64,000 nucleotides of DNA, taken from contig NZ_FOYN01000004.1 of NCBI RefSeq assembly GCF_900111935.1, forward strand, positions 62,001 to 126,000, read 5' to 3'. Each line of letters begins with the position of its first letter. The first letter of the stretch is position 1. Made by a program: the position numbers and the translations under genes. Shown here piece after piece: positions 1 through 64,000 of this stretch. The notes beneath the pieces are model-generated. The model made no database searches and was not told the DNA's origin. It saw only the letters and a list, made by a program, of their open reading frames with translations. The DNA comes from Halorubrum sodomense (GTDB taxonomy: Archaea; Halobacteriota; Halobacteria; Halobacteriales; Haloferacaceae).

Positions 1-1
1 C

Positions 2-304
2 GGGACATGTTCGTGCCGGACTGTTCAGATGGAGGATGTACCACGGGCGAAAGCCGTCAAGGACACCGATGGTCTCGTTCAAGTAGTCAAGCACCACGAG
101 ACCGACGAGATCGTCGGCGTCCACACGGTCGGCCCCCGTGCCGCCGACATGATCGTGGAAGCGACGCTGGCGGTGAAGTTCGGTCTCACCGTCGGCGACA
201 TCATCGACACCGTCCACCCGTTCCCGACGTTCAGCGAAGCGTTCAAACAGGCCTGTCAGGCGTTCCGGAGAGATACGTCGAAGATGAGCTGTTGTATCGA
301 GTAG
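2..304 (+). CDS. merA: Mercuric reductase (MerA), C-terminal part only
   Basis: The open frame enters from the left edge and ends at TAG 302-304. It encodes the dimerisation domain of the pyridine nucleotide-disulfide oxidoreductase family. The segment with NVPRA-like 'DVPRA', the 'LAVKFGLTVGDIIDT' helix and the 'HPFPTFSEA' strand belongs to this domain. The last residues, SCCIE, carry the vicinal Cys pair that in MerA delivers Hg(II) to the active site of the partner subunit; dihydrolipoamide dehydrogenases lack it. MerA reduces Hg(II) to Hg(0) with NADPH in the cytosol. The FAD-binding part and the start lie outside the window. An internal ATG at 29 would give only a fragment and is not the start. 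Confidence 0.75.
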   Translation, partial: GTCSCRTVQMEDVPRAKAVKDTDGLVQVVKHHETDEIVGVHTVGPRAADMIVEATLAVKFGLTVGDIIDTVHPFPTFSEAFKQACQAFRRDTSKMSCCIE

Positions 305-399
305 CGATCTCCAAAACAAACGTCGAACACACCGTTCTGAGCTGTTTGTTCTGACAGCCGGAGCGCTCGTGCGAACTCGTTTCACATCCGCCAAGACTG

Positions 400-406
400 T
401 TTAAAA
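400..406 (+). promoter_or_regulatory. TATA box of the glutaredoxin-like gene
   Basis: TTTAAAA lies about 31 nt before the ATG at 435. This is the spacing expected for a haloarchaeal leaderless transcript. No Shine-Dalgarno sequence is visible before the ATG. Confidence 0.5.
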
Positions 407-434
407 CGCTGCGATCACTCTATACCAAGATCGA

Positions 435-674
435 ATGTTGGAACTCTATCGGCTTCCCGGCTGTCCGTACTGTGCGAAGGTCGAAAACAAGCTCGACGAA
501 CTAGATCTGGAATACGAGCCGCATAACGTACTCCCCTTTCGGTTTCTCCGATTCGAGGTGAAATCGGTGAGCGGTCAGTCCGGGGTACCGGTGCTCGTCG
601 ACCCCGAACACGGAATCGAGGGGCTGGCAGAGAGCGACGACATCGTCGCCTATCTCGAGAACACGTACGCCTGA
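435..674 (+). CDS. Glutaredoxin-like / GST N-terminal domain protein
   Basis: A 79-residue thioredoxin-fold protein. It starts with a beta strand (LELYRLP) followed by a CPYC redox motif at residues 10-13, then the cis-Pro strand 'GVPVLVD' near residue 51 and a final helix 'DDIVAYLE'. This is the layout of glutaredoxins and of the N-terminal domain of glutathione S-transferases. Haloarchaea lack glutathione and use gamma-glutamylcysteine, so the thiol partner is uncertain. It follows merA on the same strand but has its own promoter-like TATA box, so a role in thiol and metal stress is only an inference from position. Confidence 0.8.
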   Translation: MLELYRLPGCPYCAKVENKLDELDLEYEPHNVLPFRFLRFEVKSVSGQSGVPVLVDPEHGIEGLAESDDIVAYLENTYA

Positions 675-874
675 GGCGGTTTCAGCAGGCCGTCGGAAAC
701 GGTGTTCCTCCAGGCGCCGTTTTCGGACACCACTACGATGAGCGGTTCAATCGTCGCATTCGGGTAGGTAGGACAATGACCAAGCGAGGGTGGATTATTG
801 GTCATGGGGGAGAGGAGGGAAGCGTGTGCCCCTGATTCCTCTATCAAAAACTACGATTTAACCGATATTACATA

Positions 875-892
875 TGGCGTGTAAATGCGCCA
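875..892. promoter_or_regulatory. Inverted repeat, possible operator
   Basis: TGGCG-N8-CGCCA sits just after an A/T-rich stretch (ATATTA) in the gap between the glutaredoxin-like gene and the end of the DUF3179 gene. No gene obviously starts next to it, so its function is unclear. The rest of 675-928 shows no credible gene. Confidence 0.2.
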
Positions 893-928
893 CCCGCGAC
901 AGTCCGACGATTACGCATCGCGATACGC

Positions 929-1903
929 TCACAACGAGTAGAACGAACGCGGTCCATGGTCGTCCTGCCACGCAAACGCGTAGAGACGGCGGGTTTCGAC
1001 GCGCCGGAGCCGGCGACCGTCGTTACTTTCGCCCGTTGTGAGTGCCCACGTCACGCCATCACCGCTGACCGAGCCGTCTTCAAGTCGGAGTTCGAATTCC
1101 GGCTGCTCGAAGGCGTGGAGGCCGTCGTCGGTCGCAAGGACAACGACAGCAGCTTCACCCACCGTTGCCTCCACGACGCCGCCGGCCGCCTCAACGATCG
1201 GACGCGGAAAGCCAAGCGCGCCGCCGTCGGCCGGCGTCACGCCGAGAACGACCGTCTTCGGGTCGAGGTCATCCCGATTCCATTCGCGCTCCGGGCCCTC
1301 GCCACGCATCCCGCGGAGGCCGAACGCCTCGCGCTCTTCGTACGTCTCGTATCCGGAGGTGTCATACCCGTTCGCGGCGGCCGATCCCTCAGACTCCGGT
1401 TGGAGTACGACCCCGTCCGGATGCGCCTCGCGGAAGGCCGCGTACGTCGTCATCGGCCCCGGCCGAACGCGGAGTCGATCGCCGGCAAGTTCGCCCGCGA
1501 TACACTCGCCGGTGGACTGCTTCCACTCGGAGTCGGTCTCGCGGTCGTACAGCACGAGGTCGTCGTCGGCCAGCTTCCCCGAGACGCCGAAGGTGAGCCG
1601 GCGGCCGTCGACGGCCGCGTCGTAGACGACGCCGCTCCCGCAGATCGGGCACCAGGTGACGGCGATCGGATCGGCGTCGCCGTCGGCGGTCTCGACGGCG
1701 TCGTTGATGACCTCGTGGTAGTTGAGGATCCGAATCGGGTAGGCGCGGGCGGGCGCCCCCTTGTCGCCCGGCTCGACGACGAGTACCTCGTCGTCGGGCT
1801 CACCGAAGTACTCGTCGCCGAAGGTCGGGTCGTCGATGCTCGGGATCGCGTCCTTCGGAAGGACTGAAATCACGTTCATAACCGACTCGTTCGAGTCGTT
1901 CAC
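929..1903 (-). CDS. DUF3179 domain-containing protein
   Basis: About 324 residues. Hallmarks of DUF3179 are present: 'RAYPIRILNYHEVIND' followed by 'VTWCPICGSGVVYD', 'FGVSGKL' and 'ETDSEWKQ.TGECIAG'. The conserved WCPICG Cys pair may bind a metal; the biochemical function of the family is unknown. The chosen GTG start at 1903 overlaps the stop of the upstream HxlR gene (GTGA), which implies translational coupling. An in-frame ATG at 1879 begins MNVISVLPKD and is an equally reasonable start. The frame stays open upstream to 2170, but that part is the out-of-frame shadow of the regulator. Position suggests the HxlR protein controls it. Confidence 0.8.
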   Translation of the reverse strand: MNDSNESVMNVISVLPKDAIPSIDDPTFGDEYFGEPDDEVLVVEPGDKGAPARAYPIRILNYHEVINDAVETADGDADPIAVTWCPICGSGVVYDAAVDGRRLTFGVSGKLADDDLVLYDRETDSEWKQSTGECIAGELAGDRLRVRPGPMTTYAAFREAHPDGVVLQPESEGSAAANGYDTSGYETYEEREAFGLRGMRGEGPEREWNRDDLDPKTVVLGVTPADGGALGFPRPIVEAAGGVVEATVGEAAVVVLATDDGLHAFEQPEFELRLEDGSVSGDGVTWALTTGESNDGRRLRRVETRRLYAFAWQDDHGPRSFYSL

Positions 1904-2259
1904 TGGTCTTCCGGAGCGGAGAGGTGTTCTCGCCCCCAGTCGCGCATGGCGATGATCACGGGTTCGAGCGACCGCCCGCGGTCCGTCAGAGAATACTCCA
2001 CGCGGAACGGCTTCTCGCTGACGACGGTCCGGTCGATGAACCCGTGTTCCTCGAGGTCTTCGAGGACGTCCGACTGGACCTTCCCTGAGATCCCGTCTAC
2101 CTCCTCTTTGAGCGCGTTGAATCCCAGCGGTCCATTCTCCAAGAGTCGGTGAATGACGACGGGATGCCACTTCTTACCGATCAGCGTCGCGGTCGTCGTG
2201 ATCGGACACCACTCGCTGCCCGCACACCACACCTCTAACGGTTCGGAATCGGTACTCAT
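1900..2259 (-). CDS. HxlR-family winged-helix regulator
   Basis: 119 residues with the typical HxlR pattern: 'CPITTTATLIGKKWHPVVIHRL', 'LGFNALKEEVDGISGKV', a recognition helix and the wing 'FRVEYSLTDRGRSL'. Two Cys residues near the N-terminus (positions 12 and 18) could sense thiol or electrophile stress, as known for several HxlR/DUF24 proteins. It is divergent from the isochorismatase-like gene. The gap between them contains GGTTAC/GTAACC repeats that are the likely binding sites. Its stop codon overlaps the start of the DUF3179 gene. Confidence 0.85.
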   Translation of the reverse strand: MSTDSEPLEVWCAGSEWCPITTTATLIGKKWHPVVIHRLLENGPLGFNALKEEVDGISGKVQSDVLEDLEEHGFIDRTVVSEKPFRVEYSLTDRGRSLEPVIIAMRDWGREHLSAPEDQ

Positions 2260-2334
2260 ACCGGGTCCACGGTCGCCACGAAAATAAAGATACGTTTGGT
2301 AACCAGATGAGGAAACGAAACCAAGGATACCAAT

Positions 2335-2406
2335 CGGTTACCCGGTTACCCGTCCGTTCGCGTGAGCTTTTCAATTACCTATCCATACTAAGTTACTGTA
2401 GGTAAC
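2335..2406 (+). promoter_or_regulatory. Shared-type promoter with GTTAC-N5-GTAAC operator (copy 1)
   Basis: Tandem CGGTTACC units at about 2335-2350 are followed by CCGTCCGTTCGCG. Forty-eight nt after GGTTACCC comes the palindrome GTTAC-TGTAG-GTAAC at 2392-2406, ending one base before the ATG at 2408. The same arrangement precedes the gene at 6375. The palindrome covers the presumed start of a leaderless transcript, so binding there would block transcription. The divergent HxlR protein is the obvious candidate ligand. Confidence 0.55.
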
Positions 2407-2407
2407 C

Positions 2408-3031
2408 ATGAGCGAACTCGAAATTGATGCCGACAGCACGGCCGTCCTGATCACCGACCCGCAAATCGACTTCCTGAAACCGGAGAGCGTGGTGTGGGAC
2501 AAGGTCGGCGAGACCGTCGAAGAGAACGCCGTCGTCGACAAGATCCGACGACTCCGCGATGCCGCCCGCGAGGGCGACGTGCCCGTATTCTACTCGCCGC
2601 ACGAGTACGAGGAGGCCGAGTACGAGAGCTGGGAACACCTGAACACCATCGATCAGATCATGTTCGACACGCGAATGTTCGACGTCGCCGGCGACGGCGC
2701 CAACTTTGTCCCGGAACTCAAACCGGACGACAACACGTTCGTCCTCTCGCCACACAAGCAGCTCTCCGGGTTCTGGAGCAACGACGCGCAGATCCAGCTC
2801 CGGCAGCGCGGCATTGATACGATCGTGCTCGCAGGGATGTGTGCGAATCTCTGCGTGGAGTCACACCTGCGCGACGCCGTCGAGAACGGTTTCGAGGTGC
2901 TGACCGTGACCGACGCCACGGCGGCCGCCGGCGAGGAGGCGCTTCAGGCGGCGCTCACGAACTACGGGTTCATCGCCCACGAGACCGCCGAGACCGACGA
3001 CGTGGTCGAGCGGCTGGCGGCGGCGGAGTAG
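2408..3031 (+). CDS. Isochorismatase-family cysteine hydrolase
   Basis: 207 residues. The isochorismatase-like fold shows as 'TAVLITDPQIDFL' with the catalytic Asp near residue 17, and 'IVLAGMCANLCVESHLRDA' with the nucleophilic Cys after the cis-peptide region near residues 140-147. The final part 'VLTVTDATAA' is also typical. Members cleave C-N or vinyl-ether bonds (nicotinamidase, isochorismatase, carbamoylsarcosine amidase); the substrate here cannot be told from sequence. The gene is divergent from the HxlR regulator and has the shared palindromic operator at its start, so it is probably induced by the same stress as the 6375-8006 operon. Confidence 0.85.
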   Translation: MSELEIDADSTAVLITDPQIDFLKPESVVWDKVGETVEENAVVDKIRRLRDAAREGDVPVFYSPHEYEEAEYESWEHLNTIDQIMFDTRMFDVAGDGANFVPELKPDDNTFVLSPHKQLSGFWSNDAQIQLRQRGIDTIVLAGMCANLCVESHLRDAVENGFEVLTVTDATAAAGEEALQAALTNYGFIAHETAETDDVVERLAAAE

Positions 3032-3186
3032 GGGCAGCGTCGTAAGAGAACTCGGCTACGCGGCGTCTTTCCACACGTTAGTCGTCGGTGGTCGACAGAC
3101 ATCAGACAGATGCGACTCCTCACGAGGTAGCGCGGTCGAGTCACACAACCAGTACAACTCTTTACAAACGGACAGTAATCGAACGT

Positions 3187-4725
3187 ATGGACCGGCCGTC
3201 TCCGAACGACCGTCTCGCATTTAAATTCGAGGGCGTCGTGATAGCGGTCGTCGCGTTCGCGCTGACGCGGGGGACGGTCGCCGACCTGTTGGTGACAGAG
3301 CGGGGGTTCGCGATGGAGATGAGCGCGGTACTGGTGTTAGCGGTCGGATTCGGCGTCGTCCTGTACGGGATCAACCTCACCGTCAGCGCCCGAGACCGGA
3401 CGTACACCCGGACCGTCCTCGGCTGGTTCCTCGGCGGCGCCGCTGCGGTCGGACTCGTGCTCGGACCGTTGCTGATCGCGTCGTCGTCGGGAGACGCCAC
3501 CGCCACAGCTGCCGCCGTCGGGATCGTCGGCGGCGGCGCGGGACTGCTCGTCGGGGTCCGCAGCGCGGAGACGGACCGACGGCAGGCCACGGTCGACCGG
3601 CAGATCGAGCAGGCGCGGCTCCTCAATCGGATCCTCAGACACGAGGTCCGCAACTCCGTCACGATCCTCCGGGGCCACTCGGAGATCCTGTTCGAGAAGC
3701 GCGAAGGGACCGCCGATCGGAGCAAGACGGCGATCACCGACGCGATCGCGCGGATCGAACGGGCGGTAGACGAGACGCGCTTTCTCACGGTCGGCACCGT
3801 CGACGGCGGCAGCGGGCTAGAGCCGATACGGCTCGACGAAGCGATCCGGAGGCATGCGGAGCGCACCGATCGAGACGCGTCGGCGGTGGCGGTTCCGTCG
3901 GTGACGATCAGAGCGGACCGATACGTTGACCGGCTGCTCGACGAACTCGTCGCACTCCCTGACTGGGCGGACACCGGCGCCGATCCCCTCGCCGTCGACG
4001 TCGGGGACCGATACGTCGAACTGTCCGTCACGGCCCCCGGAGCGTGGCTCAGCGCTCGCGAGCGCGACGTGCTCGTCGAGGGGATTCCCGAACAGGAGCG
4101 GAACGACGTGGACTACGGCGTCCCGGTCCTCCGGCTTCTTGTCGGGAGATACGGCGGAGATATCGGCGTCGACGACACCGGCGAAGCGACGAGCCTCCGG
4201 GTGCGGCTCCCGCGGACCGGTCGAACCGGCACGGCCGGCGACACGCCGGGACTCGCGAGCGGGACGCTGTGGCGGACGCTCGGCATCGGGCTGGCGGCCG
4301 GCGTCGCGATGGGCGCGTTCTTTCAGGCGACCACCGGAACGCTGCCGGTGATCGGCGCGCTGTACGGGGCGTCCGTCTCGTCGGTAGGGTGGGTCGCGCA
4401 CCTGTTCCACAGCGCCGTGTTCGCGACCGTGTTCACCGTGGTCCGCTCCGAGGTGCCCGGCAGGCTGCTCGGTGAATCCCTCGGAGCCAGCGTCGCCGCG
4501 GGGGTCGGGTACGGGCTCTTCCTGTGGTTCGTCATGGCAGGGGTGGTTATGAGCCTCTGGTTGAACGTCGTGGGGATCGCGACCCCGCTCCCGAACCTCA
4601 GCCCGGCCTCTCTTGTCGGTCACCTCCTCTGGGGCGGACTCGTCGGCGCGCTCTCGGCGACGCTTCCGCCGCTTCCCGACCGGCAAGCGGTCCGGGACCG
4701 GACGCTGGCCGCCCTGCGTAACTGA
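3187..4725 (+). CDS. Membrane sensor histidine kinase-like protein with degenerate ATPase part
   Basis: 512 residues from ATG 3187; the upstream in-frame ATG at 3088 would add 33 non-typical residues. Three hydrophobic segments fill about residues 10-115. A phospho-acceptor-like helix 'LRHEVRNSVTILRGH' lies near residue 150. The region that should be HATPase_c lacks clear N and G1 boxes: 'TAPGAWLS' stands where DxGxG is expected and only a 'DYGVPVLRLLVGRYGG' G2-like piece remains. After it, from about residue 355, come four to five more membrane segments. It may be a non-catalytic relative or a protein with a second membrane module. No response regulator is adjacent. Confidence 0.7.
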   Translation: MDRPSPNDRLAFKFEGVVIAVVAFALTRGTVADLLVTERGFAMEMSAVLVLAVGFGVVLYGINLTVSARDRTYTRTVLGWFLGGAAAVGLVLGPLLIASSSGDATATAAAVGIVGGGAGLLVGVRSAETDRRQATVDRQIEQARLLNRILRHEVRNSVTILRGHSEILFEKREGTADRSKTAITDAIARIERAVDETRFLTVGTVDGGSGLEPIRLDEAIRRHAERTDRDASAVAVPSVTIRADRYVDRLLDELVALPDWADTGADPLAVDVGDRYVELSVTAPGAWLSARERDVLVEGIPEQERNDVDYGVPVLRLLVGRYGGDIGVDDTGEATSLRVRLPRTGRTGTAGDTPGLASGTLWRTLGIGLAAGVAMGAFFQATTGTLPVIGALYGASVSSVGWVAHLFHSAVFATVFTVVRSEVPGRLLGESLGASVAAGVGYGLFLWFVMAGVVMSLWLNVVGIATPLPNLSPASLVGHLLWGGLVGALSATLPPLPDRQAVRDRTLAALRN

Positions 4726-4763
4726 GTGCTCCGAGTCGCCTCCGCCGGAAGTCGGAGCGCCTC

Positions 4764-5549
4764 TCAGGCGATCCCCGCGCCGCCGAGGATCAGCCGGACA
4801 CCGATGACCGTCAACAGTCCGAGGACGACCCCGCGCCGGAGGCGTTCGCTCACGCGCTCGCGGAGGCGTTTTCCGACCGCGACCCCCGCGACGGCGGGGA
4901 CCGCGGCGGCGACCGACGCGAGGACGAGACCGAGATCCGGGTACAGTCCGAGCGCTCCAGCAGCGCCGACTCGGAGGCCGTTGATGCCGACGAACACGAG
5001 CGCGACGACCCCGACGAACAGCCCGTGTGAGAGGTCGAAGCTCCGCACGAACGCGACGAGCTGGACTCCGACGTTTGTCGCGCCGAACAGGACGCCGGAG
5101 ACGACGCCGACGACCGCCATGACGAGCGGCGTATCGGCGAACTCCCGCTCGCTCACGACAGGGAGTGACGGTAACGGGACGGCGTGCTGATTCGTCGCGA
5201 CGAAGCCGAGCGAGACGAACCCGAGCAGGATCCGGAGCGGGGCTTCCGGGAGCCGGTCGAGGAGCGCCATCCCGAGGAGAGTGCCGATGAGAGCGGCGAC
5301 GAGCAGCGGCGCGAATCGGGTTCCGCACGTGCGGAGCTCCTCGCGGGTGAGATCGCCGACGAGCGCGAGATTGACGGCGAACATCGGAATGATCATGAAC
5401 GTGACGGCGGTCGCGGGATCGAGTGTCGCGGCGAGTACCATCGTCCCGACGACGGCGAATCCGAACCCTGCGACCCCGTTGACGGCGCCCGCGACCCCGA
5501 CCACGACGGCGATCGTTGCCGCCAGTTCGACCGAGAGCGCGAGCGTCAT
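4764..5549 (-). CDS. TauE/SafE-family sulfite exporter-like permease
   Basis: 261 residues, almost entirely hydrophobic, with about eight membrane segments. The repeated 'GVAGAVNGVAGFGFAVVGT' glycine-rich segment near the N-terminus is a TauE/SafE hallmark. The family moves organosulfonates, sulfite or related anions across the membrane. The gene stands alone on the minus strand between the sensor kinase and a peroxiredoxin. A 20-nt palindrome lies 16-35 nt before its ATG, over the promoter position, so repression by an unknown regulator is likely. Confidence 0.8.
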   Translation of the reverse strand: MTLALSVELAATIAVVVGVAGAVNGVAGFGFAVVGTMVLAATLDPATAVTFMIIPMFAVNLALVGDLTREELRTCGTRFAPLLVAALIGTLLGMALLDRLPEAPLRILLGFVSLGFVATNQHAVPLPSLPVVSEREFADTPLVMAVVGVVSGVLFGATNVGVQLVAFVRSFDLSHGLFVGVVALVFVGINGLRVGAAGALGLYPDLGLVLASVAAAVPAVAGVAVGKRLRERVSERLRRGVVLGLLTVIGVRLILGGAGIA

Positions 5550-5564
5550 ACGCCTGAGATGACG

Positions 5565-5584
5565 CGGTTATTCATAAATAACCG
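5565..5584. promoter_or_regulatory. Palindromic operator over the TauE/SafE promoter
   Basis: CGGTTATT-CATA-AATAACCG: perfect 8-bp arms around a 4-nt centre. It sits 16-35 nt upstream of the minus-strand ATG at 5549, where the TATA box of a leaderless transcript should be. It differs from the GTTAC-N5-GTAAC element. Confidence 0.45.
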
Positions 5585-5728
5585 CTGACTGTGTAGTGCC
5601 ATGACACAGGCGCGAGGTCGGCCGTGTTCCGACGGCGGCGCTCGGGTGGTCGGACGCGTGATGTGGTGTGTGCAATCACTCCGCACGATCGGCCGAGGCT
5701 CATACCCGTCGGCCGTCGTTATTCAAGT

Positions 5729-6244
5729 ATGCTCCAAACCGGACAGACGGCGCCGACGTTCGAACTCCCGGGTGCGGGCGGCGGACGGATCGACACGCAT
5801 GGCCTCGCCGAGTACGCCGATAACGGGTGGGCGGTCGTGGTGGTGTTTTACCCGTTCGACTTCCACCCGGTGTGTACCAGCCAGATGTGTACGCTGCGGG
5901 ACAGCGAGGCGCTGTCGCTGCTGGAGAACACCGTCGTCCTCGGGATCTCCACCGACAGCGTCTACAGTCACCGTGCGTTCGCCGAACAGCATCGCATCGA
6001 CTTCCCGCTGCTCTCAGACAGCGACGGCCGTGTCGCCGAGGCGTACGGCGTGCGCGCCGACGCGATCGACGACCACCGCGGGGTCGCGCGTTCGGCGGTC
6101 TTCGTGGTCGATCCGGACCGCACCGTCCAGTACGCGTGGCGAAGCGAGGAGACCGACGACGAACCGGATCTTGAAGCCGTCGAACACGCCGCGCGGTGTC
6201 ACGGTGACGAGTGCGAACTGCCGGACGGGAAGTCGTACCTGTGA
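5729..6244 (+). CDS. Peroxiredoxin (AhpC/TSA, Bcp-like)
   Basis: 171 residues from ATG 5729. The thioredoxin-fold peroxidase motif reads 'FYPFDFHPVCTSQMCTLRD', with the peroxidatic Cys in PVCT and a second Cys five residues on. It also has 'VLGISTDSVYSHRAFAEQ' and 'FPLLSDSDGRVAEAYGV', all typical of Bcp/AhpC peroxiredoxins. It reduces hydrogen peroxide and organic peroxides. The frame is open upstream to 5624, but that part does not resemble the family. Two further Cys residues lie near the C-terminus (ARCHGDECEL). Confidence 0.88.
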   Translation: MLQTGQTAPTFELPGAGGGRIDTHGLAEYADNGWAVVVVFYPFDFHPVCTSQMCTLRDSEALSLLENTVVLGISTDSVYSHRAFAEQHRIDFPLLSDSDGRVAEAYGVRADAIDDHRGVARSAVFVVDPDRTVQYAWRSEETDDEPDLEAVEHAARCHGDECELPDGKSYL

Positions 6245-6280
6245 GCGCAACTGCTGACAGCCATTACCGACCAGTAACTC

Positions 6281-6342
6281 GGTTACCCGTCCGTTCGCGC
6301 GTCTTTATCCGATAGTCTCGCATCTGGGTTACTAGAGGTAAC
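6281..6342 (+). promoter_or_regulatory. Shared-type promoter with GTTAC-N5-GTAAC operator (copy 2)
   Basis: GGTTACCCGTCCGTTCGCG at 6281-6299 is identical to copy 1 (2344-2362). Forty-seven nt downstream of its start lies GTTAC-TAGAG-GTAAC (6328-6342), with a different 5-nt centre but identical arms. The ATG of the first operon gene is at 6375, so here the palindrome is 32 nt upstream, unlike copy 1 where it touches the start codon. Confidence 0.55.
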
Positions 6343-6374
6343 CTGCGTCGGCTCGCCGGCGCGTATTACACATC

Positions 6375-6806
6375 ATGGTAAGCATACTCACCGGACTGAT
6401 CGCTGGACTGATCGCGACCGTCGTCATGACGATGTTCATGATGACGATGGGAGACGACTCGCCGCCGCCGACTGCTGCCCTCTGGGCGAAGTACGTCGGC
6501 GACGAGGGGCCCGAGGCGTACATGAAACAGGGCATGCTGCTCCACATGCTGTACGGGGTCGGCGCGGGGGCCGCCTTCGCGGTCGGTGCGACCGCACTCG
6601 GGCTCGCTGTCGGCACCGGAGCCCTCGTCGGGAGCGTCCTGTGGGGGCTCGCCTTCGGGCTCGTCCTGATGGTCGGCGGAATGATGTTCTGGATGCGAAT
6701 CGTCCTCGCAATGGAACCCGACCCGAAGACGATGGCTGCGTTCGGCTTCTTCCACGTCGTCTACGGCGTCGTACTGGGCGCGGGAATCGCGCTACTCCCG
6801 GTGTAA
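6375..6806 (+). CDS. Small integral membrane protein, function unknown
   Basis: 143 residues with about four membrane segments: residues 1-24, 57-78, 80-105 and 120-143. Short polar stretches carry 'PPPTAALWAKYVG' and 'MEPDPKTMAAFGF'. The many Met and Gly residues and the layout resemble haloarchaeal conserved membrane proteins without known role. It is the first gene of an operon with the small membrane protein at 6810 and the TauE/SafE gene at 7095. It lies behind the palindromic promoter shared with the isochorismatase-like gene. Confidence 0.75.
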   Translation: MVSILTGLIAGLIATVVMTMFMMTMGDDSPPPTAALWAKYVGDEGPEAYMKQGMLLHMLYGVGAGAAFAVGATALGLAVGTGALVGSVLWGLAFGLVLMVGGMMFWMRIVLAMEPDPKTMAAFGFFHVVYGVVLGAGIALLPV

Positions 6807-6809
6807 GAC

Positions 6810-7091
6810 GTGGGCACGAACACGAACGCGGACGGTCCTCGCCCGGGATGCCTGCGCGACGACCGCCCGGTCCGCAGCTGTACCGCGGCGGCCGGATCGG
6901 CGGTCGGTCGCGGAATAGAAGCGACCGTTCGACGCGCCGCGTTCTGGACGGCGATCGCGTTTCCGACGGCGTACGTCGTCGGAGCGGTCGATCCCGTCGC
7001 GGCGGCGCTGCCGGTCGGCTGGCTCCCGCTCGCGATCGCGACGCATCTGCTGTTGCTGTGGGTCGGACACGGCGCTCACCATCCGGAGTAA
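6810..7091 (+). CDS. Small membrane protein, function unknown
   Basis: 93 residues with a GTG start three nt after the previous stop. The polar N-terminal half contains two Cys residues. The C-terminal half has two hydrophobic segments (about residues 45-62 and 67-86) and ends GHGAHHPE, a His-rich tail that may bind metal. Three nt separate it from the next gene, so the three genes are co-translated. No family was recognised. An alternative later start cannot be excluded. Confidence 0.55.
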   Translation: MGTNTNADGPRPGCLRDDRPVRSCTAAAGSAVGRGIEATVRRAAFWTAIAFPTAYVVGAVDPVAAALPVGWLPLAIATHLLLLWVGHGAHHPE

Positions 7092-7094
7092 GCA

Positions 7095-8006
7095 ATGTCA
7101 GGCGCACTCGCACTAGCGACCGGGGTCGACCCGCTGCCGCTGCTCTCGACGGTGTCGCTCGATCGAATCCTCGATCACTGGTGGGTGTTCCCCGCGTCGA
7201 TACTGTTCTCGATGGTCGCCATCGCAGCCGGCGTCTCGGGCGCGCTCTTCTTCAGCCCGTTCTTCCTGTTGGCCGTCGGGCTCGGTCCCGCGCAGGCGGT
7301 CGGCGCGGGCCTGATGACTGAAGTGTTCGGGATGGGGAACGGTCTCCGGTCGTACGTCAAGCAGGGCGTCGTCGACTACGCGACTGCGAAGTGGCTGTTG
7401 GTCGGCGCGCTGCCGGCGATCGTGATCGGCTCGTTCGCGGCCCATTACGTCCCCGACACGCTGTTGCGCGGCGGGTTCGGCGTCGGGCTGTTCGTGCTCG
7501 GCGGGTTCCTGTTGTACTCCGACTCCCCCGAGGAGACCGAACCCGGCGAGCGCGAAGGCGAGTTCCTCGAAAAGAAGAACGCGGAGTGCGGTACCACCGT
7601 TGTCAACGCCAGCGACGGCGGCCGGTTCGTCTACCCGACGTGCTGGCGCCCGCCGGGCGTCGCCCTCGCGGCGCTCGGCGGGGCGATCACTGGGTTGATC
7701 AGCGCCGGTCTCCCCGAGATCGTGACGACCCAGCTCGTGGCGCGGTGTCGGATGCCGCCGCGAGTCGCCGTCGCCACGTCGGTGTTCGTGCTCGCGATCG
7801 CCGCGGTCGCCGGGGCCGCCGTCCACGCGCTGGCCGCGACGCCGGTCTGGTACGTGGTGGTCTGGTCGATTCCCGGCGTAATCGTCGGCGGAACGATAGG
7901 CGCCCGCGTCGGCAAGCACGTCCCAAGCGGGCTCATGGAGCGCGGGCTCGGCGTCGTCTTCGGGATCGTCGGGGCGATCGTCCTCGTGACGACGTTCGGC
8001 GTTTGA
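7095..8006 (+). CDS. TauE/SafE-family sulfite/sulfur anion exporter-like permease
   Basis: 303 residues with about eight membrane segments. 'MVAIAAGVSGALFFSPFFLLAVGLGPAQAVGAGL' is the first TauE/SafE repeat and 'ALGGAITGLISAGLPEIVTTQLV' the second. A hydrophilic loop near residues 140-180 contains two Cys residues (AECGT, PTCWR) that could be redox active. It is the last gene of the operon beginning at 6375. Together with the peroxiredoxin and the DUF3179 regulon this points to a sulfur or redox stress response, by context only. Confidence 0.82.
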   Translation: MSGALALATGVDPLPLLSTVSLDRILDHWWVFPASILFSMVAIAAGVSGALFFSPFFLLAVGLGPAQAVGAGLMTEVFGMGNGLRSYVKQGVVDYATAKWLLVGALPAIVIGSFAAHYVPDTLLRGGFGVGLFVLGGFLLYSDSPEETEPGEREGEFLEKKNAECGTTVVNASDGGRFVYPTCWRPPGVALAALGGAITGLISAGLPEIVTTQLVARCRMPPRVAVATSVFVLAIAAVAGAAVHALAATPVWYVVVWSIPGVIVGGTIGARVGKHVPSGLMERGLGVVFGIVGAIVLVTTFGV

Positions 8007-8172
8007 GAGTACGTTCGGCGCGTCGCTCCTCGGGCGCCATCCCCTTCTCGGCGAGTTCCGCGAGTGCGGCCGGCGACTTCCCGAGGTCGGACAGCCCCAT
8101 CCCCCGCGAACGTGGTCGGCTTTCGTGAACTGAACCTCCTCGTACGCGACTATCTGTAGCCTGTTTCCCACG
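8007..8172 (-). pseudogene. Broken VOC/glyoxalase-family gene, C-terminal remnant
   Basis: The minus strand from about 8172 reads DPW|GNRLQIVAYEEVQFTKADHV, a pattern typical of the end of VOC (glyoxalase/dioxygenase superfamily) proteins. It then reads MGLSDLGKSPAALAELAEKG in another frame. At least two frame changes and the lack of an N-terminal half show that the gene is dead. It ends within a base of the upstream permease's stop. Confidence 0.6.
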
Positions 8173-8281
8173 GGTCGCGGAAATCGAGCCCGTTCGTGGG
8201 GAGCGTCTCGATCCCGCGCTCGTCGGGGGGACGCTCGACGGCCGCCCGGTCGTCGACGACTACGAGATCATCACGTTCTAA
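8173..8281 (+). pseudogene. Remnant of an unidentified gene, 3' end
   Basis: A coding-like frame with high G+C at third positions runs into the TAA at 8279-8281. The final residues read LVGGTLDGRPVVDDYEIITF. There is no start codon and the frame abuts the VOC remnant on the opposite strand. This looks like a junction left by deletion. The parent gene was not recognised. Confidence 0.35.
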
Positions 8282-8308
8282 CCCGGACGATCGGCGCGGC
8301 GGTGCCCG

Positions 8309-8494
8309 TTACTTTCGACCGTCTTCTTCGATGTTCGCCCGAACGACGGCTATCGGCTCGCCTGTCTTCGCGACCAAGTCCCTTACCGCCTCGTCCGAGT
8401 CGGCTGGCGCGCAGCCCAAGTCCCGGATCGCCTCCGTCGTCGAGGCGTGCTTGACGTGGACGCGGTCGTCCGTGTCGGATCGCACCCCCGACAA
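8309..8494 (-). CDS. Possible small acidic protein
   Basis: 61 residues of plausible haloarchaeal composition, with 'HASTTEAIRDLGCAPADSDEAVRDLVAKTG' suggesting two or three helices. It could be a real small protein or one more remnant in this degraded stretch. No family was recognised. Confidence 0.35.
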   Translation of the reverse strand: MSGVRSDTDDRVHVKHASTTEAIRDLGCAPADSDEAVRDLVAKTGEPIAVVRANIEEDGRK

Positions 8495-8569
8495 CTGCCG
8501 TTACCTCCGACGCGCCGTGCCCGTTGCCGGTCCGGACGGACTTATGACGGCGTCGCGCCATCTCCCGAC

Positions 8570-8998
8570 ATGATCGAACTCACGCGGGCGGCGTACGACG
8601 AGGTCGTGTACCGGGCGTACGAGGGCGGCGAAGCGGAGATCTGCGGCGTGCTCGCCGGCGAACACGGCGACGACGGTGACCCGAGCGTCGTGACGGAGAC
8701 GTACGCGGCCGAGAACGTGGCGGAGACACCCGAGATCCGGTACCTGATCGACCCCGAAGAGCAGTTCGAGCTGATCGAGACCGTCGAGGAGGCCGGCCTC
8801 GACGTGGTCGGCTTCTACCACTCGCACCCGACCGGCCCGACCCACCCGAGCGAGACGGACGCCGCGCGGGCGACGTGGCCCGACCGCTCGTACGTCATCT
8901 GCGCGCTCGACGGCTACCCGTTCGTCGGGTCGTGGCGCTGGCGCGACGACGCGGACGCGTTCGAACAGGAGACGGTGTCGGTCCGGAGCGAGCGATAG
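8570..8998 (+). CDS. JAMM/MPN metalloprotease (desampylase-like)
   Basis: 142 residues from ATG 8570. The full JAMM motif is present: Glu in 'AEICGVLAGE' (about residue 24) and H-S-H-x7-S-x2-D in 'YHSHPTGPTHPSETD' (about residues 83-97), which binds the catalytic zinc. In Haloferax the JAMM protein HvJAMM1 removes SAMP ubiquitin-like modifiers from targets. UbaA and a SAMP lie within 2.5 kb, which supports the same role here. The open frame extends upstream to 8447 without family similarity. Confidence 0.85.
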   Translation: MIELTRAAYDEVVYRAYEGGEAEICGVLAGEHGDDGDPSVVTETYAAENVAETPEIRYLIDPEEQFELIETVEEAGLDVVGFYHSHPTGPTHPSETDAARATWPDRSYVICALDGYPFVGSWRWRDDADAFEQETVSVRSER

Positions 8999-9020
8999 GA
9001 CGGGGTCGAGTGATAGGTCT

Positions 9021-9425
9021 ATTTGTAAATCATCGACTCCGGATCGGTGGTGACCACCTCCAAAGCCCCAGCCGCGAGGACTCGCGCACCTCGTTGCGCT
9101 CCTCGCTCGTTCGCTCCGCTCACTCGCTGTGGTGCTTACGTCGGTGGGCTTCGCCCTCGCAGCTGCCCCTTTGAGTCCCGCCCCGCACAGCACCTCACAC
9201 CTCCCCAGCCTCGTCGCCGGACTACGTCCGGCTGCAAGCGAGAGCTTCGCTCTCGCCCTGTCAGTCACCTCCGCTTCGCTCCGGCGACTGACTCCAGCGA
9301 GGGACCGAAGGTCCCTCTGGCAGTCGGGCGAAGCCCGACGACCTCGCGCGTGCTGACTCGCGGCCTCCGCTTCGCTCCGGCCGCTCGCAGGCACGCGCCA
9401 CCGCATCGCCTGTTTATAAATTACC
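9021..9425. repeat. Hairpin-rich dispersed repeat, copy 1
   Basis: Non-coding stretch built from many short perfect hairpins, several with TTCG-type loops, for example GAGGGACC-GAA-GGTCCCTC near 9299 and GTCGGGC-GAA-GCCCGAC near 9325. A/T-rich ends flank it (ATTTGTAAAT at 9021, TTTATAAATTACC at 9413). Segments such as ACCACCTCCAAAGCCCC, CCTCCCCAGCCTCGTCG and GGCACGCGCCACCGC recur in reverse orientation at 12.8-13.0 kb. Open frames across it are low-complexity artefacts. No transposase is present. The remaining parts of 9001-9513 hold nothing else recognisable. Confidence 0.65.
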
Positions 9426-9513
9426 ATCGCCGGCTCGCGCATTTTTAAATACGCACCGACGCACCGCGGTCAGCGGTCGAATTGAAAAGTGGAACCGCTC
9501 CGAGTGTCGGGCC

Positions 9514-10371
9514 TCAGTCGCTCGCTTCGATTTCCGGTTCGGCGTCGCCGCCGACGTCGATCGCACAGGAGGCGGTGTACTCCACGTCGTGGACGGAGTC
9601 GATGGCGGGGTCGTCGCCGCACACCGGGCAGTCGTCCTGCTTGGGGATCTCGACCTTGTCGAACTCCATGTCGAGCGCGTCGAAGAACAGCATCGAGCCG
9701 TCGAGGGTCTCGCCTTTGCCCATGATGTGTTTGACCGTCTCGGTCGCCTGGAGGCAGCCGACGGTGCCCGGGAGCACGCCGAGCACGCCGGCGGTCGCGC
9801 AGTTCGGGACCATCCCGGCCGGCGGCGCCTCGGGGAACAGGCAGCGGTAACACGGCGAGTCGTCGTCGCCCGCGAACGTCGTCACCTGGCCCTCGAACCG
9901 GAAGATGGACCCGTGCGAGAAGGGGATCCCGGCGAGGGTACAGGCGTCGTTGACGAGGTAGCGCGTCTCGAAGTTATCGGTGCCGTCGACGACGAAGTCG
10001 TACCCGTCGATCAGCTCCTCGATGTTGTCGGGTGTCACCCGCATCTCGTGTTTCCGGACGTCGACGTCGGGGTTGAGGTCGGCGACGAACTCCGCGGCCG
10101 AGTCGACCTTCTTCCGGCCCACGTCGTCGTCGCCGTGGATCACCTGTCGCTGGAGGTTCGACAGCTCGACCTCGTCGTCGTCCGCGATCCCGAGCGTGCC
10201 GACGCCGGCGGCGGCGAGGTACTGGATGATCGGCGCGCCGAGCCCGCCGGCGCCGAGGACCAGCACCTCCGCGTCCAGCAGGTCCTTCTGCCCCTCCGGC
10301 CCCACGTCGTCGAGGATGATGTGTCTGGAGTAGCGGTCGAGCTGCGTCGGATCGAGGTCGAGGTCACTCAT
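9514..10371 (-). CDS. ubaA: UbaA, E1-like SAMP-activating enzyme (MoeB/ThiF family)
   Basis: 285 residues. Residues 1-20 carry the 'YSRHIIL' start typical of the family. 'GAGGLGAP' at 40-47 binds ATP, 'LSNLQRQVIH' follows, and 'DGTDNFETRYLVND' is near residue 130. Two Cys pairs (CYRC near 180, CPVCG near 255) form the zinc site, and 'NCATAGVLG' near 195 supplies the likely thioester Cys. UbaA adenylates the C-terminal Gly-Gly of SAMP proteins for protein conjugation and for sulfur transfer to tRNA and molybdopterin. The JAMM protease and a SAMP flank it. Confidence 0.9.
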   Translation of the reverse strand: MSDLDLDPTQLDRYSRHIILDDVGPEGQKDLLDAEVLVLGAGGLGAPIIQYLAAAGVGTLGIADDDEVELSNLQRQVIHGDDDVGRKKVDSAAEFVADLNPDVDVRKHEMRVTPDNIEELIDGYDFVVDGTDNFETRYLVNDACTLAGIPFSHGSIFRFEGQVTTFAGDDDSPCYRCLFPEAPPAGMVPNCATAGVLGVLPGTVGCLQATETVKHIMGKGETLDGSMLFFDALDMEFDKVEIPKQDDCPVCGDDPAIDSVHDVEYTASCAIDVGGDAEPEIEASD

Positions 10372-10643
10372 TCGGCCGCACGTAACGTCCGCGGACGGTT
10401 AAGCCGGCCGTCCACCGGTGGGTGCTGCCGCCATCTCGGAGGTGCGTCGCGGACGCACGGGCGGCGCGTGACGCCTCGTCGCCGCGGCGGAACTCCCGTA
10501 CCTGCCGGTGTCATCGCCGTCGAGAGGGTACCCGTCGGCCGGACACGCGGGAATCCATTCCGACGCCGCCGGCGACCGTGTCAGACCGTGGTCGACGTTG
10601 CCGTCGACACGCCCCTTTTGAGGACGAGCGTCGAAGGGAGGGT

Positions 10644-10907
10644 ATGGCCACGATCAAACTCCCGGCCGCGCTGGTCGGCGGGTCGGCGACTTCGAAAGTC
10701 GAGGTCGCCGGCGAGACGGTGGCGGAACTGTTCGACAACCACGCCGCGGAACACGGCGACGAGCTGCGCGACAGCGTGATCGAGGACGGCGAGATCAAAG
10801 AGTTCATCAACGTCTACGTGGACGGGGCACCGGTGGACGGACTCGACGCCGAAGTCCCGGACGACGCGCAGGTGCGGGTCATCCCCGCGGCGAGCGGCGG
10901 GCGGTAA
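10644..10907 (+). CDS. SAMP-type ubiquitin-like/MoaD-like small modifier, ends GGR
   Basis: 87 residues, beta-grasp fold of the MoaD/ThiS type: 'ATIKLPAAL', 'VEVAGETVAELFDNHA', 'EFINVYVDGAPV' and 'AQVRVIPAASGGR'. A GGGAGGG Shine-Dalgarno-like run precedes the ATG. SAMPs are activated by UbaA at a C-terminal Gly-Gly. Here an Arg follows GG, so the protein may need trimming before activation, perhaps by the JAMM protease nearby. It diverges from ubaA; the gap 10372-10643 shows no gene. Confidence 0.85.
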   Translation: MATIKLPAALVGGSATSKVEVAGETVAELFDNHAAEHGDELRDSVIEDGEIKEFINVYVDGAPVDGLDAEVPDDAQVRVIPAASGGR

Positions 10908-10940
10908 CGCGGTCGACGCTTCTCGGCTCTCCTCCGGCGC

Positions 10941-11960
10941 TTATAGGTACTCTTCCCACAGCGGGATGTCCGCGTACTTGTCGCCGCGGTCGCACAGCAT
11001 GAACACGACCGCGTCGTCGTCCGCGAGGTCGCCGGCCTCGTCGAGGGCCGCGACGGCGGCCGCGCCCGCGCCGGCCGAGGTCCCCACGACGAACTGCCCG
11101 TCGACGCGGAGGTGCTCGCGTACCGTCTCCGGGTCGTACTGCCCGGCGTCCGCGATCGGGACGGGCTCGTCGGCGTACCGCTCGCGGAGCGCCCGGGCCC
11201 GCTCGTAGGCGTCGTCGGTCGTGACGTACAGCTTCCGGTCGAGCACCGACTCGTCGTACGTCTCCGGGTGGTAGTGGTCGCCCGTGCGGAGGTATTTCAG
11301 CCCGTCGATGGCGTGGAGCGGCTCCTCCGGCTCGAACCCGACGATCTCGACGGCCCCGTCGCTCAGGTCGGTCAGCCCCCGGCCCGTTCCGGTGATCGTG
11401 CCGCCCGTCCCGGCGCCGGCGACGAAGTGGGTCACCCCGCCGTCCGTGGCCTCGTATATCTCGCGCGCGGTCGTCCGCTCGTGGGTCCCGGGGTTGTCCG
11501 GGTTCTCGTACTGGTTCGGCCGGTAGTAAGCGTCGGGGTCCGCGGCGACGATCTCCTCGCAGCGCTCGATGACGGCGTCGTACCCGAGGTCGGCGTCGAC
11601 GAAGTGGATCTCGGCGCCGGCGTCGCGGACGGCCTCGACCTTCCCGCCGGCGGCGTTGTCGGGCATGACGATCTCCACGTCGTAGCCGCGTGCGGCCGCG
11701 AGGCGGGCGACCTCGCTGCCGGTGTTCCCCGAGGTCGGCTCGATCACGGTGACGCCGGGTTCGAGGTCCCCGCGCTCCTCCGCGCCGTCGAGCATCCCCT
11801 TCGCGATCCGCGATTTGATCGACCCGCCGCCGTGGGGCGCCTCGTAGAGGTTGAACCACTCGGCCTTCGCGTACACCGCCGCGTCGCTCTCCAGGTCGAG
11901 GTCGAGTTCGACGAGCGGCGTCTCGAAGATCGTCGACTCGTCGACGGCGTGTCCGGTCAT
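10941..11960 (-). CDS. PLP-dependent cysteine synthase-like enzyme
   Basis: 339 residues from ATG 11960; an upstream in-frame start at 12074 would add atypical residues. Fold-type II PLP motifs are clear: 'GGSIKSRIAKGML' with the Schiff-base Lys near residue 49, 'EPTSGNTGSEVARLAA' near 75, the phosphate loop 'GAGTGGTITG' near 180 and 'GTSAGAGAAA' near 300. These place it with O-acetylserine sulfhydrylase/cystathionine beta-synthase-type enzymes. It probably makes Cys from an activated serine and sulfide. Its position between SAMP and TusA fits sulfur metabolism. Confidence 0.85.
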   Translation of the reverse strand: MTGHAVDESTIFETPLVELDLDLESDAAVYAKAEWFNLYEAPHGGGSIKSRIAKGMLDGAEERGDLEPGVTVIEPTSGNTGSEVARLAAARGYDVEIVMPDNAAGGKVEAVRDAGAEIHFVDADLGYDAVIERCEEIVAADPDAYYRPNQYENPDNPGTHERTTAREIYEATDGGVTHFVAGAGTGGTITGTGRGLTDLSDGAVEIVGFEPEEPLHAIDGLKYLRTGDHYHPETYDESVLDRKLYVTTDDAYERARALRERYADEPVPIADAGQYDPETVREHLRVDGQFVVGTSAGAGAAAVAALDEAGDLADDDAVVFMLCDRGDKYADIPLWEEYL

Positions 11961-12110
11961 ACCTCCCGTTCGCCGCTCCCGAATAAGAGTCCGACGAAAA
12001 CGGCGGTTTCGGGCCACGTCGCGGTCGTGCGCGGCAGACGCCCGTCCGTGATACGGGAGAAACCTGCCGGTCACGAAAGCCGTTCCACGACGGGAGACGT
12101 ACGGGTGGCC

Positions 12111-12410
12111 ATGAGTGAACTATCGTGGGACGACGTCGTCGAGATGCCCGACGAGCTCGACGACGAGACCGCCGAGGCGCTCTTCGAGGACGCGACCGAG
12201 GTACAGGACATGACCGGCGAGGTCTGTCCCTACCCGCAGGTCGAGGCGAAGAAGGCGATCGCGGGGCTCTCGCCCGGCGACGTGCTCGTTCAGGAGACGG
12301 ACCACGTGCCCAGCACGGAGAACGTCCCGAAGGCGGTCGGCGAGGACGCGACCGCCAAGGTGTGGAAGTCCGGTAACGGCCGCTACCGCATCTTCATGCG
12401 GAAGGAGTAA
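12111..12410 (+). CDS. TusA/SirA-family sulfurtransferase
   Basis: 99 residues with an acidic N-terminal extension of about 35, then the TusA core. The CPYP motif (C-P-x-P) near residue 38 carries the persulfide Cys, followed by 'VEAKKAIAGLSPGDVLVQETDH'. TusA proteins pass sulfane sulfur from donors to tRNA or cofactor pathways. It lies two nt before a rhodanese gene, so the two are one operon and probably donor and acceptor of the same sulfur. The start ATG 12111 follows GTGGCC with no clear Shine-Dalgarno. Confidence 0.88.
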   Translation: MSELSWDDVVEMPDELDDETAEALFEDATEVQDMTGEVCPYPQVEAKKAIAGLSPGDVLVQETDHVPSTENVPKAVGEDATAKVWKSGNGRYRIFMRKE

Positions 12411-12412
12411 CC

Positions 12413-12748
12413 ATGGTCGAGGAGCTCACCCCCGAGGAAATCAACGAGCGCGTCCAGCAGGGCGACATCCGCGTCATCGACACGCGACCGGCGTCCGAGT
12501 ACGAGCAGGGCCACATTCCCGGCTCGATCAACGTCCCGCTCGGCGACCTCCCCTCTCGGGTCCCCGACATCGACTGGGACGACACCGACGTCGTCTGCGC
12601 CTGCCCCGTCGGCGAGTCCTCGAAGCAGGCCGCGATGCTGATCAGCAGCTACGAGGGCGTCGAGGACGACGTGGTCGTCGCGAGCATGGCCGGCGGCTAT
12701 CAGGAGTGGACGTTCGAGCTGGAGACCGGCGCGTCGGCGGACGCCTGA
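12413..12748 (+). CDS. Single-domain rhodanese
   Basis: 111 residues. It has the rhodanese CH2A-type start 'VIDTRPASEYEQGHIPGSINVPL' and a catalytic loop 'CACPVGESSKQAA' near residue 63, where the second Cys of CAC is the probable persulfide site. 'MAGGYQEW' near residue 91 closes the domain. It transfers sulfane sulfur in the cytosol. It follows tusA with a two-nt gap. Confidence 0.88.
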   Translation: MVEELTPEEINERVQQGDIRVIDTRPASEYEQGHIPGSINVPLGDLPSRVPDIDWDDTDVVCACPVGESSKQAAMLISSYEGVEDDVVVASMAGGYQEWTFELETGASADA

Positions 12749-12812
12749 GCGGACGGTCAGATTTCCTCGCAGTTCCCCTCGCCTCGGAGTGATTTCTCGG
12801 GCACGTAATGTC

Positions 12813-13019
12813 GATTTTTACATAATACTGGATACGGCGGGGCGGTGGCGCGTGCCGACGAGCGCCCACAGGGCGCGAAGTCGCACGCGCGAGGGAGTCG
12901 GCCGACCGGAGCGAAGCGGAGGGAGGCCGACGAGGCTGGGGAGGCGTGAGGCGCTGTGCGGAGCGGTACGGGGTGGGGCTTTGGAGGAGCTCCACGTCGA
13001 TCTGGTGGTGGTCACTCCG
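12813..13019. repeat. Hairpin-rich dispersed repeat, copy 2 (inverted)
   Basis: The reverse complement of this stretch carries the same blocks as 9021-9425 in the same order: ACCACC near one end, CTCCAAAGCCCC, CCTCCCCAGCCTCGTCG, CTCCGCTTCGCTCCGG, CTCGCGCGTGC and GGCACGCGCCACCGC. It is shorter than copy 1. An A/T-rich flank (TTTTTACATAAT) lies at 12814-12825. The two inverted copies bracket the SAMP/cysteine-synthase/TusA segment. Confidence 0.6.
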
Positions 13020-13078
13020 CCGAATCCCGGTGAGTCACTAGCTCAGTCGAGGAGTCCGAACTGGACCGCGGATTCCAC

Positions 13079-14287
13079 CTAAATCGCGCAGCCGACCTCG
13101 CGGTACATGTAGTGGGTCATCACGTAGACCCCGAGGATGATGCCCGCGCCGGCGAGGAAGGAGTGGACGGACAGCAGCGCGACCCCGGAGAAGAGGTTCG
13201 CGATGTTGCAGCCGGCGGCGAGCCGCGAGCCGACGCCCATCAGCAGGCCGCCGACCGCGTAGTTCGGCACGCGGTTCAGCTTCGGCTTCCGGATCCGGAA
13301 GTCGCCGGAGGCGTACGCGGCGATGAAGGAGCCGACGATCAGCGACGCGATCATCAGCATGTCGATGGTGAGCGAGATGTTCCCGTCGCGGAACAGGATC
13401 GACCCCCAGTACTCGACGCTCGCGACGTCGAACCCCGCCCCGGCGAGGAGGTAGCCGGCCCAGCGCGCCTCGCTGCCGGTGATCGCCCAGTGGCCGTGGA
13501 CCGAGAACCAGAGGCTCGCGACGAGCGCCATCGCGACGCCCGCGGTCCGGGCGTCCCACGAGTCGCGGAGGCGGACCGTCACCGGGCGGTCGTCGTCGCG
13601 GAGGCCGCGCACGTACTCGACGGTGCCGTCGGCGATGCCGCGCAGGCCGATCGCCACCGACGAGAGCAGCCGCGAGCCGCCGAGCGCGGCCTGCGCCCGT
13701 GCGTCGGCGGCGACGCCGGTGCCGCCGGACGGGTCGTCCGGGAGCTGGCTACGTCCCTTCACGAACGCGTAGGCGACCGTCCCCACGGCGACCGCGAGCG
13801 CGCCCGTGACCGCCGGCGAGAAGGGGAGCGCGAGGTACAGCGTCTGCCCCTCGAACGGGTTCAGCGTCTGGAAGTAGTACGTCTCCGCGACCGGGAACGC
13901 GAACGCGAAGAGGACGTAGCCGACGAACATGAACAGGAGGACGAGCCAGAACTGGAGGTACCCCTGTCCCGCGCGGTACAGCGTCCCCGACGCGCAGCCG
14001 CCGGCCAGCGTCATCCCGAGCCCGAAGACGAAGCCGCCGAACACCGACCCCAGCCCCCACGCGGGGGTCCAGAAGCCGCGGAAGTAGCCGAACGTCGCCT
14101 GGAGGCTCCAGAAGACGGTCATCACGGCGATCCCGGCGAGCAGTCCCTTCAGCACGCGAGTGTCCTTGAACGCGACGAAGTCGCGGAAGGCGCTGACGAA
14201 ACAGAAGCGCGCCTTCTGAAGCAGAATTCCGAAGGCGAGACCGACCGCGATCGAGACGCCGATGTAGCCGCTCGGCGAGAGTATCAT
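13079..14287 (-). CDS. YeeE/YedE-family transporter (thiosulfate/sulfur uptake type)
   Basis: 402 residues with about ten membrane segments, in two halves with the same motif set. 'GILLQKARFCFVSAFRD' and 'GLGMTLAGGCASGTLYRAGQG' belong to the first half and 'GVGSRLAAGCNIANLFSG' to the second. The conserved Cys of the GGC/AGC motifs are those known to relay thiosulfate in bacterial YeeE (TsuA). A hydrophilic loop of about 60 residues joins the halves. Its neighbours are TusA and rhodanese on one side and sulfurtransferase-like lipoproteins on the other, so sulfur import is likely. Confidence 0.88.
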   Translation of the reverse strand: MILSPSGYIGVSIAVGLAFGILLQKARFCFVSAFRDFVAFKDTRVLKGLLAGIAVMTVFWSLQATFGYFRGFWTPAWGLGSVFGGFVFGLGMTLAGGCASGTLYRAGQGYLQFWLVLLFMFVGYVLFAFAFPVAETYYFQTLNPFEGQTLYLALPFSPAVTGALAVAVGTVAYAFVKGRSQLPDDPSGGTGVAADARAQAALGGSRLLSSVAIGLRGIADGTVEYVRGLRDDDRPVTVRLRDSWDARTAGVAMALVASLWFSVHGHWAITGSEARWAGYLLAGAGFDVASVEYWGSILFRDGNISLTIDMLMIASLIVGSFIAAYASGDFRIRKPKLNRVPNYAVGGLLMGVGSRLAAGCNIANLFSGVALLSVHSFLAGAGIILGVYVMTHYMYREVGCAI

Positions 14288-14443
14288 TGCTCCTCGGTAC
14301 CCGCTTCACGGGTAAAACGACGCCGGACACGGTAACGACGCCCCTCGATCACGGGACGACACAATTATTGCCGCGAAGACGGACACGGGGCAACGACCCG
14401 GCAGGCCGGCGAGGCTTTTGCCGCGAAGCCGTTGGGGTGTGGC

Positions 14444-15796
14444 ATGAGCGATGACTGCGGCTGCGGGACGACCGACACCGCCGAGGAGGGGACGGCGCAG
14501 TCCCCGCGACCCGCCAAAGGCGAGGAGCTGGCGAACGACGCCCGTCGGAACCCCTTCGCGGACGGCGTCGACCGGCGGCGCCTGCTTCAGGCCTCCGGGA
14601 CCGTCGGCGCGACGGCCGCCCTCGCCGGGTGTTCCGGCGGTGGCGGCGGCGACGGCGGCGGCGAGGCCGTCCCGACGATGTTCGTGTTCAACAACGGGGA
14701 CCGGACGCTGAGCGTCATCGACGCCGAGTCCGACGAGCTGGTCACCTCGGCGTTCCTCGGGACCACCGCCTCGTTCCCGGCCAACCAGTACACCACCGGC
14801 GTCGACTCCGACCACGACGTGCTCTGGCTCAACGTCGCCGGCGGCGTCCGCGCGGTCGACCAGCGCACCCTCGAGGAGCTGGCGTACATTGAGACCGGGT
14901 TCGGTCCGAACTACCCGAACCTGACGCCCGACGGCGAACACCTGCTTATCGCCTCCGGCGGCACGACCGGGATGGCGCCCGAAGGGGACGCGAACCACGC
15001 GATCTTCCGCGTCGACGCGAACCGCGAGAGCGACACCTTCGGCGAGGTGACCGCCGAGATCGAGACCGGCTACGTCGGCCCCTGCGACATGACGCTCGGC
15101 CCGAACGGCGACTACGCGTTCGTCGTCGACGTCGCCGACGAGGCGATCCGCGTGCTGAGCGTCGACCCGTTCGAGACGGTGACTCGGGTCGACGCCGGCG
15201 AGCCGGTCACCGAGGGGAACGTCCTCCCGTTCATGTGCACGGCCTCCTTCGACGGCGAGCTGCTCCTCGTCGAGAACGGCGAGGGGACGCTCGGCGGCGA
15301 CCCCGAGGTGCCGCGCGAGGGCTCCGAGAGCGTCTGGGACATCTCCGACCCGGAGAACCCCGAGGAGATCGCGAAGATCACCCGCGACGAGGGGCTCCCG
15401 GGCGCGCCGATCACGAGCGAGGTCGCCCCGGACAACTCGGCGGCGTACCTGTTCATCCCGGGCGAGGGCGTCGGCGTGATCGACCTCGAGGCGAACGAGT
15501 ACGCGACGACGCTCGACGTCGGCGGGAGCAGCATCGCCGGCGCGTGGGGACCGAACCGCGAGAAGCTGTACGTCCCGGTCCAGGACGCCAATCAGGTCGC
15601 GGTGATCGACCACGCGAACCGCGAGGTCGCGACGACGATCGGCGTCGGTGAGGCGCCGACGGGCGCCGCCGCGGGGACCGTTCGCCCCGAGAGCGACGCG
15701 GTGTCGAGCCTCCAGGCGTCGCTCGCCTCGCTCGGCGTCACGTTCGGCGACATGGAGGCGTCGTGGTGTATGGACGACCACTGTTACTGCGGCTAA
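14444..15796 (+). CDS. Tat lipoprotein-like beta-propeller protein with Cys-rich ends
   Basis: 450 residues from ATG 14444 (a TTG at 14432 is possible). After about 40 residues with a CGCG cluster comes the Tat-like signal 'DRRRLLQASGTVGATAALAGC', whose final Cys fits a lipobox. The rest consists of YVTN/YncE-type blades, for example 'FVFNNGDRTLSVIDAESDELV', 'VAVIDHANREVATTIGVGEAPTG'. The protein ends WCMDDHCYCG. It is probably anchored outside the cell membrane. Its TAA overlaps the ATG of the next gene. Context suggests a role in extracellular sulfur compound handling, unproven. Confidence 0.75.
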   Translation: MSDDCGCGTTDTAEEGTAQSPRPAKGEELANDARRNPFADGVDRRRLLQASGTVGATAALAGCSGGGGGDGGGEAVPTMFVFNNGDRTLSVIDAESDELVTSAFLGTTASFPANQYTTGVDSDHDVLWLNVAGGVRAVDQRTLEELAYIETGFGPNYPNLTPDGEHLLIASGGTTGMAPEGDANHAIFRVDANRESDTFGEVTAEIETGYVGPCDMTLGPNGDYAFVVDVADEAIRVLSVDPFETVTRVDAGEPVTEGNVLPFMCTASFDGELLLVENGEGTLGGDPEVPREGSESVWDISDPENPEEIAKITRDEGLPGAPITSEVAPDNSAAYLFIPGEGVGVIDLEANEYATTLDVGGSSIAGAWGPNREKLYVPVQDANQVAVIDHANREVATTIGVGEAPTGAAAGTVRPESDAVSSLQASLASLGVTFGDMEASWCMDDHCYCG

Positions 15797-16866
15797 TGGT
15801 CGAAAAAACCCCGGAGACCGACGACGACGGAAGCGGCGACGCGACGCGTCGCGGGCTGCTCCGCGCCGCGGCCGGCGCGACGGTCGCCGGCGCGGCGAGC
15901 ACGGCCGGCTGCCTGAGCGTCACAACGCCGGCCGACGTGGCGGCGGAGTACGCGGTGACGGGCAACGTCGCCCACTTCGTCGGCCCGAGCTGGCCGGCCG
16001 AGCACCGCGACGACGCCGTCGTCCTCGACGCGCGGAACGCCGAGCGGTTCCGCGAGGAGCGCATCTACGGCGCCCGCCGCGTCCCCTTCGACGCGATCAC
16101 GAGTCAGCGTAGCACCGACGACGGCGCGGTTCCGGACGCCGACGCCGTCGCGGCCGCGTTCGGGTCGGTCGGCGTCGCGCCGGACGACGACGTGCTCGTG
16201 TACGGGGCGAGCGTCGGCTCCCGGGTCACCCGGACCGCGTTCGCCCTCGCGGCGATCGGGCACTCCGGCGCGATCAAGGCGTTGAACGGCGGGCTCGACG
16301 GCTGGAACGGTCGGCTCGGGACGGGGACGAGGCGGGAGGTCTCGACGACTGACTACGAGGCCGACCCCGCGCCGTCGGCGTGGGTCACTCGCGAGTGGCT
16401 CGCCGAGCGGGTCGGCTCGTTCAACGACGGCGGCCCCGGGCTGGTCGACGTACGGGTGCCCGAGGCGTACCTGGCCGCGGCCGGCTCCGCCGCGCTGAAC
16501 GACGACCACGAGCGCCACGGCCACATCCCGGGCGCGATCGACGTCCACTGGGTGGGGAACGTCTCCGGCCGCCGGATGACGGAGCCGGGACGGCTCGTCC
16601 AGCTGTACGAGGGCGAGGCGGGGCTCGACCGGAGCGAGACGGTCGTCGTGTACGGCGACGACAACGTGGACCCGACCTCGACGTGGCTCACGCTGCGGGC
16701 GATCGGCTTCGAGGACGTCCGCGTCTACGACGGCGGTTTCAGCGAGTGGGCGAACGCGGACGACCGGGGGCGACACCCGGTCGAGACGGCGACGAACGTC
16801 GTGGTCGAGACCGAGGGGAGCGTCGGCGGCGACGACAACAGCGGCGACTTCTCCTGTACTGGATGA
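15796..16866 (+). CDS. Two-domain rhodanese-like Tat lipoprotein lacking catalytic Cys
   Basis: 356 residues. The N-terminus 'TRRGLLRAAAGATVAGAASTAGC' is a twin-arginine signal with lipobox. Two rhodanese domains follow (about residues 60-170 and 195-335), with 'VVLDARNAERFREERIYGARRVPF' and 'GLVDVRVPEAYL...GHIPGAIDVHW'. In thiosulfate sulfurtransferases the second domain has Cys in the loop after 'VVVY'. Here that loop reads 'VVVYGDDNVDPTS', and the first domain has 'LVYGASVGSR', so neither has the persulfide Cys. One Cys remains near the end (SCTG). The ATG overlaps the previous stop (TAATG). Confidence 0.78.
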   Translation: MVEKTPETDDDGSGDATRRGLLRAAAGATVAGAASTAGCLSVTTPADVAAEYAVTGNVAHFVGPSWPAEHRDDAVVLDARNAERFREERIYGARRVPFDAITSQRSTDDGAVPDADAVAAAFGSVGVAPDDDVLVYGASVGSRVTRTAFALAAIGHSGAIKALNGGLDGWNGRLGTGTRREVSTTDYEADPAPSAWVTREWLAERVGSFNDGGPGLVDVRVPEAYLAAAGSAALNDDHERHGHIPGAIDVHWVGNVSGRRMTEPGRLVQLYEGEAGLDRSETVVVYGDDNVDPTSTWLTLRAIGFEDVRVYDGGFSEWANADDRGRHPVETATNVVVETEGSVGGDDNSGDFSCTG

Positions 16867-16867
16867 G

Positions 16868-17908
16868 ATGAGCCGCGACGGCCCGATCGACGGGGACGCG
16901 GGCGACGCACCCGGTCGCGTCGTCGCGGTCCCCTGCGAGGGCGCGGACGTCTTGGCGCTGTTCGCGCTCGCCACGGGCGAGCCGCTCGGTTCGGTCCCGG
17001 TCGGCAGCCACCCGGTCCACGCGACGACGACTGCCGACCGGACGCTCGTCGCGACCATGGGCGAGCGATCGGTGACGGCGGTCGACCCCGGCGGCGAGGT
17101 GACCCGCGTCGACACCGGCGTCTTGGGCCCCTCGCACTTCGCGAGCGCGAACGGCGACCTGTACGTCTCCTGTTCGGCCGGCGACGCGCTCGCGGTGATC
17201 GACCCGGTGGAACTGACACTCACTGGCCGGGTCGGCGTCGGCGCGGAACCGCACGAACTCGCCGTCGGTCCCGACGAACGACGTCTCTACAGCGGCAGCC
17301 GCCGCGACGGCGTCGTCGACGTCGTCGATACCGCGACTCGCGAGCGGCTCGGGACGGTCGACGCGGGTCCGGAGGCGAGGGTACAAGGCGTCGCGCTCGC
17401 GCCCGACGGGCACCGCGGGTACGCCGTCGACCAGGACGGGAGCCGGATCGTCGTCTTCGAGCCGGCTGGTCACGGAGGCGAAGAGCCGGACGCGCCCGCG
17501 ACCCGAGTCGGCCACGTTCGCAACGCGGCCGCGGTCGGCGCGGACCCGTACGACCTCGTCGTCACCGCCGATCGCGTGTTCGTCCCGGGGAGAGCCGACG
17601 GGACGGTCCACGAGTTCTCGCCGGACCTGACGCTCGAAGCGGTTCACGAGGGGTTCTCCCGCCCGGTCGACCTGTTCAAGACGAACGGTCGGTGGTGGGT
17701 GCTCGACGCCGAGGCCGCCCGGCTGCGGTCGCTCGACGGCGCGGTCGTCGACACGAGCGCACCGGGGCTCGTCGCGGCCCCGGTGGGCGGCGGCCGGCTC
17801 CTCGTGTCTCACTACGACGACGACCGGATCTCGCTCGTCGACGTCGCGGACGGGACCGTCTGGACCGCCGACACGCCGGCGTACCCGTTCGGCGCGGTCG
17901 TGGTCTGA
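16868..17908 (+). CDS. YncE-like beta-propeller protein
   Basis: 346 residues of repeated blades such as 'DALAVIDPVELTLTGRVGVGAEPHELAVGPDERRLYSG', typical of YVTN/YncE seven-bladed propellers. No signal peptide is visible, so it may be cytosolic or enter by another route. It starts one nt after the stop of the rhodanese-like lipoprotein gene. It therefore belongs to the same operon as the upstream propeller lipoprotein. Function unknown; binding of a sulfur carrier or metal is possible by context. Confidence 0.72.
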   Translation: MSRDGPIDGDAGDAPGRVVAVPCEGADVLALFALATGEPLGSVPVGSHPVHATTTADRTLVATMGERSVTAVDPGGEVTRVDTGVLGPSHFASANGDLYVSCSAGDALAVIDPVELTLTGRVGVGAEPHELAVGPDERRLYSGSRRDGVVDVVDTATRERLGTVDAGPEARVQGVALAPDGHRGYAVDQDGSRIVVFEPAGHGGEEPDAPATRVGHVRNAAAVGADPYDLVVTADRVFVPGRADGTVHEFSPDLTLEAVHEGFSRPVDLFKTNGRWWVLDAEAARLRSLDGAVVDTSAPGLVAAPVGGGRLLVSHYDDDRISLVDVADGTVWTADTPAYPFGAVVV

Positions 17909-17977
17909 CGCGTCACAGACCGCGGGGAACCCTGCCGGAGTCGCCGCCGTAATCTCCCCGTTCGCCGTCCCCGCTGT

Positions 17978-18361
17978 ATGAAGGTCGCATACGTCTTCGC
18001 GACGGCCGGACAGACCATCGACTACGTGCTCGGGGACATGATCCTGCCGCAGCTGGAGGCCGGCGCGCACGGCGCAGACGTGGTCGGCATGTTCTTCTTC
18101 CACGACAACACGTACGCGCTCCGCGAGGACGACCCGCTCGGTCAGCGCCTGGCGGACGTCGCCGCCGAGCAGGAGATCCTGCTCATGCTCTGTGACCAGT
18201 GTGCGACCCGCCGCGGGCTCGCGGAGTACGACCGCACCGACGAGCACGGCCGCGACCGCTACGAGCCGACGAACACCGTCGAAGGCGCCACGGTCGGCTG
18301 CTTCCCCGACCTCTACGAGGCGCTCGGCGAGGTCGGCGTCGACCAGGTCATCACGCTGTAG
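17978..18361 (+). CDS. DsrE-family sulfur-carrier-like protein
   Basis: 127 residues. The DsrE/DsrF-like fold shows as 'MKVAYVFATAG', 'GADVVGMFFFHDNTYAL' and 'EQEILLMLCDQCATRRGL', with the CDQC pair near residues 72-75 at the active-site position. A third Cys in 'VGCFPDLYEALGEVGVDQVITL' is close to the C-terminus. DsrE-type proteins bind and pass sulfane sulfur between partners such as TusA and rhodanese. It closes the sulfur block. Confidence 0.82.
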   Translation: MKVAYVFATAGQTIDYVLGDMILPQLEAGAHGADVVGMFFFHDNTYALREDDPLGQRLADVAAEQEILLMLCDQCATRRGLAEYDRTDEHGRDRYEPTNTVEGATVGCFPDLYEALGEVGVDQVITL

Positions 18362-18718
18362 CTGGCTTGTACTGGGGGATTTGAACAGTCTCGCACCGTT
18401 TTTATATCGGCTTCGAACGACAGCGCGGGTCACGTCCACGCCGAGCTCGTCTTCGAACTGCTGTTCGGCGGACGGGAGCGGGGGGCGCGAGCGACCCCGC
18501 GTGGAAGACAGTCATCGAGTTTTTGCACGTTGCCCATCTTGCCCCGGTACGGACGCGAGCTTCGACGCACAGCTCCGGGCAGAGAGCGTGGAAGTCACAC
18601 GGACGGACGCGTCGCTCCCCGAAGCTGTAGACGAGATCGGTTCGATTCACAAAGCCGCTGACCACCTTCGGCCGGTCGCTCCGCAACCACTAAACGCGGC
18701 TCGCTCCTTGCTCCGGTA
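18362..18718 (+). other. Gap before rfcL with coding-like debris
   Basis: A TATA-like TTTTTATATC lies at about 18398. A short stretch after it (18414-18475) reads in frame as GHVHAELVFELLFGG with G/C at nearly every third position. A second frame starts at GTG 18501 and would encode 72 residues with a CPSC pair, ending in a TAA that overlaps the rfcL ATG (TAATG). Both may be pieces of one decayed gene; the second could also be a small real gene coupled to rfcL. No family was recognised. Confidence 0.3.
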
Positions 18719-20224
18719 ATGGCCGACTGGACGGAGAAGTACCGCCCGAGCACGCTCTCGGAGGTGCGCGGCAACGACAAGGCCCGCGACGCGTTCGCGG
18801 AGTGGGCCCGCTCGTGGGACGACCACCGCGAGGCGGTCGTCCTCCACGGGAGCCCGGGCGTCGGGAAGACGAGCGCGGCGCACGCGCTCGCGAACGACAT
18901 GGGATGGGAGACCGTCGAGCTCAACGCCTCCGACCAGCGCACCGCCGACGTCATCGAACGGTCCGCGGGGCGGGCCGCGCGCAACGCCACCCTCGGCGGG
19001 AGCGCGGCCGGCGGCGGGGCGGCCGGCGGCGACACCGCCTCCCGGCAGCTCGTCATCCTCGACGAGGCGGACAACATCCACGGCAACTACGACCGCGGCG
19101 GCGCGAGCGCGATCACGGAGCTGGTCAAGGGGTCCGGCCAGCCGATCGTGCTCATCGCCAACGACTACTACGACATGTCGCGGGGGCTCCGGAACGCGAC
19201 CCAGGAGATCGAGTTCCGCGACGTCTCCGCGCGCTCGATCGTCCCCGTCCTCCGCGACGTCTGTCGCAAGGAGGGGATCGAGTTCGAGTCCGACGCCCTC
19301 CAGCGGATCGCGGAGGGGAACCGCGGTGACCTGCGGGGCGCGATCAACGACCTTCAGGCCGCGACGCAGGGCCGCGACTCGATCGCGGTCGAGGACGTGG
19401 TCACCGGCGACCGCGACAAGGCGCTGGGGCTGTTCCCGTTCCTCGACGCCGTGTTGAAAGAGGAGTCCGCGGAGGAGGCGCTCCAGTCGGCGTACGCCGT
19501 CGACGAGACGCCGGACGACCTGACGCGGTGGATCGAGAACAACCTCCTCGACGTGTACGAACCGGCAGAGGCGGTCCGCGCGTACGACTTCCTCGCCAAC
19601 GCGGACGTGTGGCTCGGCCGGGTCCGCGCCACGCAGAACTACACCTACTGGCGGTACGCGACCGACAACGCGGCCGCGGGCGTCGCGGCGGCCCGCGACG
19701 GCGAGAAGGGCGGCTGGACGCGGTACGGCCGGCCGCAGTTCTGGTCGTCGTCGGACGCGACGGCGGACGAGGTCGTCGACAAGGTCGCGGCCGCGAGCGG
19801 CTGTAGCGTCGCGACCGCCCGCCGCGAGGTATTGCCGTTCCTCCAAGCGGTCACCCACCACTGTAAGCCCCGCGAGCTGACCGTCGCGATGGCGGCCGCC
19901 TACGACCTCGACGAGGCCGCCGTCGCCTTCGTCACCGGCTCCGGCGAGTCGACGAACAAGGTCGCCTCTATCGTCGAAGACGCGCAGGCACGGCGCGACG
20001 AGCTGATCGAGGAACACGCGGACGGCGCCTTCGCGTTCGACGGCGCGGCTCGGGAAGGCGAGGAAGGCGACGCGGCCGCGACCGACGAGACGGACCGGGG
20101 CGGATCCGAGGCGACTTCTGCCGGAAGCGACGGAGGCGACTCGGACGCGGAATCCGACGCCGAGACCGGCGCGTCGAACGAGGAGGACGACGACGACCAG
20201 GCCGGACTCACCGACTTCATGTGA
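18719..20224 (+). CDS. rfcL: Replication factor C large subunit
   Basis: 501 residues. N-terminal 'WTEKYRPSTLSEVRGND' is the RFC box, Walker A 'GSPGVGKT' lies near residue 45 and Walker B 'LVILDEADNIHGN' near 110. A glycine/alanine-rich insert precedes Walker B. The acidic, Ser-rich tail from about 430 ends in 'QAGLTDFM', a PCNA-interacting (PIP) motif. RfcL with RfcS loads the PCNA clamp at primer ends. Length and domain order agree with haloarchaeal RfcL. Confidence 0.95.
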   Translation: MADWTEKYRPSTLSEVRGNDKARDAFAEWARSWDDHREAVVLHGSPGVGKTSAAHALANDMGWETVELNASDQRTADVIERSAGRAARNATLGGSAAGGGAAGGDTASRQLVILDEADNIHGNYDRGGASAITELVKGSGQPIVLIANDYYDMSRGLRNATQEIEFRDVSARSIVPVLRDVCRKEGIEFESDALQRIAEGNRGDLRGAINDLQAATQGRDSIAVEDVVTGDRDKALGLFPFLDAVLKEESAEEALQSAYAVDETPDDLTRWIENNLLDVYEPAEAVRAYDFLANADVWLGRVRATQNYTYWRYATDNAAAGVAAARDGEKGGWTRYGRPQFWSSSDATADEVVDKVAAASGCSVATARREVLPFLQAVTHHCKPRELTVAMAAAYDLDEAAVAFVTGSGESTNKVASIVEDAQARRDELIEEHADGAFAFDGAAREGEEGDAAATDETDRGGSEATSAGSDGGDSDAESDAETGASNEEDDDDQAGLTDFM

Positions 20225-20242
20225 GTCGGGCGCGGCCGCCGG

Positions 20243-21388
20243 CTACCGCTCTCCGCCGCCGCTGACCGGAGCCGAGTTCGGGTCAGAGTCGCGTTCGCTC
20301 GCCTCGGGGGCGTCGAGCGAATCGCCGACGACGAACTCGAACCGCGCGCCGCCCTCGCGGCCCTCCGCCACCGACACCGTCCAGTCGTGCGCCTCCGCGA
20401 TCCGCTCGACGATCGCCAGTCCGAAGCCGGTGCCGTCGGGCGCGGTCGTGTGCCCCGGGTCGAAGACGGCCTCCCGCTGCTCGGGGTCGATCCCCGGGCC
20501 GTCGTCCGCGACGTAGAACCCGTCGTCCGTCCGCCCGACCCGGACGCGGACCGCGGCGTCGTCGGGTTCCGTCGGGGCGCCGTCCGCGTCCGGTCCCGCA
20601 CGCGGCGCGAACGTGCCGGGCGCGACGCCGTCTCCGGGCGCCGACTCGTCGTCGATACCGGCGTCCGCCGGTTCGTCCCCGTCGGGCACGCCGTGTTCGA
20701 TCGCGTTCCGGAAGAGGTTCTCGAGGGCCTGTCGGAGCCTGTCGGCGTCGCACGGGACCGTCGGGAGCGCCCCGTCGACGACGAGCGCGGCGTCGGCCGG
20801 TTCGCCGGCGGTCCCCCACGCGCTCTCGACGACCGATCGCAGGTCGGTCGGCTCCGTCGACTGGACCGTCTGCCCCTCCCGGGCCAGCGTCAGGAGGTCG
20901 CCGACGAGGTCGTCCATGCGGTCGAGCGCGTCGAGGGCGCGGTCCAACCGCTCGCTCGACGCCTCGCCGTCGAGCTCGTCGGCCAGCTCGACGTTCCCGA
21001 CCGCGACGGAGAGTGGGTTCCGGAGGTCGTGGCTCACGACGCTCGCGAACTCCTCGAGCCGTTCCCGCTGTCGCTCCAGCCGCCGCCGTCGCTCCACGCG
21101 GTCGTCCGCGAGGAAGAGGTATCCGACCACGTCGCCGCCCTCGGTCGTCCGCCCGCGCTCGTGGACCCACTGCGGCTCCCCGTGGGGCCCGACCCGATAC
21201 ACGACGTCGACCGGGCCCGCTTCCAGCGCCTCTCGGAGCCGGTCGCAGTCCTCGTCGACCACGCAGTCGAACCACCCGCCGTCCGGCCGTTGCGGTGCGT
21301 CGAGCCCCGGCTCCCCGGACGCCTCGACCACCAACCGGGACGGGTCGCCCTCGGGGCGACGGTACGCTATCCCGGGGCGCCGTTCCAT
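20243..21388 (-). CDS. PAS-type sensor histidine kinase, soluble
   Basis: 381 residues from ATG 21388 (GTG 21400 also in frame). Residues 1-95 look like a PAS-type sensor; no membrane segment is present. HisKA follows with the H box 'FASVVSHDLRNPLSVAVGN' near 120. HATPase_c has the N box 'LENLFRNAIEH' near 230, G1 'VADDGPGID' and G2 'GTGFGLAIVERIAEAHDW'. All catalytic motifs are intact, unlike the protein at 3187. A long acidic insert separates the N and G1 boxes. No response regulator is adjacent, which is common in haloarchaea. Confidence 0.85.
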   Translation of the reverse strand: MERRPGIAYRRPEGDPSRLVVEASGEPGLDAPQRPDGGWFDCVVDEDCDRLREALEAGPVDVVYRVGPHGEPQWVHERGRTTEGGDVVGYLFLADDRVERRRRLERQRERLEEFASVVSHDLRNPLSVAVGNVELADELDGEASSERLDRALDALDRMDDLVGDLLTLAREGQTVQSTEPTDLRSVVESAWGTAGEPADAALVVDGALPTVPCDADRLRQALENLFRNAIEHGVPDGDEPADAGIDDESAPGDGVAPGTFAPRAGPDADGAPTEPDDAAVRVRVGRTDDGFYVADDGPGIDPEQREAVFDPGHTTAPDGTGFGLAIVERIAEAHDWTVSVAEGREGGARFEFVVGDSLDAPEASERDSDPNSAPVSGGGER

Positions 21389-21544
21389 GGGTCGCGGCAC
21401 GTGTCACCGAGGCGACTCGGCCAGCATAAATCTTACTCGGCTATCACTTGTCAGACGCTGAGATAAAGTTCCCAGCTCGCGAAATAATCGATAGCGGGCG
21501 GGATCGCCGGGAGAACTTTGTCGCGTCCGCCGATCGATCGTCGC

Positions 21545-22621
21545 ATGCGCGCAGCGATCCTGCGGGAGTACGGCGAACCGCTCGAGATTCGGACGGTTCC
21601 CGACCCCGAACCCGAGCCCGACGGCGCCGTCGTCCGCGTCGACGCCTGCGGCGTCTGCCGCAGCGACTGGCACGCCTGGGCCGGCCACGGCGAGTGGGCG
21701 GACGATCGGGTGCCGCGCGGACAGATACTCGGCCACGAGCCGGCCGGCGAGGTCGTCGCCGTCGGCCGCGAGGTCGAGCGATTCCGAGCGGGCGACCGGG
21801 TTGTCGTCCCCTTCTCGCTCGGCGACGGTACCTGCCAGTACTGCCGTCGCGGGGCCGGGAACGTGTGCGAGGACGGCCGCGCGTTGGGGTTCGAGCCGGA
21901 GGCGCCGGGCGCGTTCGCGGAGCGCGTGGCCGTCCCGACGGCCGACTACAACCTCGTTGAGCGCCCCGAGTGGCTCGACGCGACCGCGGCGGCGGCGCTC
22001 GGCTGCCGGTACATGACCGCGTATCACGCGCTCGCGGAGCGGGCGACCGTCGGCGGCGGCGACGCCGTCGCGGTCCACGGCTGCGGGGGCGTCGGGCTCT
22101 CCGCGGTCCAGATCGCCGCGGCGCTCGGCGCGCGCGTCGTCGCGGTCGATGTCGACGACGACGCCCTCGCGCTCGCGACCGAGTTCGGCGCGGACGCCGC
22201 CGTGAACCCGGCGTCGCTCCCGGAAGAGAGCTCCGTCCCCGAGCGCGTCCGCGCGCTTACCGACGGCGGCGCAGACGTCTCGCTCGACGCCCTGGGGATC
22301 GCGGAGACCTGCCGTAACTCCGTCCGGTCGCTGCGGCCGCGCGGCACGCACGTCCAGGTCGGGCTCACGACGGACGCCGAGCGCGGCGAGGTGTCGCTGC
22401 CGACGGACTGGATGACGCGGTGGGAGATCTCCTTCCTCGGGTCGCGGGGGATGCCGCCGACGAGCTACCCGGACCTGTTCGCGCTGATCGAGGCGACGGG
22501 GATCGACCCCGGCGCGCTCGTCGCCCGCGAACTGTCGCTGTCGGAGGTCTCGGACCGGATAGCCGCCATGGACGAGTACGACGTGCGGGGCGTCGAGGTC
22601 GTCACCGACTTCGGCGGCTGA
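21545..22621 (+). CDS. Zinc-dependent medium-chain alcohol dehydrogenase
   Basis: 358 residues from ATG 21545. Catalytic zinc ligands are in 'ACGVCRSDWHAW' (Cys near 37) and 'GHEPAGEV' (His-Glu near 64). The structural zinc lobe reads 'GDGTCQYCRRGAGNVC', with three of the usual four Cys; Asp may replace the first. The Rossmann motif 'GCGGVGLSAVQIAAALGA' lies near residue 180. Enzymes of this group oxidise alcohols with NAD(P)+; the substrate is not predictable. It converges with the ABC operon, leaving 3 nt between stops. Confidence 0.88.
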   Translation: MRAAILREYGEPLEIRTVPDPEPEPDGAVVRVDACGVCRSDWHAWAGHGEWADDRVPRGQILGHEPAGEVVAVGREVERFRAGDRVVVPFSLGDGTCQYCRRGAGNVCEDGRALGFEPEAPGAFAERVAVPTADYNLVERPEWLDATAAAALGCRYMTAYHALAERATVGGGDAVAVHGCGGVGLSAVQIAAALGARVVAVDVDDDALALATEFGADAAVNPASLPEESSVPERVRALTDGGADVSLDALGIAETCRNSVRSLRPRGTHVQVGLTTDAERGEVSLPTDWMTRWEISFLGSRGMPPTSYPDLFALIEATGIDPGALVARELSLSEVSDRIAAMDEYDVRGVEVVTDFGG

Positions 22622-22624
22622 CCG

Positions 22625-23551
22625 TCAGCGCTCCCGATCCGCGCCGAGTCCGGGGATCGCGACCCGGTCGTCGACGCGCTCCATGAACTTCGACGCCGTG
22701 AGCACGAGCGCGAGGTACATCGCGCCGAGCACGAGGAAGACGGTGGTGTACCGGAAGGTCTCCGTCGCGACCCGGTTCGCCAAGTAGTACAGCTCCGGGA
22801 CCGTGATAAAGCCCGCGAGCGACGAGTACTTGATCAGGTAGACGAACTCGTTCGTCCACGAGGGGATCGCGTACCGGAGCGCCTGCGGAAGCACCACGTA
22901 GTATATCGACTCGAGCTTCGAGAGCCCGATCGCCCGCCCCGCGGTGATCTGTCCCTCGTCGACGCTCTCGACCGCCCCGCGGATGTACTCGGCCTGGTAG
23001 GCGGCCCCGTTGAGGGTGAACCCGAGGATCGCGACCCAGACCACGTCGCGGGGAAACACGCCCGACAACGCCGCGGGCACGGACGCCGCGAGGTTCAGCC
23101 CGTAGTAGAGCACGAACAGCTGCGCGAGCAGCGGCGTCCCGCGCAACAGCTCGGTGTACCCCAGCGAGAGCCACGCCGAGAACCGGCCGTACACCCGCGC
23201 GACCGCCAGCGGCACGGCGATGAAGAAGCCGCAGACGAGGCTCGCGCCGGTGATGACCACCGTGAGCCACGTCCCCTGTGCGAGGGTCGGCGTGAGCCCG
23301 ACCACGAACGCGACGTCGGGCGCAACCGCGGCGAGCCCCGGCACCGCGGCGAGCGCGCCCTCGACGGCGTCCGGCGCGACGAGCGGCTCGCCGACCGGGG
23401 CGATCACGCCGCCGAGCCATCGGTTGACCCAGCTGACGACGAGCCAGCCCCAGAACAGCGCCCCGGCGGCGACGAGGAGGATTCGACCGACAGACGGGTC
23501 CGTATCGGCCACGCGCTCGCCGACCGTCCGCGGTCGCGTCGCCCCCGCCAT
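22625..23551 (-). CDS. Polar amino acid ABC transporter permease (second)
   Basis: 308 residues from ATG 23551. One N-terminal membrane segment and a long periplasm-side loop precede the HisM/GlnP-type core, with 'GTWLTVVITGASLVCGF', 'ELLRGTPLLAQLFVLYYG' and the EAA loop 'EGQITAGRAIGLSKLESIYYVVLPQAL', which contacts the ATPase. The ATG overlaps the stop of the ATPase gene (ATGA). It is the last gene of a four-gene importer operon. Confidence 0.9.
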   Translation of the reverse strand: MAGATRPRTVGERVADTDPSVGRILLVAAGALFWGWLVVSWVNRWLGGVIAPVGEPLVAPDAVEGALAAVPGLAAVAPDVAFVVGLTPTLAQGTWLTVVITGASLVCGFFIAVPLAVARVYGRFSAWLSLGYTELLRGTPLLAQLFVLYYGLNLAASVPAALSGVFPRDVVWVAILGFTLNGAAYQAEYIRGAVESVDEGQITAGRAIGLSKLESIYYVVLPQALRYAIPSWTNEFVYLIKYSSLAGFITVPELYYLANRVATETFRYTTVFLVLGAMYLALVLTASKFMERVDDRVAIPGLGADRER

Positions 23552-24297
23552 CAGTCGTGGCTCGCGATGCGTTCGAGGAAGCGACCGGTTCGCTCCTTCT
23601 CGGGGCGTTCGAACAGCTGCTCCGGCGGGCCGCGCTCGACGACCCGCCCGTCGTCCAAGAACACGACCTCGTCGGCGACCGCCCGCGCGAAGCTCATCTC
23701 GTGGGTGACGACGAGCATCGTCATCCCCTCGTCGACCAACGCGCGCATCACCTCCAACACCTCGCCGATGAGCTCGGGGTCGAGCGCGCTCGTCGGTTCG
23801 TCGAACAGCATGAGCTTCGGCTCCATCGCCAACGCGCGGGCGATCCCGACGCGCTGCTGTTGGCCGCCCGACAGCTCCGCCGGGTACGACTCGAGCTGGT
23901 CGGCGAGGCCGACGCGCTCGAGCTGCGAGGTCGCACGCTCGCGGGCCTCGGCCGCTGAGAGTCCGAGCACGCGGCGCGGCCCGAGCGCGACGTTCCCGAG
24001 CGCGCTCAGGTGCGCGAACAGGTTGAAACTCTGGAACACCATGCCGACCTCGCGCCGGAGCCTGTCGACATCGGTGTCGGGCGAGAGCACCTCCTCGCCG
24101 TCGAGGGTGATCGACCCCTCCTGCGCCTCCGCGAGCCGGTTGACACAGCGCAGCATCGTGGACTTCCCGGAGCCGGACGGGCCGATCAGCACGGTCACGT
24201 CGCTGCGGTCCATCTCGAAGGAGACCTCGTCGAGCACCTGCTCGTCGCCGTACCACTTCGAGACGTCGTTCACGCGGAGGAAGACGTCGTCACTCAC
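23551..24297 (-). CDS. Polar amino acid ABC transporter ATPase (GlnQ-like)
   Basis: 248 residues. Walker A 'GPSGSGKST' near 39, Q loop 'VFQSFNLFAHLSALGNV', signature 'LSGGQQQR', Walker B 'LMLFDEPTSALDPE' and the H loop 'VVTHEMSFARAVAD' are all intact. The 'FNLFAH' Q loop and the overall length are typical of the HisP/GlnQ branch. It drives amino acid import with the two flanking permeases. It overlaps both neighbours by 1-4 nt. Confidence 0.95.
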   Translation of the reverse strand: MSDDVFLRVNDVSKWYGDEQVLDEVSFEMDRSDVTVLIGPSGSGKSTMLRCVNRLAEAQEGSITLDGEEVLSPDTDVDRLRREVGMVFQSFNLFAHLSALGNVALGPRRVLGLSAAEARERATSQLERVGLADQLESYPAELSGGQQQRVGIARALAMEPKLMLFDEPTSALDPELIGEVLEVMRALVDEGMTMLVVTHEMSFARAVADEVVFLDDGRVVERGPPEQLFERPEKERTGRFLERIASHD

Positions 24298-25124
24298 GTC
24301 GACTCACCCTCCGGGATCGCGTACCGGGTACCGAGGTAATCGAGCGCGCGGTTCGTCGTGAACGTGAGGACGAAGTAGATGCCACTGATGAACAGGATGA
24401 CTTCGAGGACCGCGGTCGTCTGCTGCGTGAACAGGTCGTACCCGCGGGTCAGAAGCTCCGCGAGCCCGATCGCGAAGACGATACTCGTGTCCTTCAACAC
24501 GATGGTGAACTCGTTTTGGAACCCCGGAATCGACCGCCGGAGCGCCTGCGGGACGACGACGTATCGAATCGACTCGAACCGCGAGAGCCCGACGGCCCGG
24601 CCCGCCTCCAGCTGGCCGTCGTCGACGCTCCCGAGCGCCGCGCGGAAGATCTGCGACTGGTACGCCGCGCTCCGCAGCCCCAGCCCCGCGATCCCCGCCG
24701 AGACCGCCGGCGAGATCGACCCGATACCGAGGTTCACCTGCGGGACGCCGACGACAAAGTAGATCACGAGGAGGATGACGACGATGGGCGTCCCGCGGAG
24801 GACGACGCCGACCGTCTCCACGAGCCGCTTCCAGCGCCCGTCGCCGTACACCTCCACCGCGCCGGCCGGGAAGCCGACGAGGAATCCGAGCAGGATCGAC
24901 GCGACGGTGAGCCCGACGGTCAACAGGAGGCCGCCGCCGAGGTAGTCGACGTTCCGGAGGACGAACCACCAGTCGGCGGGGTCGCCGACGAGCCACCAGT
25001 CGATCGACTCGCTCACGGACCCGACTGTAGCGGCCGTCAGCGGCGTCTCACCGGCGGCAGTACTCGGGGCGAGAGCGCCGAGGCTGTCCGCCGCGGCGAG
25101 CGCGAGCGACCCCGGGGCCGACAT
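24294..25124 (-). CDS. Polar amino acid ABC transporter permease (first)
   Basis: 276 residues. An unusual N-terminal region of about 60 residues precedes the HisM-type core 'GGLLLTVGLTVASILLGF', 'VVLRGTPIVVILLVIYFVVG' and the EAA loop 'DGQLEAGRAVGLSRFESIRYVVVPQALRR'. About five membrane segments are visible. It begins one nt after the stop of the binding-protein gene and overlaps the ATPase start by 4 nt. Two different permeases flanking one ATPase suggest a heterodimeric channel. Confidence 0.9.
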   Translation of the reverse strand: MSAPGSLALAAADSLGALAPSTAAGETPLTAATVGSVSESIDWWLVGDPADWWFVLRNVDYLGGGLLLTVGLTVASILLGFLVGFPAGAVEVYGDGRWKRLVETVGVVLRGTPIVVILLVIYFVVGVPQVNLGIGSISPAVSAGIAGLGLRSAAYQSQIFRAALGSVDDGQLEAGRAVGLSRFESIRYVVVPQALRRSIPGFQNEFTIVLKDTSIVFAIGLAELLTRGYDLFTQQTTAVLEVILFISGIYFVLTFTTNRALDYLGTRYAIPEGEST

Positions 25125-25125
25125 C

Positions 25126-25929
25126 CTACTCCTGCCCGAACCAGGTGTTGGTTATCTCCTGGTACGTCCCGTCGTCGCGGACGGTCGCGAGCCCGTCGTT
25201 GAGCGCGGACTGTAACTCGGACTCGCCCTGCCGGAGGCCGAAGCCGAACCGCTCGCCCGTCTCCTCGACGAACGCGACCGTCACGTCGCGGTTCGCGGCG
25301 AACGTCTCCGCGACCGGGTTGTCGACGACGACGGCGTCGATGTTCCCGTTCACGAGGTCCTCGACCGCGAGGACGTAGCTGTCGTACGTCGAGAAGTTGC
25401 TCTCCGGGATGATCCCCTCCCCGACGAGGTTCGACTGTACCTGATCGGCGCCGGTGGTCCCGGACTGGGCGCCCACGCGGACGCCCTCGAAGTCCGCCCA
25501 CCCCGACGGCTGGAAGTCGCCGCCCTCGCGGACGAGGATCGCCTGATCGGACTCCCAGTAGGGGTCCGAGAAGGCGATCGTCTGCCGGCGCTCCTCGTTG
25601 ATGGTCATCGCGGCGGCGATGACGTCGATCTCCTCGTTCTGCGTGAGCGCGGGGATCAGCCCGTCGAAGTCGAAGGTGGCCCACTCGCCGAGCTCGTAGT
25701 CGGTCTCGGCGACGACCGCCTCCAGCAGGTCGATGTCGAACCCGACCAGCTCGCCGTCCCGCCGCATCTCGAACGGCGGGAAGCCGGGCGCGGTGCCGGG
25801 GGTGATCGTCATGCTGCCCTCGCTCTCGCCGAGGCAGCCGGCGAGGCCGGTCAGTCCGACGGCGGCCGATCCGCCGGTCAGTTTCAGGTACGTCCGACGG
25901 CTCACGTCGCCTTGGGTACGGCGTGTCAT
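25126..25929 (-). CDS. Amino acid-binding Tat lipoprotein (ABC importer SBP)
   Basis: 267 residues from ATG 25929. The Tat/lipobox leader contains 'SRRTYLKLTGGSAAVGLTGLAGC'. The mature part is an SBP_bac_3 domain: 'GFPPFEMRRDGELVGFDIDLLEAV', 'DVIAAAMTINEERRQTIAFSDPYW' and 'GVRVGAQSGTTG', which bind the alpha-amino and carboxyl groups of amino acids. It is anchored outside the membrane and hands its ligand to the permeases encoded downstream. First gene of the operon. Confidence 0.93.
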   Translation of the reverse strand: MTRRTQGDVSRRTYLKLTGGSAAVGLTGLAGCLGESEGSMTITPGTAPGFPPFEMRRDGELVGFDIDLLEAVVAETDYELGEWATFDFDGLIPALTQNEEIDVIAAAMTINEERRQTIAFSDPYWESDQAILVREGGDFQPSGWADFEGVRVGAQSGTTGADQVQSNLVGEGIIPESNFSTYDSYVLAVEDLVNGNIDAVVVDNPVAETFAANRDVTVAFVEETGERFGFGLRQGESELQSALNDGLATVRDDGTYQEITNTWFGQE

Positions 25930-26051
25930 ACCCGTGCGAGTACGGCGAGCGATTTCAACCTTTCCTCCCTCGGGCAGGGTCAACCCGTCTCTGGGGGTCG
26001 GACATCGCCTTTGCCGAGGTGGCTCACAAAAGCTCGGCCGCGCGGCGCCGG

Positions 26052-26948
26052 TCAGTCGCCGCCGATCGGGACGGAGCCGTCGCGCATCCCGTCGGCTCCG
26101 CGGAGGGTCCACGCCGCGCCCGCGGCCAGCGCGACCGCCACGCCCAGCGCGACGAGGTTGATCTGCTGCCAGACGACGGTGTAGAGGACGAGGTCGCGGC
26201 CGAGCAGCAGCGTGCCGACGAGCGCGGTCATGGACCCGGCGGCGAGCGCGCGGACGGTGCCCGCGGTGTCGGCGTCGAGGCCGGGGTACCCCGACCGGAC
26301 CGCCTCCGTCGCGTACGCCACCGTCGCGACGAGCCCGAGGTGGCCGGCGAGCCCGGTGGCGTAGAAGGCGGCCTGCGCGGGCGGCGCGTAGGTGAGGAAC
26401 GGCACCGCGCGCGAGAACACCGCGCTGGCGACGATCCCCGCGACCGCGACGCCCGCGGCGGCCCGTAGTAGCCGAGCGTTCCCTCGGCCGCCGCCCCAGA
26501 TGGTCGCCAGCCCGAGCAGCGTGAAGATGGTCAGCGCCACGATCAAGTGCGCGGCGTGGGTCGACACCGTGTACCCGCCGGGAACGAGTCCGCCGAGGGT
26601 GACGGTGATGGCGCCGACGGTGATCTGAATCGGGAGTATCGCGACCGCCAGCGTCGCCGCCAGCCGAGTCCGGCGCTCGAACCCGGAGCCGAGCCACGTC
26701 CACCCGGCGACGCCGACGATAAGGAACCCGGTCACCATCGCCCACGCCCGGTGGAACCACTCGATGAAGTCGGGGTTGATCGTCAGCGCCGGGATGAGCT
26801 GGTCGGAACACAGCGGCCACTGGGCCTGGCACGCCAGCCCGGAGCCGGTCGCCGCGGTGTAGACGCCGAGCGAGAAGAGGACGAGCGTCATCCCCGTCGT
26901 CGCCGCCGCGTATCGCCTGAACGTTAGCCACGCGGGCCGAAGACTCAT
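26052..26948 (-). CDS. Heme A synthase-like protein (CtaA/COX15 family)
   Basis: 298 residues with eight membrane segments. Conserved His-bearing helices include 'EWFHRAWAMVTGFLIVG', 'THAAHLIVALTIFTLLG' and 'LAGHLGLVATVAYATE'. The extracellular Cys pair 'GSGLACQAQWPLCSDQ' near residue 40 is the redox pair typical of CtaA. The family converts heme O to heme A for terminal oxidases using two oxidation steps. It stands alone; no oxidase genes are adjacent. Confidence 0.88.
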   Translation of the reverse strand: MSLRPAWLTFRRYAAATTGMTLVLFSLGVYTAATGSGLACQAQWPLCSDQLIPALTINPDFIEWFHRAWAMVTGFLIVGVAGWTWLGSGFERRTRLAATLAVAILPIQITVGAITVTLGGLVPGGYTVSTHAAHLIVALTIFTLLGLATIWGGGRGNARLLRAAAGVAVAGIVASAVFSRAVPFLTYAPPAQAAFYATGLAGHLGLVATVAYATEAVRSGYPGLDADTAGTVRALAAGSMTALVGTLLLGRDLVLYTVVWQQINLVALGVAVALAAGAAWTLRGADGMRDGSVPIGGD

Positions 26949-27066
26949 TGGCCGAATTCGGGTGCGCGCGCACTTAGACCGTTCGGCCGCTCCCCGTGAC
27001 CGGGAAGCTCGAATGCCCCTCGCTCCCGGGAAGCGCGCGTCTCGCCCGCCGGCTTCCGAACGCTTT

Positions 27067-27084
27067 TGACTGACCAGTCAGTCA
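27067..27084. promoter_or_regulatory. TetR-type operator palindrome before MATE gene
   Basis: TGACTGAC-CA-GTCAGTCA: perfect 8-bp arms. It precedes the 29-codon ORF (27102) and the MATE gene (27191). Size and symmetry resemble operators of TetR-family repressors, which often control efflux genes. No regulator gene is encoded next to it. Confidence 0.5.
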
Positions 27085-27101
27085 GTATTGGCAGGTACCG
27101 A

Positions 27102-27191
27102 ATGGACGACACGGAACGACCGCTCCCCGACGCCGCGTACAGCCCCCTCCGCGAACGCGACGACGCGACCCCTTCGGCGGTGAGCCGCTGA
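27102..27191 (+). CDS. 29-residue ORF coupled to the MATE gene
   Basis: ATG 27102 to TGA 27189-27191, with the TGA overlapping the MATE start (TGATG). The peptide begins MDDTERPLPDAAYSPLRERD. It may be a leader peptide or the stump of a deleted regulator gene whose ends have fused. The palindrome just upstream favours a lost TetR gene, but this is inference. Confidence 0.35.
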   Translation: MDDTERPLPDAAYSPLRERDDATPSAVSR

Positions 27192-28693
27192 TGGGGCTCC
27201 GCGATTCGGTCGACTCGCTGTTCAAGGGAGCCGACGAGCTCGACCTCACCTCGGGCGACATCGGGTGGCCGCTGTTCTTCCTCTCCTTGCCGATCGTCGT
27301 CCAGAACCTCTTTCAGGTGCTGTACAACCTGGCCGACACCTTCTGGCTCGGCCGCTACAGCACCGAGGCGCTGTCCGCGATCACGTTCGCGTTCCCCGTC
27401 GTCTTCCTGATGATCTCGCTGGCGCTCGGCGTCTCCGTCGCGGGGAGCGTCCTCGTCGCGCAACACACCGGCGCCGGCAACGAGGAGCGCGCCGCGTACG
27501 CCGCCTCGCAGACGATGGCGTACGCGGCCGTCATCTCCGTCGTGCTGGGCGTGTTGGGATACGTCTTCGTCGACGACGTCACCGCGCTCCTCGGGGTGAA
27601 CGAGACCGTGGCGCCGCTCGTGGTCGAGTACATGCGCGTCTACGCCGTCGGCCTCTTCGCCGTCTTCGGGTTCGCGGTGTTCATGTCGCTGATGCGCGGC
27701 TACGGCGACACGGTGACCCCGATGTACGTCATGGCCGGGTCGGTGGTCCTCAACATCCTCCTCGACCCGATCTTCATCTTCGGGTTCGACGCGAACCCGC
27801 TGTTCGGCTTCCTCGGACTCGGCGGGCTGGAGGCCGCGGCGTTCGACGCGACCGGGTTCGCCGGCTGGGGGATCGCCGGCGCCGCGATCGCGACCGTCGG
27901 CTCGCGGGCGCTCGCGCTCCTCGTCGGACTTCAGATCATGTTCCGCGGCGACCGGGGCGTTCGGATCCGGCTCTCGGAGATGCTTCCGGACCCGGAGTTC
28001 GGCAAGACCGTCCTCGGTATCGGCCTGCCGGCTTCCGCGGAGGGGGCGGCGCGGTCGGTGTCCATCACCGCGCTGCTCGTCGTGGTCGCGAACTTCCCGA
28101 ACGCGGTCAGCGGGGCGTACGGCATCGGGACGCGGATCTTCTCGGTGATCTTCCTGCCGGCGCTCGCCGTCTCGCAGGGGATCGAGACGATGACCGGACA
28201 GAACATCGGCGCGGAGGAGCTGGACCGCGCCGCCGAGACGAACCACTTCGGCGCGCGCGCCATGCTCGTCCTGCTCACGGCCGGCGGCGGGATCATCGTC
28301 CTCGCCGCGCGGCCGATCGCCGGCGTCTTCTCCCCGGACCCGGCCGTGGTCGACCACGCGACGACGTTCCTCCGCGTGAGCGGCCTCTCGTTCGGATTCA
28401 TCGGCGCCATGCGCGCGTACACCGGCGGCTTCCGCGGCGCCGGCCACACGATGATCGCGGCCGTCATCTCGCTGATCACGCTCGGTTTCGTCCGCCTCCC
28501 GGTCGCGTGGGTCGCTGCCGGTTCCCTCGGCGCGATGGGGCTGTGGATCTCGTTCCCGATCTCGAACGTCGTCGGCGGGATCGTCGCGTACCTCTGGTTT
28601 AAACGCGACACCTGGCGCGACGGGAACCTCACCGAGGAGGAGCCGGCGGCCGAGGAGATCGGATCCGGCGTCGCGTCGCCCGACAACGACTGA
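27191..28693 (+). CDS. MATE-family multidrug/Na+ antiporter
   Basis: 500 residues, about twelve membrane segments in two homologous halves. The start 'GWPLFFLSLPIVVQNLFQVLYNLADTFWLG' and its counterpart from about residue 275 'VLGIGLPASAEGAARSVSI' are typical MATE helices. A polar segment 'EFGKTVLGIGLP' links the halves. The protein exports cationic drugs or metabolites using a Na+ or H+ gradient. The TetR-type palindrome lies about 110 nt upstream and the small ORF at 27102 is translationally coupled. Confidence 0.92.
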   Translation: MGLRDSVDSLFKGADELDLTSGDIGWPLFFLSLPIVVQNLFQVLYNLADTFWLGRYSTEALSAITFAFPVVFLMISLALGVSVAGSVLVAQHTGAGNEERAAYAASQTMAYAAVISVVLGVLGYVFVDDVTALLGVNETVAPLVVEYMRVYAVGLFAVFGFAVFMSLMRGYGDTVTPMYVMAGSVVLNILLDPIFIFGFDANPLFGFLGLGGLEAAAFDATGFAGWGIAGAAIATVGSRALALLVGLQIMFRGDRGVRIRLSEMLPDPEFGKTVLGIGLPASAEGAARSVSITALLVVVANFPNAVSGAYGIGTRIFSVIFLPALAVSQGIETMTGQNIGAEELDRAAETNHFGARAMLVLLTAGGGIIVLAARPIAGVFSPDPAVVDHATTFLRVSGLSFGFIGAMRAYTGGFRGAGHTMIAAVISLITLGFVRLPVAWVAAGSLGAMGLWISFPISNVVGGIVAYLWFKRDTWRDGNLTEEEPAAEEIGSGVASPDND

Positions 28694-28739
28694 CAGGAGC
28701 GGCGGTGTCGGGGACCGAGCGCGCCGGCTTCGCGCCGCG

Positions 28740-29195
28740 CTATCCCGAAAGCTCTCGCTTCGCCGTCCGCGCTCGCTCGGACATCTCCTCGTTGCCGTCG
28801 ACGTCGGCGAGCGTCTCGACGGCCTCGAGCTTCCTGACGGAGTCGTCGAGGAAGGAGAGCACGTCGCCGGTGTACGCGTACACCATGTAGTCGTCGGTCA
28901 TCACGTCGACGATGGCCTGCGGGCCCAACCCCTCCGCGCGCAGTTCGAGGACGTAGCGCATGAACTTCTCCTCGGGACAGCCGCAGTAGGGGTTCGCGTC
29001 GCAGTCGCAGTCGAGGAAGTCCTCGGCGAAGTCGAGGACGCGGTCGCGGGTCGTCTCGTCGAGCTTCGAGAGACCGTCGCCGGTGAAAAGCAGATCGAGC
29101 GTGGCGCCGGCGAACGCTCCCTTCGGGATGTTCGTCTCCAGCTGGGAGGCGAGCTGGCGGTGGTTCTTCACGTAGATCTTGTCGGTAAAGGCCAC
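28740..29195 (-). CDS. DUF5814-like conserved haloarchaeal protein
   Basis: 151 residues. 'VKNHRQLASQLETNIPKGAF' starts the protein; a Cys cluster 'FLDCDCDANPYCGCPEEKF' near residues 61-79 could bind zinc. The helical C-terminal half contains 'DVMTDDYMVYAYTGDVLSFLDD'. It matches my memory of a conserved haloarchaeal family annotated DUF5814, found near or fused to helicase-like proteins; this cannot be checked here. Function unknown. It is the last core gene before the tRNA. Confidence 0.6.
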   Translation of the reverse strand: MAFTDKIYVKNHRQLASQLETNIPKGAFAGATLDLLFTGDGLSKLDETTRDRVLDFAEDFLDCDCDANPYCGCPEEKFMRYVLELRAEGLGPQAIVDVMTDDYMVYAYTGDVLSFLDDSVRKLEAVETLADVDGNEEMSERARTAKRELSG

Positions 29196-29321
29196 GGTTA
29201 CGCTCCGATACGCCGGGGATCCTGAAAAGCGGCGCGGTGATCGGGAAGGCGAGCGACGCGTCGTTCGGCCGCGCCGCCCCGGACGCCACTCGATGCCACG
29301 CCCGTCCGGGAGTCGTAACCG

Positions 29322-29328
29322 TTATTTA
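29322..29328 (+). promoter_or_regulatory. TATA box of tRNA-His
   Basis: TTATTTA lies 27-33 nt upstream of the first base of the tRNA, the standard archaeal position. Confidence 0.45.
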
Positions 29329-29354
29329 CCGAAGCGGGGTACTTTGCGACGCGT

Positions 29355-29428
29355 GTCCGGGTTAGGGTAGTGGACTATCCTTCAGCCTTGTGGAGGCTGA
29401 GACGCGGGTTCGATTCTCGCACCCGGAC
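29355..29428 (+). tRNA. tRNA-His (GTG anticodon)
   Basis: 74 nt. G-1 at 29355 pairs with C73, the identity element of tRNA-His. Acceptor TCCGGGT/ACCCGGA, anticodon stem CAGCC/GGCTG with loop TTGTGGA (anticodon GTG), and T arm GCGGG-TTCGATT-CTCGC. The D stem is weaker, with a G-U pair and one mismatch. CCA is not encoded. It forms the left border of the lower-G+C accessory island. Confidence 0.93.
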
Positions 29429-29467
29429 CTAAGCTTCTAACGCCCGAATTCGGCACTTTAGATTTGG

Positions 29468-29491
29468 GTCTCAGCCTTCTACGGCTGAGAC
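29468..29491. repeat. Perfect hairpin copying the tRNA-His anticodon arm (possible att remnant)
   Basis: GTCTCAGCC-TTCTAC-GGCTGAGAC: 9-bp perfect stem. It shares TCAGCCTT and GGCTGAGACG with the tRNA-His anticodon arm 40 nt upstream. Some tyrosine recombinases use the anticodon arm as crossover site, so this may be a trace of integration. A terminator is another option, but no T run follows. The rest of 29,429-29,677 holds no gene. Confidence 0.4.
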
Positions 29492-29677
29492 GTTGAGAAC
29501 TAGGAAGTTCGGCTTCTGGACAATGTCGTCAGGAGTTCAGATACCCTCGATACGTACCTCGCCTCCGCTCACCAAATTTGATGCTGTCAATCTCAACCGT
29601 GGGCAGGCGATTCTCAAATGGAGGGTGGCCCGAACTCTGTCGAAGGAACTTATTGACAGCACGTTGCTGGGTATATT

Positions 29678-30004
29678 ATGGCAATAGTTCGCTGTCAAGA
29701 CCATCCCCCTCGAACGAACCGCTATTCAATTGCGGTAAAACCGGTCGGCTATCCCGACACGGCACTGATGTGTGGTAGAGAAGAACACGAAGCTGCTGGC
29801 TGGGTGTATCTTCTGCCCGAAGAGTACAGTGAATATCAAGATGGTAAGCGCGTCTTCGGGCTCTGGGGTCCTGACTCTGAAGAGACCGCGGCGCAGGTTC
29901 GCGTCAGTGACGACACAGTCGAGGGACTTAGCAAATGGGTAGACTCTGAGGAAGACGACTCCGGACCATCACTTCAGTCGCAGTCAAGCATAGATAACTA
30001 CTGA
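29678..30004 (+). CDS. Small island protein with Cys/His pairs and PIP-like tail
   Basis: 108 residues. 'VRCQDHPP' (C-x2-H) near residue 5 and 'LMCGREEHE' (C-x3-H) near residue 31 could bind one zinc. A conserved-looking core 'AAGWVYLLPEEYSEYQDGKRVFGLW' follows. The C-terminus reads QSSIDNY, close to a PCNA-interacting motif. TATA-like GTATATTA lies directly before the ATG. It precedes the DUF499 gene by 70 nt. No family was recognised; it could be an accessory part of the adjacent defence operon. Confidence 0.6.
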   Translation: MAIVRCQDHPPRTNRYSIAVKPVGYPDTALMCGREEHEAAGWVYLLPEEYSEYQDGKRVFGLWGPDSEETAAQVRVSDDTVEGLSKWVDSEEDDSGPSLQSQSSIDNY

Positions 30005-30042
30005 CGGCAGGCGTTCTAATCGGCGAACAGAATCACCCTCAT

Positions 30043-30050
30043 CTTTTATG
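30043..30050 (+). promoter_or_regulatory. TATA box of the DUF499-methylase-helicase operon
   Basis: CTTTTATG centred about 30 nt before the ATG at 30076; it fits a leaderless transcript for the four-gene operon. Confidence 0.45.
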
Positions 30051-30075
30051 TTCAGCCCACGTTCACAATAACCAA

Positions 30076-33000
30076 ATGAGTGATGTGTCACCCGACTCAG
30101 CGGGTTGGGAACAAGACCCTCCAAGTATATTTGAGGCTTGCGAGCCCCGCCAAGATGTTCTCATCGGGGAACTCGCAGAAGACCAATTTGCTGCGAGTCT
30201 TGCGGCCGTAGCCCATTCCGACGACGCACCAGCGGTTTACAGCAAGCCATCGCTGTTCTTCGAAAAAACATATCCAACTGATGGGCTCCGAGACCTCCTC
30301 AACAGACTCACGACGCGGTTTGTGGCCGATAACCGTGGAGAATACAGTGGTACGAACGGTGTCCTACGGCTTGACACCTCTTTCGGAGGTGGGAAGACGC
30401 ACAATCAGATTGCCGCTTACCATTTGGCAGAGCAGCCTTCGGCCGTCCCAGAACTCTCTGATTTCCTTGCTGATGATGAACTCGCGGACGCATACACCGA
30501 GGCTGCCGCGCTTGGACTGAGCGTCAATACCGGAGTATTCGTCGGAACGCACGTCGATGCGACGAATGCCCGATGTGACTATACTGACCCCGATGCTCCC
30601 AAGACGAAGACCATGTGGGGGGAGCTTGCCTACCAGTTGTTTGGACAAGAAGGCTATGAGTTCCTTCGCGAAAACGACGAGCAACGGTCTCCGCCCGGAA
30701 GCCAGAAACTCGAACGGCTGTTCGACCGACACGAAAACCCATCTCTAATCCTTATCGACGAAATTGCAGCGTATCTTGAGCAGGCCGCTGCAGTCGAAGT
30801 TGGTGACTCGACACTCGCCAAACAGACAAATACATTCCTTATGTCCCTGCTGTCGGCAACACAGAACACCGACCAACTCACGGTCGTGTTGAGTATCGCC
30901 GACACTGCGTTCCACGACCGTGCTGAGGATGTTCGGGGACTGGTTGCCGAGACTATCTCCGAATTCAACAGTATCACTGACCGTACTGAAGGGTCGATTA
31001 CACCAACTGAGGACGAGGAGGTGGCGTCTGTTCTTGGACACAGACTGTTTGAGGACGTTTCGGAAACTGCTCGTGAGGCTACCGCCGATGCCTACGCCTC
31101 GTTCTACAATAGTGACCGGGAATCTTTCCCGGAACACGCGAGTTCCATCGAACATCAAGAGCGGCTGGCAGACAGTTACCCGATTCATCCGACGGTAATC
31201 GACACACTCACCGAGGAGCTTGACTCACTACCTTCCTTCCAAAAAACACGTGGGGCCCTTCGGCTCCTCTCCCGGGGAATCCACCAGTTATGGAATTCTG
31301 AGGATAGGGAGGATGAACGCCACTACGTTCGGCTGTTCGACCTTCATCCGTCTGATAGTGACGTGTTCACGACGCTCCTCCGACTGTTCAGTTCTGTCGA
31401 CATGGACTTCGAGGCGGCCATCAAGAACGACATCTACTCTGACGATGGGACGGCTCATGCCGAAGAGGAAGACCGAAAGTGGACAACGAAGGGACACCCA
31501 CCTCTTGGTACTCATCTGACGACCACTATCCTCTGGAAAAGCATCGTCAAGGGGGCAGACGGACGTGGGACAACACGTCGTCCAATCCGACATGCCGTTG
31601 CTCATCTCGACGTGGAGCTCGCGCACTACGACGACGCATTGACCAACCTTCTCGGTGGAGGTCGGCAGTCGGCGTGCTTCTTCCTCCACGGTGACGCTGG
31701 TGAGAAAATCCAATTCAAATCGGAAGCAAATCTCACCAAGACCATCGACTCGGTCGTCGACCGGCTGAAAGAGGGACTAGCCCGTCGGCATCTGGAGGAG
31801 GCACTTGAATCCGCGTTGGGAGAAGGAACCCTCAACGTCATCGTCGGTCCCGAAGAGCCACACAACGTTCCCGACGTGGCGGACGAAGCTCACCTCTGCG
31901 TCATGGACTTCGATACGGTGAGCGTTCATGACCCGGAAGACGTTCCCAGTGTCATCCAGACGCTTCACGAGAACACCGCATCATCTAGTGGCGGACAGTT
32001 CTCCCCGCGCGTGTACAAGAATAACATCGTATTCCTCGCTGCTACCGGTGACGCGATACGCGATGCCGAGCGCACTGCAAAGCGTGTGGCTGCTATCAAG
32101 CACATACAGACTAAGCTCGGCGAGGAGTTCGACCTGAATGAGAGACAGCAGGATGAGCTGATTGAGCGTCTCGATAAATCCAAAGGAACGCTCGACCAAG
32201 ACATCAAAAAGGCGTATACCCACCTGTACTATCCCAGCGACGGTGGGTTAGCTCATCGTCGGATTACCACAGACACGACCATCCATCAGGCTGTCATCGA
32301 CAAGCTGGAAGAATCCGGGAAAATCATCCCAGAGGGTGAGGGAGCCTATGGTGTCGAGTGGTTCGAGAAGACGCTCTGGAACAAAGGAGCCGACTCGATG
32401 ACCACGCGGGCCCTCGAAGAGCAGTTCGGCAAACGAACGAGCGTGAAGGACGACTCTGGAAACGTCCACGATGTCGAGATACTGCTCTCTCCAATCCCGC
32501 TGCGGAAGACGATAGCTCGGATGGTCTCCGAAGGCGAATACGCGTATTGGAATGGGGAGACCAATACGGGGTATTACAGCGAGGGTACGACCATCCATGC
32601 TCACAGCAACGACCTCAGCGAAGCGAACAACCTCAAGACCGGGCTCGGCTACCGAGACGTGAAGCTGGCCAAGTCCCACCGCGTGTACGACTCGCTTGAA
32701 GGACTCATTGAGGAGGTCGATGTCGACTGGGACACGACGATTACCTGTTCTGATTGTGGTCAGACCTTCGACTCGCAGGAGGCGTACGACGAGCACGAGT
32801 GTGATTCGCCCGAGAAAGTAACTTGCGACGAATGTGGAGAGACCTTCGCCAGCCAGCCTGCGTATCAAGACCACCTTCCATGCCCGGACGACGACGGCCC
32901 ACTTCCAATGTCGGCGAGTGCGTCAACCTCATCTCCATATCACGTGCCTCGGGCTCTGAAGGAGATGCGAGCGGACATCGACACGGCCATTGAACAAGCT

Positions 33001-33450
33001 CGGTCAGAATACTCGGGGCACCCCGACGAGATAATAACGACAGTTGAGGGCGTTTGGATTCGGATAGAGGGTGCTGACGGATGGAAGGGCGCGTGGTTCA
33101 CGGCGAATAAGCTGGGTGACTCCGACGAGTTCGCAGACCACACGCTCGTCAACTTCGACTACACCGCTTACGATGAGGGCAGGTCGACGGTGGATATCAC
33201 TTACCGGGGTGACCCGTCAGCGTTCGCTGACCACTTCCGATTCAACATGGAACCAGAAGATTTCTCCACGCCAAACGGTGAGCGGACGGCCGAGGCAGAC
33301 TTCAGTATCGAATTCAACGAGTTAGACGACCCGATGCTCTACGGGGAGACTTTCGAGGCCCTTGACGACTTGCTCGCCGTGGACAATGCGTTCACGGTAA
33401 CGATGGAAACGGAGGTTGAAATACGAACCCGCGACCAAGGAGACTCGTAA
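30076..33450 (+). CDS. DUF499 anti-phage-associated ATPase with two C2H2-like zinc fingers
   Basis: 1124 residues. Walker A 'DTSFGGGKTHNQIAAYH' near residue 100 and Walker B 'SLILIDEIAAYLEQ' near 225 identify the DUF499 P-loop family, found almost only in defence operons with DUF1156 methylases. The long middle region is helical with 'SFQKTRGALRLLSRGIHQLW' near 390. Near 890-935 two CxxCG-x-TF-type fingers (CSDCGQTF, CDECGETF) lie in tandem, each ending in H and C. The C-terminal 180 residues form a separate domain. The next gene starts two nt later. Confidence 0.85.
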   Translation: MSDVSPDSAGWEQDPPSIFEACEPRQDVLIGELAEDQFAASLAAVAHSDDAPAVYSKPSLFFEKTYPTDGLRDLLNRLTTRFVADNRGEYSGTNGVLRLDTSFGGGKTHNQIAAYHLAEQPSAVPELSDFLADDELADAYTEAAALGLSVNTGVFVGTHVDATNARCDYTDPDAPKTKTMWGELAYQLFGQEGYEFLRENDEQRSPPGSQKLERLFDRHENPSLILIDEIAAYLEQAAAVEVGDSTLAKQTNTFLMSLLSATQNTDQLTVVLSIADTAFHDRAEDVRGLVAETISEFNSITDRTEGSITPTEDEEVASVLGHRLFEDVSETAREATADAYASFYNSDRESFPEHASSIEHQERLADSYPIHPTVIDTLTEELDSLPSFQKTRGALRLLSRGIHQLWNSEDREDERHYVRLFDLHPSDSDVFTTLLRLFSSVDMDFEAAIKNDIYSDDGTAHAEEEDRKWTTKGHPPLGTHLTTTILWKSIVKGADGRGTTRRPIRHAVAHLDVELAHYDDALTNLLGGGRQSACFFLHGDAGEKIQFKSEANLTKTIDSVVDRLKEGLARRHLEEALESALGEGTLNVIVGPEEPHNVPDVADEAHLCVMDFDTVSVHDPEDVPSVIQTLHENTASSSGGQFSPRVYKNNIVFLAATGDAIRDAERTAKRVAAIKHIQTKLGEEFDLNERQQDELIERLDKSKGTLDQDIKKAYTHLYYPSDGGLAHRRITTDTTIHQAVIDKLEESGKIIPEGEGAYGVEWFEKTLWNKGADSMTTRALEEQFGKRTSVKDDSGNVHDVEILLSPIPLRKTIARMVSEGEYAYWNGETNTGYYSEGTTIHAHSNDLSEANNLKTGLGYRDVKLAKSHRVYDSLEGLIEEVDVDWDTTITCSDCGQTFDSQEAYDEHECDSPEKVTCDECGETFASQPAYQDHLPCPDDDGPLPMSASASTSSPYHVPRALKEMRADIDTAIEQARSEYSGHPDEIITTVEGVWIRIEGADGWKGAWFTANKLGDSDEFADHTLVNFDYTAYDEGRSTVDITYRGDPSAFADHFRFNMEPEDFSTPNGERTAEADFSIEFNELDDPMLYGETFEALDDLLAVDNAFTVTMETEVEIRTRDQGDS

Positions 33451-33452
33451 CT

Positions 33453-34076
33453 ATGAGCAAGGGTCAGGGCTTCATCGAGGGTGAGTCGTTCGCATTCACA
33501 AGCGGTGTCTACGGCGACCGGCCGACGTTCATCCTCACTCGGAACCGCGTGGACGACCGAGCGGAAATCACACTGTACGAACTCGCACCGAAAGAAATCG
33601 CCACGGCACGACAGGAGCGGTTCGACCAAGTTCACAAATCGACTCAGGTGACGACCGTCGAGCTAGGCGAAGCCATCGTCGGGGGAGAGACTCCCGCTGA
33701 CCTCAACGGTGACAAGCTCGGGCACGACTGGGCAAATTGGTGTGCAATCAAAATCGCCACACTCCGTGGGAAGCGGTTCAACGAGGTGAGCTATCTCATC
33801 CAGTCGACGCTTCGCGAAGCTGGGCTGGAGCCTGAGACCGTCTGTACGGGTGCGCCGGCGAGCCTCTCCCTCCCGGAAGCCGCTGGCGTGCGGTTGTCAA
33901 TAGCGTTCCGGGCGATGAAGCACGTCCAACGGCGCGACCGCCTGCGGGCAATCGCCGATGGTATCTCACAGATGAGCCTCGGAGAGTGCTACTACTGGCA
34001 CGCCAAGGCACGGTCTCCGACCTCCCCAAACGGAGTGAAGGCACTACGAACGCTGCTTGCCGACAATATCGAGTAA
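33453..34076 (+). CDS. Small component of the DUF499/DUF1156 operon
   Basis: 207 residues, unrecognised. A beta-rich N-terminal half 'FTSGVYGDRPTFILTRNRVDDRAEITLYELAP' is followed by helices 'WANWCAIKIATLRGKRFNEVSYLIQSTLREAG' and 'GVRLSIAFRAMKHVQRRDRLRAIADGISQM'. The position between DUF499 and DUF1156 genes is where related operons carry a small partner such as DUF3780, but sequence similarity to that family is not evident. It begins two nt after the DUF499 stop. It may bridge ATPase and methylase. Confidence 0.65.
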   Translation: MSKGQGFIEGESFAFTSGVYGDRPTFILTRNRVDDRAEITLYELAPKEIATARQERFDQVHKSTQVTTVELGEAIVGGETPADLNGDKLGHDWANWCAIKIATLRGKRFNEVSYLIQSTLREAGLEPETVCTGAPASLSLPEAAGVRLSIAFRAMKHVQRRDRLRAIADGISQMSLGECYYWHAKARSPTSPNGVKALRTLLADNIE

Positions 34077-34086
34077 CTACTAATCC

Positions 34087-36963
34087 ATGAGCGAGAAAGT
34101 CACTGATGAGACCGAGACGACGGAACAAGACTCCCCAGACAAGGTGGTAATTGAGAGGAAGCTTCCGTTGACTGCCATTGACATAGAGAGTCAGAAAGAC
34201 ATGAAGGCTCGCCGGTATCACTCTCTCCGAAGCCTTCACAAATGGTTCGCTGCGCGGCCCACGCCTGCTTCCAGACTCTCTGTACTTGGGTCTGTCCTGC
34301 CCGCCGAGGTTGATGACGACGAATTATTGAAATTAATGCAAATCGGCCCAAAGGAGCTCCAGTCCGGGCGAGCCGAATACGTCGAGAGAAAGTTCTCCGA
34401 ACCCAAAGGGAGCGGCGGACTTGACGACCATTACGGATATCCGAATCCAAACACGCAATCTCCGACGACTACAGAGTTAGAACAACTTCACAAACAAGTG
34501 GCGGAGGCATGGGGAGGAGAACTCCCAACGGTTCTGGACCCAACTGCTGGTAGAGGAATCATCCCGTTTGAGGCAGTCAGGTACGGTCTTCCGGCGAAGG
34601 CTAGCGAGCTAAATCCTGTTGCCTCGCTCATTATGAAAGTGGCATTGGAGTACGCTCCTGAAATTGGCTCCCTTGAGAGTGAGGTCAAAACGTGGAAAGA
34701 GAAGATACACGCGGAAGCTAAGAGCAATATTGAGGAATACTACCCAACTGAGAACTCCGACCATGAGATTCTGAATTCGTCGGTAACCTATCTCATCAAG
34801 TGTGATTCATGCGAAGGGGACATTCCGCTCGTGATGAAGTGGTGGTTGAACAAGACAAGTAACGGCGGTGATGCGGTGAAGCCAATCTATGATTCAGGCG
34901 AAGTTCACTATGAACACGTAAAGGTTCAAAATACGGATAGTGACTATGACCCTCAGGACGGTCCGGTCACGCGCGGGAGTGCTGAGTGTCCACACTGTGG
35001 GGTCGTGACTGAGAGCGACGAGGTTCGAGAGAAAATCAAGGACGGAGAGTTCGAGTACAGCGTATATGGAGTGAACTACGAAGACGGTCAGGGAGAGTGG
35101 AAATTCCGTGCAGGGTCGGAGGTTGATATGCGCGGAATGGAGAAGGCAGCGGAGCGCGTTGAGACAGACTTTGGGATGATGGACTTCCTCTCGGAACCAA
35201 TTCCAGAGGGACAGGAGACGGAGCGGCTACCGAGACATGGAATGAACGAGTGGAGGGACATATTCACTCCCCGGCAACTCGTTGTTCATTATGAGTATTT
35301 ACAGTCATTTGATAAATATAAATCAGAAGTACGCGACCAATACGACTCCAGAGTAGCCGATGCCATCCTGACTCTCCTTGCTTTAGCTTCAAGCCGTGCT
35401 TTGAGTTTTAATACGCGGCTCAGTCAGTGGTATGACGAAATTGGCTGTCCTGATAAAATATTCACAGACAATAATTTCTCTCCAAAGAAAATGTTCACAG
35501 ATAATAATCTTTCTGCGCCAAGAAGAGGTTATTTACAACGAATTGAACAGGTGTTGGAGTCGTATGAGGACCTCGCCTCATATGTTGAGGGCTCTAACCC
35601 TGCTGAAATAGCACAGATGGATGCAGCCCAACTTTCAGAGAGGTGGGATGAAGATTCGGTTGATGTGGCAGTTGTGGACCCCCCATACTACAGTAGCATA
35701 ATGTATGCTGAACTCTCCGATGTTTTCTATGTTCTTCAGAAGGAGTATCTCAAGGATATTCATTCGGACATGTTCTCTTCAAGACTGACAAACAAGGATG
35801 ACGAAGCTGTTGCTAATCCTTCTCGCTTCAATGAGATAGCGGGTGATGAGAAATCCCAATCAGAGTTAGCAAAACAAGATTACGAGAAAAAGATGACCTC
35901 AATTTTCGAGGAGGTGAACTCTCTTCTCTCGGATACAGGAGTAATAACCGTGATGTTCACCCACCGAGACATGGATGCTTGGGATACGCTCACGACTGCA
36001 TTTATTGAAGCTGGATTCACAATCTCGGCAACCCACCCAATAAAAACCGAGCAATCAGATAGAGTCGGAATGCAAGGCAAAGCAAGCGCAGACAGTTCAA
36101 TATTCCTCGTAGGGCGGAAGCAGGCTGTAGGTAGAGGGTCAGAATCCACGTTATGGGAGGATATTAAGCGAGACATTGCGGAGGTGGCGGAGCAAGAAGC
36201 ACGGAGTATCATCGAATCTGGGTATAATATCTCTAAAACCGACATGGCGATTGCCGCGTATGGTCCGACTCTCCAGAAATTCGCACAAGAGTATCCGGTC
36301 GTTGATAAGAAAGGTGAGCCGGTTCGCCCCCGGGAGGCACTCTCTGAAGCAAGAGAAGCGGTCACAGAAGTCATCGCTAAAACCTTCCTTAACACCCGAG
36401 GGATAGACAATTTGGACACCTTGACACGCTGGTACATTCTCGCATGGCTCATCTACGAGAATGATACCTTCCCATATGACGAAGGAAATCAGCTGGGTGT
36501 GGCTGCTGGTGTGGACATTAACGATATAAAACAGCCGACCAAAATCTGGGGGAAGAGCCGCGGCGATATTCAGCTAAAGGACTACGATGACCGGGTTCAA
36601 GATATAGTTCTGCTCAGGGACGACTCAGTCGACAATCCCTCTTCGAGAAAGTACCCGGTTGACCCGACGGATACCAGATTCACGTATACAATTGATGCTG
36701 TACACTCCGCTATCCACGTCTACGAGCGAGAGGGCGCGAGGGCAGCGTGGGACTGGCTGACCGAGCGGAATCTCAAATCTGACGACGCATTCGAGGTCGC
36801 CGTAACCGCACTACTTGAGGTTCTCCCCGAAGAGAACGATATGTACGAAACGCTCGTCAATCTCATCTCCGGCGAAACAGGTGAGTACCTCGACATCAAC
36901 GTCGACCACATCGATATGTCAGGCGTTGACCGACAGACCTCTCTTGGTGACCACGCAGAATGA
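34087..36963 (+). CDS. DUF1156 DNA methyltransferase
   Basis: 958 residues. The N-terminal DUF1156 segment has 'ARRYHSLRSLHKWFAARPTPASR'. SAM-binding motif 'VLDPTAGRGIIPFEAVRYG' lies near 150 and the catalytic 'VAVVDPPYYSSIMY' near 530. DPPY indicates an exocyclic amino methyltransferase (N6-adenine or N4-cytosine). Two CxxC pairs (CDSCEG near 240, CPHCG near 300) form a probable zinc ribbon in the insert between the motifs, perhaps for target recognition. G+C is lower than in flanking genes. Its stop overlaps the helicase start (ATGA). It probably marks self DNA. Confidence 0.88.
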   Translation: MSEKVTDETETTEQDSPDKVVIERKLPLTAIDIESQKDMKARRYHSLRSLHKWFAARPTPASRLSVLGSVLPAEVDDDELLKLMQIGPKELQSGRAEYVERKFSEPKGSGGLDDHYGYPNPNTQSPTTTELEQLHKQVAEAWGGELPTVLDPTAGRGIIPFEAVRYGLPAKASELNPVASLIMKVALEYAPEIGSLESEVKTWKEKIHAEAKSNIEEYYPTENSDHEILNSSVTYLIKCDSCEGDIPLVMKWWLNKTSNGGDAVKPIYDSGEVHYEHVKVQNTDSDYDPQDGPVTRGSAECPHCGVVTESDEVREKIKDGEFEYSVYGVNYEDGQGEWKFRAGSEVDMRGMEKAAERVETDFGMMDFLSEPIPEGQETERLPRHGMNEWRDIFTPRQLVVHYEYLQSFDKYKSEVRDQYDSRVADAILTLLALASSRALSFNTRLSQWYDEIGCPDKIFTDNNFSPKKMFTDNNLSAPRRGYLQRIEQVLESYEDLASYVEGSNPAEIAQMDAAQLSERWDEDSVDVAVVDPPYYSSIMYAELSDVFYVLQKEYLKDIHSDMFSSRLTNKDDEAVANPSRFNEIAGDEKSQSELAKQDYEKKMTSIFEEVNSLLSDTGVITVMFTHRDMDAWDTLTTAFIEAGFTISATHPIKTEQSDRVGMQGKASADSSIFLVGRKQAVGRGSESTLWEDIKRDIAEVAEQEARSIIESGYNISKTDMAIAAYGPTLQKFAQEYPVVDKKGEPVRPREALSEAREAVTEVIAKTFLNTRGIDNLDTLTRWYILAWLIYENDTFPYDEGNQLGVAAGVDINDIKQPTKIWGKSRGDIQLKDYDDRVQDIVLLRDDSVDNPSSRKYPVDPTDTRFTYTIDAVHSAIHVYEREGARAAWDWLTERNLKSDDAFEVAVTALLEVLPEENDMYETLVNLISGETGEYLDINVDHIDMSGVDRQTSLGDHAE

Positions 36964-39900
36964 CACTCCACGATGTCTCGTGGCGACCGGTGTATGAGAG
37001 TGGCTTCGGCCGCGACGAGACGTTGATGGACGCGTTCTATCGACCCTTCCTTAGTGAGGTTGTTCGGTATGACCGTCTCGCAGGCTACTTGAGCCTCCGC
37101 AGTCTCGCCAATGCTCTCGAAGGCGTCGACTCACTATTAGAAACCGAGGGTCAAGTACGTGTCATCGCTGGAGCCGACCTACAGGAACGCGAAAAAGGTG
37201 CCCTGTTCCCCGACAGCGACGAACCACTCTCACCGTGGGTCGAGTCCCAACTCGCCATCATTGGAACGCTACTTGACCGGGGAGACCTCGAAATCCGAGT
37301 CGGTGACCCTGCTCCCGGTGGCGGGATATTCCACCCGAAGCTTGGTATCGGAATCGACGATGCTGAGGAGCCGAACAAGCTATCTTTTGAGGGTAGCGTC
37401 AACGAGACGTTGAGTGCGTGGCAACACAACTACGAGCGGTTCAAGGTCCACCGCTCGTGGATGGACGGCGAGCGCAAGTACGTCGAAGAAGATGTTAACA
37501 CCTTCCAGCGGCTCTGGGAGGATTCTCACCCCTCTGTCGATGTGTACGAGCTCGACGAGGCTGCCCAGCAAGATATCATCGACTGGACGGAAACAGACCG
37601 CGACCTCGACCAACACGTCGAACGCGTTCGCGAACACTCACCCGAAGCGATAGTCTCGGAAACTGCCGCTGGGGAAGTTGTCGCCGCCGCCGGGCGCACC
37701 CCGGGTGGACTACACCTTGCCGAAGATATCAGTACGCTCGAACAGATATGGCCCCATCAGCGGACGATTTCCGACACGGCAGTTTCCATCTACCCGAACA
37801 ATCTCCTATTCTGTGACGAGGTCGGACTGGGGAAGACCATCGAAATCGGATTGACGCTCTCTCGACTCGTACACACCGGTCAGGTTGAGAATGCGCTCCT
37901 GCTCGTCCCGGCTGGATTGGTACAGCAGTGGCAGGACGAGCTGCTCAACCGATTCAATATCCACGCTTACTACCACGACAGGGCGTACGACGGGGACTAT
38001 CTCGTCGGGCCATTCGGTGGTCCAAGCGACCATCGAGTCAAGCTGGATGGCTGGCGGCAAGCTGATACGTGGAGCAATACCCCTATTGGAGGGTACGTCC
38101 GTGACCGCGACGAGCCGAGCGTCATTATCCAGTCGTGGCATACCGCTCGTCGGGAGAACAACCAGCCCCACGTCGCTCCTAAGCGCGATGACACACTCTG
38201 GGACCTCACGGTCGTCGACGAGGCCCACAGCGCACGAGAGGAGACACAGCTATACGACCTACTCACTAGAGTCGAATCGGTCTCGGAATGTCTCTACGCT
38301 CTCACAGCGACCCCGATGCAGCTGAACGTGGGAGAGCTGTACGACCTACTTCGGTTGGTCGACCTCCCTGAATCGTGGGACGACAAAGAACAGTTCGAGG
38401 AGTTCTTCGAAACGCGCCGAGTGCTTGAAGAGAGCCTCGATGAAGTGGACACGGGCTCTCCGGGGTCGGCCCTTGCCGAACAGACAGTTCTTGATTCTGT
38501 CCGGAAAGAACTGGAGCTCAGCGATGACAAGGAAGGAAAGCAGCTCGCTCAGAGCCGCATCGAAACGTTCGCCGAGATGCTCCACGACCACATCGACGCC
38601 CATCTCGGCTACGACGGCCGAGCACAGGAGGTCGTGGACAGCACCGACTCGCTTGGACTGAAACAGCGCAAGTCGCTTGAAAAGTTGGTTGGACTCAGAG
38701 AGACATCCTCGCGGTTCGACAACCCCCGCCGTCTTGCGTTCGACTGTGGCGTCGAAGGCTGGGAAGCACTCGTTGAGGCGGCCGAATGGGCGACACCCGT
38801 CCAGTCCCGCATCTTCCGGAACACTCGGTCGGTCTTGGAACAGTGTAAGGAACTGGGTCTGTTAGAAGACACCGTCCCAAAGCGGTCAGTCGAGACGAAG
38901 CGAATCGACCTCGGAGAGGCAAAGCCGCTGTACGACCGGGTCGAAGACTACATCGACGACACCTACGAGGCATCGCAGAAGGCTCTCACCGGAAAAGAGA
39001 AGCTCGCACTTGGATTCGTGATGACGACCTACCGTCAGAGGCTCACGAGCAGTCTCTACGCTATCAAGGAGAGCCTCGGCCGCCGCATCGACAAACTGGA
39101 CGAAGAAGTTGAGGATATGACCGAGGAGGTTTCGCAGCTCAGTCAGGATACGGGAGTAACTGAAGCGACGATTGACGAGGTCGTCGGGCAGACATCGCTT
39201 GACGCGTACCGGCCGACCGGGGACCTGAGCATCGTAAGCCGTGAGCTCGAAGAACTCCGTGACTTCATTGACGAACTAAACCGTGCAATCACCGACCCGA
39301 AGATTGTCCACCTGCGGAACGACATCAAGAGCCTCCGACAGGACGCTCGTGACAACATTGTCATCTTCACTCAGTATCAGGATACCCTTGACCACATTCG
39401 ACACACACTGACCGATACACACCCGAATGTCGGCACCTACAGCGGGTCGGGTGGAAGTCGGTACGACGCTGAGACTAACTCGTGGGAAATAGTTGGGAAA
39501 GAAACAATCAAGCAGGAATTCACCAGCACGGGTGGGACGAATATCCTAATCTGTACGGACAGCGCGAGTGAAGGGCTAAATCTTCAGACAGCAGACGCCC
39601 TCATCAACTACGACTTGCCGTGGAATCCGATGCGCGTTGAGCAGCGTATCGGTCGTATCGACCGAATCGGACAGACCAATCCAGTAGTCAAAATCATCAA
39701 CTACGCCTACGAGGATAGCGTCGACGGTGACATCTACGAAGAGTTAGAGAAGCGGCTTGACCTCTTCGAGGACGTTGTTGGGCCGATGCGTCCCGTTCTT
39801 AACAGTCTTGAAAGCGACATCAAGACCGCGGTCATGGACGATAACTTCGGAGATACGGGCGAACAGATAACTGAACAAGCCGAGGAGCGCGCCGAGGCGG

Positions 39901-40595
39901 CTCAAAGAGAAGCGGAAAATGCAGGCCTTGACGAGGATGAGGAAGAAGAGGTAACGCGAGAATCGCTCATACGTAATTCAGGACTGATTGGTTGGGGTGA
40001 TACTCACCATCCAGCCTTAGAGGGTGTCGGCCAGCGTAACCGTCCATATGAGCCAACCGTGAGTCTTGAACTAATGGAGACTCTTCTCACACAGAGCCGA
40101 GAATTAGACGCAGCTGGCTGGGAATTCACTGCGCTACGGAACCACGACCGGGCTGATGAGTATCCCGGAACAGCTAGAGGTGCGTACGTTCTGGAGGGGC
40201 CTGAGGAGATAGACGTTGAAATCCCCGAAAGCGCAACTGCGACTGCGCAGGCTGAGCTCCGGAATGGAGATGACGTGGTGGTTACGTTTGACCCTCCAGT
40301 TGCGGAGGAATTCCCATCTATCCGTCTGCTGCTTCCGGGTGACCCACTCTTTGATGCGCTTGTTTCTACCACGGCCCAAGCTAGTAGTGGTGATATCGTC
40401 TTTGTCTGTGGATACGGTGAGAAGGAGGGGTCTGAACGTGTTGTGGCAGAGTCAACATACGAGGCAACCGACGAAGCGACTGTGGTCTTACCGGCTGTTG
40501 ATGACGATGGGCCTGCTGATTTACCGGAAGGAACGTCCCTACTCAGCGTCTCCGAGGCGAAGAGGACCGTTCGTGATTGGTTGGAGTTAAACTAG
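36960..40595 (+). CDS. PLD nuclease-SNF2-like helicase fusion
   Basis: 1211 residues. Residues 1-190 are a phospholipase-D-like domain with 'FHPKLGIGI' (H-x-K near 124) and 'GSVNETLSAW' near 144. The SF2/SNF2 helicase follows: motif I 'CDEVGLGKTIEIG' near 288, DEAH box 'VVDEAHSAR' near 420, motif III 'LTATPMQ', and motif VI 'EQRIGRIDRIGQ' near 900. A coiled-coil-like insert sits near 690-790 and an acidic segment near 990. Resembles the helicase of DISARM/Hma-type systems. It could translocate on foreign DNA and cut it with the PLD part. Confidence 0.88.
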   Translation: MTLHDVSWRPVYESGFGRDETLMDAFYRPFLSEVVRYDRLAGYLSLRSLANALEGVDSLLETEGQVRVIAGADLQEREKGALFPDSDEPLSPWVESQLAIIGTLLDRGDLEIRVGDPAPGGGIFHPKLGIGIDDAEEPNKLSFEGSVNETLSAWQHNYERFKVHRSWMDGERKYVEEDVNTFQRLWEDSHPSVDVYELDEAAQQDIIDWTETDRDLDQHVERVREHSPEAIVSETAAGEVVAAAGRTPGGLHLAEDISTLEQIWPHQRTISDTAVSIYPNNLLFCDEVGLGKTIEIGLTLSRLVHTGQVENALLLVPAGLVQQWQDELLNRFNIHAYYHDRAYDGDYLVGPFGGPSDHRVKLDGWRQADTWSNTPIGGYVRDRDEPSVIIQSWHTARRENNQPHVAPKRDDTLWDLTVVDEAHSAREETQLYDLLTRVESVSECLYALTATPMQLNVGELYDLLRLVDLPESWDDKEQFEEFFETRRVLEESLDEVDTGSPGSALAEQTVLDSVRKELELSDDKEGKQLAQSRIETFAEMLHDHIDAHLGYDGRAQEVVDSTDSLGLKQRKSLEKLVGLRETSSRFDNPRRLAFDCGVEGWEALVEAAEWATPVQSRIFRNTRSVLEQCKELGLLEDTVPKRSVETKRIDLGEAKPLYDRVEDYIDDTYEASQKALTGKEKLALGFVMTTYRQRLTSSLYAIKESLGRRIDKLDEEVEDMTEEVSQLSQDTGVTEATIDEVVGQTSLDAYRPTGDLSIVSRELEELRDFIDELNRAITDPKIVHLRNDIKSLRQDARDNIVIFTQYQDTLDHIRHTLTDTHPNVGTYSGSGGSRYDAETNSWEIVGKETIKQEFTSTGGTNILICTDSASEGLNLQTADALINYDLPWNPMRVEQRIGRIDRIGQTNPVVKIINYAYEDSVDGDIYEELEKRLDLFEDVVGPMRPVLNSLESDIKTAVMDDNFGDTGEQITEQAEERAEAAQREAENAGLDEDEEEEVTRESLIRNSGLIGWGDTHHPALEGVGQRNRPYEPTVSLELMETLLTQSRELDAAGWEFTALRNHDRADEYPGTARGAYVLEGPEEIDVEIPESATATAQAELRNGDDVVVTFDPPVAEEFPSIRLLLPGDPLFDALVSTTAQASSGDIVFVCGYGEKEGSERVVAESTYEATDEATVVLPAVDDDGPADLPEGTSLLSVSEAKRTVRDWLELN

Positions 40596-40644
40596 TTGTC
40601 TCAAACTGTTTCACATCTGGTGAGAAGGGAAATCGATTGTTCGT

Positions 40645-42057
40645 TCAACAAATAGTGAGTAGCAACCATAATGGAATAACGCTGAAATCCTCTGTAACAC
40701 TCCAGTCCGTGTCCCGGGTTATGACGACGCCATGTTCGGCATCAAACTCTTGCATAAATCGACGCAGCGATTGTTTAGCGTCTTCCTCGCTTCGAGTGAA
40801 CGCAAGGGCGAACGGCAGAGGAGCTCCCTCCGTCGAGACGATATGGTCTACAGTCGCCGCTGTTTTCTCCCAGTACGGAACCGGTTCATCGCCTCCGTTA
40901 TAGTAGTATGAAAGCCGCTTGAGGTGGTCGAAAATACTGACCGTTACAAGTCGACGCTCGTCCTCCACATCCAGTATCGAATCCGGAGAGATTTCAGATA
41001 GTGCGACGATGTACTGTGGGTCACGTGGTTGTAGACGGACTGTCCGCCGTCGCTGGTGCTTGTACTGATACGCTGGCGTTACGATGAAGAAATCACGGAG
41101 GACATCGAGATATCGCTGGAGTGTGCGACGGTCGCAGTCCAGTCGGTCGCTAAGCTCCGTGAGCTGGAATGTCTCACCCGGTGAGGTGGCACTGATTGCG
41201 CACAGCGCGTGTAAGTCGCTTCGCTGCTCGAACTGCTGGAACCGTGGGATATCTCGGTAGACGGTCAGCTCCAAGTTACGGGCCACTTCTGACGCTTGAT
41301 TTTCCGCCCGCCCTCCTCTCGTGATATAGTGTCGAACTCGTCGCTTGATATCGCGCTCGGCCCCCTCAAGGCTCTTGGACAAATCGGATAATGAACTCGA
41401 AAGTTCCGCAGGGTCACCGTCGGTAGTTGCTCGTTTTAGCGATTGCCGGACGTCGTATCGCGTGTCGCCCACTTCGAGTAACTCGTCCGGGGCGGAGTCG
41501 TTCCGGATAGAGTCGTAGAACTTCTGCGGAAGGATGATTTCGTCAAAATCCTCGGCCTCGGGCTGAAACTCTTCGAGCAAGCCGAAGTCGGCTTGGTCGA
41601 TGGTTGGTAAGGAGACGGCGACTGTCAGGTCCGAGTATGAATCGAGTGCGGAAGCGACTTGCCGTGCCCAATCGGGGCTGGCGTGTACATCGTCAATGAA
41701 CACGTATGCCTCATCTTCTTTCCCCTGTTCTGCCCGTACATACGTCGTAAACTCTTCGATGGACTCTGCTATCACTCCAGAGCCAATCTGATACTGTGGA
41801 TTCCCCAGTGGCAGGTATAGGACGTTTCGTGGATGCGTGTCGTGCTCAGAAACGAGGCTATCAATAATTTGGTGTATAATCGTCGTCTTCCCGATACCGG
41901 CAGGCCCCGCGTACGCCACGAAACGGTTTTCAAGCACCGCGTCCCGCTTATATGTGAAATCAGAACGCTGTCTCGACACGTACGGTTCTGCGCTCTCAGC
42001 CGTTCCTGACTCCCACCACGGATTGTGGTTCTGTTGGAGGTCGTCTAACGCGCTCAT
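40645..42057 (-). CDS. AAA ATPase with C-terminal wHTH (AAA_14/DUF4143-like)
   Basis: 470 residues on the opposite strand to both neighbouring operons. Walker A 'GPAGIGKTTI' at 51-60 and Walker B 'AYVFIDDVHASPDW' at 117-130 define the P loop. After about residue 290, 'QLTELSDRLDCDRRTLQRYLDVLRDFFIV' is a helix-turn-helix as in the AAA_14/DUF4143 group, followed by a nuclease-like alpha/beta tail ending 'SVIPLWLLLTIC'. Such proteins are frequent in archaeal defence islands without assigned role. It may be independent of both operons. It ends 49 nt from the helicase stop. Confidence 0.75.
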   Translation of the reverse strand: MSALDDLQQNHNPWWESGTAESAEPYVSRQRSDFTYKRDAVLENRFVAYAGPAGIGKTTIIHQIIDSLVSEHDTHPRNVLYLPLGNPQYQIGSGVIAESIEEFTTYVRAEQGKEDEAYVFIDDVHASPDWARQVASALDSYSDLTVAVSLPTIDQADFGLLEEFQPEAEDFDEIILPQKFYDSIRNDSAPDELLEVGDTRYDVRQSLKRATTDGDPAELSSSLSDLSKSLEGAERDIKRRVRHYITRGGRAENQASEVARNLELTVYRDIPRFQQFEQRSDLHALCAISATSPGETFQLTELSDRLDCDRRTLQRYLDVLRDFFIVTPAYQYKHQRRRTVRLQPRDPQYIVALSEISPDSILDVEDERRLVTVSIFDHLKRLSYYYNGGDEPVPYWEKTAATVDHIVSTEGAPLPFALAFTRSEEDAKQSLRRFMQEFDAEHGVVITRDTDWSVTEDFSVIPLWLLLTIC

Positions 42058-42308
42058 AATTATCTCGACGCTGGTGTCTGAATATGTGCGATATCCTCAC
42101 CCGTGGCCTTACCATTTCTGATTGAGGACCTCAATACGCAGCTATTTGTTTCTCTTTCTACTCTCCAGCCCCGCTACAGAATATGTTAGGGACACCAGTG
42201 TGTCCTTAGCACAAGAATTAAGTAAAAGGCTGTGGAATTGTGAGTTACGATGTCACGAGCCATGGTATCCCCCGATGCCCTGTCGGTTCGTGTTGGAGAG
42301 GTGGTTAG

Positions 42309-43499
42309 ATGACGACCCGTGTCCTCCACGTCAGCGATACCCACCTTGGGTATCAACAGTATCGTAGCGAACAACGACGTCGAGACTTTTTCGCAGCGTT
42401 TCAGCAAGTCATCGACATTGCTACGGGTCAGCATCCTGACCATGATGTTGGGCCCGTCGATGCCGTCCTTCACACGGGTGACCTGTTTGATGACCAGCGG
42501 ACGAGTTTCGATGACATATTCTACTGCCAGCAGGCACTCGCCGAACTCGCTGAAGCCGATATACCATTCTACATCATCGTCGGAGACCACGAGCAGCGGC
42601 GAGGAATCGACTTCGTTGAGGTTTACGAGTCTGCTGGGCTCGCGGAACGACTCGAACGTGAACCCACCGAGCTGGAGGACGTTGCCCTCTATGGTATCGA
42701 CGCTGTGCGCGACCGGGAGTGGGAGACGGCAGAGTTCTCGCTCGCAGAGCCGACTGATGAGTCACTTCTTCGAGTCGTCGCGATGCACGAGTTCTTTTCG
42801 CCACCAGAGGACTCGTACCCGCACGCGTATGAGCTTGAGCCCGCCATCGACCGATTCGGAATCGATATCGATGGCGTGGCACTCGGAGATGTCCACGAAC
42901 GACAGAGTGCCAATTGTAACGGCATCCCAGTTTGGTATCCGGGGTCCACGGAGCGGAACAAGCGAGACGAACGTCCCAACCGGTCGGTGGACCTCCTGAC
43001 ATTCGACGTTGATGCCGAGACCGAATTCCAGCGTGACCGCGTCGTCTTGGACACACGGCCGTTCGTCGGGGTTGAGGTCGACTTCGGACGTGGCGATGGA
43101 TTCGAGCTGGTCGAAGAACGCGTCGCCGATTCTGGACCGGTTGAGGGAACTGTGACCTTCGTTGACCTCGATGGAGAGGATAACAGCGTCACCAAGAGAC
43201 AGGTCATCGAGTATCTCCGCGACAAGAACGTCGTCAAGGCCAAGGTCACCGATGAACGGGCGACCCCTGACTTCGAGGACGAGATAGCAGAGGGAGGTGC
43301 CGACATATCGGTCGACCCGGCCATCGCAGGAGCCGTCGATGAACTGAATCTGAGTGGTCCGGCGGCGTCTCTCGAACGAGTCGCTCGGGACCTCGACACC
43401 GGTCCGACCAAAGTCGAGGGGGAAGCAGCAGACTTGCTGGGTGACCTCGTCAGGGATGAATTCGAGGGAGACAGCTACTTCGAGGAGGGTCAGACATGA
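42309..43499 (+). CDS. Mre11-like metallophosphoesterase
   Basis: 396 residues. Calcineurin-like motifs: 'SDTHLGYQQYR' at 9-19, 'HTGDLFDD' at 55-62, 'IVGDHEQ' at 90-96 (GNHD in most relatives) and 'LGDVHERQ' near 193, plus 'MHEFF' near 160. A capping domain and a Rad50-binding C-terminal tail follow. Mre11 proteins are Mn-dependent DNA exo/endonucleases working with Rad50. It opens a five-gene operon; its TGA overlaps the Rad50-like ATG. This looks like an accessory paralogue because it sits in a defence island with HerA and NurA. Confidence 0.88.
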   Translation: MTTRVLHVSDTHLGYQQYRSEQRRRDFFAAFQQVIDIATGQHPDHDVGPVDAVLHTGDLFDDQRTSFDDIFYCQQALAELAEADIPFYIIVGDHEQRRGIDFVEVYESAGLAERLEREPTELEDVALYGIDAVRDREWETAEFSLAEPTDESLLRVVAMHEFFSPPEDSYPHAYELEPAIDRFGIDIDGVALGDVHERQSANCNGIPVWYPGSTERNKRDERPNRSVDLLTFDVDAETEFQRDRVVLDTRPFVGVEVDFGRGDGFELVEERVADSGPVEGTVTFVDLDGEDNSVTKRQVIEYLRDKNVVKAKVTDERATPDFEDEIAEGGADISVDPAIAGAVDELNLSGPAASLERVARDLDTGPTKVEGEAADLLGDLVRDEFEGDSYFEEGQT

Positions 43500-46400
43500 A
43501 ATTCGAGAAGCTTCGACTCAAGAACTTCCAATCGTACGACCAAGCGGCTATCGAGTTCGAGGACGGCCTCACGCTCGTTCACGGCGACAACGGGGCGGGG
43601 AAGACGACGCTTATCCGCGCTATCTATATGGCTCTGTTTCAGGGGCAGGCGAAGTCTGAGATTGGGACCGGGTACGAACTCCTTGACTTCATCAAGGACG
43701 GCGAGGAGGAGGCTGAGGTTGAACTCACCTTCCGCTACGAGGGGGACCCATACACCGTGACGTGGGTGATTGCCAAACAGGAAGGTGACGACGGACCCGT
43801 CGGACGGACACGGTCCAACCGCACGACTCTGAGCAGTCCAGCACTCGACACCGAATATAGTGGTCCGAGTGACGTCCGAGATGTCATAGAGGATTTACTC
43901 GATATGGACGCAGAGGCGTACGCGAACAGTACGTACGCCCAGCAAGCCCGACTCACGCGGCTCATCGAAGCCACGGACAGCCAGCGTGAGTCCATTCTGG
44001 ACAACCTCCTCGGACTTGATGCGCCGGAGACGTATGCTGACAGACTTGGTGACGTCACATCGCCCATCGAGGACTTCCAAGAAGACCTACAGGCGCGACG
44101 GCGACAGCTCTCGGACGAGATTAGCGATGTCGACGAAAGCGAATTACAGAGCGAACTTCAGTCGCTTCAAGAGACTATTGGCGACCTACAGGAACGAGAG
44201 GGCGAACTCGACGAGGCCGTGGCAGATGCCCAAGAGCAGGTTCAGAAACTCGACCAACGTATCGACGAGTACCGTGAGGCCAAGGAGCGACAGGGAGAGT
44301 TGGAAGACAAAATTCGGGACAAGAAGGAGCGTATCAGGGAGCTTCGCGGGGAGATAGATGACTGTCAGGCTACCATCAACGAGTGCGAGGAGGTCATCGA
44401 GAGGAAACGAGAGCGACTACAGGAGCTTAACGAAGACGTCCCCGAATACGACCTGACCGACGAGAGTGAAGCGGCCGAAGCACTCAACGAGTTCGAGACG
44501 GCTCGGGAAGAGGCCGCGGCAGCGGTCGAGAGAAAGGCGGCGGCTGTCGACCAAGCCCGGAATGAAGTCTCCCGCCTAGAGGAGGAACTCGATAGCCACC
44601 GAGATGAGCTTCGGACCGCCTGTCTTGACCACAAGCAGAAGCTCGACACGGTCGCCGACGCACGAGACGAAGCCGAACAGGCGAAAGATGAGCTATCTGA
44701 ACGGGAGGCCGAGCGTGATGAAGCCGCTGGTGAGTTCCTCGACACGGCGATATCGGAGGTCGAAGACATCGGCGACGCTGTGGACGCTAAACGGGAGTCA
44801 CTCGATAAGCGACGGCAAGACCTCGAACTGGAGGAGAACGAACTGGAACAGAAGCAAGAGCAGGCCGAGACGGACATCGCGCGCATCGAACGTGAGCTGG
44901 AGACTGCCCGTGAGGAGCGTCAGACTATCCGGGAACGGCTCGATACCGACGTTGACGACCCGGAAACAGCGTTTGAGGAGGCACTCAGTCGCGCTGACGA
45001 CCTCGGTGACGGATTCGATATAGACGTTGCTCCTGAGACCCTCGACAGTACCCTCACCGGAGAACTCCCAGAAACACGTAGCGAGGTCCTCGACGAACTG
45101 GCTGATGCGTTCGATGACGAGCTGTCAGGGTGTATCGAGCAGGCTCGGGCCGAAACGCGCATAGAAGACCTCGAAGCTCTGGAAGGCGGCGAGTGGCCCA
45201 TCGATGGCGGAGATATCGGAGCAACACACGACTACTCCGATGCGCTCGATGACCTCCGCCGCGTCGTCGAAGAAAGCGAGCAAGCGACTGATTCCGCCTC
45301 GAAGGCACAAGAAGACGCCCGGTCACAACTCACTACACTCGACGAGCTGACTGAGTGCCTCCTGACCGCCGCCAGCTTCCGTGCGCTTGCCGGTGTCACA
45401 GCTGACATTGAGGCATACGAGAGTGAGCTAGAAGAGCGGAAGAGGGACAGGGACGAACTAGCCGAGCAACTCACCGGAGTTCGGGAGGAACTCGACACAG
45501 TCCGTCAACAGTTGCGGACTGGGGAATCGGTCGCCGAAGCTGTTGAGCGCGCAGAGGGAGCCGCGGAGAAGCTTCAGAATAGAAGGGAGGAGCTCCATAA
45601 TGCCGAGGAGGCGGCGGACGATGTGGTCGAAGAGATTAGCGAGGCGGCAGACGCCGTCGGTGAAAAACATGACGAGCTGTCTGAAGCCCGTGAAGAACTG
45701 GAAGGCGCAATCGACGACCACGAGAAAGCTGAGACGACGCTCGAATCTAAGGAGGCAAACGAACGAATAGCTGACAAAGCAGTCGAGTGTCACGAATCCA
45801 TTAGCGACCGTGAGGGAGAGAAAGAGACCCAGCGGGAAGCCATCGAGACCCGGGAAGGGCAGATAGACGACCTGCAATCAGACGTTGCGAGTTTTCAGGA
45901 CGACCTCACCGACGCAGAGGAGGTAACCGAGGGGACTTCTCTTGATGAGCTACAGGAGCAGAACGCGAAAGCCGAGAAACTGAGGCAACAGGTCGAGACT
46001 GAACGCGCAAATGTCCGGGAGGAGATTCGAGAAAAAGACCGGAAGCAGGAACGAGTCGAGCAAAACCTCGAAGACCTGCGTGAGAGGCGCGCAACCATCC
46101 AGTCGCTCGACGAGAAGGCGGAATGGGCCGAGGATATCGAGAACGAGCTCACTGGGGTCGAAGCGACCTACGAAGAGGTCCAGACCGAGATGCGGAACCG
46201 GGTGCTGGGCCGACTCAACAAGTACGCGAACGACATCTTCGGCGACCTCTACCAGAGTGAGTCGTACAACGGCCTCCGTATCGGCGAGGACTACAGTTTG
46301 GAGCTAATCCGAGCCGATGACACGACCCGTGACCCAAAGAAGGCCAGCGGTGGGGAATCTGTTCTCGCAACCATCGCGCTCCGGGCCGCGGTCTACCACG

Positions 46401-46684
46401 TCTTGGCCGACCAACACGCCGAAGGGGGTGAAGGTCTCCCGCCGTTGGTGCTCGACGAGCCAACGAGCCACCTCGATGACACGCACGTCGACCAAATCGA
46501 GGGCGTCATCGAGAACATACAGACGTGGGATGTTCCGCAGGTCATCGTCGTCAGCCACCGAAATGGCCTCGTCCACGACGCACCACACGAGATAGAAGTG
46601 ACGAAAGATGAAGCGACCGACACGTCGACCCTCAACCCTGACTACACCAGTAGTCACTGTGACGAAGCCGCGGGTGATGACTAA
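43496..46684 (+). CDS. Rad50-like SMC-type ATPase without zinc hook
   Basis: 1062 residues. Walker A 'VHGDNGAGKTTLIRAIYMALF' near 28-48, then long heptad coiled coils from about 190 to 490 and 590 to 890. C-terminal ABC signature 'KASGGESVLATIALRAA' lies near 948 and Walker B 'LVLDEPTSHLDDTH' near 984. Cys residues are few and no CxxC exists anywhere. The apex (about 490-600) is a non-coil segment instead of a zinc hook. With Mre11 it should tether or sense DNA ends. It overlaps both neighbours by 1-4 nt. Confidence 0.9.
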   Translation: MKFEKLRLKNFQSYDQAAIEFEDGLTLVHGDNGAGKTTLIRAIYMALFQGQAKSEIGTGYELLDFIKDGEEEAEVELTFRYEGDPYTVTWVIAKQEGDDGPVGRTRSNRTTLSSPALDTEYSGPSDVRDVIEDLLDMDAEAYANSTYAQQARLTRLIEATDSQRESILDNLLGLDAPETYADRLGDVTSPIEDFQEDLQARRRQLSDEISDVDESELQSELQSLQETIGDLQEREGELDEAVADAQEQVQKLDQRIDEYREAKERQGELEDKIRDKKERIRELRGEIDDCQATINECEEVIERKRERLQELNEDVPEYDLTDESEAAEALNEFETAREEAAAAVERKAAAVDQARNEVSRLEEELDSHRDELRTACLDHKQKLDTVADARDEAEQAKDELSEREAERDEAAGEFLDTAISEVEDIGDAVDAKRESLDKRRQDLELEENELEQKQEQAETDIARIERELETAREERQTIRERLDTDVDDPETAFEEALSRADDLGDGFDIDVAPETLDSTLTGELPETRSEVLDELADAFDDELSGCIEQARAETRIEDLEALEGGEWPIDGGDIGATHDYSDALDDLRRVVEESEQATDSASKAQEDARSQLTTLDELTECLLTAASFRALAGVTADIEAYESELEERKRDRDELAEQLTGVREELDTVRQQLRTGESVAEAVERAEGAAEKLQNRREELHNAEEAADDVVEEISEAADAVGEKHDELSEAREELEGAIDDHEKAETTLESKEANERIADKAVECHESISDREGEKETQREAIETREGQIDDLQSDVASFQDDLTDAEEVTEGTSLDELQEQNAKAEKLRQQVETERANVREEIREKDRKQERVEQNLEDLRERRATIQSLDEKAEWAEDIENELTGVEATYEEVQTEMRNRVLGRLNKYANDIFGDLYQSESYNGLRIGEDYSLELIRADDTTRDPKKASGGESVLATIALRAAVYHVLADQHAEGGEGLPPLVLDEPTSHLDDTHVDQIEGVIENIQTWDVPQVIVVSHRNGLVHDAPHEIEVTKDEATDTSTLNPDYTSSHCDEAAGDD

Positions 46685-47964
46685 TGGTCGGACACTCAGA
46701 CTTCGAGGCTCTTGAGGCGATATTCGAACACATCGCCGAGACCGTCGCCGATGAGGAAGATGGACAGAGTGCTCGCGACATCTTCCGTGAATGGATAGGG
46801 ACAGACGGTGGGGAAATCACTGTACTTGATTCGCCCGAAGTCTACCGCCGCTCGGAGTCAGAGCTGGTCCAGTACCGTGGACGCTTCGATAGTTGGTACG
46901 GGATAGACGCCAGTACGGTGCGCCCACAAGACTTCCAAAACGGGCTCATCACGAGTGCTGCGACCGCCATCTGTGCGATGCTCGGTGATGGTGACACAGC
47001 GATTGAGGCCGAGCGGTCAATCGTCGGAGCGGTCTACTGTGATATTGACGGGGTAGAGTTCTCGGAGCAGGAGTTACAGGCCGGCGACGTGATGGTCGAA
47101 CTCGAAACCGTTCGAGCGACTGTCTCACCCCGGGAACTGCGTCGCTGGGTCGGAGCCACGGCCCGAGTCCCGGCAGAGTGCCGACACAGCGAGCGCGTAG
47201 CCGACCGAATCGACGGTCCGCTCTTCTTGGATGGGAGTCTCTACCCTATGTCAGTCCTCCCGAACGTACAGTTCGCACGGGCAATCAATCAACAACGGTC
47301 GACGAGTCAACTGGTTGAGACAGAACAGCTGGGAACGGCTGCGAAGGCGATTCAGTCTCGGGTGAATGCGATTGGGACCCTAATGGAGCGTGACCTACCG
47401 GTGGTCGGTATCGTCAAAACCATTAGCACGAGTCGGGTGGTCGATGCTCTCCGACAAAAGGTTCGGACGAGCGAAAACCCTCCGCTCCTCCCATGGGCTG
47501 AGGACTCGCAGTTCCTCGCCGATGTGCTGTACCACGATGAGCCGCGGCAATTCTCATTTACTTCGTGGCTGGTTCGGACGCACCGCGACCCCGGAGCCCG
47601 AGGCGAACAGGTTGAGCCACTTGGCGGGTTCGACATTCCCGCTGGGTACGAGCCGGCTGACTTCAGACGGGCGTTCTTTTTCGTCCGACTCCCACGAGGT
47701 ATCGTCTTCCGTGTGGAGGCACCATACGGCCAAGTCGATACCCCCTCGAAGCGCGCAGAGATGCAGATGTTTGCGCTTGGTGCCATCGCTGAGGCCAACG
47801 GTGCCCCGATGGTCGTTGACCGGGCCGACGAACTTGCCCGGGTTCCCAACGACGTTCGGGACTACCTCACAGATGTTCTGGACATCACTGAACCGGTACA
47901 AGACTACAACCGCGACGAACGGTTCGATTTCGACTTCGACTCCAACGACACCCATTACGCATAA
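46684..47964 (+). CDS. NurA-domain nuclease
   Basis: 426 residues. NurA motifs are visible: 'WYGIDASTVRPQDF' near 72 with the first metal Asp, 'GPLFLDGSLYPMS' near 179 with the second Asp, and 'SKRAEMQMFALGAIAEANGAPMVVD' near 355. NurA is a Mn-dependent 5'-3' nuclease forming a dimer that docks on the HerA hexamer. The ATG overlaps the last base of the Rad50-like stop codon (TAATG). The following gene is HerA, which supports the assignment. Confidence 0.87.
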   Translation: MVGHSDFEALEAIFEHIAETVADEEDGQSARDIFREWIGTDGGEITVLDSPEVYRRSESELVQYRGRFDSWYGIDASTVRPQDFQNGLITSAATAICAMLGDGDTAIEAERSIVGAVYCDIDGVEFSEQELQAGDVMVELETVRATVSPRELRRWVGATARVPAECRHSERVADRIDGPLFLDGSLYPMSVLPNVQFARAINQQRSTSQLVETEQLGTAAKAIQSRVNAIGTLMERDLPVVGIVKTISTSRVVDALRQKVRTSENPPLLPWAEDSQFLADVLYHDEPRQFSFTSWLVRTHRDPGARGEQVEPLGGFDIPAGYEPADFRRAFFFVRLPRGIVFRVEAPYGQVDTPSKRAEMQMFALGAIAEANGAPMVVDRADELARVPNDVRDYLTDVLDITEPVQDYNRDERFDFDFDSNDTHYA

Positions 47965-47966
47965 TC

Positions 47967-49778
47967 ATGAGTGACTCAGACGAATTCGACGACTTCGAAG
48001 ACCGAATCGAGAATGTCCTCGACAGCGAGGCCGGCGAGAGTATCCCGACTACGCCGGAGTCAACAGACAACGCGATGCCCACAACGGCGGATGGAACTCC
48101 GCTGGGGCACATCACGGCCAGTGAAGGACTGGACATCAGCCGCGGCGACAGTACGATTCACAGCTACATCCGGAGTGACACCAGAGACGAACTCCGACTG
48201 GGCGACTTTATCCAAGTCCCGTACCCGAATCGTCCCGATGACCCGCATTCAGAGTTACTGGGAGAAGTGACCCGCATTGGGTACGAACAGAGAGCAGACA
48301 TCGACGATAAGTCGGATGTCCGACGGGGGATTCAGGATACGACCATCGACGAGCGACAGTACGTACAGGTGGCAGACGTTGACCCAATCGCTATCGTTGA
48401 GGGCACGGACCCAGATGACCTGACTCGGACAACAGTTGACCGAGTTCTCAAGCCGTTCACGCTGGTGTACGAGGCGAGTGATGAGGCGTTCCTCCGTACC
48501 GGACTGAATCTGCCGGCTGAAGGGCCCTACATCGGAGACCTCGCTGTCAGCGGCGAGCCCCATCCGCCAGACGACCCGCTCGCTTACCGTCTGCCGACGG
48601 TACAGGGTACGCCGGCCATCTGGACACATATGCTGATTGCAGGGGCGACCGACGCCGGGAAGACATTCACCACAAAAAACATCCTACGCCAACTGGCGAC
48701 GGACACAGGCTACGAAGTCGAAGTTCGGACTGATGACGGTGATGCCGAAACGCGTGAGCGGCCCCTCGGTATCGTCGTCATCGACCCAGAGAACGAATAC
48801 AGCGGGCTGGGCGATGACCCCGACCTCTCAGACGACGTATGGTCCGACTTGGAAAGTCGCGGCATTGAGGTTGGAGGCATCGACACGCCGAATTGCGGCT
48901 CCCACGACCTTCAGACCTACGTCCCTGTTGCTGACGGGATTTCCACACCAGCAATCGACGGAGCACGCGAGTTTGGAATCCCCTTCGAGTTGGTCGAGAA
49001 CCGTCCAGAGCTGGTGATGGGCTACAAACCACCTAGTGCCACGGAGAACGCTATCAAGGAGTGTATCGGGACGTACTTCGACGGTCCCGGTGCGTCCAAT
49101 CCCTCCTACGAAGAGTATCTCCGCTTCCTCCGTAACAACGGGGACCAACTACAAGCCCAACACAACATAGCTTCCCAGTCGTGGGATGCGATGATGAGCC
49201 GCGTCGACAGCGGTGTGTTCCATCAGGTGTTCGACTCCGGCACCCACCAGATGACCGAAATCACGAACGAGCTGTTCAGGCCCGGTCGCGTTACCGTCAT
49301 CCCGACGAGACATCTCATCGGTGGCGAGGAAGCAGACCGTGGCACGCTCGTTGTGATGGCACTCCTCTCGTACATCGTACAAAACAAGCTCGGCGGGAAC
49401 GACCCTGACCCGAACGTCGACGAAACTCCCCTCATGCTTGTGGTTGACGAAGCTCACGAGTACCTGAGCGGAGCGGACTCTCTACACGAACGTGAGGTCG
49501 TCTCTCGATTTCGCCGCATCGCCAAGCGCGGCCGCAAGTACGGTCTGGGACTGTGTATGATTACGCAGGACCCGAGTGATATTGACGGGGAGATTCTCGG
49601 GCAGACCAGAACCGGTCTGTATCTGGAGATGGAGAGCGACGCAGACCTCTCCTCGGTTCCTGCCGGGTACGAGGACGACGTAATCAAGTTCGAACAGGGG
49701 CAGGGCGTCATCGAGTCTCCCGGGGTTCGCCCGACCGAAATCAGGACGTTGGGGTACTGTACGGTGAACCATGACTGA
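47967..49778 (+). CDS. HerA-like DNA translocase
   Basis: 603 residues. An N-terminal HAS-barrel-like part (about 85-200) precedes the FtsK/HerA ATPase core. Walker A 'IAGATDAGKTFTTKNILR' lies near 224, 'VVIDPENEYSG' near 270 and Walker B 'LMLVVDEAHEYLSGAD' near 489, followed by 'RFRRIAKRGRKYGLGLCMITQDP'. HerA is a hexameric dsDNA pump that drives NurA through DNA ends. It starts two nt after the NurA stop. An acidic disordered N-terminus of about 60 residues is typical of haloarchaeal proteins. Confidence 0.9.
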   Translation: MSDSDEFDDFEDRIENVLDSEAGESIPTTPESTDNAMPTTADGTPLGHITASEGLDISRGDSTIHSYIRSDTRDELRLGDFIQVPYPNRPDDPHSELLGEVTRIGYEQRADIDDKSDVRRGIQDTTIDERQYVQVADVDPIAIVEGTDPDDLTRTTVDRVLKPFTLVYEASDEAFLRTGLNLPAEGPYIGDLAVSGEPHPPDDPLAYRLPTVQGTPAIWTHMLIAGATDAGKTFTTKNILRQLATDTGYEVEVRTDDGDAETRERPLGIVVIDPENEYSGLGDDPDLSDDVWSDLESRGIEVGGIDTPNCGSHDLQTYVPVADGISTPAIDGAREFGIPFELVENRPELVMGYKPPSATENAIKECIGTYFDGPGASNPSYEEYLRFLRNNGDQLQAQHNIASQSWDAMMSRVDSGVFHQVFDSGTHQMTEITNELFRPGRVTVIPTRHLIGGEEADRGTLVVMALLSYIVQNKLGGNDPDPNVDETPLMLVVDEAHEYLSGADSLHEREVVSRFRRIAKRGRKYGLGLCMITQDPSDIDGEILGQTRTGLYLEMESDADLSSVPAGYEDDVIKFEQGQGVIESPGVRPTEIRTLGYCTVNHD

Positions 49779-49827
49779 CAGCCAGCCCGTTCCGGTCATC
49801 AGGGACGTTTCTCTGTATAGGGGGTGA
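49771..49827 (+). CDS. 18-residue bridging ORF between herA and the PLD gene
   Basis: ATG 49771 lies inside the HerA stop region (ATGACTGA) and its TGA 49825-49827 overlaps the next ATG (TGATG). Peptide MTDSQPVPVIRDVSLYRG. It may serve only to carry ribosomes from HerA to the PLD/ATPase gene. Whether the peptide itself acts is unknown. Confidence 0.3.
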   Translation: MTDSQPVPVIRDVSLYRG

Positions 49828-51788
49828 TGAGAGACATGAGCGACACTACCGCATCAGATGACCTCTCCGCGTTTCAACTGATTCGTAGCTATGAGTCGTT
49901 CGAGAAATACTTCACCGACGCTGTCCGCGTCCGGGCGGTTACGTACTGTACCTCGCCGAAGGTTCTGCTTGAACTGTTTGAGGAGTACAACGTGGACGAG
50001 ATGGAGGTGGTCGTCGGGGAGAAGACAGACTTTCGGGAAGAAATCAAGTCAGTCGGAGTTGCACGGAAGTTGGAGCAGTTCAAACAGGAAGGAGACCTGC
50101 GGATATTCCTCGCTCCAGACCGGGACCTCCATTCGAAACTCTACATCATCGAGTATCCAGACGGAGAGGCTACCATCCTCAACGGGTCACCGAATTTTAC
50201 CGAGACGGCGTGGTCAAGCTACTACCAAATCAATCTGGTCGACGAGTTCCACACCGAGATTGGTAGTTCAAGATTCGAGGAAGCAATCGACGCGTATCAC
50301 ACACATTTGGAGGAGTGTGACGACGAGCCCTTCACCGACTCGTTGACGCAGGCACTTGATGAGGCCGACCCAGAAGAAGATGAAGATGACATCATCGAGC
50401 GGTGGGTAGCCGTCAACGACAGTCCAGATAGAAACGAAACCCGGCAGGTCCACGAGGAGTTCACCGAGGCCATCACTGACCTTGACCCCGACGTTGACTC
50501 GGACGTCACAATCTCTGAAGACCTCGCTAAGTACGAGGAGAAGACGCGTGATGAATTGGAAGATGCCTTCCAGAGCTACGATGCCCAGATAACCGGTACG
50601 TCGATTCGGACACCCCTTAGCGAATACGGACAGGCGGTGAACACGTACTACGACTTCCCAAAGATGGTCGTTGAGGAGGACCGGGTTCGGATGCTTACAC
50701 CGGAAGGCTCTCACATCCAACTTTCAGAACCCGTCCCCAGCCAAGATGTCCTCGATGAAGCACTCTCAAACCTCAAGGCCTACTTCCAGACCGTTGAGAA
50801 CTACGCCAAGACCGATGACACGGAAGCCGCGCAAGCTCATATGTTCGAGGCATTATTGTACTTCTTCTACGCACCGTTCGTGAACCGATTCGCCCGTGCG
50901 TTCGGTGCCGGTGAAGTGAACGGCGTCGAAAAGAGCCTGCCGTTCCTCTACATTCACGGGGAATCGAACGCCGGGAAGGGCACTTTCATCGAGTTTGCGA
51001 TGCGGCTCATTTCGGATAACACGGTCACACAGCCGATTGACGGCGATAGAATCGGGGCTGGACTGCCAGATGCTGCCCGGGAGCCCCAGTCTTCTTTCCC
51101 AGTCGTCCTTGACGACGTTGAACGACAGAAGTTCGACTCGCTAGGTGGACTCCGCAACTACTGGGACGAGTGGGAGAACAACCGGTTCCCGACGTTCGTC
51201 CTGACCAGCAACGAGAACAAGCCCAAGGACTGGTTTATGAACCGGGCCAAGATGGTTCACTTCAAAATGATGTTCGAAGGGACTTCGGAAGCGCGCCTCC
51301 GTGCTCGTGAGATAATCGAGAAGGAGAATCCTCTGTTCAAGTGGTTCGCGCATCGCTTCCTCGCAACGCCATTTGACGTAACCGACCTCCGTGACGAAGA
51401 CTCCAGCCGGGACGACCTACTTGCCCCAGTTCGAGAAGTATTTTTAGAACTGTTCAACGAGTCAGCTCACGACGTGCCAGACTATTTCCCACGGAAGCCA
51501 GCCGAGTGGGAGTATGATATTGGCCGTGACCGGTGGTTGGAGGCGTATGAAAGCGATTACTTCACTCTCTCTACGCAGCGGGGCCGTATTGTTGCATCCT
51601 TTGACGAGACGTTCTCTAGCTATGAGATTGATGACACTTATCTGAGGAATCTTCCTCAGCACATTCGTGCAAAGCGACAACGGAAAGAAATCTACATCAC
51701 GTCGACCAGTGAGTTTGAGACGTGGCTCGGTGTCGGGACTGAGCAGAAGGCTGGATTTCTTGACAGAGTGCGGGGCCTGCTCAGGTGA
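49827..51788 (+). CDS. PLD nuclease fused to SF3/AAA-type ATPase
   Basis: 653 residues from ATG 49827; ATG 49836 after GGGGTGATG is also possible. Residues 10-190 are a single PLD-like nuclease with 'DLHSKLYIIEYPDGEATILNGSPNFTETAW' as H-x-K and GSxN motif at about 100-126. An acidic linker follows. The second half has Walker A 'HGESNAGKGTFIEFAMRL' near 378, Walker B 'SFPVVLDDVERQKF' near 425 and a sensor 'PTFVLTSNENKPKDW' near 458, the spacing of superfamily 3/VirE-type viral helicases. It belongs to the Mre11-Rad50-NurA-HerA operon. Confidence 0.78.
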   Translation: MRDMSDTTASDDLSAFQLIRSYESFEKYFTDAVRVRAVTYCTSPKVLLELFEEYNVDEMEVVVGEKTDFREEIKSVGVARKLEQFKQEGDLRIFLAPDRDLHSKLYIIEYPDGEATILNGSPNFTETAWSSYYQINLVDEFHTEIGSSRFEEAIDAYHTHLEECDDEPFTDSLTQALDEADPEEDEDDIIERWVAVNDSPDRNETRQVHEEFTEAITDLDPDVDSDVTISEDLAKYEEKTRDELEDAFQSYDAQITGTSIRTPLSEYGQAVNTYYDFPKMVVEEDRVRMLTPEGSHIQLSEPVPSQDVLDEALSNLKAYFQTVENYAKTDDTEAAQAHMFEALLYFFYAPFVNRFARAFGAGEVNGVEKSLPFLYIHGESNAGKGTFIEFAMRLISDNTVTQPIDGDRIGAGLPDAAREPQSSFPVVLDDVERQKFDSLGGLRNYWDEWENNRFPTFVLTSNENKPKDWFMNRAKMVHFKMMFEGTSEARLRAREIIEKENPLFKWFAHRFLATPFDVTDLRDEDSSRDDLLAPVREVFLELFNESAHDVPDYFPRKPAEWEYDIGRDRWLEAYESDYFTLSTQRGRIVASFDETFSSYEIDDTYLRNLPQHIRAKRQRKEIYITSTSEFETWLGVGTEQKAGFLDRVRGLLR

Positions 51789-51845
51789 GGTTTTAGCCGC
51801 TGTTCGTATAGAGCACTCAGTAACCGTTGCCTCCACTGTATGTAA

Positions 51846-52037
51846 TTATAGCCGCTTACAGCGGCGTCGGTGGAGTCCTTCTTGAATCGCACGCAGTGAG
51901 GTTTTCACACCGCACTCACATCTGTAATATTGCCCTTCGACGTGTATGTAGGTCAGATGTCCGTCTGTCACCTCCTTTTCGTGTTTTGCCATTATATAGG
52001 TGGACACGCGAGAACTGCTTTGGTCTATTCTCACCAT
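51846..52037 (-). CDS. Small zinc-finger-like protein
   Basis: 63 residues from ATG 52037 or 48 from ATG 51992. The end reads 'YYRCECGVKTSLRAIQEGLHRRRCKRL', with C-x-C, H and C ligands for one zinc. It is convergent to the operon before it. A short hairpin covers its stop region. No family was recognised; mini zinc proteins like this are common in haloarchaeal mobile DNA. Confidence 0.45.
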   Translation of the reverse strand: MVRIDQSSSRVSTYIMAKHEKEVTDGHLTYIHVEGQYYRCECGVKTSLRAIQEGLHRRRCKRL

Positions 52038-52063
52038 ATTTGGTGTTGGAATTTAGTTCACGG

Positions 52064-52071
52064 TTCATATA
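52064..52071 (+). promoter_or_regulatory. TATA box of the 52095 gene pair
   Basis: TTCATATA centred 27 nt upstream of ATG 52095, fitting a leaderless transcript. Confidence 0.4.
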
Positions 52072-52094
52072 CGCTGACTACCTACTGAGCGTTG

Positions 52095-52340
52095 ATGACC
52101 CTAAGAGACGAAGCTTGGAGCTCTCTGCTAGAACAGACCGTGATGACACCAAAATTCAAATTAACCGATTTACCGTTCAAAGAGTCGGAAAGGCATACGG
52201 TCCGAAGGTGCCTCCGACAGGCCGAGGAGTTTGGTTGGCTTGAGAGGACCTCTGAGCACTCGGCTATCTGGCGTGCGGGGCCAAAGGCCAAGATGCTGTT
52301 GAATCTCTCTGAGGAGAAGCTCCGGCTCGCAGACGAATGA
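52095..52340 (+). CDS. Small wHTH-like protein
   Basis: 81 residues from ATG 52095 (a TTG lies directly before it). 'FKLTDLPFKESERHTVRRCLRQAEEFGWLERTSEHSAIWRAGP' reads as a winged helix: recognition helix around residues 30-45 and a wing 'SAIWRAG'. It overlaps the next gene by four nt (ATGA). It may be a regulator of, or a partner to, that gene. Confidence 0.6.
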   Translation: MTLRDEAWSSLLEQTVMTPKFKLTDLPFKESERHTVRRCLRQAEEFGWLERTSEHSAIWRAGPKAKMLLNLSEEKLRLADE

Positions 52341-52972
52341 CACAGACGGTCAAGAGTGACGCAGAGATGGCGTTACGCATCCCACCGCCGGGAGGGCGTG
52401 AGAACCGGCGTCTCCAGTATCTCGTTAAGAATGGATATCTTAACCTCGAATCGACGCCAATAGACCTCGCTGAAATCCCGACTCCAGAGTTTGTACGGGC
52501 ACGACGTGCTGTCGCCCGGTCGACGACGCTTTCAGCCCTTCACGCGGACCTCAAGGCAGTCGCGACATGGTATCTCCGACAACAGGGTGCTACAGATATC
52601 ACCTACGAACAACGATACCCAGCTGAGTTCCGCGTCGCCGATGTAGTGTCTACCTCGACTGGACGGTACATCGAGGTCGGGCAAGTCGAGGACATCTCTA
52701 GAATCTACCAGAGCTTCGGTCTCGATATCACGCTTCGAGGGAGTAGCGTCTCTCAAGTAATGAACCGCTACCCGCCTGATGGAGAGGTCCAGCCAATCAG
52801 TGAGCTTATTTCCATTCCATTTCCCACGAGCGACCAGACGAGACGTGCGTGGGAGTTCGATGTGCTGTCGGTATACAGTTACACTCGTGGAGATTGTTCA
52901 CCGCCAGTCAACAACAGGAGGAACCGTTTCTGGAAGGCATCCAGAAGAGACGAGCAGAAAGCAGTTGATTAG
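52337..52972 (+). CDS. Unrecognised protein, possible PD-(D/E)XK-like fold
   Basis: 211 residues. The middle part 'HADLKAVATWYLRQQGATDITYEQRYPAEFRVADVVSTSTGRYIEVGQVED' has the helix-strand-D-strand-E arrangement of restriction-endonuclease-like folds, with D near 97 and E near 108, but the usual ExK Lys is Gly-Gln. It could be an inactive or altered nuclease. The last 25 residues are Arg-rich. It is co-translated with the small wHTH protein. Confidence 0.5.
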   Translation: MTQTVKSDAEMALRIPPPGGRENRRLQYLVKNGYLNLESTPIDLAEIPTPEFVRARRAVARSTTLSALHADLKAVATWYLRQQGATDITYEQRYPAEFRVADVVSTSTGRYIEVGQVEDISRIYQSFGLDITLRGSSVSQVMNRYPPDGEVQPISELISIPFPTSDQTRRAWEFDVLSVYSYTRGDCSPPVNNRRNRFWKASRRDEQKAVD

Positions 52973-53622
52973 CCACGGCGAACAGGACTCTGCTGGTCCG
53001 GAGGTACCGGGCCGTGGTGGGTATCCCAAAGGTCACGCGGCCGAGACGGCTAAGAAGTCGGCTAAGCAAGCATTGACCGGTACGTCTCTTAGTAACCCAC
53101 AATAGACCCAGAGACGCTCGCGGAGCATCTCGGCAAGAGTTTGCTGAACGCCGGGATGAAGAAGGCAAATAGACCGATTTTGACCCAGATAACAGGAGTA
53201 CGAGAAATATCGGTCAATCTCTGATATACGGCTAAGCATAAATCGACCGCTGCCCCCTACTATCCACTGTAGCTGTGTCGGCCCACGTGGCTATAGTTCA
53301 CCTAGTAAGAGAAGCCACGTCTTAGTGGCATACAGCTAAGAGAAACCCCACACAGTAGCAACCAGTCTGATACCCGAAATGCCAAATTCAAGCGTTACAA
53401 TCCTTGAGAGACGGATATTATGAGAGAGCGTTACCGGCCGAAGGTGAAAAATGTTGACTCTCTTCTTTGGCCGAGGAGTGTGACACGTCGAGAAGTGGTT
53501 ACGAACGAGTCAGATGAGGCGAGAGAGGACTCGAATCACGTGTGTGACGGAAATTGGCGTCGAAAAGGGAGAGGTTAGACGATAGCGTCCGCTCAACACC
53601 GGCGGCCCCCGAGAGGGGTAAG
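52973..53622. other. Gene-poor stretch with coding-like fragments
   Basis: Frames such as GYPKGHAAETAKKSAKQAL (plus, about 53016-53072) and, in another frame, DPETLAEHLGKSLLNAGMKK (plus, about 53106-53165) look like pieces of one frameshifted gene. A 52-residue ORF from ATG 53420 to TAG 53578 has no recognisable features. Short repeats of ATACxGCTAAG occur near 53226 and 53330. No intact gene is supported. Confidence 0.35.
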
Positions 53623-55305
53623 TCACTTTCGGAGGTAGATGTCGTCTCTTGAGATGACTCCGTCTCTGACGAGTTCAGGGAGGTCCTCGGGCAGATAGTC
53701 CATCCGGGAGATAGACACCCAGTGTTCCTCAGCGTCCCGGCGTTCGGCTGGAGTAACCACTTCAAGATTGGATGACTCGTCGTCGTCATCTTCGTTCGAC
53801 GCGTCACGTCTTTCGTGTCTGGCGAGAGCTCGATTGCGCACTTCATCCATAACCTTCCCGACGGTTCGTTTCGCGGGCAGGACGAGCTCCCGAAGCACGT
53901 TTCGTGATTCCTTGCACAACGCGACGTACATCTTGTGTGAGCGAACTCGCTTCACGAGATTCAGTTCCTCAAGTTTTCGGACATGGCGACGAACGGTTTC
54001 TTTTGCGAGTCCTGTGTGTTCAACAAGGGCGTCGTATGGAAGGCTGGAGGAACCGTACCGACTGGACGACGAGCGGAAGAGCAGTGTCGCGATGATGTCG
54101 TGAGGAGCCATCGTCTGCCGGTGGAACAGGTGCCCGATGGCAGTATCCCGTATCTGGTCAGACCGGTAGTAGCGGTCCAGACGCGTGAGGTACTCTGTCG
54201 GCAGGGGTGTAGTGACCAGTTCGTGGTCGTCCGGAGTGTAGTGGTCGTCTGTAACGAGGTCGGATGCCTCGACCCCACCCCACGCCAGATAGGCGTGGAG
54301 GATGGTGGTCGCCCGGCGGACGACGGTCTCGAACGCTGGTGCGGGGTACCAGCCGTGAATCTTGACCTCGGACTTCGGATGTGTGAGCGAGTGGCCGGAG
54401 GGGAGGCGAGAGGCCTCAAGATGCTCATAGACTTTGACCACGGCGTCCGAGATATCATCAGTGTATCGCGCTCCCTTGTGCTCAAATTGAATGGTCATGT
54501 CGAACCCGAGGAGACCGAAGTGAGGGCTCTGTAGCCGGTGAAGTAGTCTCTCACCCCGCTCCAGACTGAGGTGCTCTTTACAGTCTTCTTCAGACCAAAC
54601 AAGTAGCCCGGCCGTCTGGTGGATTGTGTCGCTGACCCCGAGGAGCGTCTTGTTATGATGTCTGTGGTACGTCTCAACGCCACCCACGCGAAGGGTCGTG
54701 TATTCGGTTTTTGCGTAAAGTTCTGCGAGTTGGTGGCTGTCGACGAGCGCACCGAGCAACTCGAACGCGCGTCGCCAGATGAGTTCAGGATTGGCCGCGT
54801 ACGTCGACACTATCCGAAGTCGGGTGCCTGCTATGTGGGTTGAACCGTCCCATCCCTTTGCCCACGTGAACGCGTTCCCGTCCGGGTAGACGAGCTCCGA
54901 GCTCCGACGTTCGAGTACGACGCTCACCCGAACCGGATGAGTAGTCTTTCTCCCGGATTCAATCGAGCTGTAGCAGCCGATGTGGAGCTTTTGTGACGAG
55001 TTGTACCCAGCTCCGGTTAGATACCCGCACTGGGAGTTAGACGCGAAGAGCCCAACCTCTACGGGCTGGCTGCTCGTCCAACTGAACGACTGTCGGCTGA
55101 TTCGGTGCGGTGTGTCCTTGTCGGCTGTGACTCCCCGTTGTCTGTCCAACCGTTCCAGAGACTGCGAGACAGTGTCGAATAGGTCGTTGTTGTCGTCGAG
55201 CTGGCCCTGCATCTCGATTCGGTGTAGGGCAGGGGCCGGATATTCGGCAATATCCGTATTCGAGACGGCGATACCTCTATCTACGTTGCTTTCGTTCGTT
55301 CTCAT
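53623..55305 (-). CDS. Large wHTH-containing haloarchaeal mobile-element protein (DUF7845-like)
   Basis: 560 residues. The first 330 residues are an unrecognised mixed alpha/beta domain with many His and Tyr residues ('YHRHHNKTLLGVSDTIHQTAGLLVW'). Near 420-465 'YDALVEHTGLAKETVRRHVRKLEELNLVKRVRSHKMYVAL' is a clear winged helix. An acidic tail follows. The type is known to me from haloarchaeal plasmids and proviruses, perhaps in replication or regulation; the family name is from memory. It stands alone with a long upstream gap. Confidence 0.55.
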   Translation of the reverse strand: MRTNESNVDRGIAVSNTDIAEYPAPALHRIEMQGQLDDNNDLFDTVSQSLERLDRQRGVTADKDTPHRISRQSFSWTSSQPVEVGLFASNSQCGYLTGAGYNSSQKLHIGCYSSIESGRKTTHPVRVSVVLERRSSELVYPDGNAFTWAKGWDGSTHIAGTRLRIVSTYAANPELIWRRAFELLGALVDSHQLAELYAKTEYTTLRVGGVETYHRHHNKTLLGVSDTIHQTAGLLVWSEEDCKEHLSLERGERLLHRLQSPHFGLLGFDMTIQFEHKGARYTDDISDAVVKVYEHLEASRLPSGHSLTHPKSEVKIHGWYPAPAFETVVRRATTILHAYLAWGGVEASDLVTDDHYTPDDHELVTTPLPTEYLTRLDRYYRSDQIRDTAIGHLFHRQTMAPHDIIATLLFRSSSSRYGSSSLPYDALVEHTGLAKETVRRHVRKLEELNLVKRVRSHKMYVALCKESRNVLRELVLPAKRTVGKVMDEVRNRALARHERRDASNEDDDDESSNLEVVTPAERRDAEEHWVSISRMDYLPEDLPELVRDGVISRDDIYLRK

Positions 55306-55482
55306 TGTTGTTGCCTATGCCAAGTGGTTGCGGCCTCGCAACCGCGACGGCGCAGTTCCTGACATACCGCTAGAGAAGCAGGTTCCGACTAAATACATAG
55401 TGTCAGCACGACCGAGAGCGAAAGCCAACATATGCGCCATAAGTGGTCTGAAACACCAGTTTGTTGGAGATTGCCGTTTAGC

Positions 55483-55893
55483 TCAGTTTGCGGCCTCTAG
55501 CTCATCTATCCGCTGTGAGAGCTGTTGTAGTTCCTGAAGCCGTGGGTAGAGGACTTCAGACACGTACTGTTGTGTCGTCTGAACATCCTCAGCCAATTCT
55601 GTGACATCGACAGATGCTCGACGACTATACTTGGCCTCTCCTGACAGTACACCTCGCTGGATATCGTCTACGGCAGCCTGTGTGAGGACTGCGACCTTCA
55701 TTGCTACCCCGTTAGAGGTGAGGCCTTCTACCCTGTCCACGTCAATGTAGCCATCAGCCTCAAGCTTCTCAAACTGGTGCTGACGCTGTCCTTCAGTGAG
55801 GTCGGTTCGGTGCCGGATATCTCGCATCGTTGCTGTTCCTCCAGCCTCATGTATTGCGGACAGAAACGCGCGTGATTCGGTAGTCCAGTACAT
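55483..55893 (-). CDS. wHTH protein with C-terminal coiled coil
   Basis: 136 residues. 'FLSAIHEAGGTATMRDIRHRTDLTEGQRQHQFEKLEADGYIDVDRV' is a MarR-like winged helix (residues 9-55). The C-terminal 50 residues 'LAEDVQTTQQYVSEVLYPRLQELQQLSQRIDELEAAN' form a coiled coil for dimerisation. This pattern is frequent in haloarchaeal viruses and plasmids. It lies upstream of the wHTH protein at 53623-55305 on the same strand with a 177-nt gap. Confidence 0.65.
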   Translation of the reverse strand: MYWTTESRAFLSAIHEAGGTATMRDIRHRTDLTEGQRQHQFEKLEADGYIDVDRVEGLTSNGVAMKVAVLTQAAVDDIQRGVLSGEAKYSRRASVDVTELAEDVQTTQQYVSEVLYPRLQELQQLSQRIDELEAAN

Positions 55894-56326
55894 ACTGAAG
55901 AGGCGTCAGCAGAGTGTATTGGCGTACTGGTGACTGACCTTCAAGAAGTGCCTATGCCACCCTGTCCGAGACTGCGAGAGCGAGGGTTCAACCGAGCCTA
56001 CGAGAGCCTCCAGAATGCGTAACGACCCTTGTCTATGAGACCCCTGTTCGATACTGTGAGTAAATCAAAAACCGAACCGGAGCCCGATTGCTTGTCCGAT
56101 GTGAACTATTCGGTTCCGGAGAATGAGTATTCAATGAAAATAGGTGACGCAACTAGTCGGATTGAATAGCGGGTTATCCGAGTCCCGGCGAAGTTGGGAA
56201 ATTCGCTCAGTGAGAGGGCACGAGGGCGGCACTTGATACCCTCAAATTAAGAGGTCGACACACGTACCCTCTCTCGGAGAGGGTTGAGTAAAATGGACAA
56301 GTACCGAGGTGGCCTTAGGCTCCAAC
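55894..56326. other. Non-coding gap with one strong hairpin
   Basis: No gene is supported. ACCCTCTCTCGGAGAGGGT at 56266-56284 forms a perfect 7-bp stem and may be a transcription terminator for the minus-strand zinc genes or an RNA element. Confidence 0.35.
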
Positions 56327-56449
56327 TTACGGTAATCTAAGTCTGTCTGGGACACACTCGTCGCAGTAGCAGTAGTCAGTCCCGTCAGGGCTGTGTAGAT
56401 GGGTGAATGGCGGGCTCTCGGCACCACATACGTCACAGGAGTCACTCAT
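56327..56449 (-). CDS. 40-residue zinc-ribbon mini-protein
   Basis: ATG 56449 to TAA 56327-56329. It begins 'MSDSCDVCGAESPPF' and continues 'DYCYCDECVPDRL', giving C-x2-C and C-x-C-x2-C sets sufficient for one zinc. It overlaps the end of the upstream gene by eight nt and its spacing is like one half of that protein. So the three zinc units may derive from one ancestral repeat. Confidence 0.5.
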   Translation of the reverse strand: MSDSCDVCGAESPPFTHLHSPDGTDYCYCDECVPDRLRLP

Positions 56450-56777
56450 CGTCCACTATCTCCCGAGGAGCGTGGTCGGCACAGTATGCGAGGTTCCCCG
56501 TGTCCATTGCGAATCCCGACGAGTCCGGATACATACTGTATTCCACCTCATATGCAGGTTCATTCATAAAAACGCGATTACACTGGGCACAGTTGTCAAG
56601 ATAGTGTGACGTGTCACTACTCATCTCTTCCGGCACGTGGTCAGCACAATACGTGATGTGTCCGGACTCTAGTGATTCACCGGTTGACTCCGAGCGAACA
56701 GTAAATTCAACATCGTAACTGGCGACGTGCGTAAGTTCGCGGTTACACCGAGTACAGCTGTATGGACTGTCCGACAT
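56442..56777 (-). CDS. Tandem-repeat zinc-binding protein
   Basis: 111 residues consisting of two copies of a 48-residue unit: CxxC-N-R followed by a beta stretch (SYDVEFTVRSES / AYEVEYSMYPDS), then 'G-x-I/L-x-YCADH-(V/A)-P-(E/R)-E'. Each unit supplies two Cys, one Cys and one His for a zinc. The units are about 40 percent alike by eye, so this is an old internal duplication. Function unknown; the neighbouring mini-protein has a related pattern. Confidence 0.65.
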   Translation of the reverse strand: MSDSPYSCTRCNRELTHVASYDVEFTVRSESTGESLESGHITYCADHVPEEMSSDTSHYLDNCAQCNRVFMNEPAYEVEYSMYPDSSGFAMDTGNLAYCADHAPREIVDDE

Positions 56778-57164
56778 ACCTGCCTATATTGCTGATTGTG
56801 ACTTAGACGTGAGCTATCTACGGTGAAAGTGGAGTATTGTGGCTCTACTATACAGGTTATTCTTTTCTCCTCACCTTGGACTTAAGCCCTGTGAGCCGCT
56901 CTTCAACTCGCTCAATTCACTCTGAGGGGGAGTCTATTCACCGAGGGCAGGGTGAGCCGTTCGTCTTCATTCTTACCCGTAAGGTAGAGTTCCTGACTTC
57001 CTCCGTCCTTGTAGACTGGGTCAAGGCTTGAGTATGAACGAATGACTGGTTGTACTGTGAGGTCTCCGGCTATGTAGGAATTCATTCTAGCTAACATAGT
57101 GTCTAGAATGGGAATATTTCGTTACACAAAACCTTGGATAACTGTTATGTGATGGTGCTACAAA
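56778..57164. other. Gap with an inverted repeat before the 57165 gene
   Basis: CATTCTAG-N12-CTAGAATG at 57083-57110 lies 55-82 nt upstream of ATG 57165 and may be an operator. A minus-strand frame at 56912-57097 (61 residues) has protein-like composition but no known features and starts inside the repeat; it is not accepted as a gene. Confidence 0.35.
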
Positions 57165-58769
57165 ATGGCCACTATGCCTGCAAAGATTTTCATAAAAAGA
57201 GCAGATGACTCAGATTCGATTGAAAGTGGTGAGATTGATGGCCATGGCCGCGTTGTATCTGAATTGGACGACCGATATGAATCGGGACCGTCACTCTCTG
57301 AGACTGATATGCAGAGTCTGGTTCGAGAGAAGATTCAGAGTCTAATTGAGGACGATACTGTAACTGAAGATAGCGTCGATGCACTTCTAGAGTCATTTCG
57401 CGAAGCATTACATAAGTGGCAACGTGAACCTGAGAAGGTCGTCTTGTTGTTAAAATATAATGACTACGTAGTGATATCACATGGGCACACTGAAGATGGA
57501 AGCTACTCTACTGGCGACAATTATGAGGTTGGTGAAAGAATCCTTGATACTGATAATATAATCTCCTCAGCTAAAGTGACCCAGACAGCAGGCGATGAAT
57601 TCCAGTTAGAGTACCATTCTCGTTCAAAATCAGACTACTTTCGGCGGTATATCGGTTTGTCCGATGCTACTACTGAAGAAGTTTCAGTATATGTTACATT
57701 TGATTATAATGGAGAGGGAATAAACACGTATATTAATATTAATGAATCTGAGTTCATTGAAAACGACAATATAGAGATATCACCAGAAGAGCGTACAATT
57801 ACTCTCTACGGTGATGAGCATCCCCTACAAAAGGTAAGCTGGAACGGTAGTACATACACTGGCTCTCAGTCGCATCGATTACAAGCGTTTCTTTCAGACC
57901 TTGATAGGAAACAGAACAACCTCCACACCCACGATGAAAAGCTGACCAATATTGACTCCAATATTGAGAAAGCAGGCGATGAAGAAGTTATAGAAGCTAT
58001 TGACCATGTCCAAGTCGGTGATTCAAGATATAGTAAAGTTGGCACTGAAGGTGATATCATACCTATCTATGCGACCGAAAAATACGACTATCTCACGCCT
58101 GAGTTTTTGAACAGAATAATTGAACGAATTGTTGATGGCTCCACACTGCGTCTGTACGCACCGGCTGCGGGCTACTCACGCACTCCGTTAACAATCCCAA
58201 CTAGTGGAGAAGACTATCGAATAGAGTTCAAATCAATTGACCAAGAAGATGTTGATACTCCGACTAAAAAAGTCCTTGATTCTGTGTACGAAGATATTGA
58301 TGAGAATATACGTGACGACATGATGGCAAAAATGCTCACACGAGTTCTGTTTGAGCTAATTGACATTTCTTCTGACACGAACACAGAATATCTAAAGAAA
58401 GCATGCCAGTCATTCACGATAACGCAGAGTAGGTCAGTTGAGCATGAGAGTGACGTTATTGAATACAAACAAGAACTCGCTGACGACCTTGAAGAGCAAA
58501 TAATTAGCGAGAGCGACACTGAGGGGCTCAAAATCATTGTCTGGGGTATAACCGAGGATAGAAAGTATCAAATATCGCCATTAGACAGCACCCCTGATTC
58601 CGACACTTGTAGGCAGCTTGAACAACGGTGTGAAGAGCGTACATCGCTAGAAAATGTGAAAATCCATGAAATAAATATTGACGATGATGACACCTCTGGT
58701 AAAATTATGCTTGGACTCATGCTTGGAAATTCAAGCACCTCTGAGGCGGTAGCACAAATATTTGGCTAA
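57165..58769 (+). CDS. Large low-G+C island protein, unrecognised
   Basis: 534 residues from ATG 57165; ATG 57174 is also possible. G+C is much lower than in the core. 'SEDD'-rich N-terminus, then a mixed alpha/beta region with 'KVVLLLKYNDYVVISHGHTE' and 'EVSVYVTFDYNGEGINTYININ' of beta character. Near 430 'ESDVIEYKQELADDLEEQIISESDTEGLKIIVWGITED' weakly resembles an AlbA_2/Schlafen-type segment (ExxxEYK). This resemblance is not enough for a call. It is probably recently acquired and stands alone, as single-gene defence proteins often do. Confidence 0.6.
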   Translation: MATMPAKIFIKRADDSDSIESGEIDGHGRVVSELDDRYESGPSLSETDMQSLVREKIQSLIEDDTVTEDSVDALLESFREALHKWQREPEKVVLLLKYNDYVVISHGHTEDGSYSTGDNYEVGERILDTDNIISSAKVTQTAGDEFQLEYHSRSKSDYFRRYIGLSDATTEEVSVYVTFDYNGEGINTYININESEFIENDNIEISPEERTITLYGDEHPLQKVSWNGSTYTGSQSHRLQAFLSDLDRKQNNLHTHDEKLTNIDSNIEKAGDEEVIEAIDHVQVGDSRYSKVGTEGDIIPIYATEKYDYLTPEFLNRIIERIVDGSTLRLYAPAAGYSRTPLTIPTSGEDYRIEFKSIDQEDVDTPTKKVLDSVYEDIDENIRDDMMAKMLTRVLFELIDISSDTNTEYLKKACQSFTITQSRSVEHESDVIEYKQELADDLEEQIISESDTEGLKIIVWGITEDRKYQISPLDSTPDSDTCRQLEQRCEERTSLENVKIHEINIDDDDTSGKIMLGLMLGNSSTSEAVAQIFG

Positions 58770-59259
58770 TGGTTTTGTCATCTGTAATTGACAAATAGGG
58801 GAGAGCTGGTAGTACAATCATGTACCATCATCTGTATTGTCGACACCGATAACGTCTATTTCGAGTTGATTGTCTTGTTCTTGTGAACGCTGATTATATG
58901 TTACTAACTCACACTCTTCAACCAATCTGAGGTACGACCCTACGAGAAGTACACCTGATTCGGGCTGTTCAGTCATGCTGTATCGCCAATATCATTTGAA
59001 CTACAAATAGGCAGTGTCTGTCTCAGCTTTTCGTTGTTGGCCGGTAGACGGTGTAGGTGTAGATACGCTGATATAATTGGCACTTGTAGGCTTACTCTGA
59101 GTAAGATTCATTCACATCTAACCGCACCTGCTTTTGGGTTACTTGCTCAGAACTAATGTTTCTGGGATATTGAATCAGACAAACCAACTACGAGGGTATT
59201 GAGGAACTCTACCGCAACAACATCTACCGATTAGGGATTTGATATGCTATCAATCTCGC
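58770..59259. other. Gap with a truncated gene and a palindrome
   Basis: Apart from the fragment at 58818-58976, the stretch contains a perfect palindrome CTTACTC-T-GAGTAAG (59091-59105). A short coding-like frame ending 'GIEELYRNNIYRLGI' lies near 59187-59241 on the plus strand and may be a remnant. No intact gene is seen. Confidence 0.35.
58818..58976 (-). pseudogene. N-terminal fragment of a nuclease-like gene
   Basis: ATG 58976 to TGA 58818-58820, 52 residues. The text 'GVLLVGSYLRLVEECELVTYNQRS' followed by 'QLEIDVIGVD' looks like the start of a PD-(D/E)XK nuclease (E-I-D-V-x-G strand). It stops shortly after the first catalytic strand. The rest of the gene is absent, so this is probably a truncation. 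Confidence 0.4.
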
Positions 59260-60024
59260 TTACTTCGAATCGTCTTTGACCGCTTCGTTAAGTTCTTTCT
59301 CCGTATTCTGGCTTATTTTATCTGCTTGTTCAGGAGTGATAGTGACTGGATACCCTGCTTCGACTAATTTCTCTACAATCTCCGGAGGGGTAGTATCTGG
59401 GAGAGTTATCATTTCCCCATTCGGTAATTCGATTTTCGGTGGTTCAACTTCTTCCTCCTCACTCGGCCCACTCTTCAGTTGGAACTTCCAATAGGCATGA
59501 AGTAATATCGCTGATTGTACTATCTTGTCGATATTCTCGACCGCGATTTCGAATAGGGCGAGTCCGGCGGCAGATTTCTGAATCTCGAATCGGGATTCAA
59601 TTTCCTCTGCCTCAATCATCTTGTAGACGAATTGGCTCCATGACCCGTCTACTGAAAGTGAGAGCGTTTCGTCTACAGATTGCCAGTCCTCTTCAGATGT
59701 ATTGAGATAGTCTTGTGCTGTTATACTCAGCCCTCCAAATTCGCCGTCGTTAAGGTCTTCTGCTATATCTTCATTTCCGCCGTAGACACCAGCGATACCA
59801 CTCAAAGCAGCGAAATTCCCATAGCTAATCACCTCCGCGGTCACCCACTCTCCAACTAGTTTATCGGAATCGTGGTGTAGGGTGAGCGGAATACCCTCTG
59901 ACCTAATTTTCTCTGCCCACCTCTCAAGTTCTTCTTCAGGAATTTGATGACCGTGACGGTCCATACCCGTTGTAGAAATAATGCCCGGAATATACTCAGC
60001 AAACTCCTTTTCGTCCATTTTCAT
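59260..60024 (-). CDS. Phage prohead-protease-like protein
   Basis: 254 residues. 'YIPGIISTTGMDRHGHQIPEEELERWAEKIRSEGIPLTLHHDSDKLVGEWVTAEVI' is laid out like S78/XkdF-type capsid proteases, where a His after the second helix (LHHD, near 49) and a Ser (GGLSI, near 98) are catalytic. The second half contains a hydrophobic helix near 165-185 and an acidic tail. No capsid or portal genes are adjacent. It is either a provirus remnant or a protein reused in the island. ATG 60018 is an alternative start. Confidence 0.5.
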   Translation of the reverse strand: MKMDEKEFAEYIPGIISTTGMDRHGHQIPEEELERWAEKIRSEGIPLTLHHDSDKLVGEWVTAEVISYGNFAALSGIAGVYGGNEDIAEDLNDGEFGGLSITAQDYLNTSEEDWQSVDETLSLSVDGSWSQFVYKMIEAEEIESRFEIQKSAAGLALFEIAVENIDKIVQSAILLHAYWKFQLKSGPSEEEEVEPPKIELPNGEMITLPDTTPPEIVEKLVEAGYPVTITPEQADKISQNTEKELNEAVKDDSK

Positions 60025-60113
60025 CCGTGTTCATATGGAACGTCATTAAGCCTACCTGTCCAATTAGAGTGCTACGGTTGGAGTATCTACTAGTCGATTC
60101 TGACTTCTGGCAT

Positions 60114-60773
60114 TTAATGGTCTCCTCCTTCGGTCTCATCGTTCTGTTGAGGTTCAATGAAATCCGATGAGGCAAGTTTCATCATCGCCTCATCAGCCTC
60201 CTTGTAGTCATCAGTTACTACGTGGACGCGGTAGAGGTCATCCCACAGTTCGTTTACCGAGTCGACGACCGGCACAGCCTCCCCTACCCGTGGTCCCTCG
60301 TACATAGTACCAAACTCGGTTTCCTCAACAGTCTCATTCATCCGAATGTGGCACTTTTCAGCCTGAATGAGAAGTACAATTTCAGTCTTTATTCCGGCAT
60401 ATGGGACAAGATTTCGGTAAAGCAAATATCGGCCTTTCGCGCCGAATGATTTCACCCGTCGCTTTAGCCTCTGATAGGTTTCCTCTGGGTCAGCGAGGAT
60501 GTAGGGGTCCGTTCTGTCCCCGAATTCTAGCCACCAATAGTTCTCATAGATTTCTATGCCCTTGACAGATAGTCTTACATCTGTCAATTCGGGTGTTAGC
60601 CGTCCGGGCGCATATGGTAGGTCAACAGAGTGGTTTATCCAAAATTGGGTTTCCATCTCTCTCATTACCTTTTCCCGTGTTATTCGTGTTCGCAACGTGA
60701 GCGTCCACCATCCACCAATAAGTAGCGTTGTGAATACCGCGAGAACCTGTAATTGCGAATAACCGAATATCAT
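60114..60773 (-). CDS. Membrane-anchored protein of unknown function
   Basis: 219 residues with one N-terminal membrane segment (about residues 7-27, 'LQVLAVFTTLLIGGWWTL') and a soluble alpha/beta domain. That domain contains 'VRLSVKGIEIYENYWWLEFGDRTDPYILADPEETYQRLKRR'. No family was recognised. It follows the PD-(D/E)XK-like gene by 19 nt on the same strand, so the two are probably one operon. A membrane effector role is possible but unsupported. Confidence 0.55.
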   Translation of the reverse strand: MIFGYSQLQVLAVFTTLLIGGWWTLTLRTRITREKVMREMETQFWINHSVDLPYAPGRLTPELTDVRLSVKGIEIYENYWWLEFGDRTDPYILADPEETYQRLKRRVKSFGAKGRYLLYRNLVPYAGIKTEIVLLIQAEKCHIRMNETVEETEFGTMYEGPRVGEAVPVVDSVNELWDDLYRVHVVTDDYKEADEAMMKLASSDFIEPQQNDETEGGDH

Positions 60774-60792
60774 ACTGAGTGATAAATTTGCG

Positions 60793-61227
60793 TCACCGCA
60801 TTAGTCGTTCGACTGCCTCAGAAAATCGATATTTACTGATGTGGTTTGCCCTCTGTCGATTTTCGTCAGAACCCATCTCGTCTAAATCCGTGTAGGTCAC
60901 GCGCTGCCGCTTTCCACTCGCCTCAGCAACCGGAATAAAAAATGTAGACACCTCATCCTCTGAATAGCCCGCGAACAAGTCGACATACTTCCTGTCATAA
61001 CGGCCGGCCTCCGCTTGAATGTAATACCGGTTCCCGTCCTCGTTCTTTGCTGTTTTAACCTGAATCCTGTATAACTCACTGTCCTTGTCGACGATGAGGT
61101 CATATTGGTGATTGTGGCCAAACGGGAAGGACACACCGTATCCTTTCATCATCAGCTCTGAGGCAACGGCTAGTTCAGATTTCTCCCCTTGACGTGGCCT
61201 ATTTTTCATAACATCAGTCTTTGCCAT
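60793..61227 (-). CDS. PD-(D/E)XK endonuclease-like protein
   Basis: 144 residues. 'RQGEKSELAVASELMMKGYGVSFPFGHNHQYDLIVDKDSELYRIQVKTAK' has the complete core: Glu in the first helix (near 15), the Asp of 'YDLIV' (near 43) and the Q-V-K of 'RIQVKTA' (near 56). This matches the PDDEXK_5 group, which includes homing-type endonucleases and Holliday-junction-like nucleases. A TATA-like TTTATGA is just upstream. It probably cleaves DNA; its partner is the membrane-anchored protein gene downstream. Confidence 0.75.
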   Translation of the reverse strand: MAKTDVMKNRPRQGEKSELAVASELMMKGYGVSFPFGHNHQYDLIVDKDSELYRIQVKTAKNEDGNRYYIQAEAGRYDRKYVDLFAGYSEDEVSTFFIPVAEASGKRQRVTYTDLDEMGSDENRQRANHISKYRFSEAVERLMR

Positions 61228-61585
61228 AGTATCATAAACTTGTGAGTCGCGTAGCTAGTCTACGGATACGTACCTGAACAGGCCGGGCCATCTGGCCAAT
61301 CAGTAGAATAGCGAAATGGTGAACGGCACTCGATATGGTAATAATTAGGTGTGGTTACTAGCTTGTCTTGGTCTTACGACCCAAACACGAGGTCAGCATC
61401 CACTATCGGTAGCAGAACCTGCTACTGTTTACAACGGTCTGGGTTGAAACCCTCAGTAACGGTCGATGCTGGATTGTGATTGAAGACTAGAGGTTAATGC
61501 CCCGTCTTCCTGATTCCATTTGTTCAAGCCTTCGACGATGATGACCATCGAAGGAAATCTACCGAGACAGAAAATAGGCCGCTAA
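61228..61585. other. Non-coding gap
   Basis: No gene is seen. A hairpin-like CCTTCGA ... TCGAAGG (61532-61557) lies about 30 nt after the stop of the minus-strand gene at 61586 and may be its terminator. Confidence 0.35.
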
Positions 61586-62038
61586 TCACCAAACGCTGTT
61601 CTTCGCGTACTCAGGGTATTCCGCATAGACTTCGTCGATAAGGTCAGAAAGCAGCATATCGTCATACTCGGCAGCGAGGCCTTCTGCTAGTGAATGCGCT
61701 TTGTTAGCACTAGAATCCGCTAATTGATTTTGTACCCACGACTGCCCCTGTTCCGTGAGCTGGTAGGTGTATTTCACCTTCCCGTCCGCCATAGGCTCTT
61801 CTTCCACCTCAATCAATCCAGCTTCCTCAAGCGAGTCTAAGTCGTCGTAGAGCTCCTTTGAGAACGGTCCGTAATCATAGGGAATGAAGTTGTAATCTGG
61901 ACTATCGAGTGATACGGCAGACACCTCGTCGAGCTCTTGTTCCATGAGGAATACCAACTTCTGGAGCCGGGTGCGACCCTCAACACAGCTCCCTTCACAA
62001 ACGTCGAGCAGGGCCATCGGGAGCATTTTCCTATGCAT
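61586..62038 (-). CDS. wHTH-like protein with YDYGPFS motif
   Basis: 150 residues. 'RTRLQKLVFLMEQEL' followed by 'YNFIPYDYGPFSKELYDDLDSLEEAGLIEVEEE' is the signature of a widespread archaeal wHTH-like family related to DUF4065 (Panacea) antitoxins. The wing continues 'GKVKYTYQLTEQGQSWVQ'. The gene overlaps the TrmB gene upstream by eight nt, so both proteins are made together. A toxin-antitoxin or regulatory pair is possible. Confidence 0.65.
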   Translation of the reverse strand: MHRKMLPMALLDVCEGSCVEGRTRLQKLVFLMEQELDEVSAVSLDSPDYNFIPYDYGPFSKELYDDLDSLEEAGLIEVEEEPMADGKVKYTYQLTEQGQSWVQNQLADSSANKAHSLAEGLAAEYDDMLLSDLIDEVYAEYPEYAKNSVW

Positions 62039-62786
62039 CAGGGGTCACCTCACTCGCATCCTTATATAAGGATTGGAAGTGCTGTGTGAAAATCTTTGCT
62101 GTGCCAATATCGTAGAAGAGCATTCCCATGTCCCCCTGATTGAGATTTATCAAGACCGTGCCTTCGTCACTTACGTAGAACGATGTATCGACCTCATCAA
62201 CTTCTCTGAAATCTGCGGCAGGCATATCATTAGCAACATCTTGGAGCTCGGGGCGGCCTCCCCAGCCGATAATTCGGACATCTACGCCCTCTTCTGCCTT
62301 CTCTTGAATTAGTTCTCTGTCTTGCTCGGAGAGCCAGAATGAACGCTCAAGAATCCAGATTCTGTCTTCAGCCCCCTCAAAGAGTTCACGCGCTTTCGTC
62401 GAAGTATCAGCAATACCAGTCGTCACCCATGCAGGATGAGATTGGGACTCCAGATTAAGGTCGTACGCGGGTTCCAACGCCTCAATCGCCTCCACAGCCA
62501 TATCCTCAAACTTCCGTTGGTTTGGCTCAATCAGCTTCCGAGGGTTTTGTGCGTCCCAGTTGGTCGGTTGGACGCCCTGCTTGACTACAGCGTCCTCGCT
62601 GTGTAGCTTGTTCAGCGTATCATAGACACGACCCTGTGGAATCTCGGCTCGGACAGCAACATCTGAGGCCTCCAGCGGTCCATACCGTACAAGAACTCGG
62701 TATGCTGCTGCCTCGTACTGTCCCCACTCCATTATTGTCTGGAGGGATTCATTGAGTTCGTAATTGTCAGCCATATCAACAACCAC
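62031..62786 (-). CDS. TrmB-family regulator
   Basis: 251 residues (ATG 62774 also in frame). N-terminal TrmB winged helix: 'QYEAAAYRVLVRYGPLEASDVAVRAEIPQGRVYDTLNKLHSEDAVV' at about 23-68, then a coiled-coil linker and the C-terminal effector domain 'EDRIWILERSFWLSEQ...GVDVRIIGWGG', which has the PLD-like fold of TrmB proteins. TrmB regulators usually bind sugars; some in haloarchaea act in defence or metabolism. It is divergent from the CD-NTase operon, so it could control it. Confidence 0.82.
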   Translation of the reverse strand: MVVDMADNYELNESLQTIMEWGQYEAAAYRVLVRYGPLEASDVAVRAEIPQGRVYDTLNKLHSEDAVVKQGVQPTNWDAQNPRKLIEPNQRKFEDMAVEAIEALEPAYDLNLESQSHPAWVTTGIADTSTKARELFEGAEDRIWILERSFWLSEQDRELIQEKAEEGVDVRIIGWGGRPELQDVANDMPAADFREVDEVDTSFYVSDEGTVLINLNQGDMGMLFYDIGTAKIFTQHFQSLYKDASEVTPDA

Positions 62787-62853
62787 TATTATGGTTGTAT
62801 ATCAAAACATCGCTCAGTATTTTCATATAGAAACAGCTTGCGTTGTTTCACTC

Positions 62854-62864
62854 AGGTTATATAC
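62854..62864 (+). promoter_or_regulatory. TATA-like box before the 62929 operon
   Basis: GGTTATATACC, itself nearly palindromic, lies about 70 nt upstream of ATG 62929; it would give a leader of about 40 nt. Confidence 0.35.
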
Positions 62865-62928
62865 CCCCTCCGCACCTTGTGATGATGTAGCGATATGTGT
62901 AGGGACGCGAGAAGCGGGGTGCTGGTCA

Positions 62929-63711
62929 ATGAATAGTGGGTATCTGACGGGTGTAATCCCACGGATAGAAGCGAAACAGGAACATCTCGACCTCGCATCG
63001 AGGGCGAAGTCGATTGAGACTGTGATGCTTGACTACCCCCATGCACGCCGGCTCGACCAGAATGGCGTCAATCTCGCGGACATCGATGTCGAACTCATAC
63101 TCACCTCCACAGTACCAGACGAGACATTGGAGGAGTGGTTTCCTGCCCGTGAGCTAGCGTTCGCTAAGAGAGTCGGAGCAGATGCCATAGTTCCCTGCGA
63201 CCGTCCGGTCTACAATAGTGACGCGCGTTCTCAACGAATCGAGACCGTCCAGACCTATGTGGCCGACTTGAAGGAGTTCGTTCCGAAGTTCCAGAGTGCT
63301 GGTGTTGAAGTGGTCCCCTTGGTCAAGGGCGAAACCGAGTACGAGCGTCGTCTTTGCTACGAAGCGTTCGCAGAGCTTGGCCTGACGGGATTGGCCTACT
63401 ACTGCGTCCAATACTTCAGCTACGGATTTCGATACAAGGCCCTGCTTGAGCGCATCCATCGTATCGCACGTGAATTTGAACCAGAGAACATGATGCTAAT
63501 CGGCTTCCAATCGGAGAACTTGGTATCGGACTTTCCACCATGCGTGACTGGTGCGGCTGGTCAACGGTGGCTACGAAAATTCAACCCTCGGAACATGTCT
63601 GTCGAGACAGCCGTACGTCAGTACGATGTTTGGAGTCAACAGGTTGAGTCCGCTCTTGCGATAGGACAGGCACCACTCTATGCGTTCACGAACTCACGGG
63701 GGTGGGCCTGA
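62929..63711 (+). CDS. TIM-barrel-like protein paired with a CD-NTase-like gene
   Basis: 260 residues from ATG 62929; the frame is open to 62764 but that part overlaps the TrmB promoter and is not typical. Alternating strands and helices ('ETVMLDYPHA', 'DVELILTSTVP', 'ADAIVPCDRPVYNS', 'VEVVPLVKGETEYERR', 'ENMMLIGFQSEN') suggest a TIM barrel. The 'PLVKG' strand followed by 'YERRLCYEAFAELGLTGLAYY' is reminiscent of tRNA-guanine transglycosylase relatives such as DpdA, but this is tentative. Its TGA overlaps the next ATG (TGATG). Confidence 0.6.
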   Translation: MNSGYLTGVIPRIEAKQEHLDLASRAKSIETVMLDYPHARRLDQNGVNLADIDVELILTSTVPDETLEEWFPARELAFAKRVGADAIVPCDRPVYNSDARSQRIETVQTYVADLKEFVPKFQSAGVEVVPLVKGETEYERRLCYEAFAELGLTGLAYYCVQYFSYGFRYKALLERIHRIAREFEPENMMLIGFQSENLVSDFPPCVTGAAGQRWLRKFNPRNMSVETAVRQYDVWSQQVESALAIGQAPLYAFTNSRGWA

Positions 63712-64000
63712 TGGGGACTGACATCGCCCCACCCGGATATCCCGGAAATCAGGATGAGAATGAATCTGAACAACAGAATACAGGTCAAACCTCGTTGGAT
63801 GACTATGCGGATGAAACTGGACCCACGAACCGCCAAGGCAAGACGATTAACGAGCGTCGGGAGCGACTAGAGCAGATTCTAGAAGAGGAGATGGAGGTCG
63901 TCGAGAGCCATCAGTTCGGGTCGTTTACCCGAGGGACGATGGTGGGCCCACTTTCGGAGGACTCCGATACGGACGTGATGTTCGTTCTAAGCCGTGAAAA
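63711..64000 (+). CDS. CD-NTase-like nucleotidyltransferase, N-terminal part
   Basis: ATG 63711, open to the window end (96 codons). After a polar leader containing 'GQTSLDDYADE', a helix 'NERRERLEQILEEEMEVVES' leads into 'FGSFTRGTMVGPLSEDSDTDVMFVL' (residues about 68-92). GS-F-x-R-GT with D-x-D-x-D is the nucleotide-binding signature of CD-NTases and OAS-like enzymes, which make cyclic oligonucleotide alarms in CBASS. The rest of the gene and any effector lie outside the window. Confidence 0.7.
   Translation, partial: MGTDIAPPGYPGNQDENESEQQNTGQTSLDDYADETGPTNRQGKTINERRERLEQILEEEMEVVESHQFGSFTRGTMVGPLSEDSDTDVMFVLSRE

Follow-up and report, generated by a model that had tools for sequence, protein, structure and literature searches.

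Within the 64,000-nucleotide stretch of Halorubrum sodomense DNA analyzed here (the window), five large genes encode an Mre11 nuclease, a Rad50 ATPase, a NurA nuclease, a HerA-like translocase, and a protein with PLD nuclease and SF3 ATPase parts (Table 1). All five frames are intact and are spaced by -4, -1, +2, and +45 nt, and the family identities assigned to these close-packed genes in an earlier note, made from the sequence alone, hold. No exact defense-system match for the operon was found in PADLOC or NCBIfam, and the scores obtained are generic. For example, Mre11 reaches 251 bits against NF041030, whose equivalog cut-off is 550, and HerA reaches 46 bits against NCBIfam antiphage families with cut-offs of 800-850. 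The best PADLOC match of Rad50 is LmuB.

Table 1. Features of the locus, in window numbering.
Feature	Position	Strand	Details
tRNA-His (GTG), integration site	29356..29429	+	
attL	29386..29431	+	3′-terminal 44 bp of tRNA-His and the 2 bp after it; perfect direct repeat of 46 bp
Upstream operon	30076-40595		DUF499, DUF7680, DUF1156 methylase (MTase), SNF2 helicase
AAA_14 + DUF4143 ATPase, divergent partner gene	40645..42057	-	
Mre11 nuclease, accessory type A	42309..43499	+	396 aa; NF041030 1.4e-74
Rad50 ATPase, type A	43496..46684	+	1062 aa; NF002572 1.5e-113
NurA nuclease, accessory type A	46684..47964	+	426 aa; PF09376 5e-8
HerA-like translocase	47967..49778	+	603 aa; PADLOC HerA 1.3e-23
PLD nuclease + SF3 ATPase, AgaP family	49824..51788	+	654 aa
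attR	71313-71358 (outside window)		second copy of the 46-bp direct repeat

The five genes had been described as lying directly after a DUF499/DUF1156/helicase operon. That operon is real, but the description left out the divergent AAA_14/DUF4143 gene (hereafter AAA14) that sits between the two. This gene is kept in all five loci of the type defined below, as well as in most of the Argonaute/AgaP loci examined, and its predicted structure (pLDDT 85) has many matches among STAND and AAA ATPases, all with low TM-scores, so no particular role is assigned to it. Judged by sequence comparison, AAA14 belongs to the five-gene unit. The resulting set of six is found again, in unchanged order and at 34-58% identity, in other genera, and therefore the arrangement is not a product of chance. 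The genes 3′ of the PLD gene (52337-58769) were considered as further members and rejected; they are conserved in none of the fetched loci.

The operon upstream of AAA14 gives matches to Hma-type and NCBIfam antiphage families, the latter with scores well short of the equivalog cut-offs. An operon of this kind adjoins the AAA14 gene of Argonaute/AgaP-type units in the window and in two further loci, L045 and L046 (first 5.9 kb). It stands apart as an operon and encodes a methylase, an ATPase, and a helicase of its own.

The G+C content drops from 0.70 to 0.55 directly after the tRNA-His gene, in agreement with the lower-G+C island noticed previously. The two copies of the 46-bp repeat bound 41.9 kb of DNA that includes the operon, and a tyrosine integrase gene (69678-70844) adjoins attR. 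In addition, a congeneric genome (G026) carries an exact empty site, where tRNA-His is followed directly by the sequence that flanks attR here. The unit is carried by a site-specific mobile element. A PDDEXK_5 endonuclease gene (60793-61227, reverse strand) also lies inside this element. Just beyond attR is a TnpB/OrfB gene of the IS605 type (L079:7831-9066, or 71831-73066 in window numbering), and extended synteny with G026 starts again at 73066, after this gene.

The earlier note had suggested looking for a second, housekeeping mre11-rad50 pair in the same genome. Such a pair is present: an Mre11 that scores 630 bits, over the cut-off, adjoins a Rad50 elsewhere in the genome, and there is a second NurA as well. 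In the NurA and Mre11 trees, the window copies fall in a clade of five members (support 100/100 and 100/99), which we call type A and which comprises the window, G241, G082, G278, and G060. This clade is separate from the housekeeping Mre11 and from a commoner accessory type B. A core phylogeny lacking island association was looked for, and what was found instead is a distinct, strongly supported clade whose window copy resides in a mobile element. Neither of these two checks refuted the proposal of the note. Type A was detected in 5 of the 391 haloarchaeal genomes, and counting type B as well brings the total to 43; G278 was scored as the same genus as the source genome. A HerA scan of named genomes yielded at least two loci, in Halopenitus persicus and Halorubrum sp. 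Hd13. Neighborhood genes were called with a simple custom ORF scorer and with profile HMMs built for this analysis.

Two side observations concern relatives of these genes. A core NurA gene is present in 383 of the 391 haloarchaeal genomes (for example, G000:C9:839475-840449 and L152:9292-10605), and the Pfam NurA model also matches in Haloferax volcanii, a species from which a 2020 review describes both HerA and NurA as absent (PMC7776575). Separately, a subgroup of type-B mre11-rad50-nurA-herA operons (L118, L126, L127, and L131) is followed by a gene for an OLD/AriA/GajA-like ATPase of ~638 amino acids, possibly another defense pairing.

The type-A Rad50 proteins share an unusual feature. 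The CxxC motif is absent from all five, and it is present in all 41 other copies examined, including the housekeeping one. In the alignment, WP(L/I)DGG falls exactly on CPxCGQ; in the window protein the replacement reads WPIDGG, at about residue 567. A longer motif, WPxDGGxxGxxHDY, is kept in the five proteins even though the other four share just 36-38% identity with the window copy, in which Walker A, the signature motif, and Walker B are intact. The alignment indicates that type-A Rad50 has lost or replaced its zinc hook. The window Mre11 is also atypical, reading GDHE instead of GNHE at its metal-site motif. This N-to-D change is unique among 41 copies with a recognizable motif: GNH is found in 39 of the other 40, and one diverged paralog carries T.

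In the AlphaFold (AF2) model of the PLD-SF3 protein (mean pLDDT 83.5), the N-terminal part matches the PLD folds of SauUSI, NgoAVII, and Tdp1, and the C-terminal part matches the SF3 helicase SV40 large T antigen. The protein is probably a ring ATPase that carries a nuclease. It aligns over its full length, at 31% identity, with a Natrinema pellirubrum protein (record NC_019963) whose H105, K107, G157, S158, and N160 are exactly as published for AgaP (PMC11442185). On the strength of this alignment, we assign the PLD-SF3 protein to the AgaP family. Its motifs comprise HSK at residues 103-105, GSPN at 121-124, Walker A at 379, and the Walker B residue D431. Across 28 members of the family, H103, K105, S122, N124, the GK of Walker A, and D431 do not vary. 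Part of the family has GKD in place of GKG at the Walker lysine, and therefore ATPase activity may vary.

Relatives of PLD-SF3 occur in 96 of 391 haloarchaeal genomes. The nearest (51% identity) is encoded by G057, a genome that likewise lacks an Argonaute, so this branch may work without one. In the available passages of Cheng et al. 2024 (PMC11442185), the pair of AgaP and its Argonaute restricts plasmids and contributes to immunity against a halovirus, and AgaP by itself is toxic to H. hispanica; these passages describe an N-terminal PLD domain and do not discuss the SF3 part. Given this toxicity and the lack of an Argonaute here, the window protein would have to be restrained by another factor. 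As a separate observation, five loci (L047, L049, L052, L073, and L074) combine an AgaP-family PLD gene with AddAB and an MrfA/Hrq1-like helicase, again without Argonaute, and three of them (L047, L049, and L052) also contain JAB and E1/ThiF genes. This layout is another Argonaute-less variant.

All five type-A loci begin with the divergent AAA14 gene followed by mre11-rad50-nurA-herA, and four of them are followed, within about 6 kb, by a long Argonaute gene. After herA, G241 carries PLD and an Argonaute (757 aa), and G082 carries PLD, DUF2797, and an Argonaute (916 aa). G278 and G060 carry DUF2797 and an Argonaute but no PLD, and the Argonaute frame of G060 is split in two. In alignment, the Argonautes at type-A loci keep the D-E-D-D of active long Argonautes. 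In the source genome of the window, no Argonaute was found with the Pfam Piwi model or with a nine-sequence profile that detected the Argonautes of G241, G082, G278, and G060 in the same search. The window unit also lacks DUF2797.

A separate lineage, type C, has the order PLD-mre11-rad50-nurA-h207-herA in G134, G333, and G222. In G140, an Argonaute gene lies upstream of PLD in the same run of genes, and Argonaute or Piwi-like genes adjoin the type-C machine in G150, G275, and G334. Because PLD served to locate type C, the linkage of the two is subject to ascertainment. Because its gene order and enzymes differ from those of type A, it suggests a second, separate joining of PLD with end-resection genes. 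Among type-B loci, two or three have an Argonaute alongside (G268 and G003, with G064 by distance only).

Defense islands group unrelated systems, which inflates adjacency statistics. An accessory nurA gene lies within 20 kb of an Argonaute gene in 8 genomes, compared to ~0.06 pairs expected from random placement, a null that is too easy because defense genes cluster; shared gene order and overlaps carry more weight. An end-processing machine occurs within about 10 kb of Argonaute in 27 of the 37 genomes with an examinable Argonaute locus, and such Argonaute counts are lower bounds because the Pfam Piwi model missed the G241 Argonaute and the weak Piwi proteins of type-C loci. The 27 include 16 AddAB-type machines (13 of them a single closely related layout and not independent), 8 accessory Mre11-Rad50-NurA(-HerA) machines, and 3 cases of another Mre11-Rad50 pair. 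We rejected the idea that AddAB is specific to Argonaute: 132 of the 391 genomes have AddA relatives, and the accessory lineage is only partly at Argonaute loci.

Among known systems, APAP of N. pellirubrum, which pairs a long-A Argonaute with AgaP (PMC11442185), shares with the window the same full-length PLD family with catalytic HxK and GSxN, a divergent AAA14 gene usually nearby, and, in the sister loci of the window, a linked Argonaute. However, APAP has the Argonaute in its operon, and the window and its genome lack any Piwi gene. The available passages of the APAP report mention just a neighboring helicase gene, whereas the window has the complete Mre11-Rad50-NurA-HerA machine. In addition, AgaP has a split HxK(x)~49GSxN motif and the window protein a compact HSK(x)15GSPN. 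The split motif is a subgroup trait, because compact spacing is also seen in family members linked to Argonaute, L040, L053, and L055 among them.

The mre11-rad50-nurA-herA operon of thermophilic archaea brings the same four enzymes together. In contrast, the window unit is accessory, mobile, and found beside housekeeping Mre11-Rad50, and it has a hookless Rad50 and an added PLD-SF3 gene. HerA-SIR2 and HerA-DUF4297 pairs likewise join a HerA-family ATPase to one or more nucleases in a defense setting. In the window, the partner is NurA, accompanied by Mre11-Rad50 and PLD-SF3, and neither a SIR2 nor a DUF4297 partner was found in the operon. Lamassu and Wadjet also couple a Rad50-like ATPase sensor to nucleases, but the window protein is a genuine archaeal Rad50 accompanied by Mre11, and the unit has neither an LmuA effector nor a kleisin; a scan of the neighboring genes gave no match to LmuA. 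In the accessible parts of the open-licence literature searched (PMC2743648, PMC6299218, PMC11442185, and papers on HerA and NurA), no Argonaute linked to Mre11-Rad50-NurA-HerA was found. The statement that no system with exactly this composition has been described therefore holds for these papers, but the relatives of the unit include Argonaute and it is not a free-standing novelty.

We favor, with some reserve, the reading that AAA14 and the mre11-rad50-nurA-herA-PLD/SF3 operon form a mobile anti-plasmid or anti-virus module, in which an end-resection machine is combined with an AgaP-type nuclease and no Argonaute. It is most readily understood as a variant, lacking Argonaute, within a broader Argonaute/AgaP family. 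Defense is the best reading because of the recurrent joining to AgaP and Argonaute, the mobility of the unit, its patchy spread, and its defense neighbors; against it stand the absent Argonaute, the N-to-D change in the Mre11 metal site, and the rarity of type A.

We infer for the unit a defense activity, the formation of a complex, a supply of guides, and an order of steps that might run as follows. The dedicated hookless Rad50-Mre11 would bind invading DNA at ends or breaks, HerA-NurA would translocate on this DNA and resect it, and the AgaP-type PLD-SF3 protein would cut the DNA thus exposed. At sister loci with Argonaute in the same operon, resection would yield natural precursors of guides; where Argonaute is missing, as in the window, the module would act without guides. 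The earlier note had proposed an anti-virus or anti-plasmid complex that loads on foreign DNA ends and degrades them. Membership of PLD-SF3 in the AgaP family strengthens the first part of that proposal, but the loading and degradation steps stay conjectural.

The main rival is that the locus is a remnant of an Argonaute/AgaP system in which Argonaute has been lost, Mre11 is decaying, and immunity is gone. Such a history would account for a genome with no Piwi gene in a search that recovered four known positives, when four of five type-A loci have an Argonaute; DUF2797 is missing too, and GDHE replaces GNHE in Mre11. Nevertheless, the five frames are all intact and still overlapping, the motifs of Rad50, NurA, HerA, and PLD-SF3 are kept, and the nearest PLD relative likewise comes from a genome without Argonaute. 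Thus, we consider decay of this kind unlikely, although it deserves serious attention.

That the module lies in an element with an integrase gene and exact att sites raises another prospect, in which it serves the element itself through replication, recombination, or exclusion of competing elements, rather than the host. SF3 ATPases are indeed typical replication helicases of viruses and plasmids. We judge this quite improbable, given that chromosomal and plasmid contexts of many kinds harbor relatives of PLD and of the cassette, that neither was found in scans of INPHARED phages and IMG/VR, and that the PLD family has a link to Argonaute, which is a host-defense protein. It would be more surprising still if the genes formed an accessory repair operon for better break repair or resistance to radiation. 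Mre11, Rad50, NurA, and HerA are classic end-resection proteins that are linked in thermophilic archaea, according to the available part of one report (PMC2288612). However, housekeeping Mre11-Rad50 and a second NurA are already present, the distribution is patchy, and the genes are linked to Argonaute, AgaP, and other defense genes.

If the defense reading is correct, the module may bear on a broader matter, as the source of the small DNA guides used by archaeal and bacterial Argonautes is unsettled. General repair nucleases such as RecBCD shape Argonaute guide loading in E. coli (PMC10269773), and it would be consistent with this role if fragments produced by the resection machine served as guides where Argonaute is present. 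We tentatively speculate that haloarchaeal Argonaute systems bring their own end-resection machine, either Mre11-Rad50-NurA-HerA or AddAB, with which invader DNA is converted to guides, and that the branch with hookless Rad50 and an AgaP-type nuclease has lost Argonaute and turned into an immune complex that degrades ends without guides. An operon-like layout that includes an AgaP-family nuclease is common to two distinct Mre11-Rad50-NurA-HerA lineages. Together with the recurrence of such machines near Argonaute, this opens guide supply to tests with defined sets of genes in the genetically tractable Haloarcula hispanica. The unit may reveal where such Argonautes obtain DNA guides, and how repair enzymes, including a Rad50 with a replaced zinc hook, are reused for immunity.
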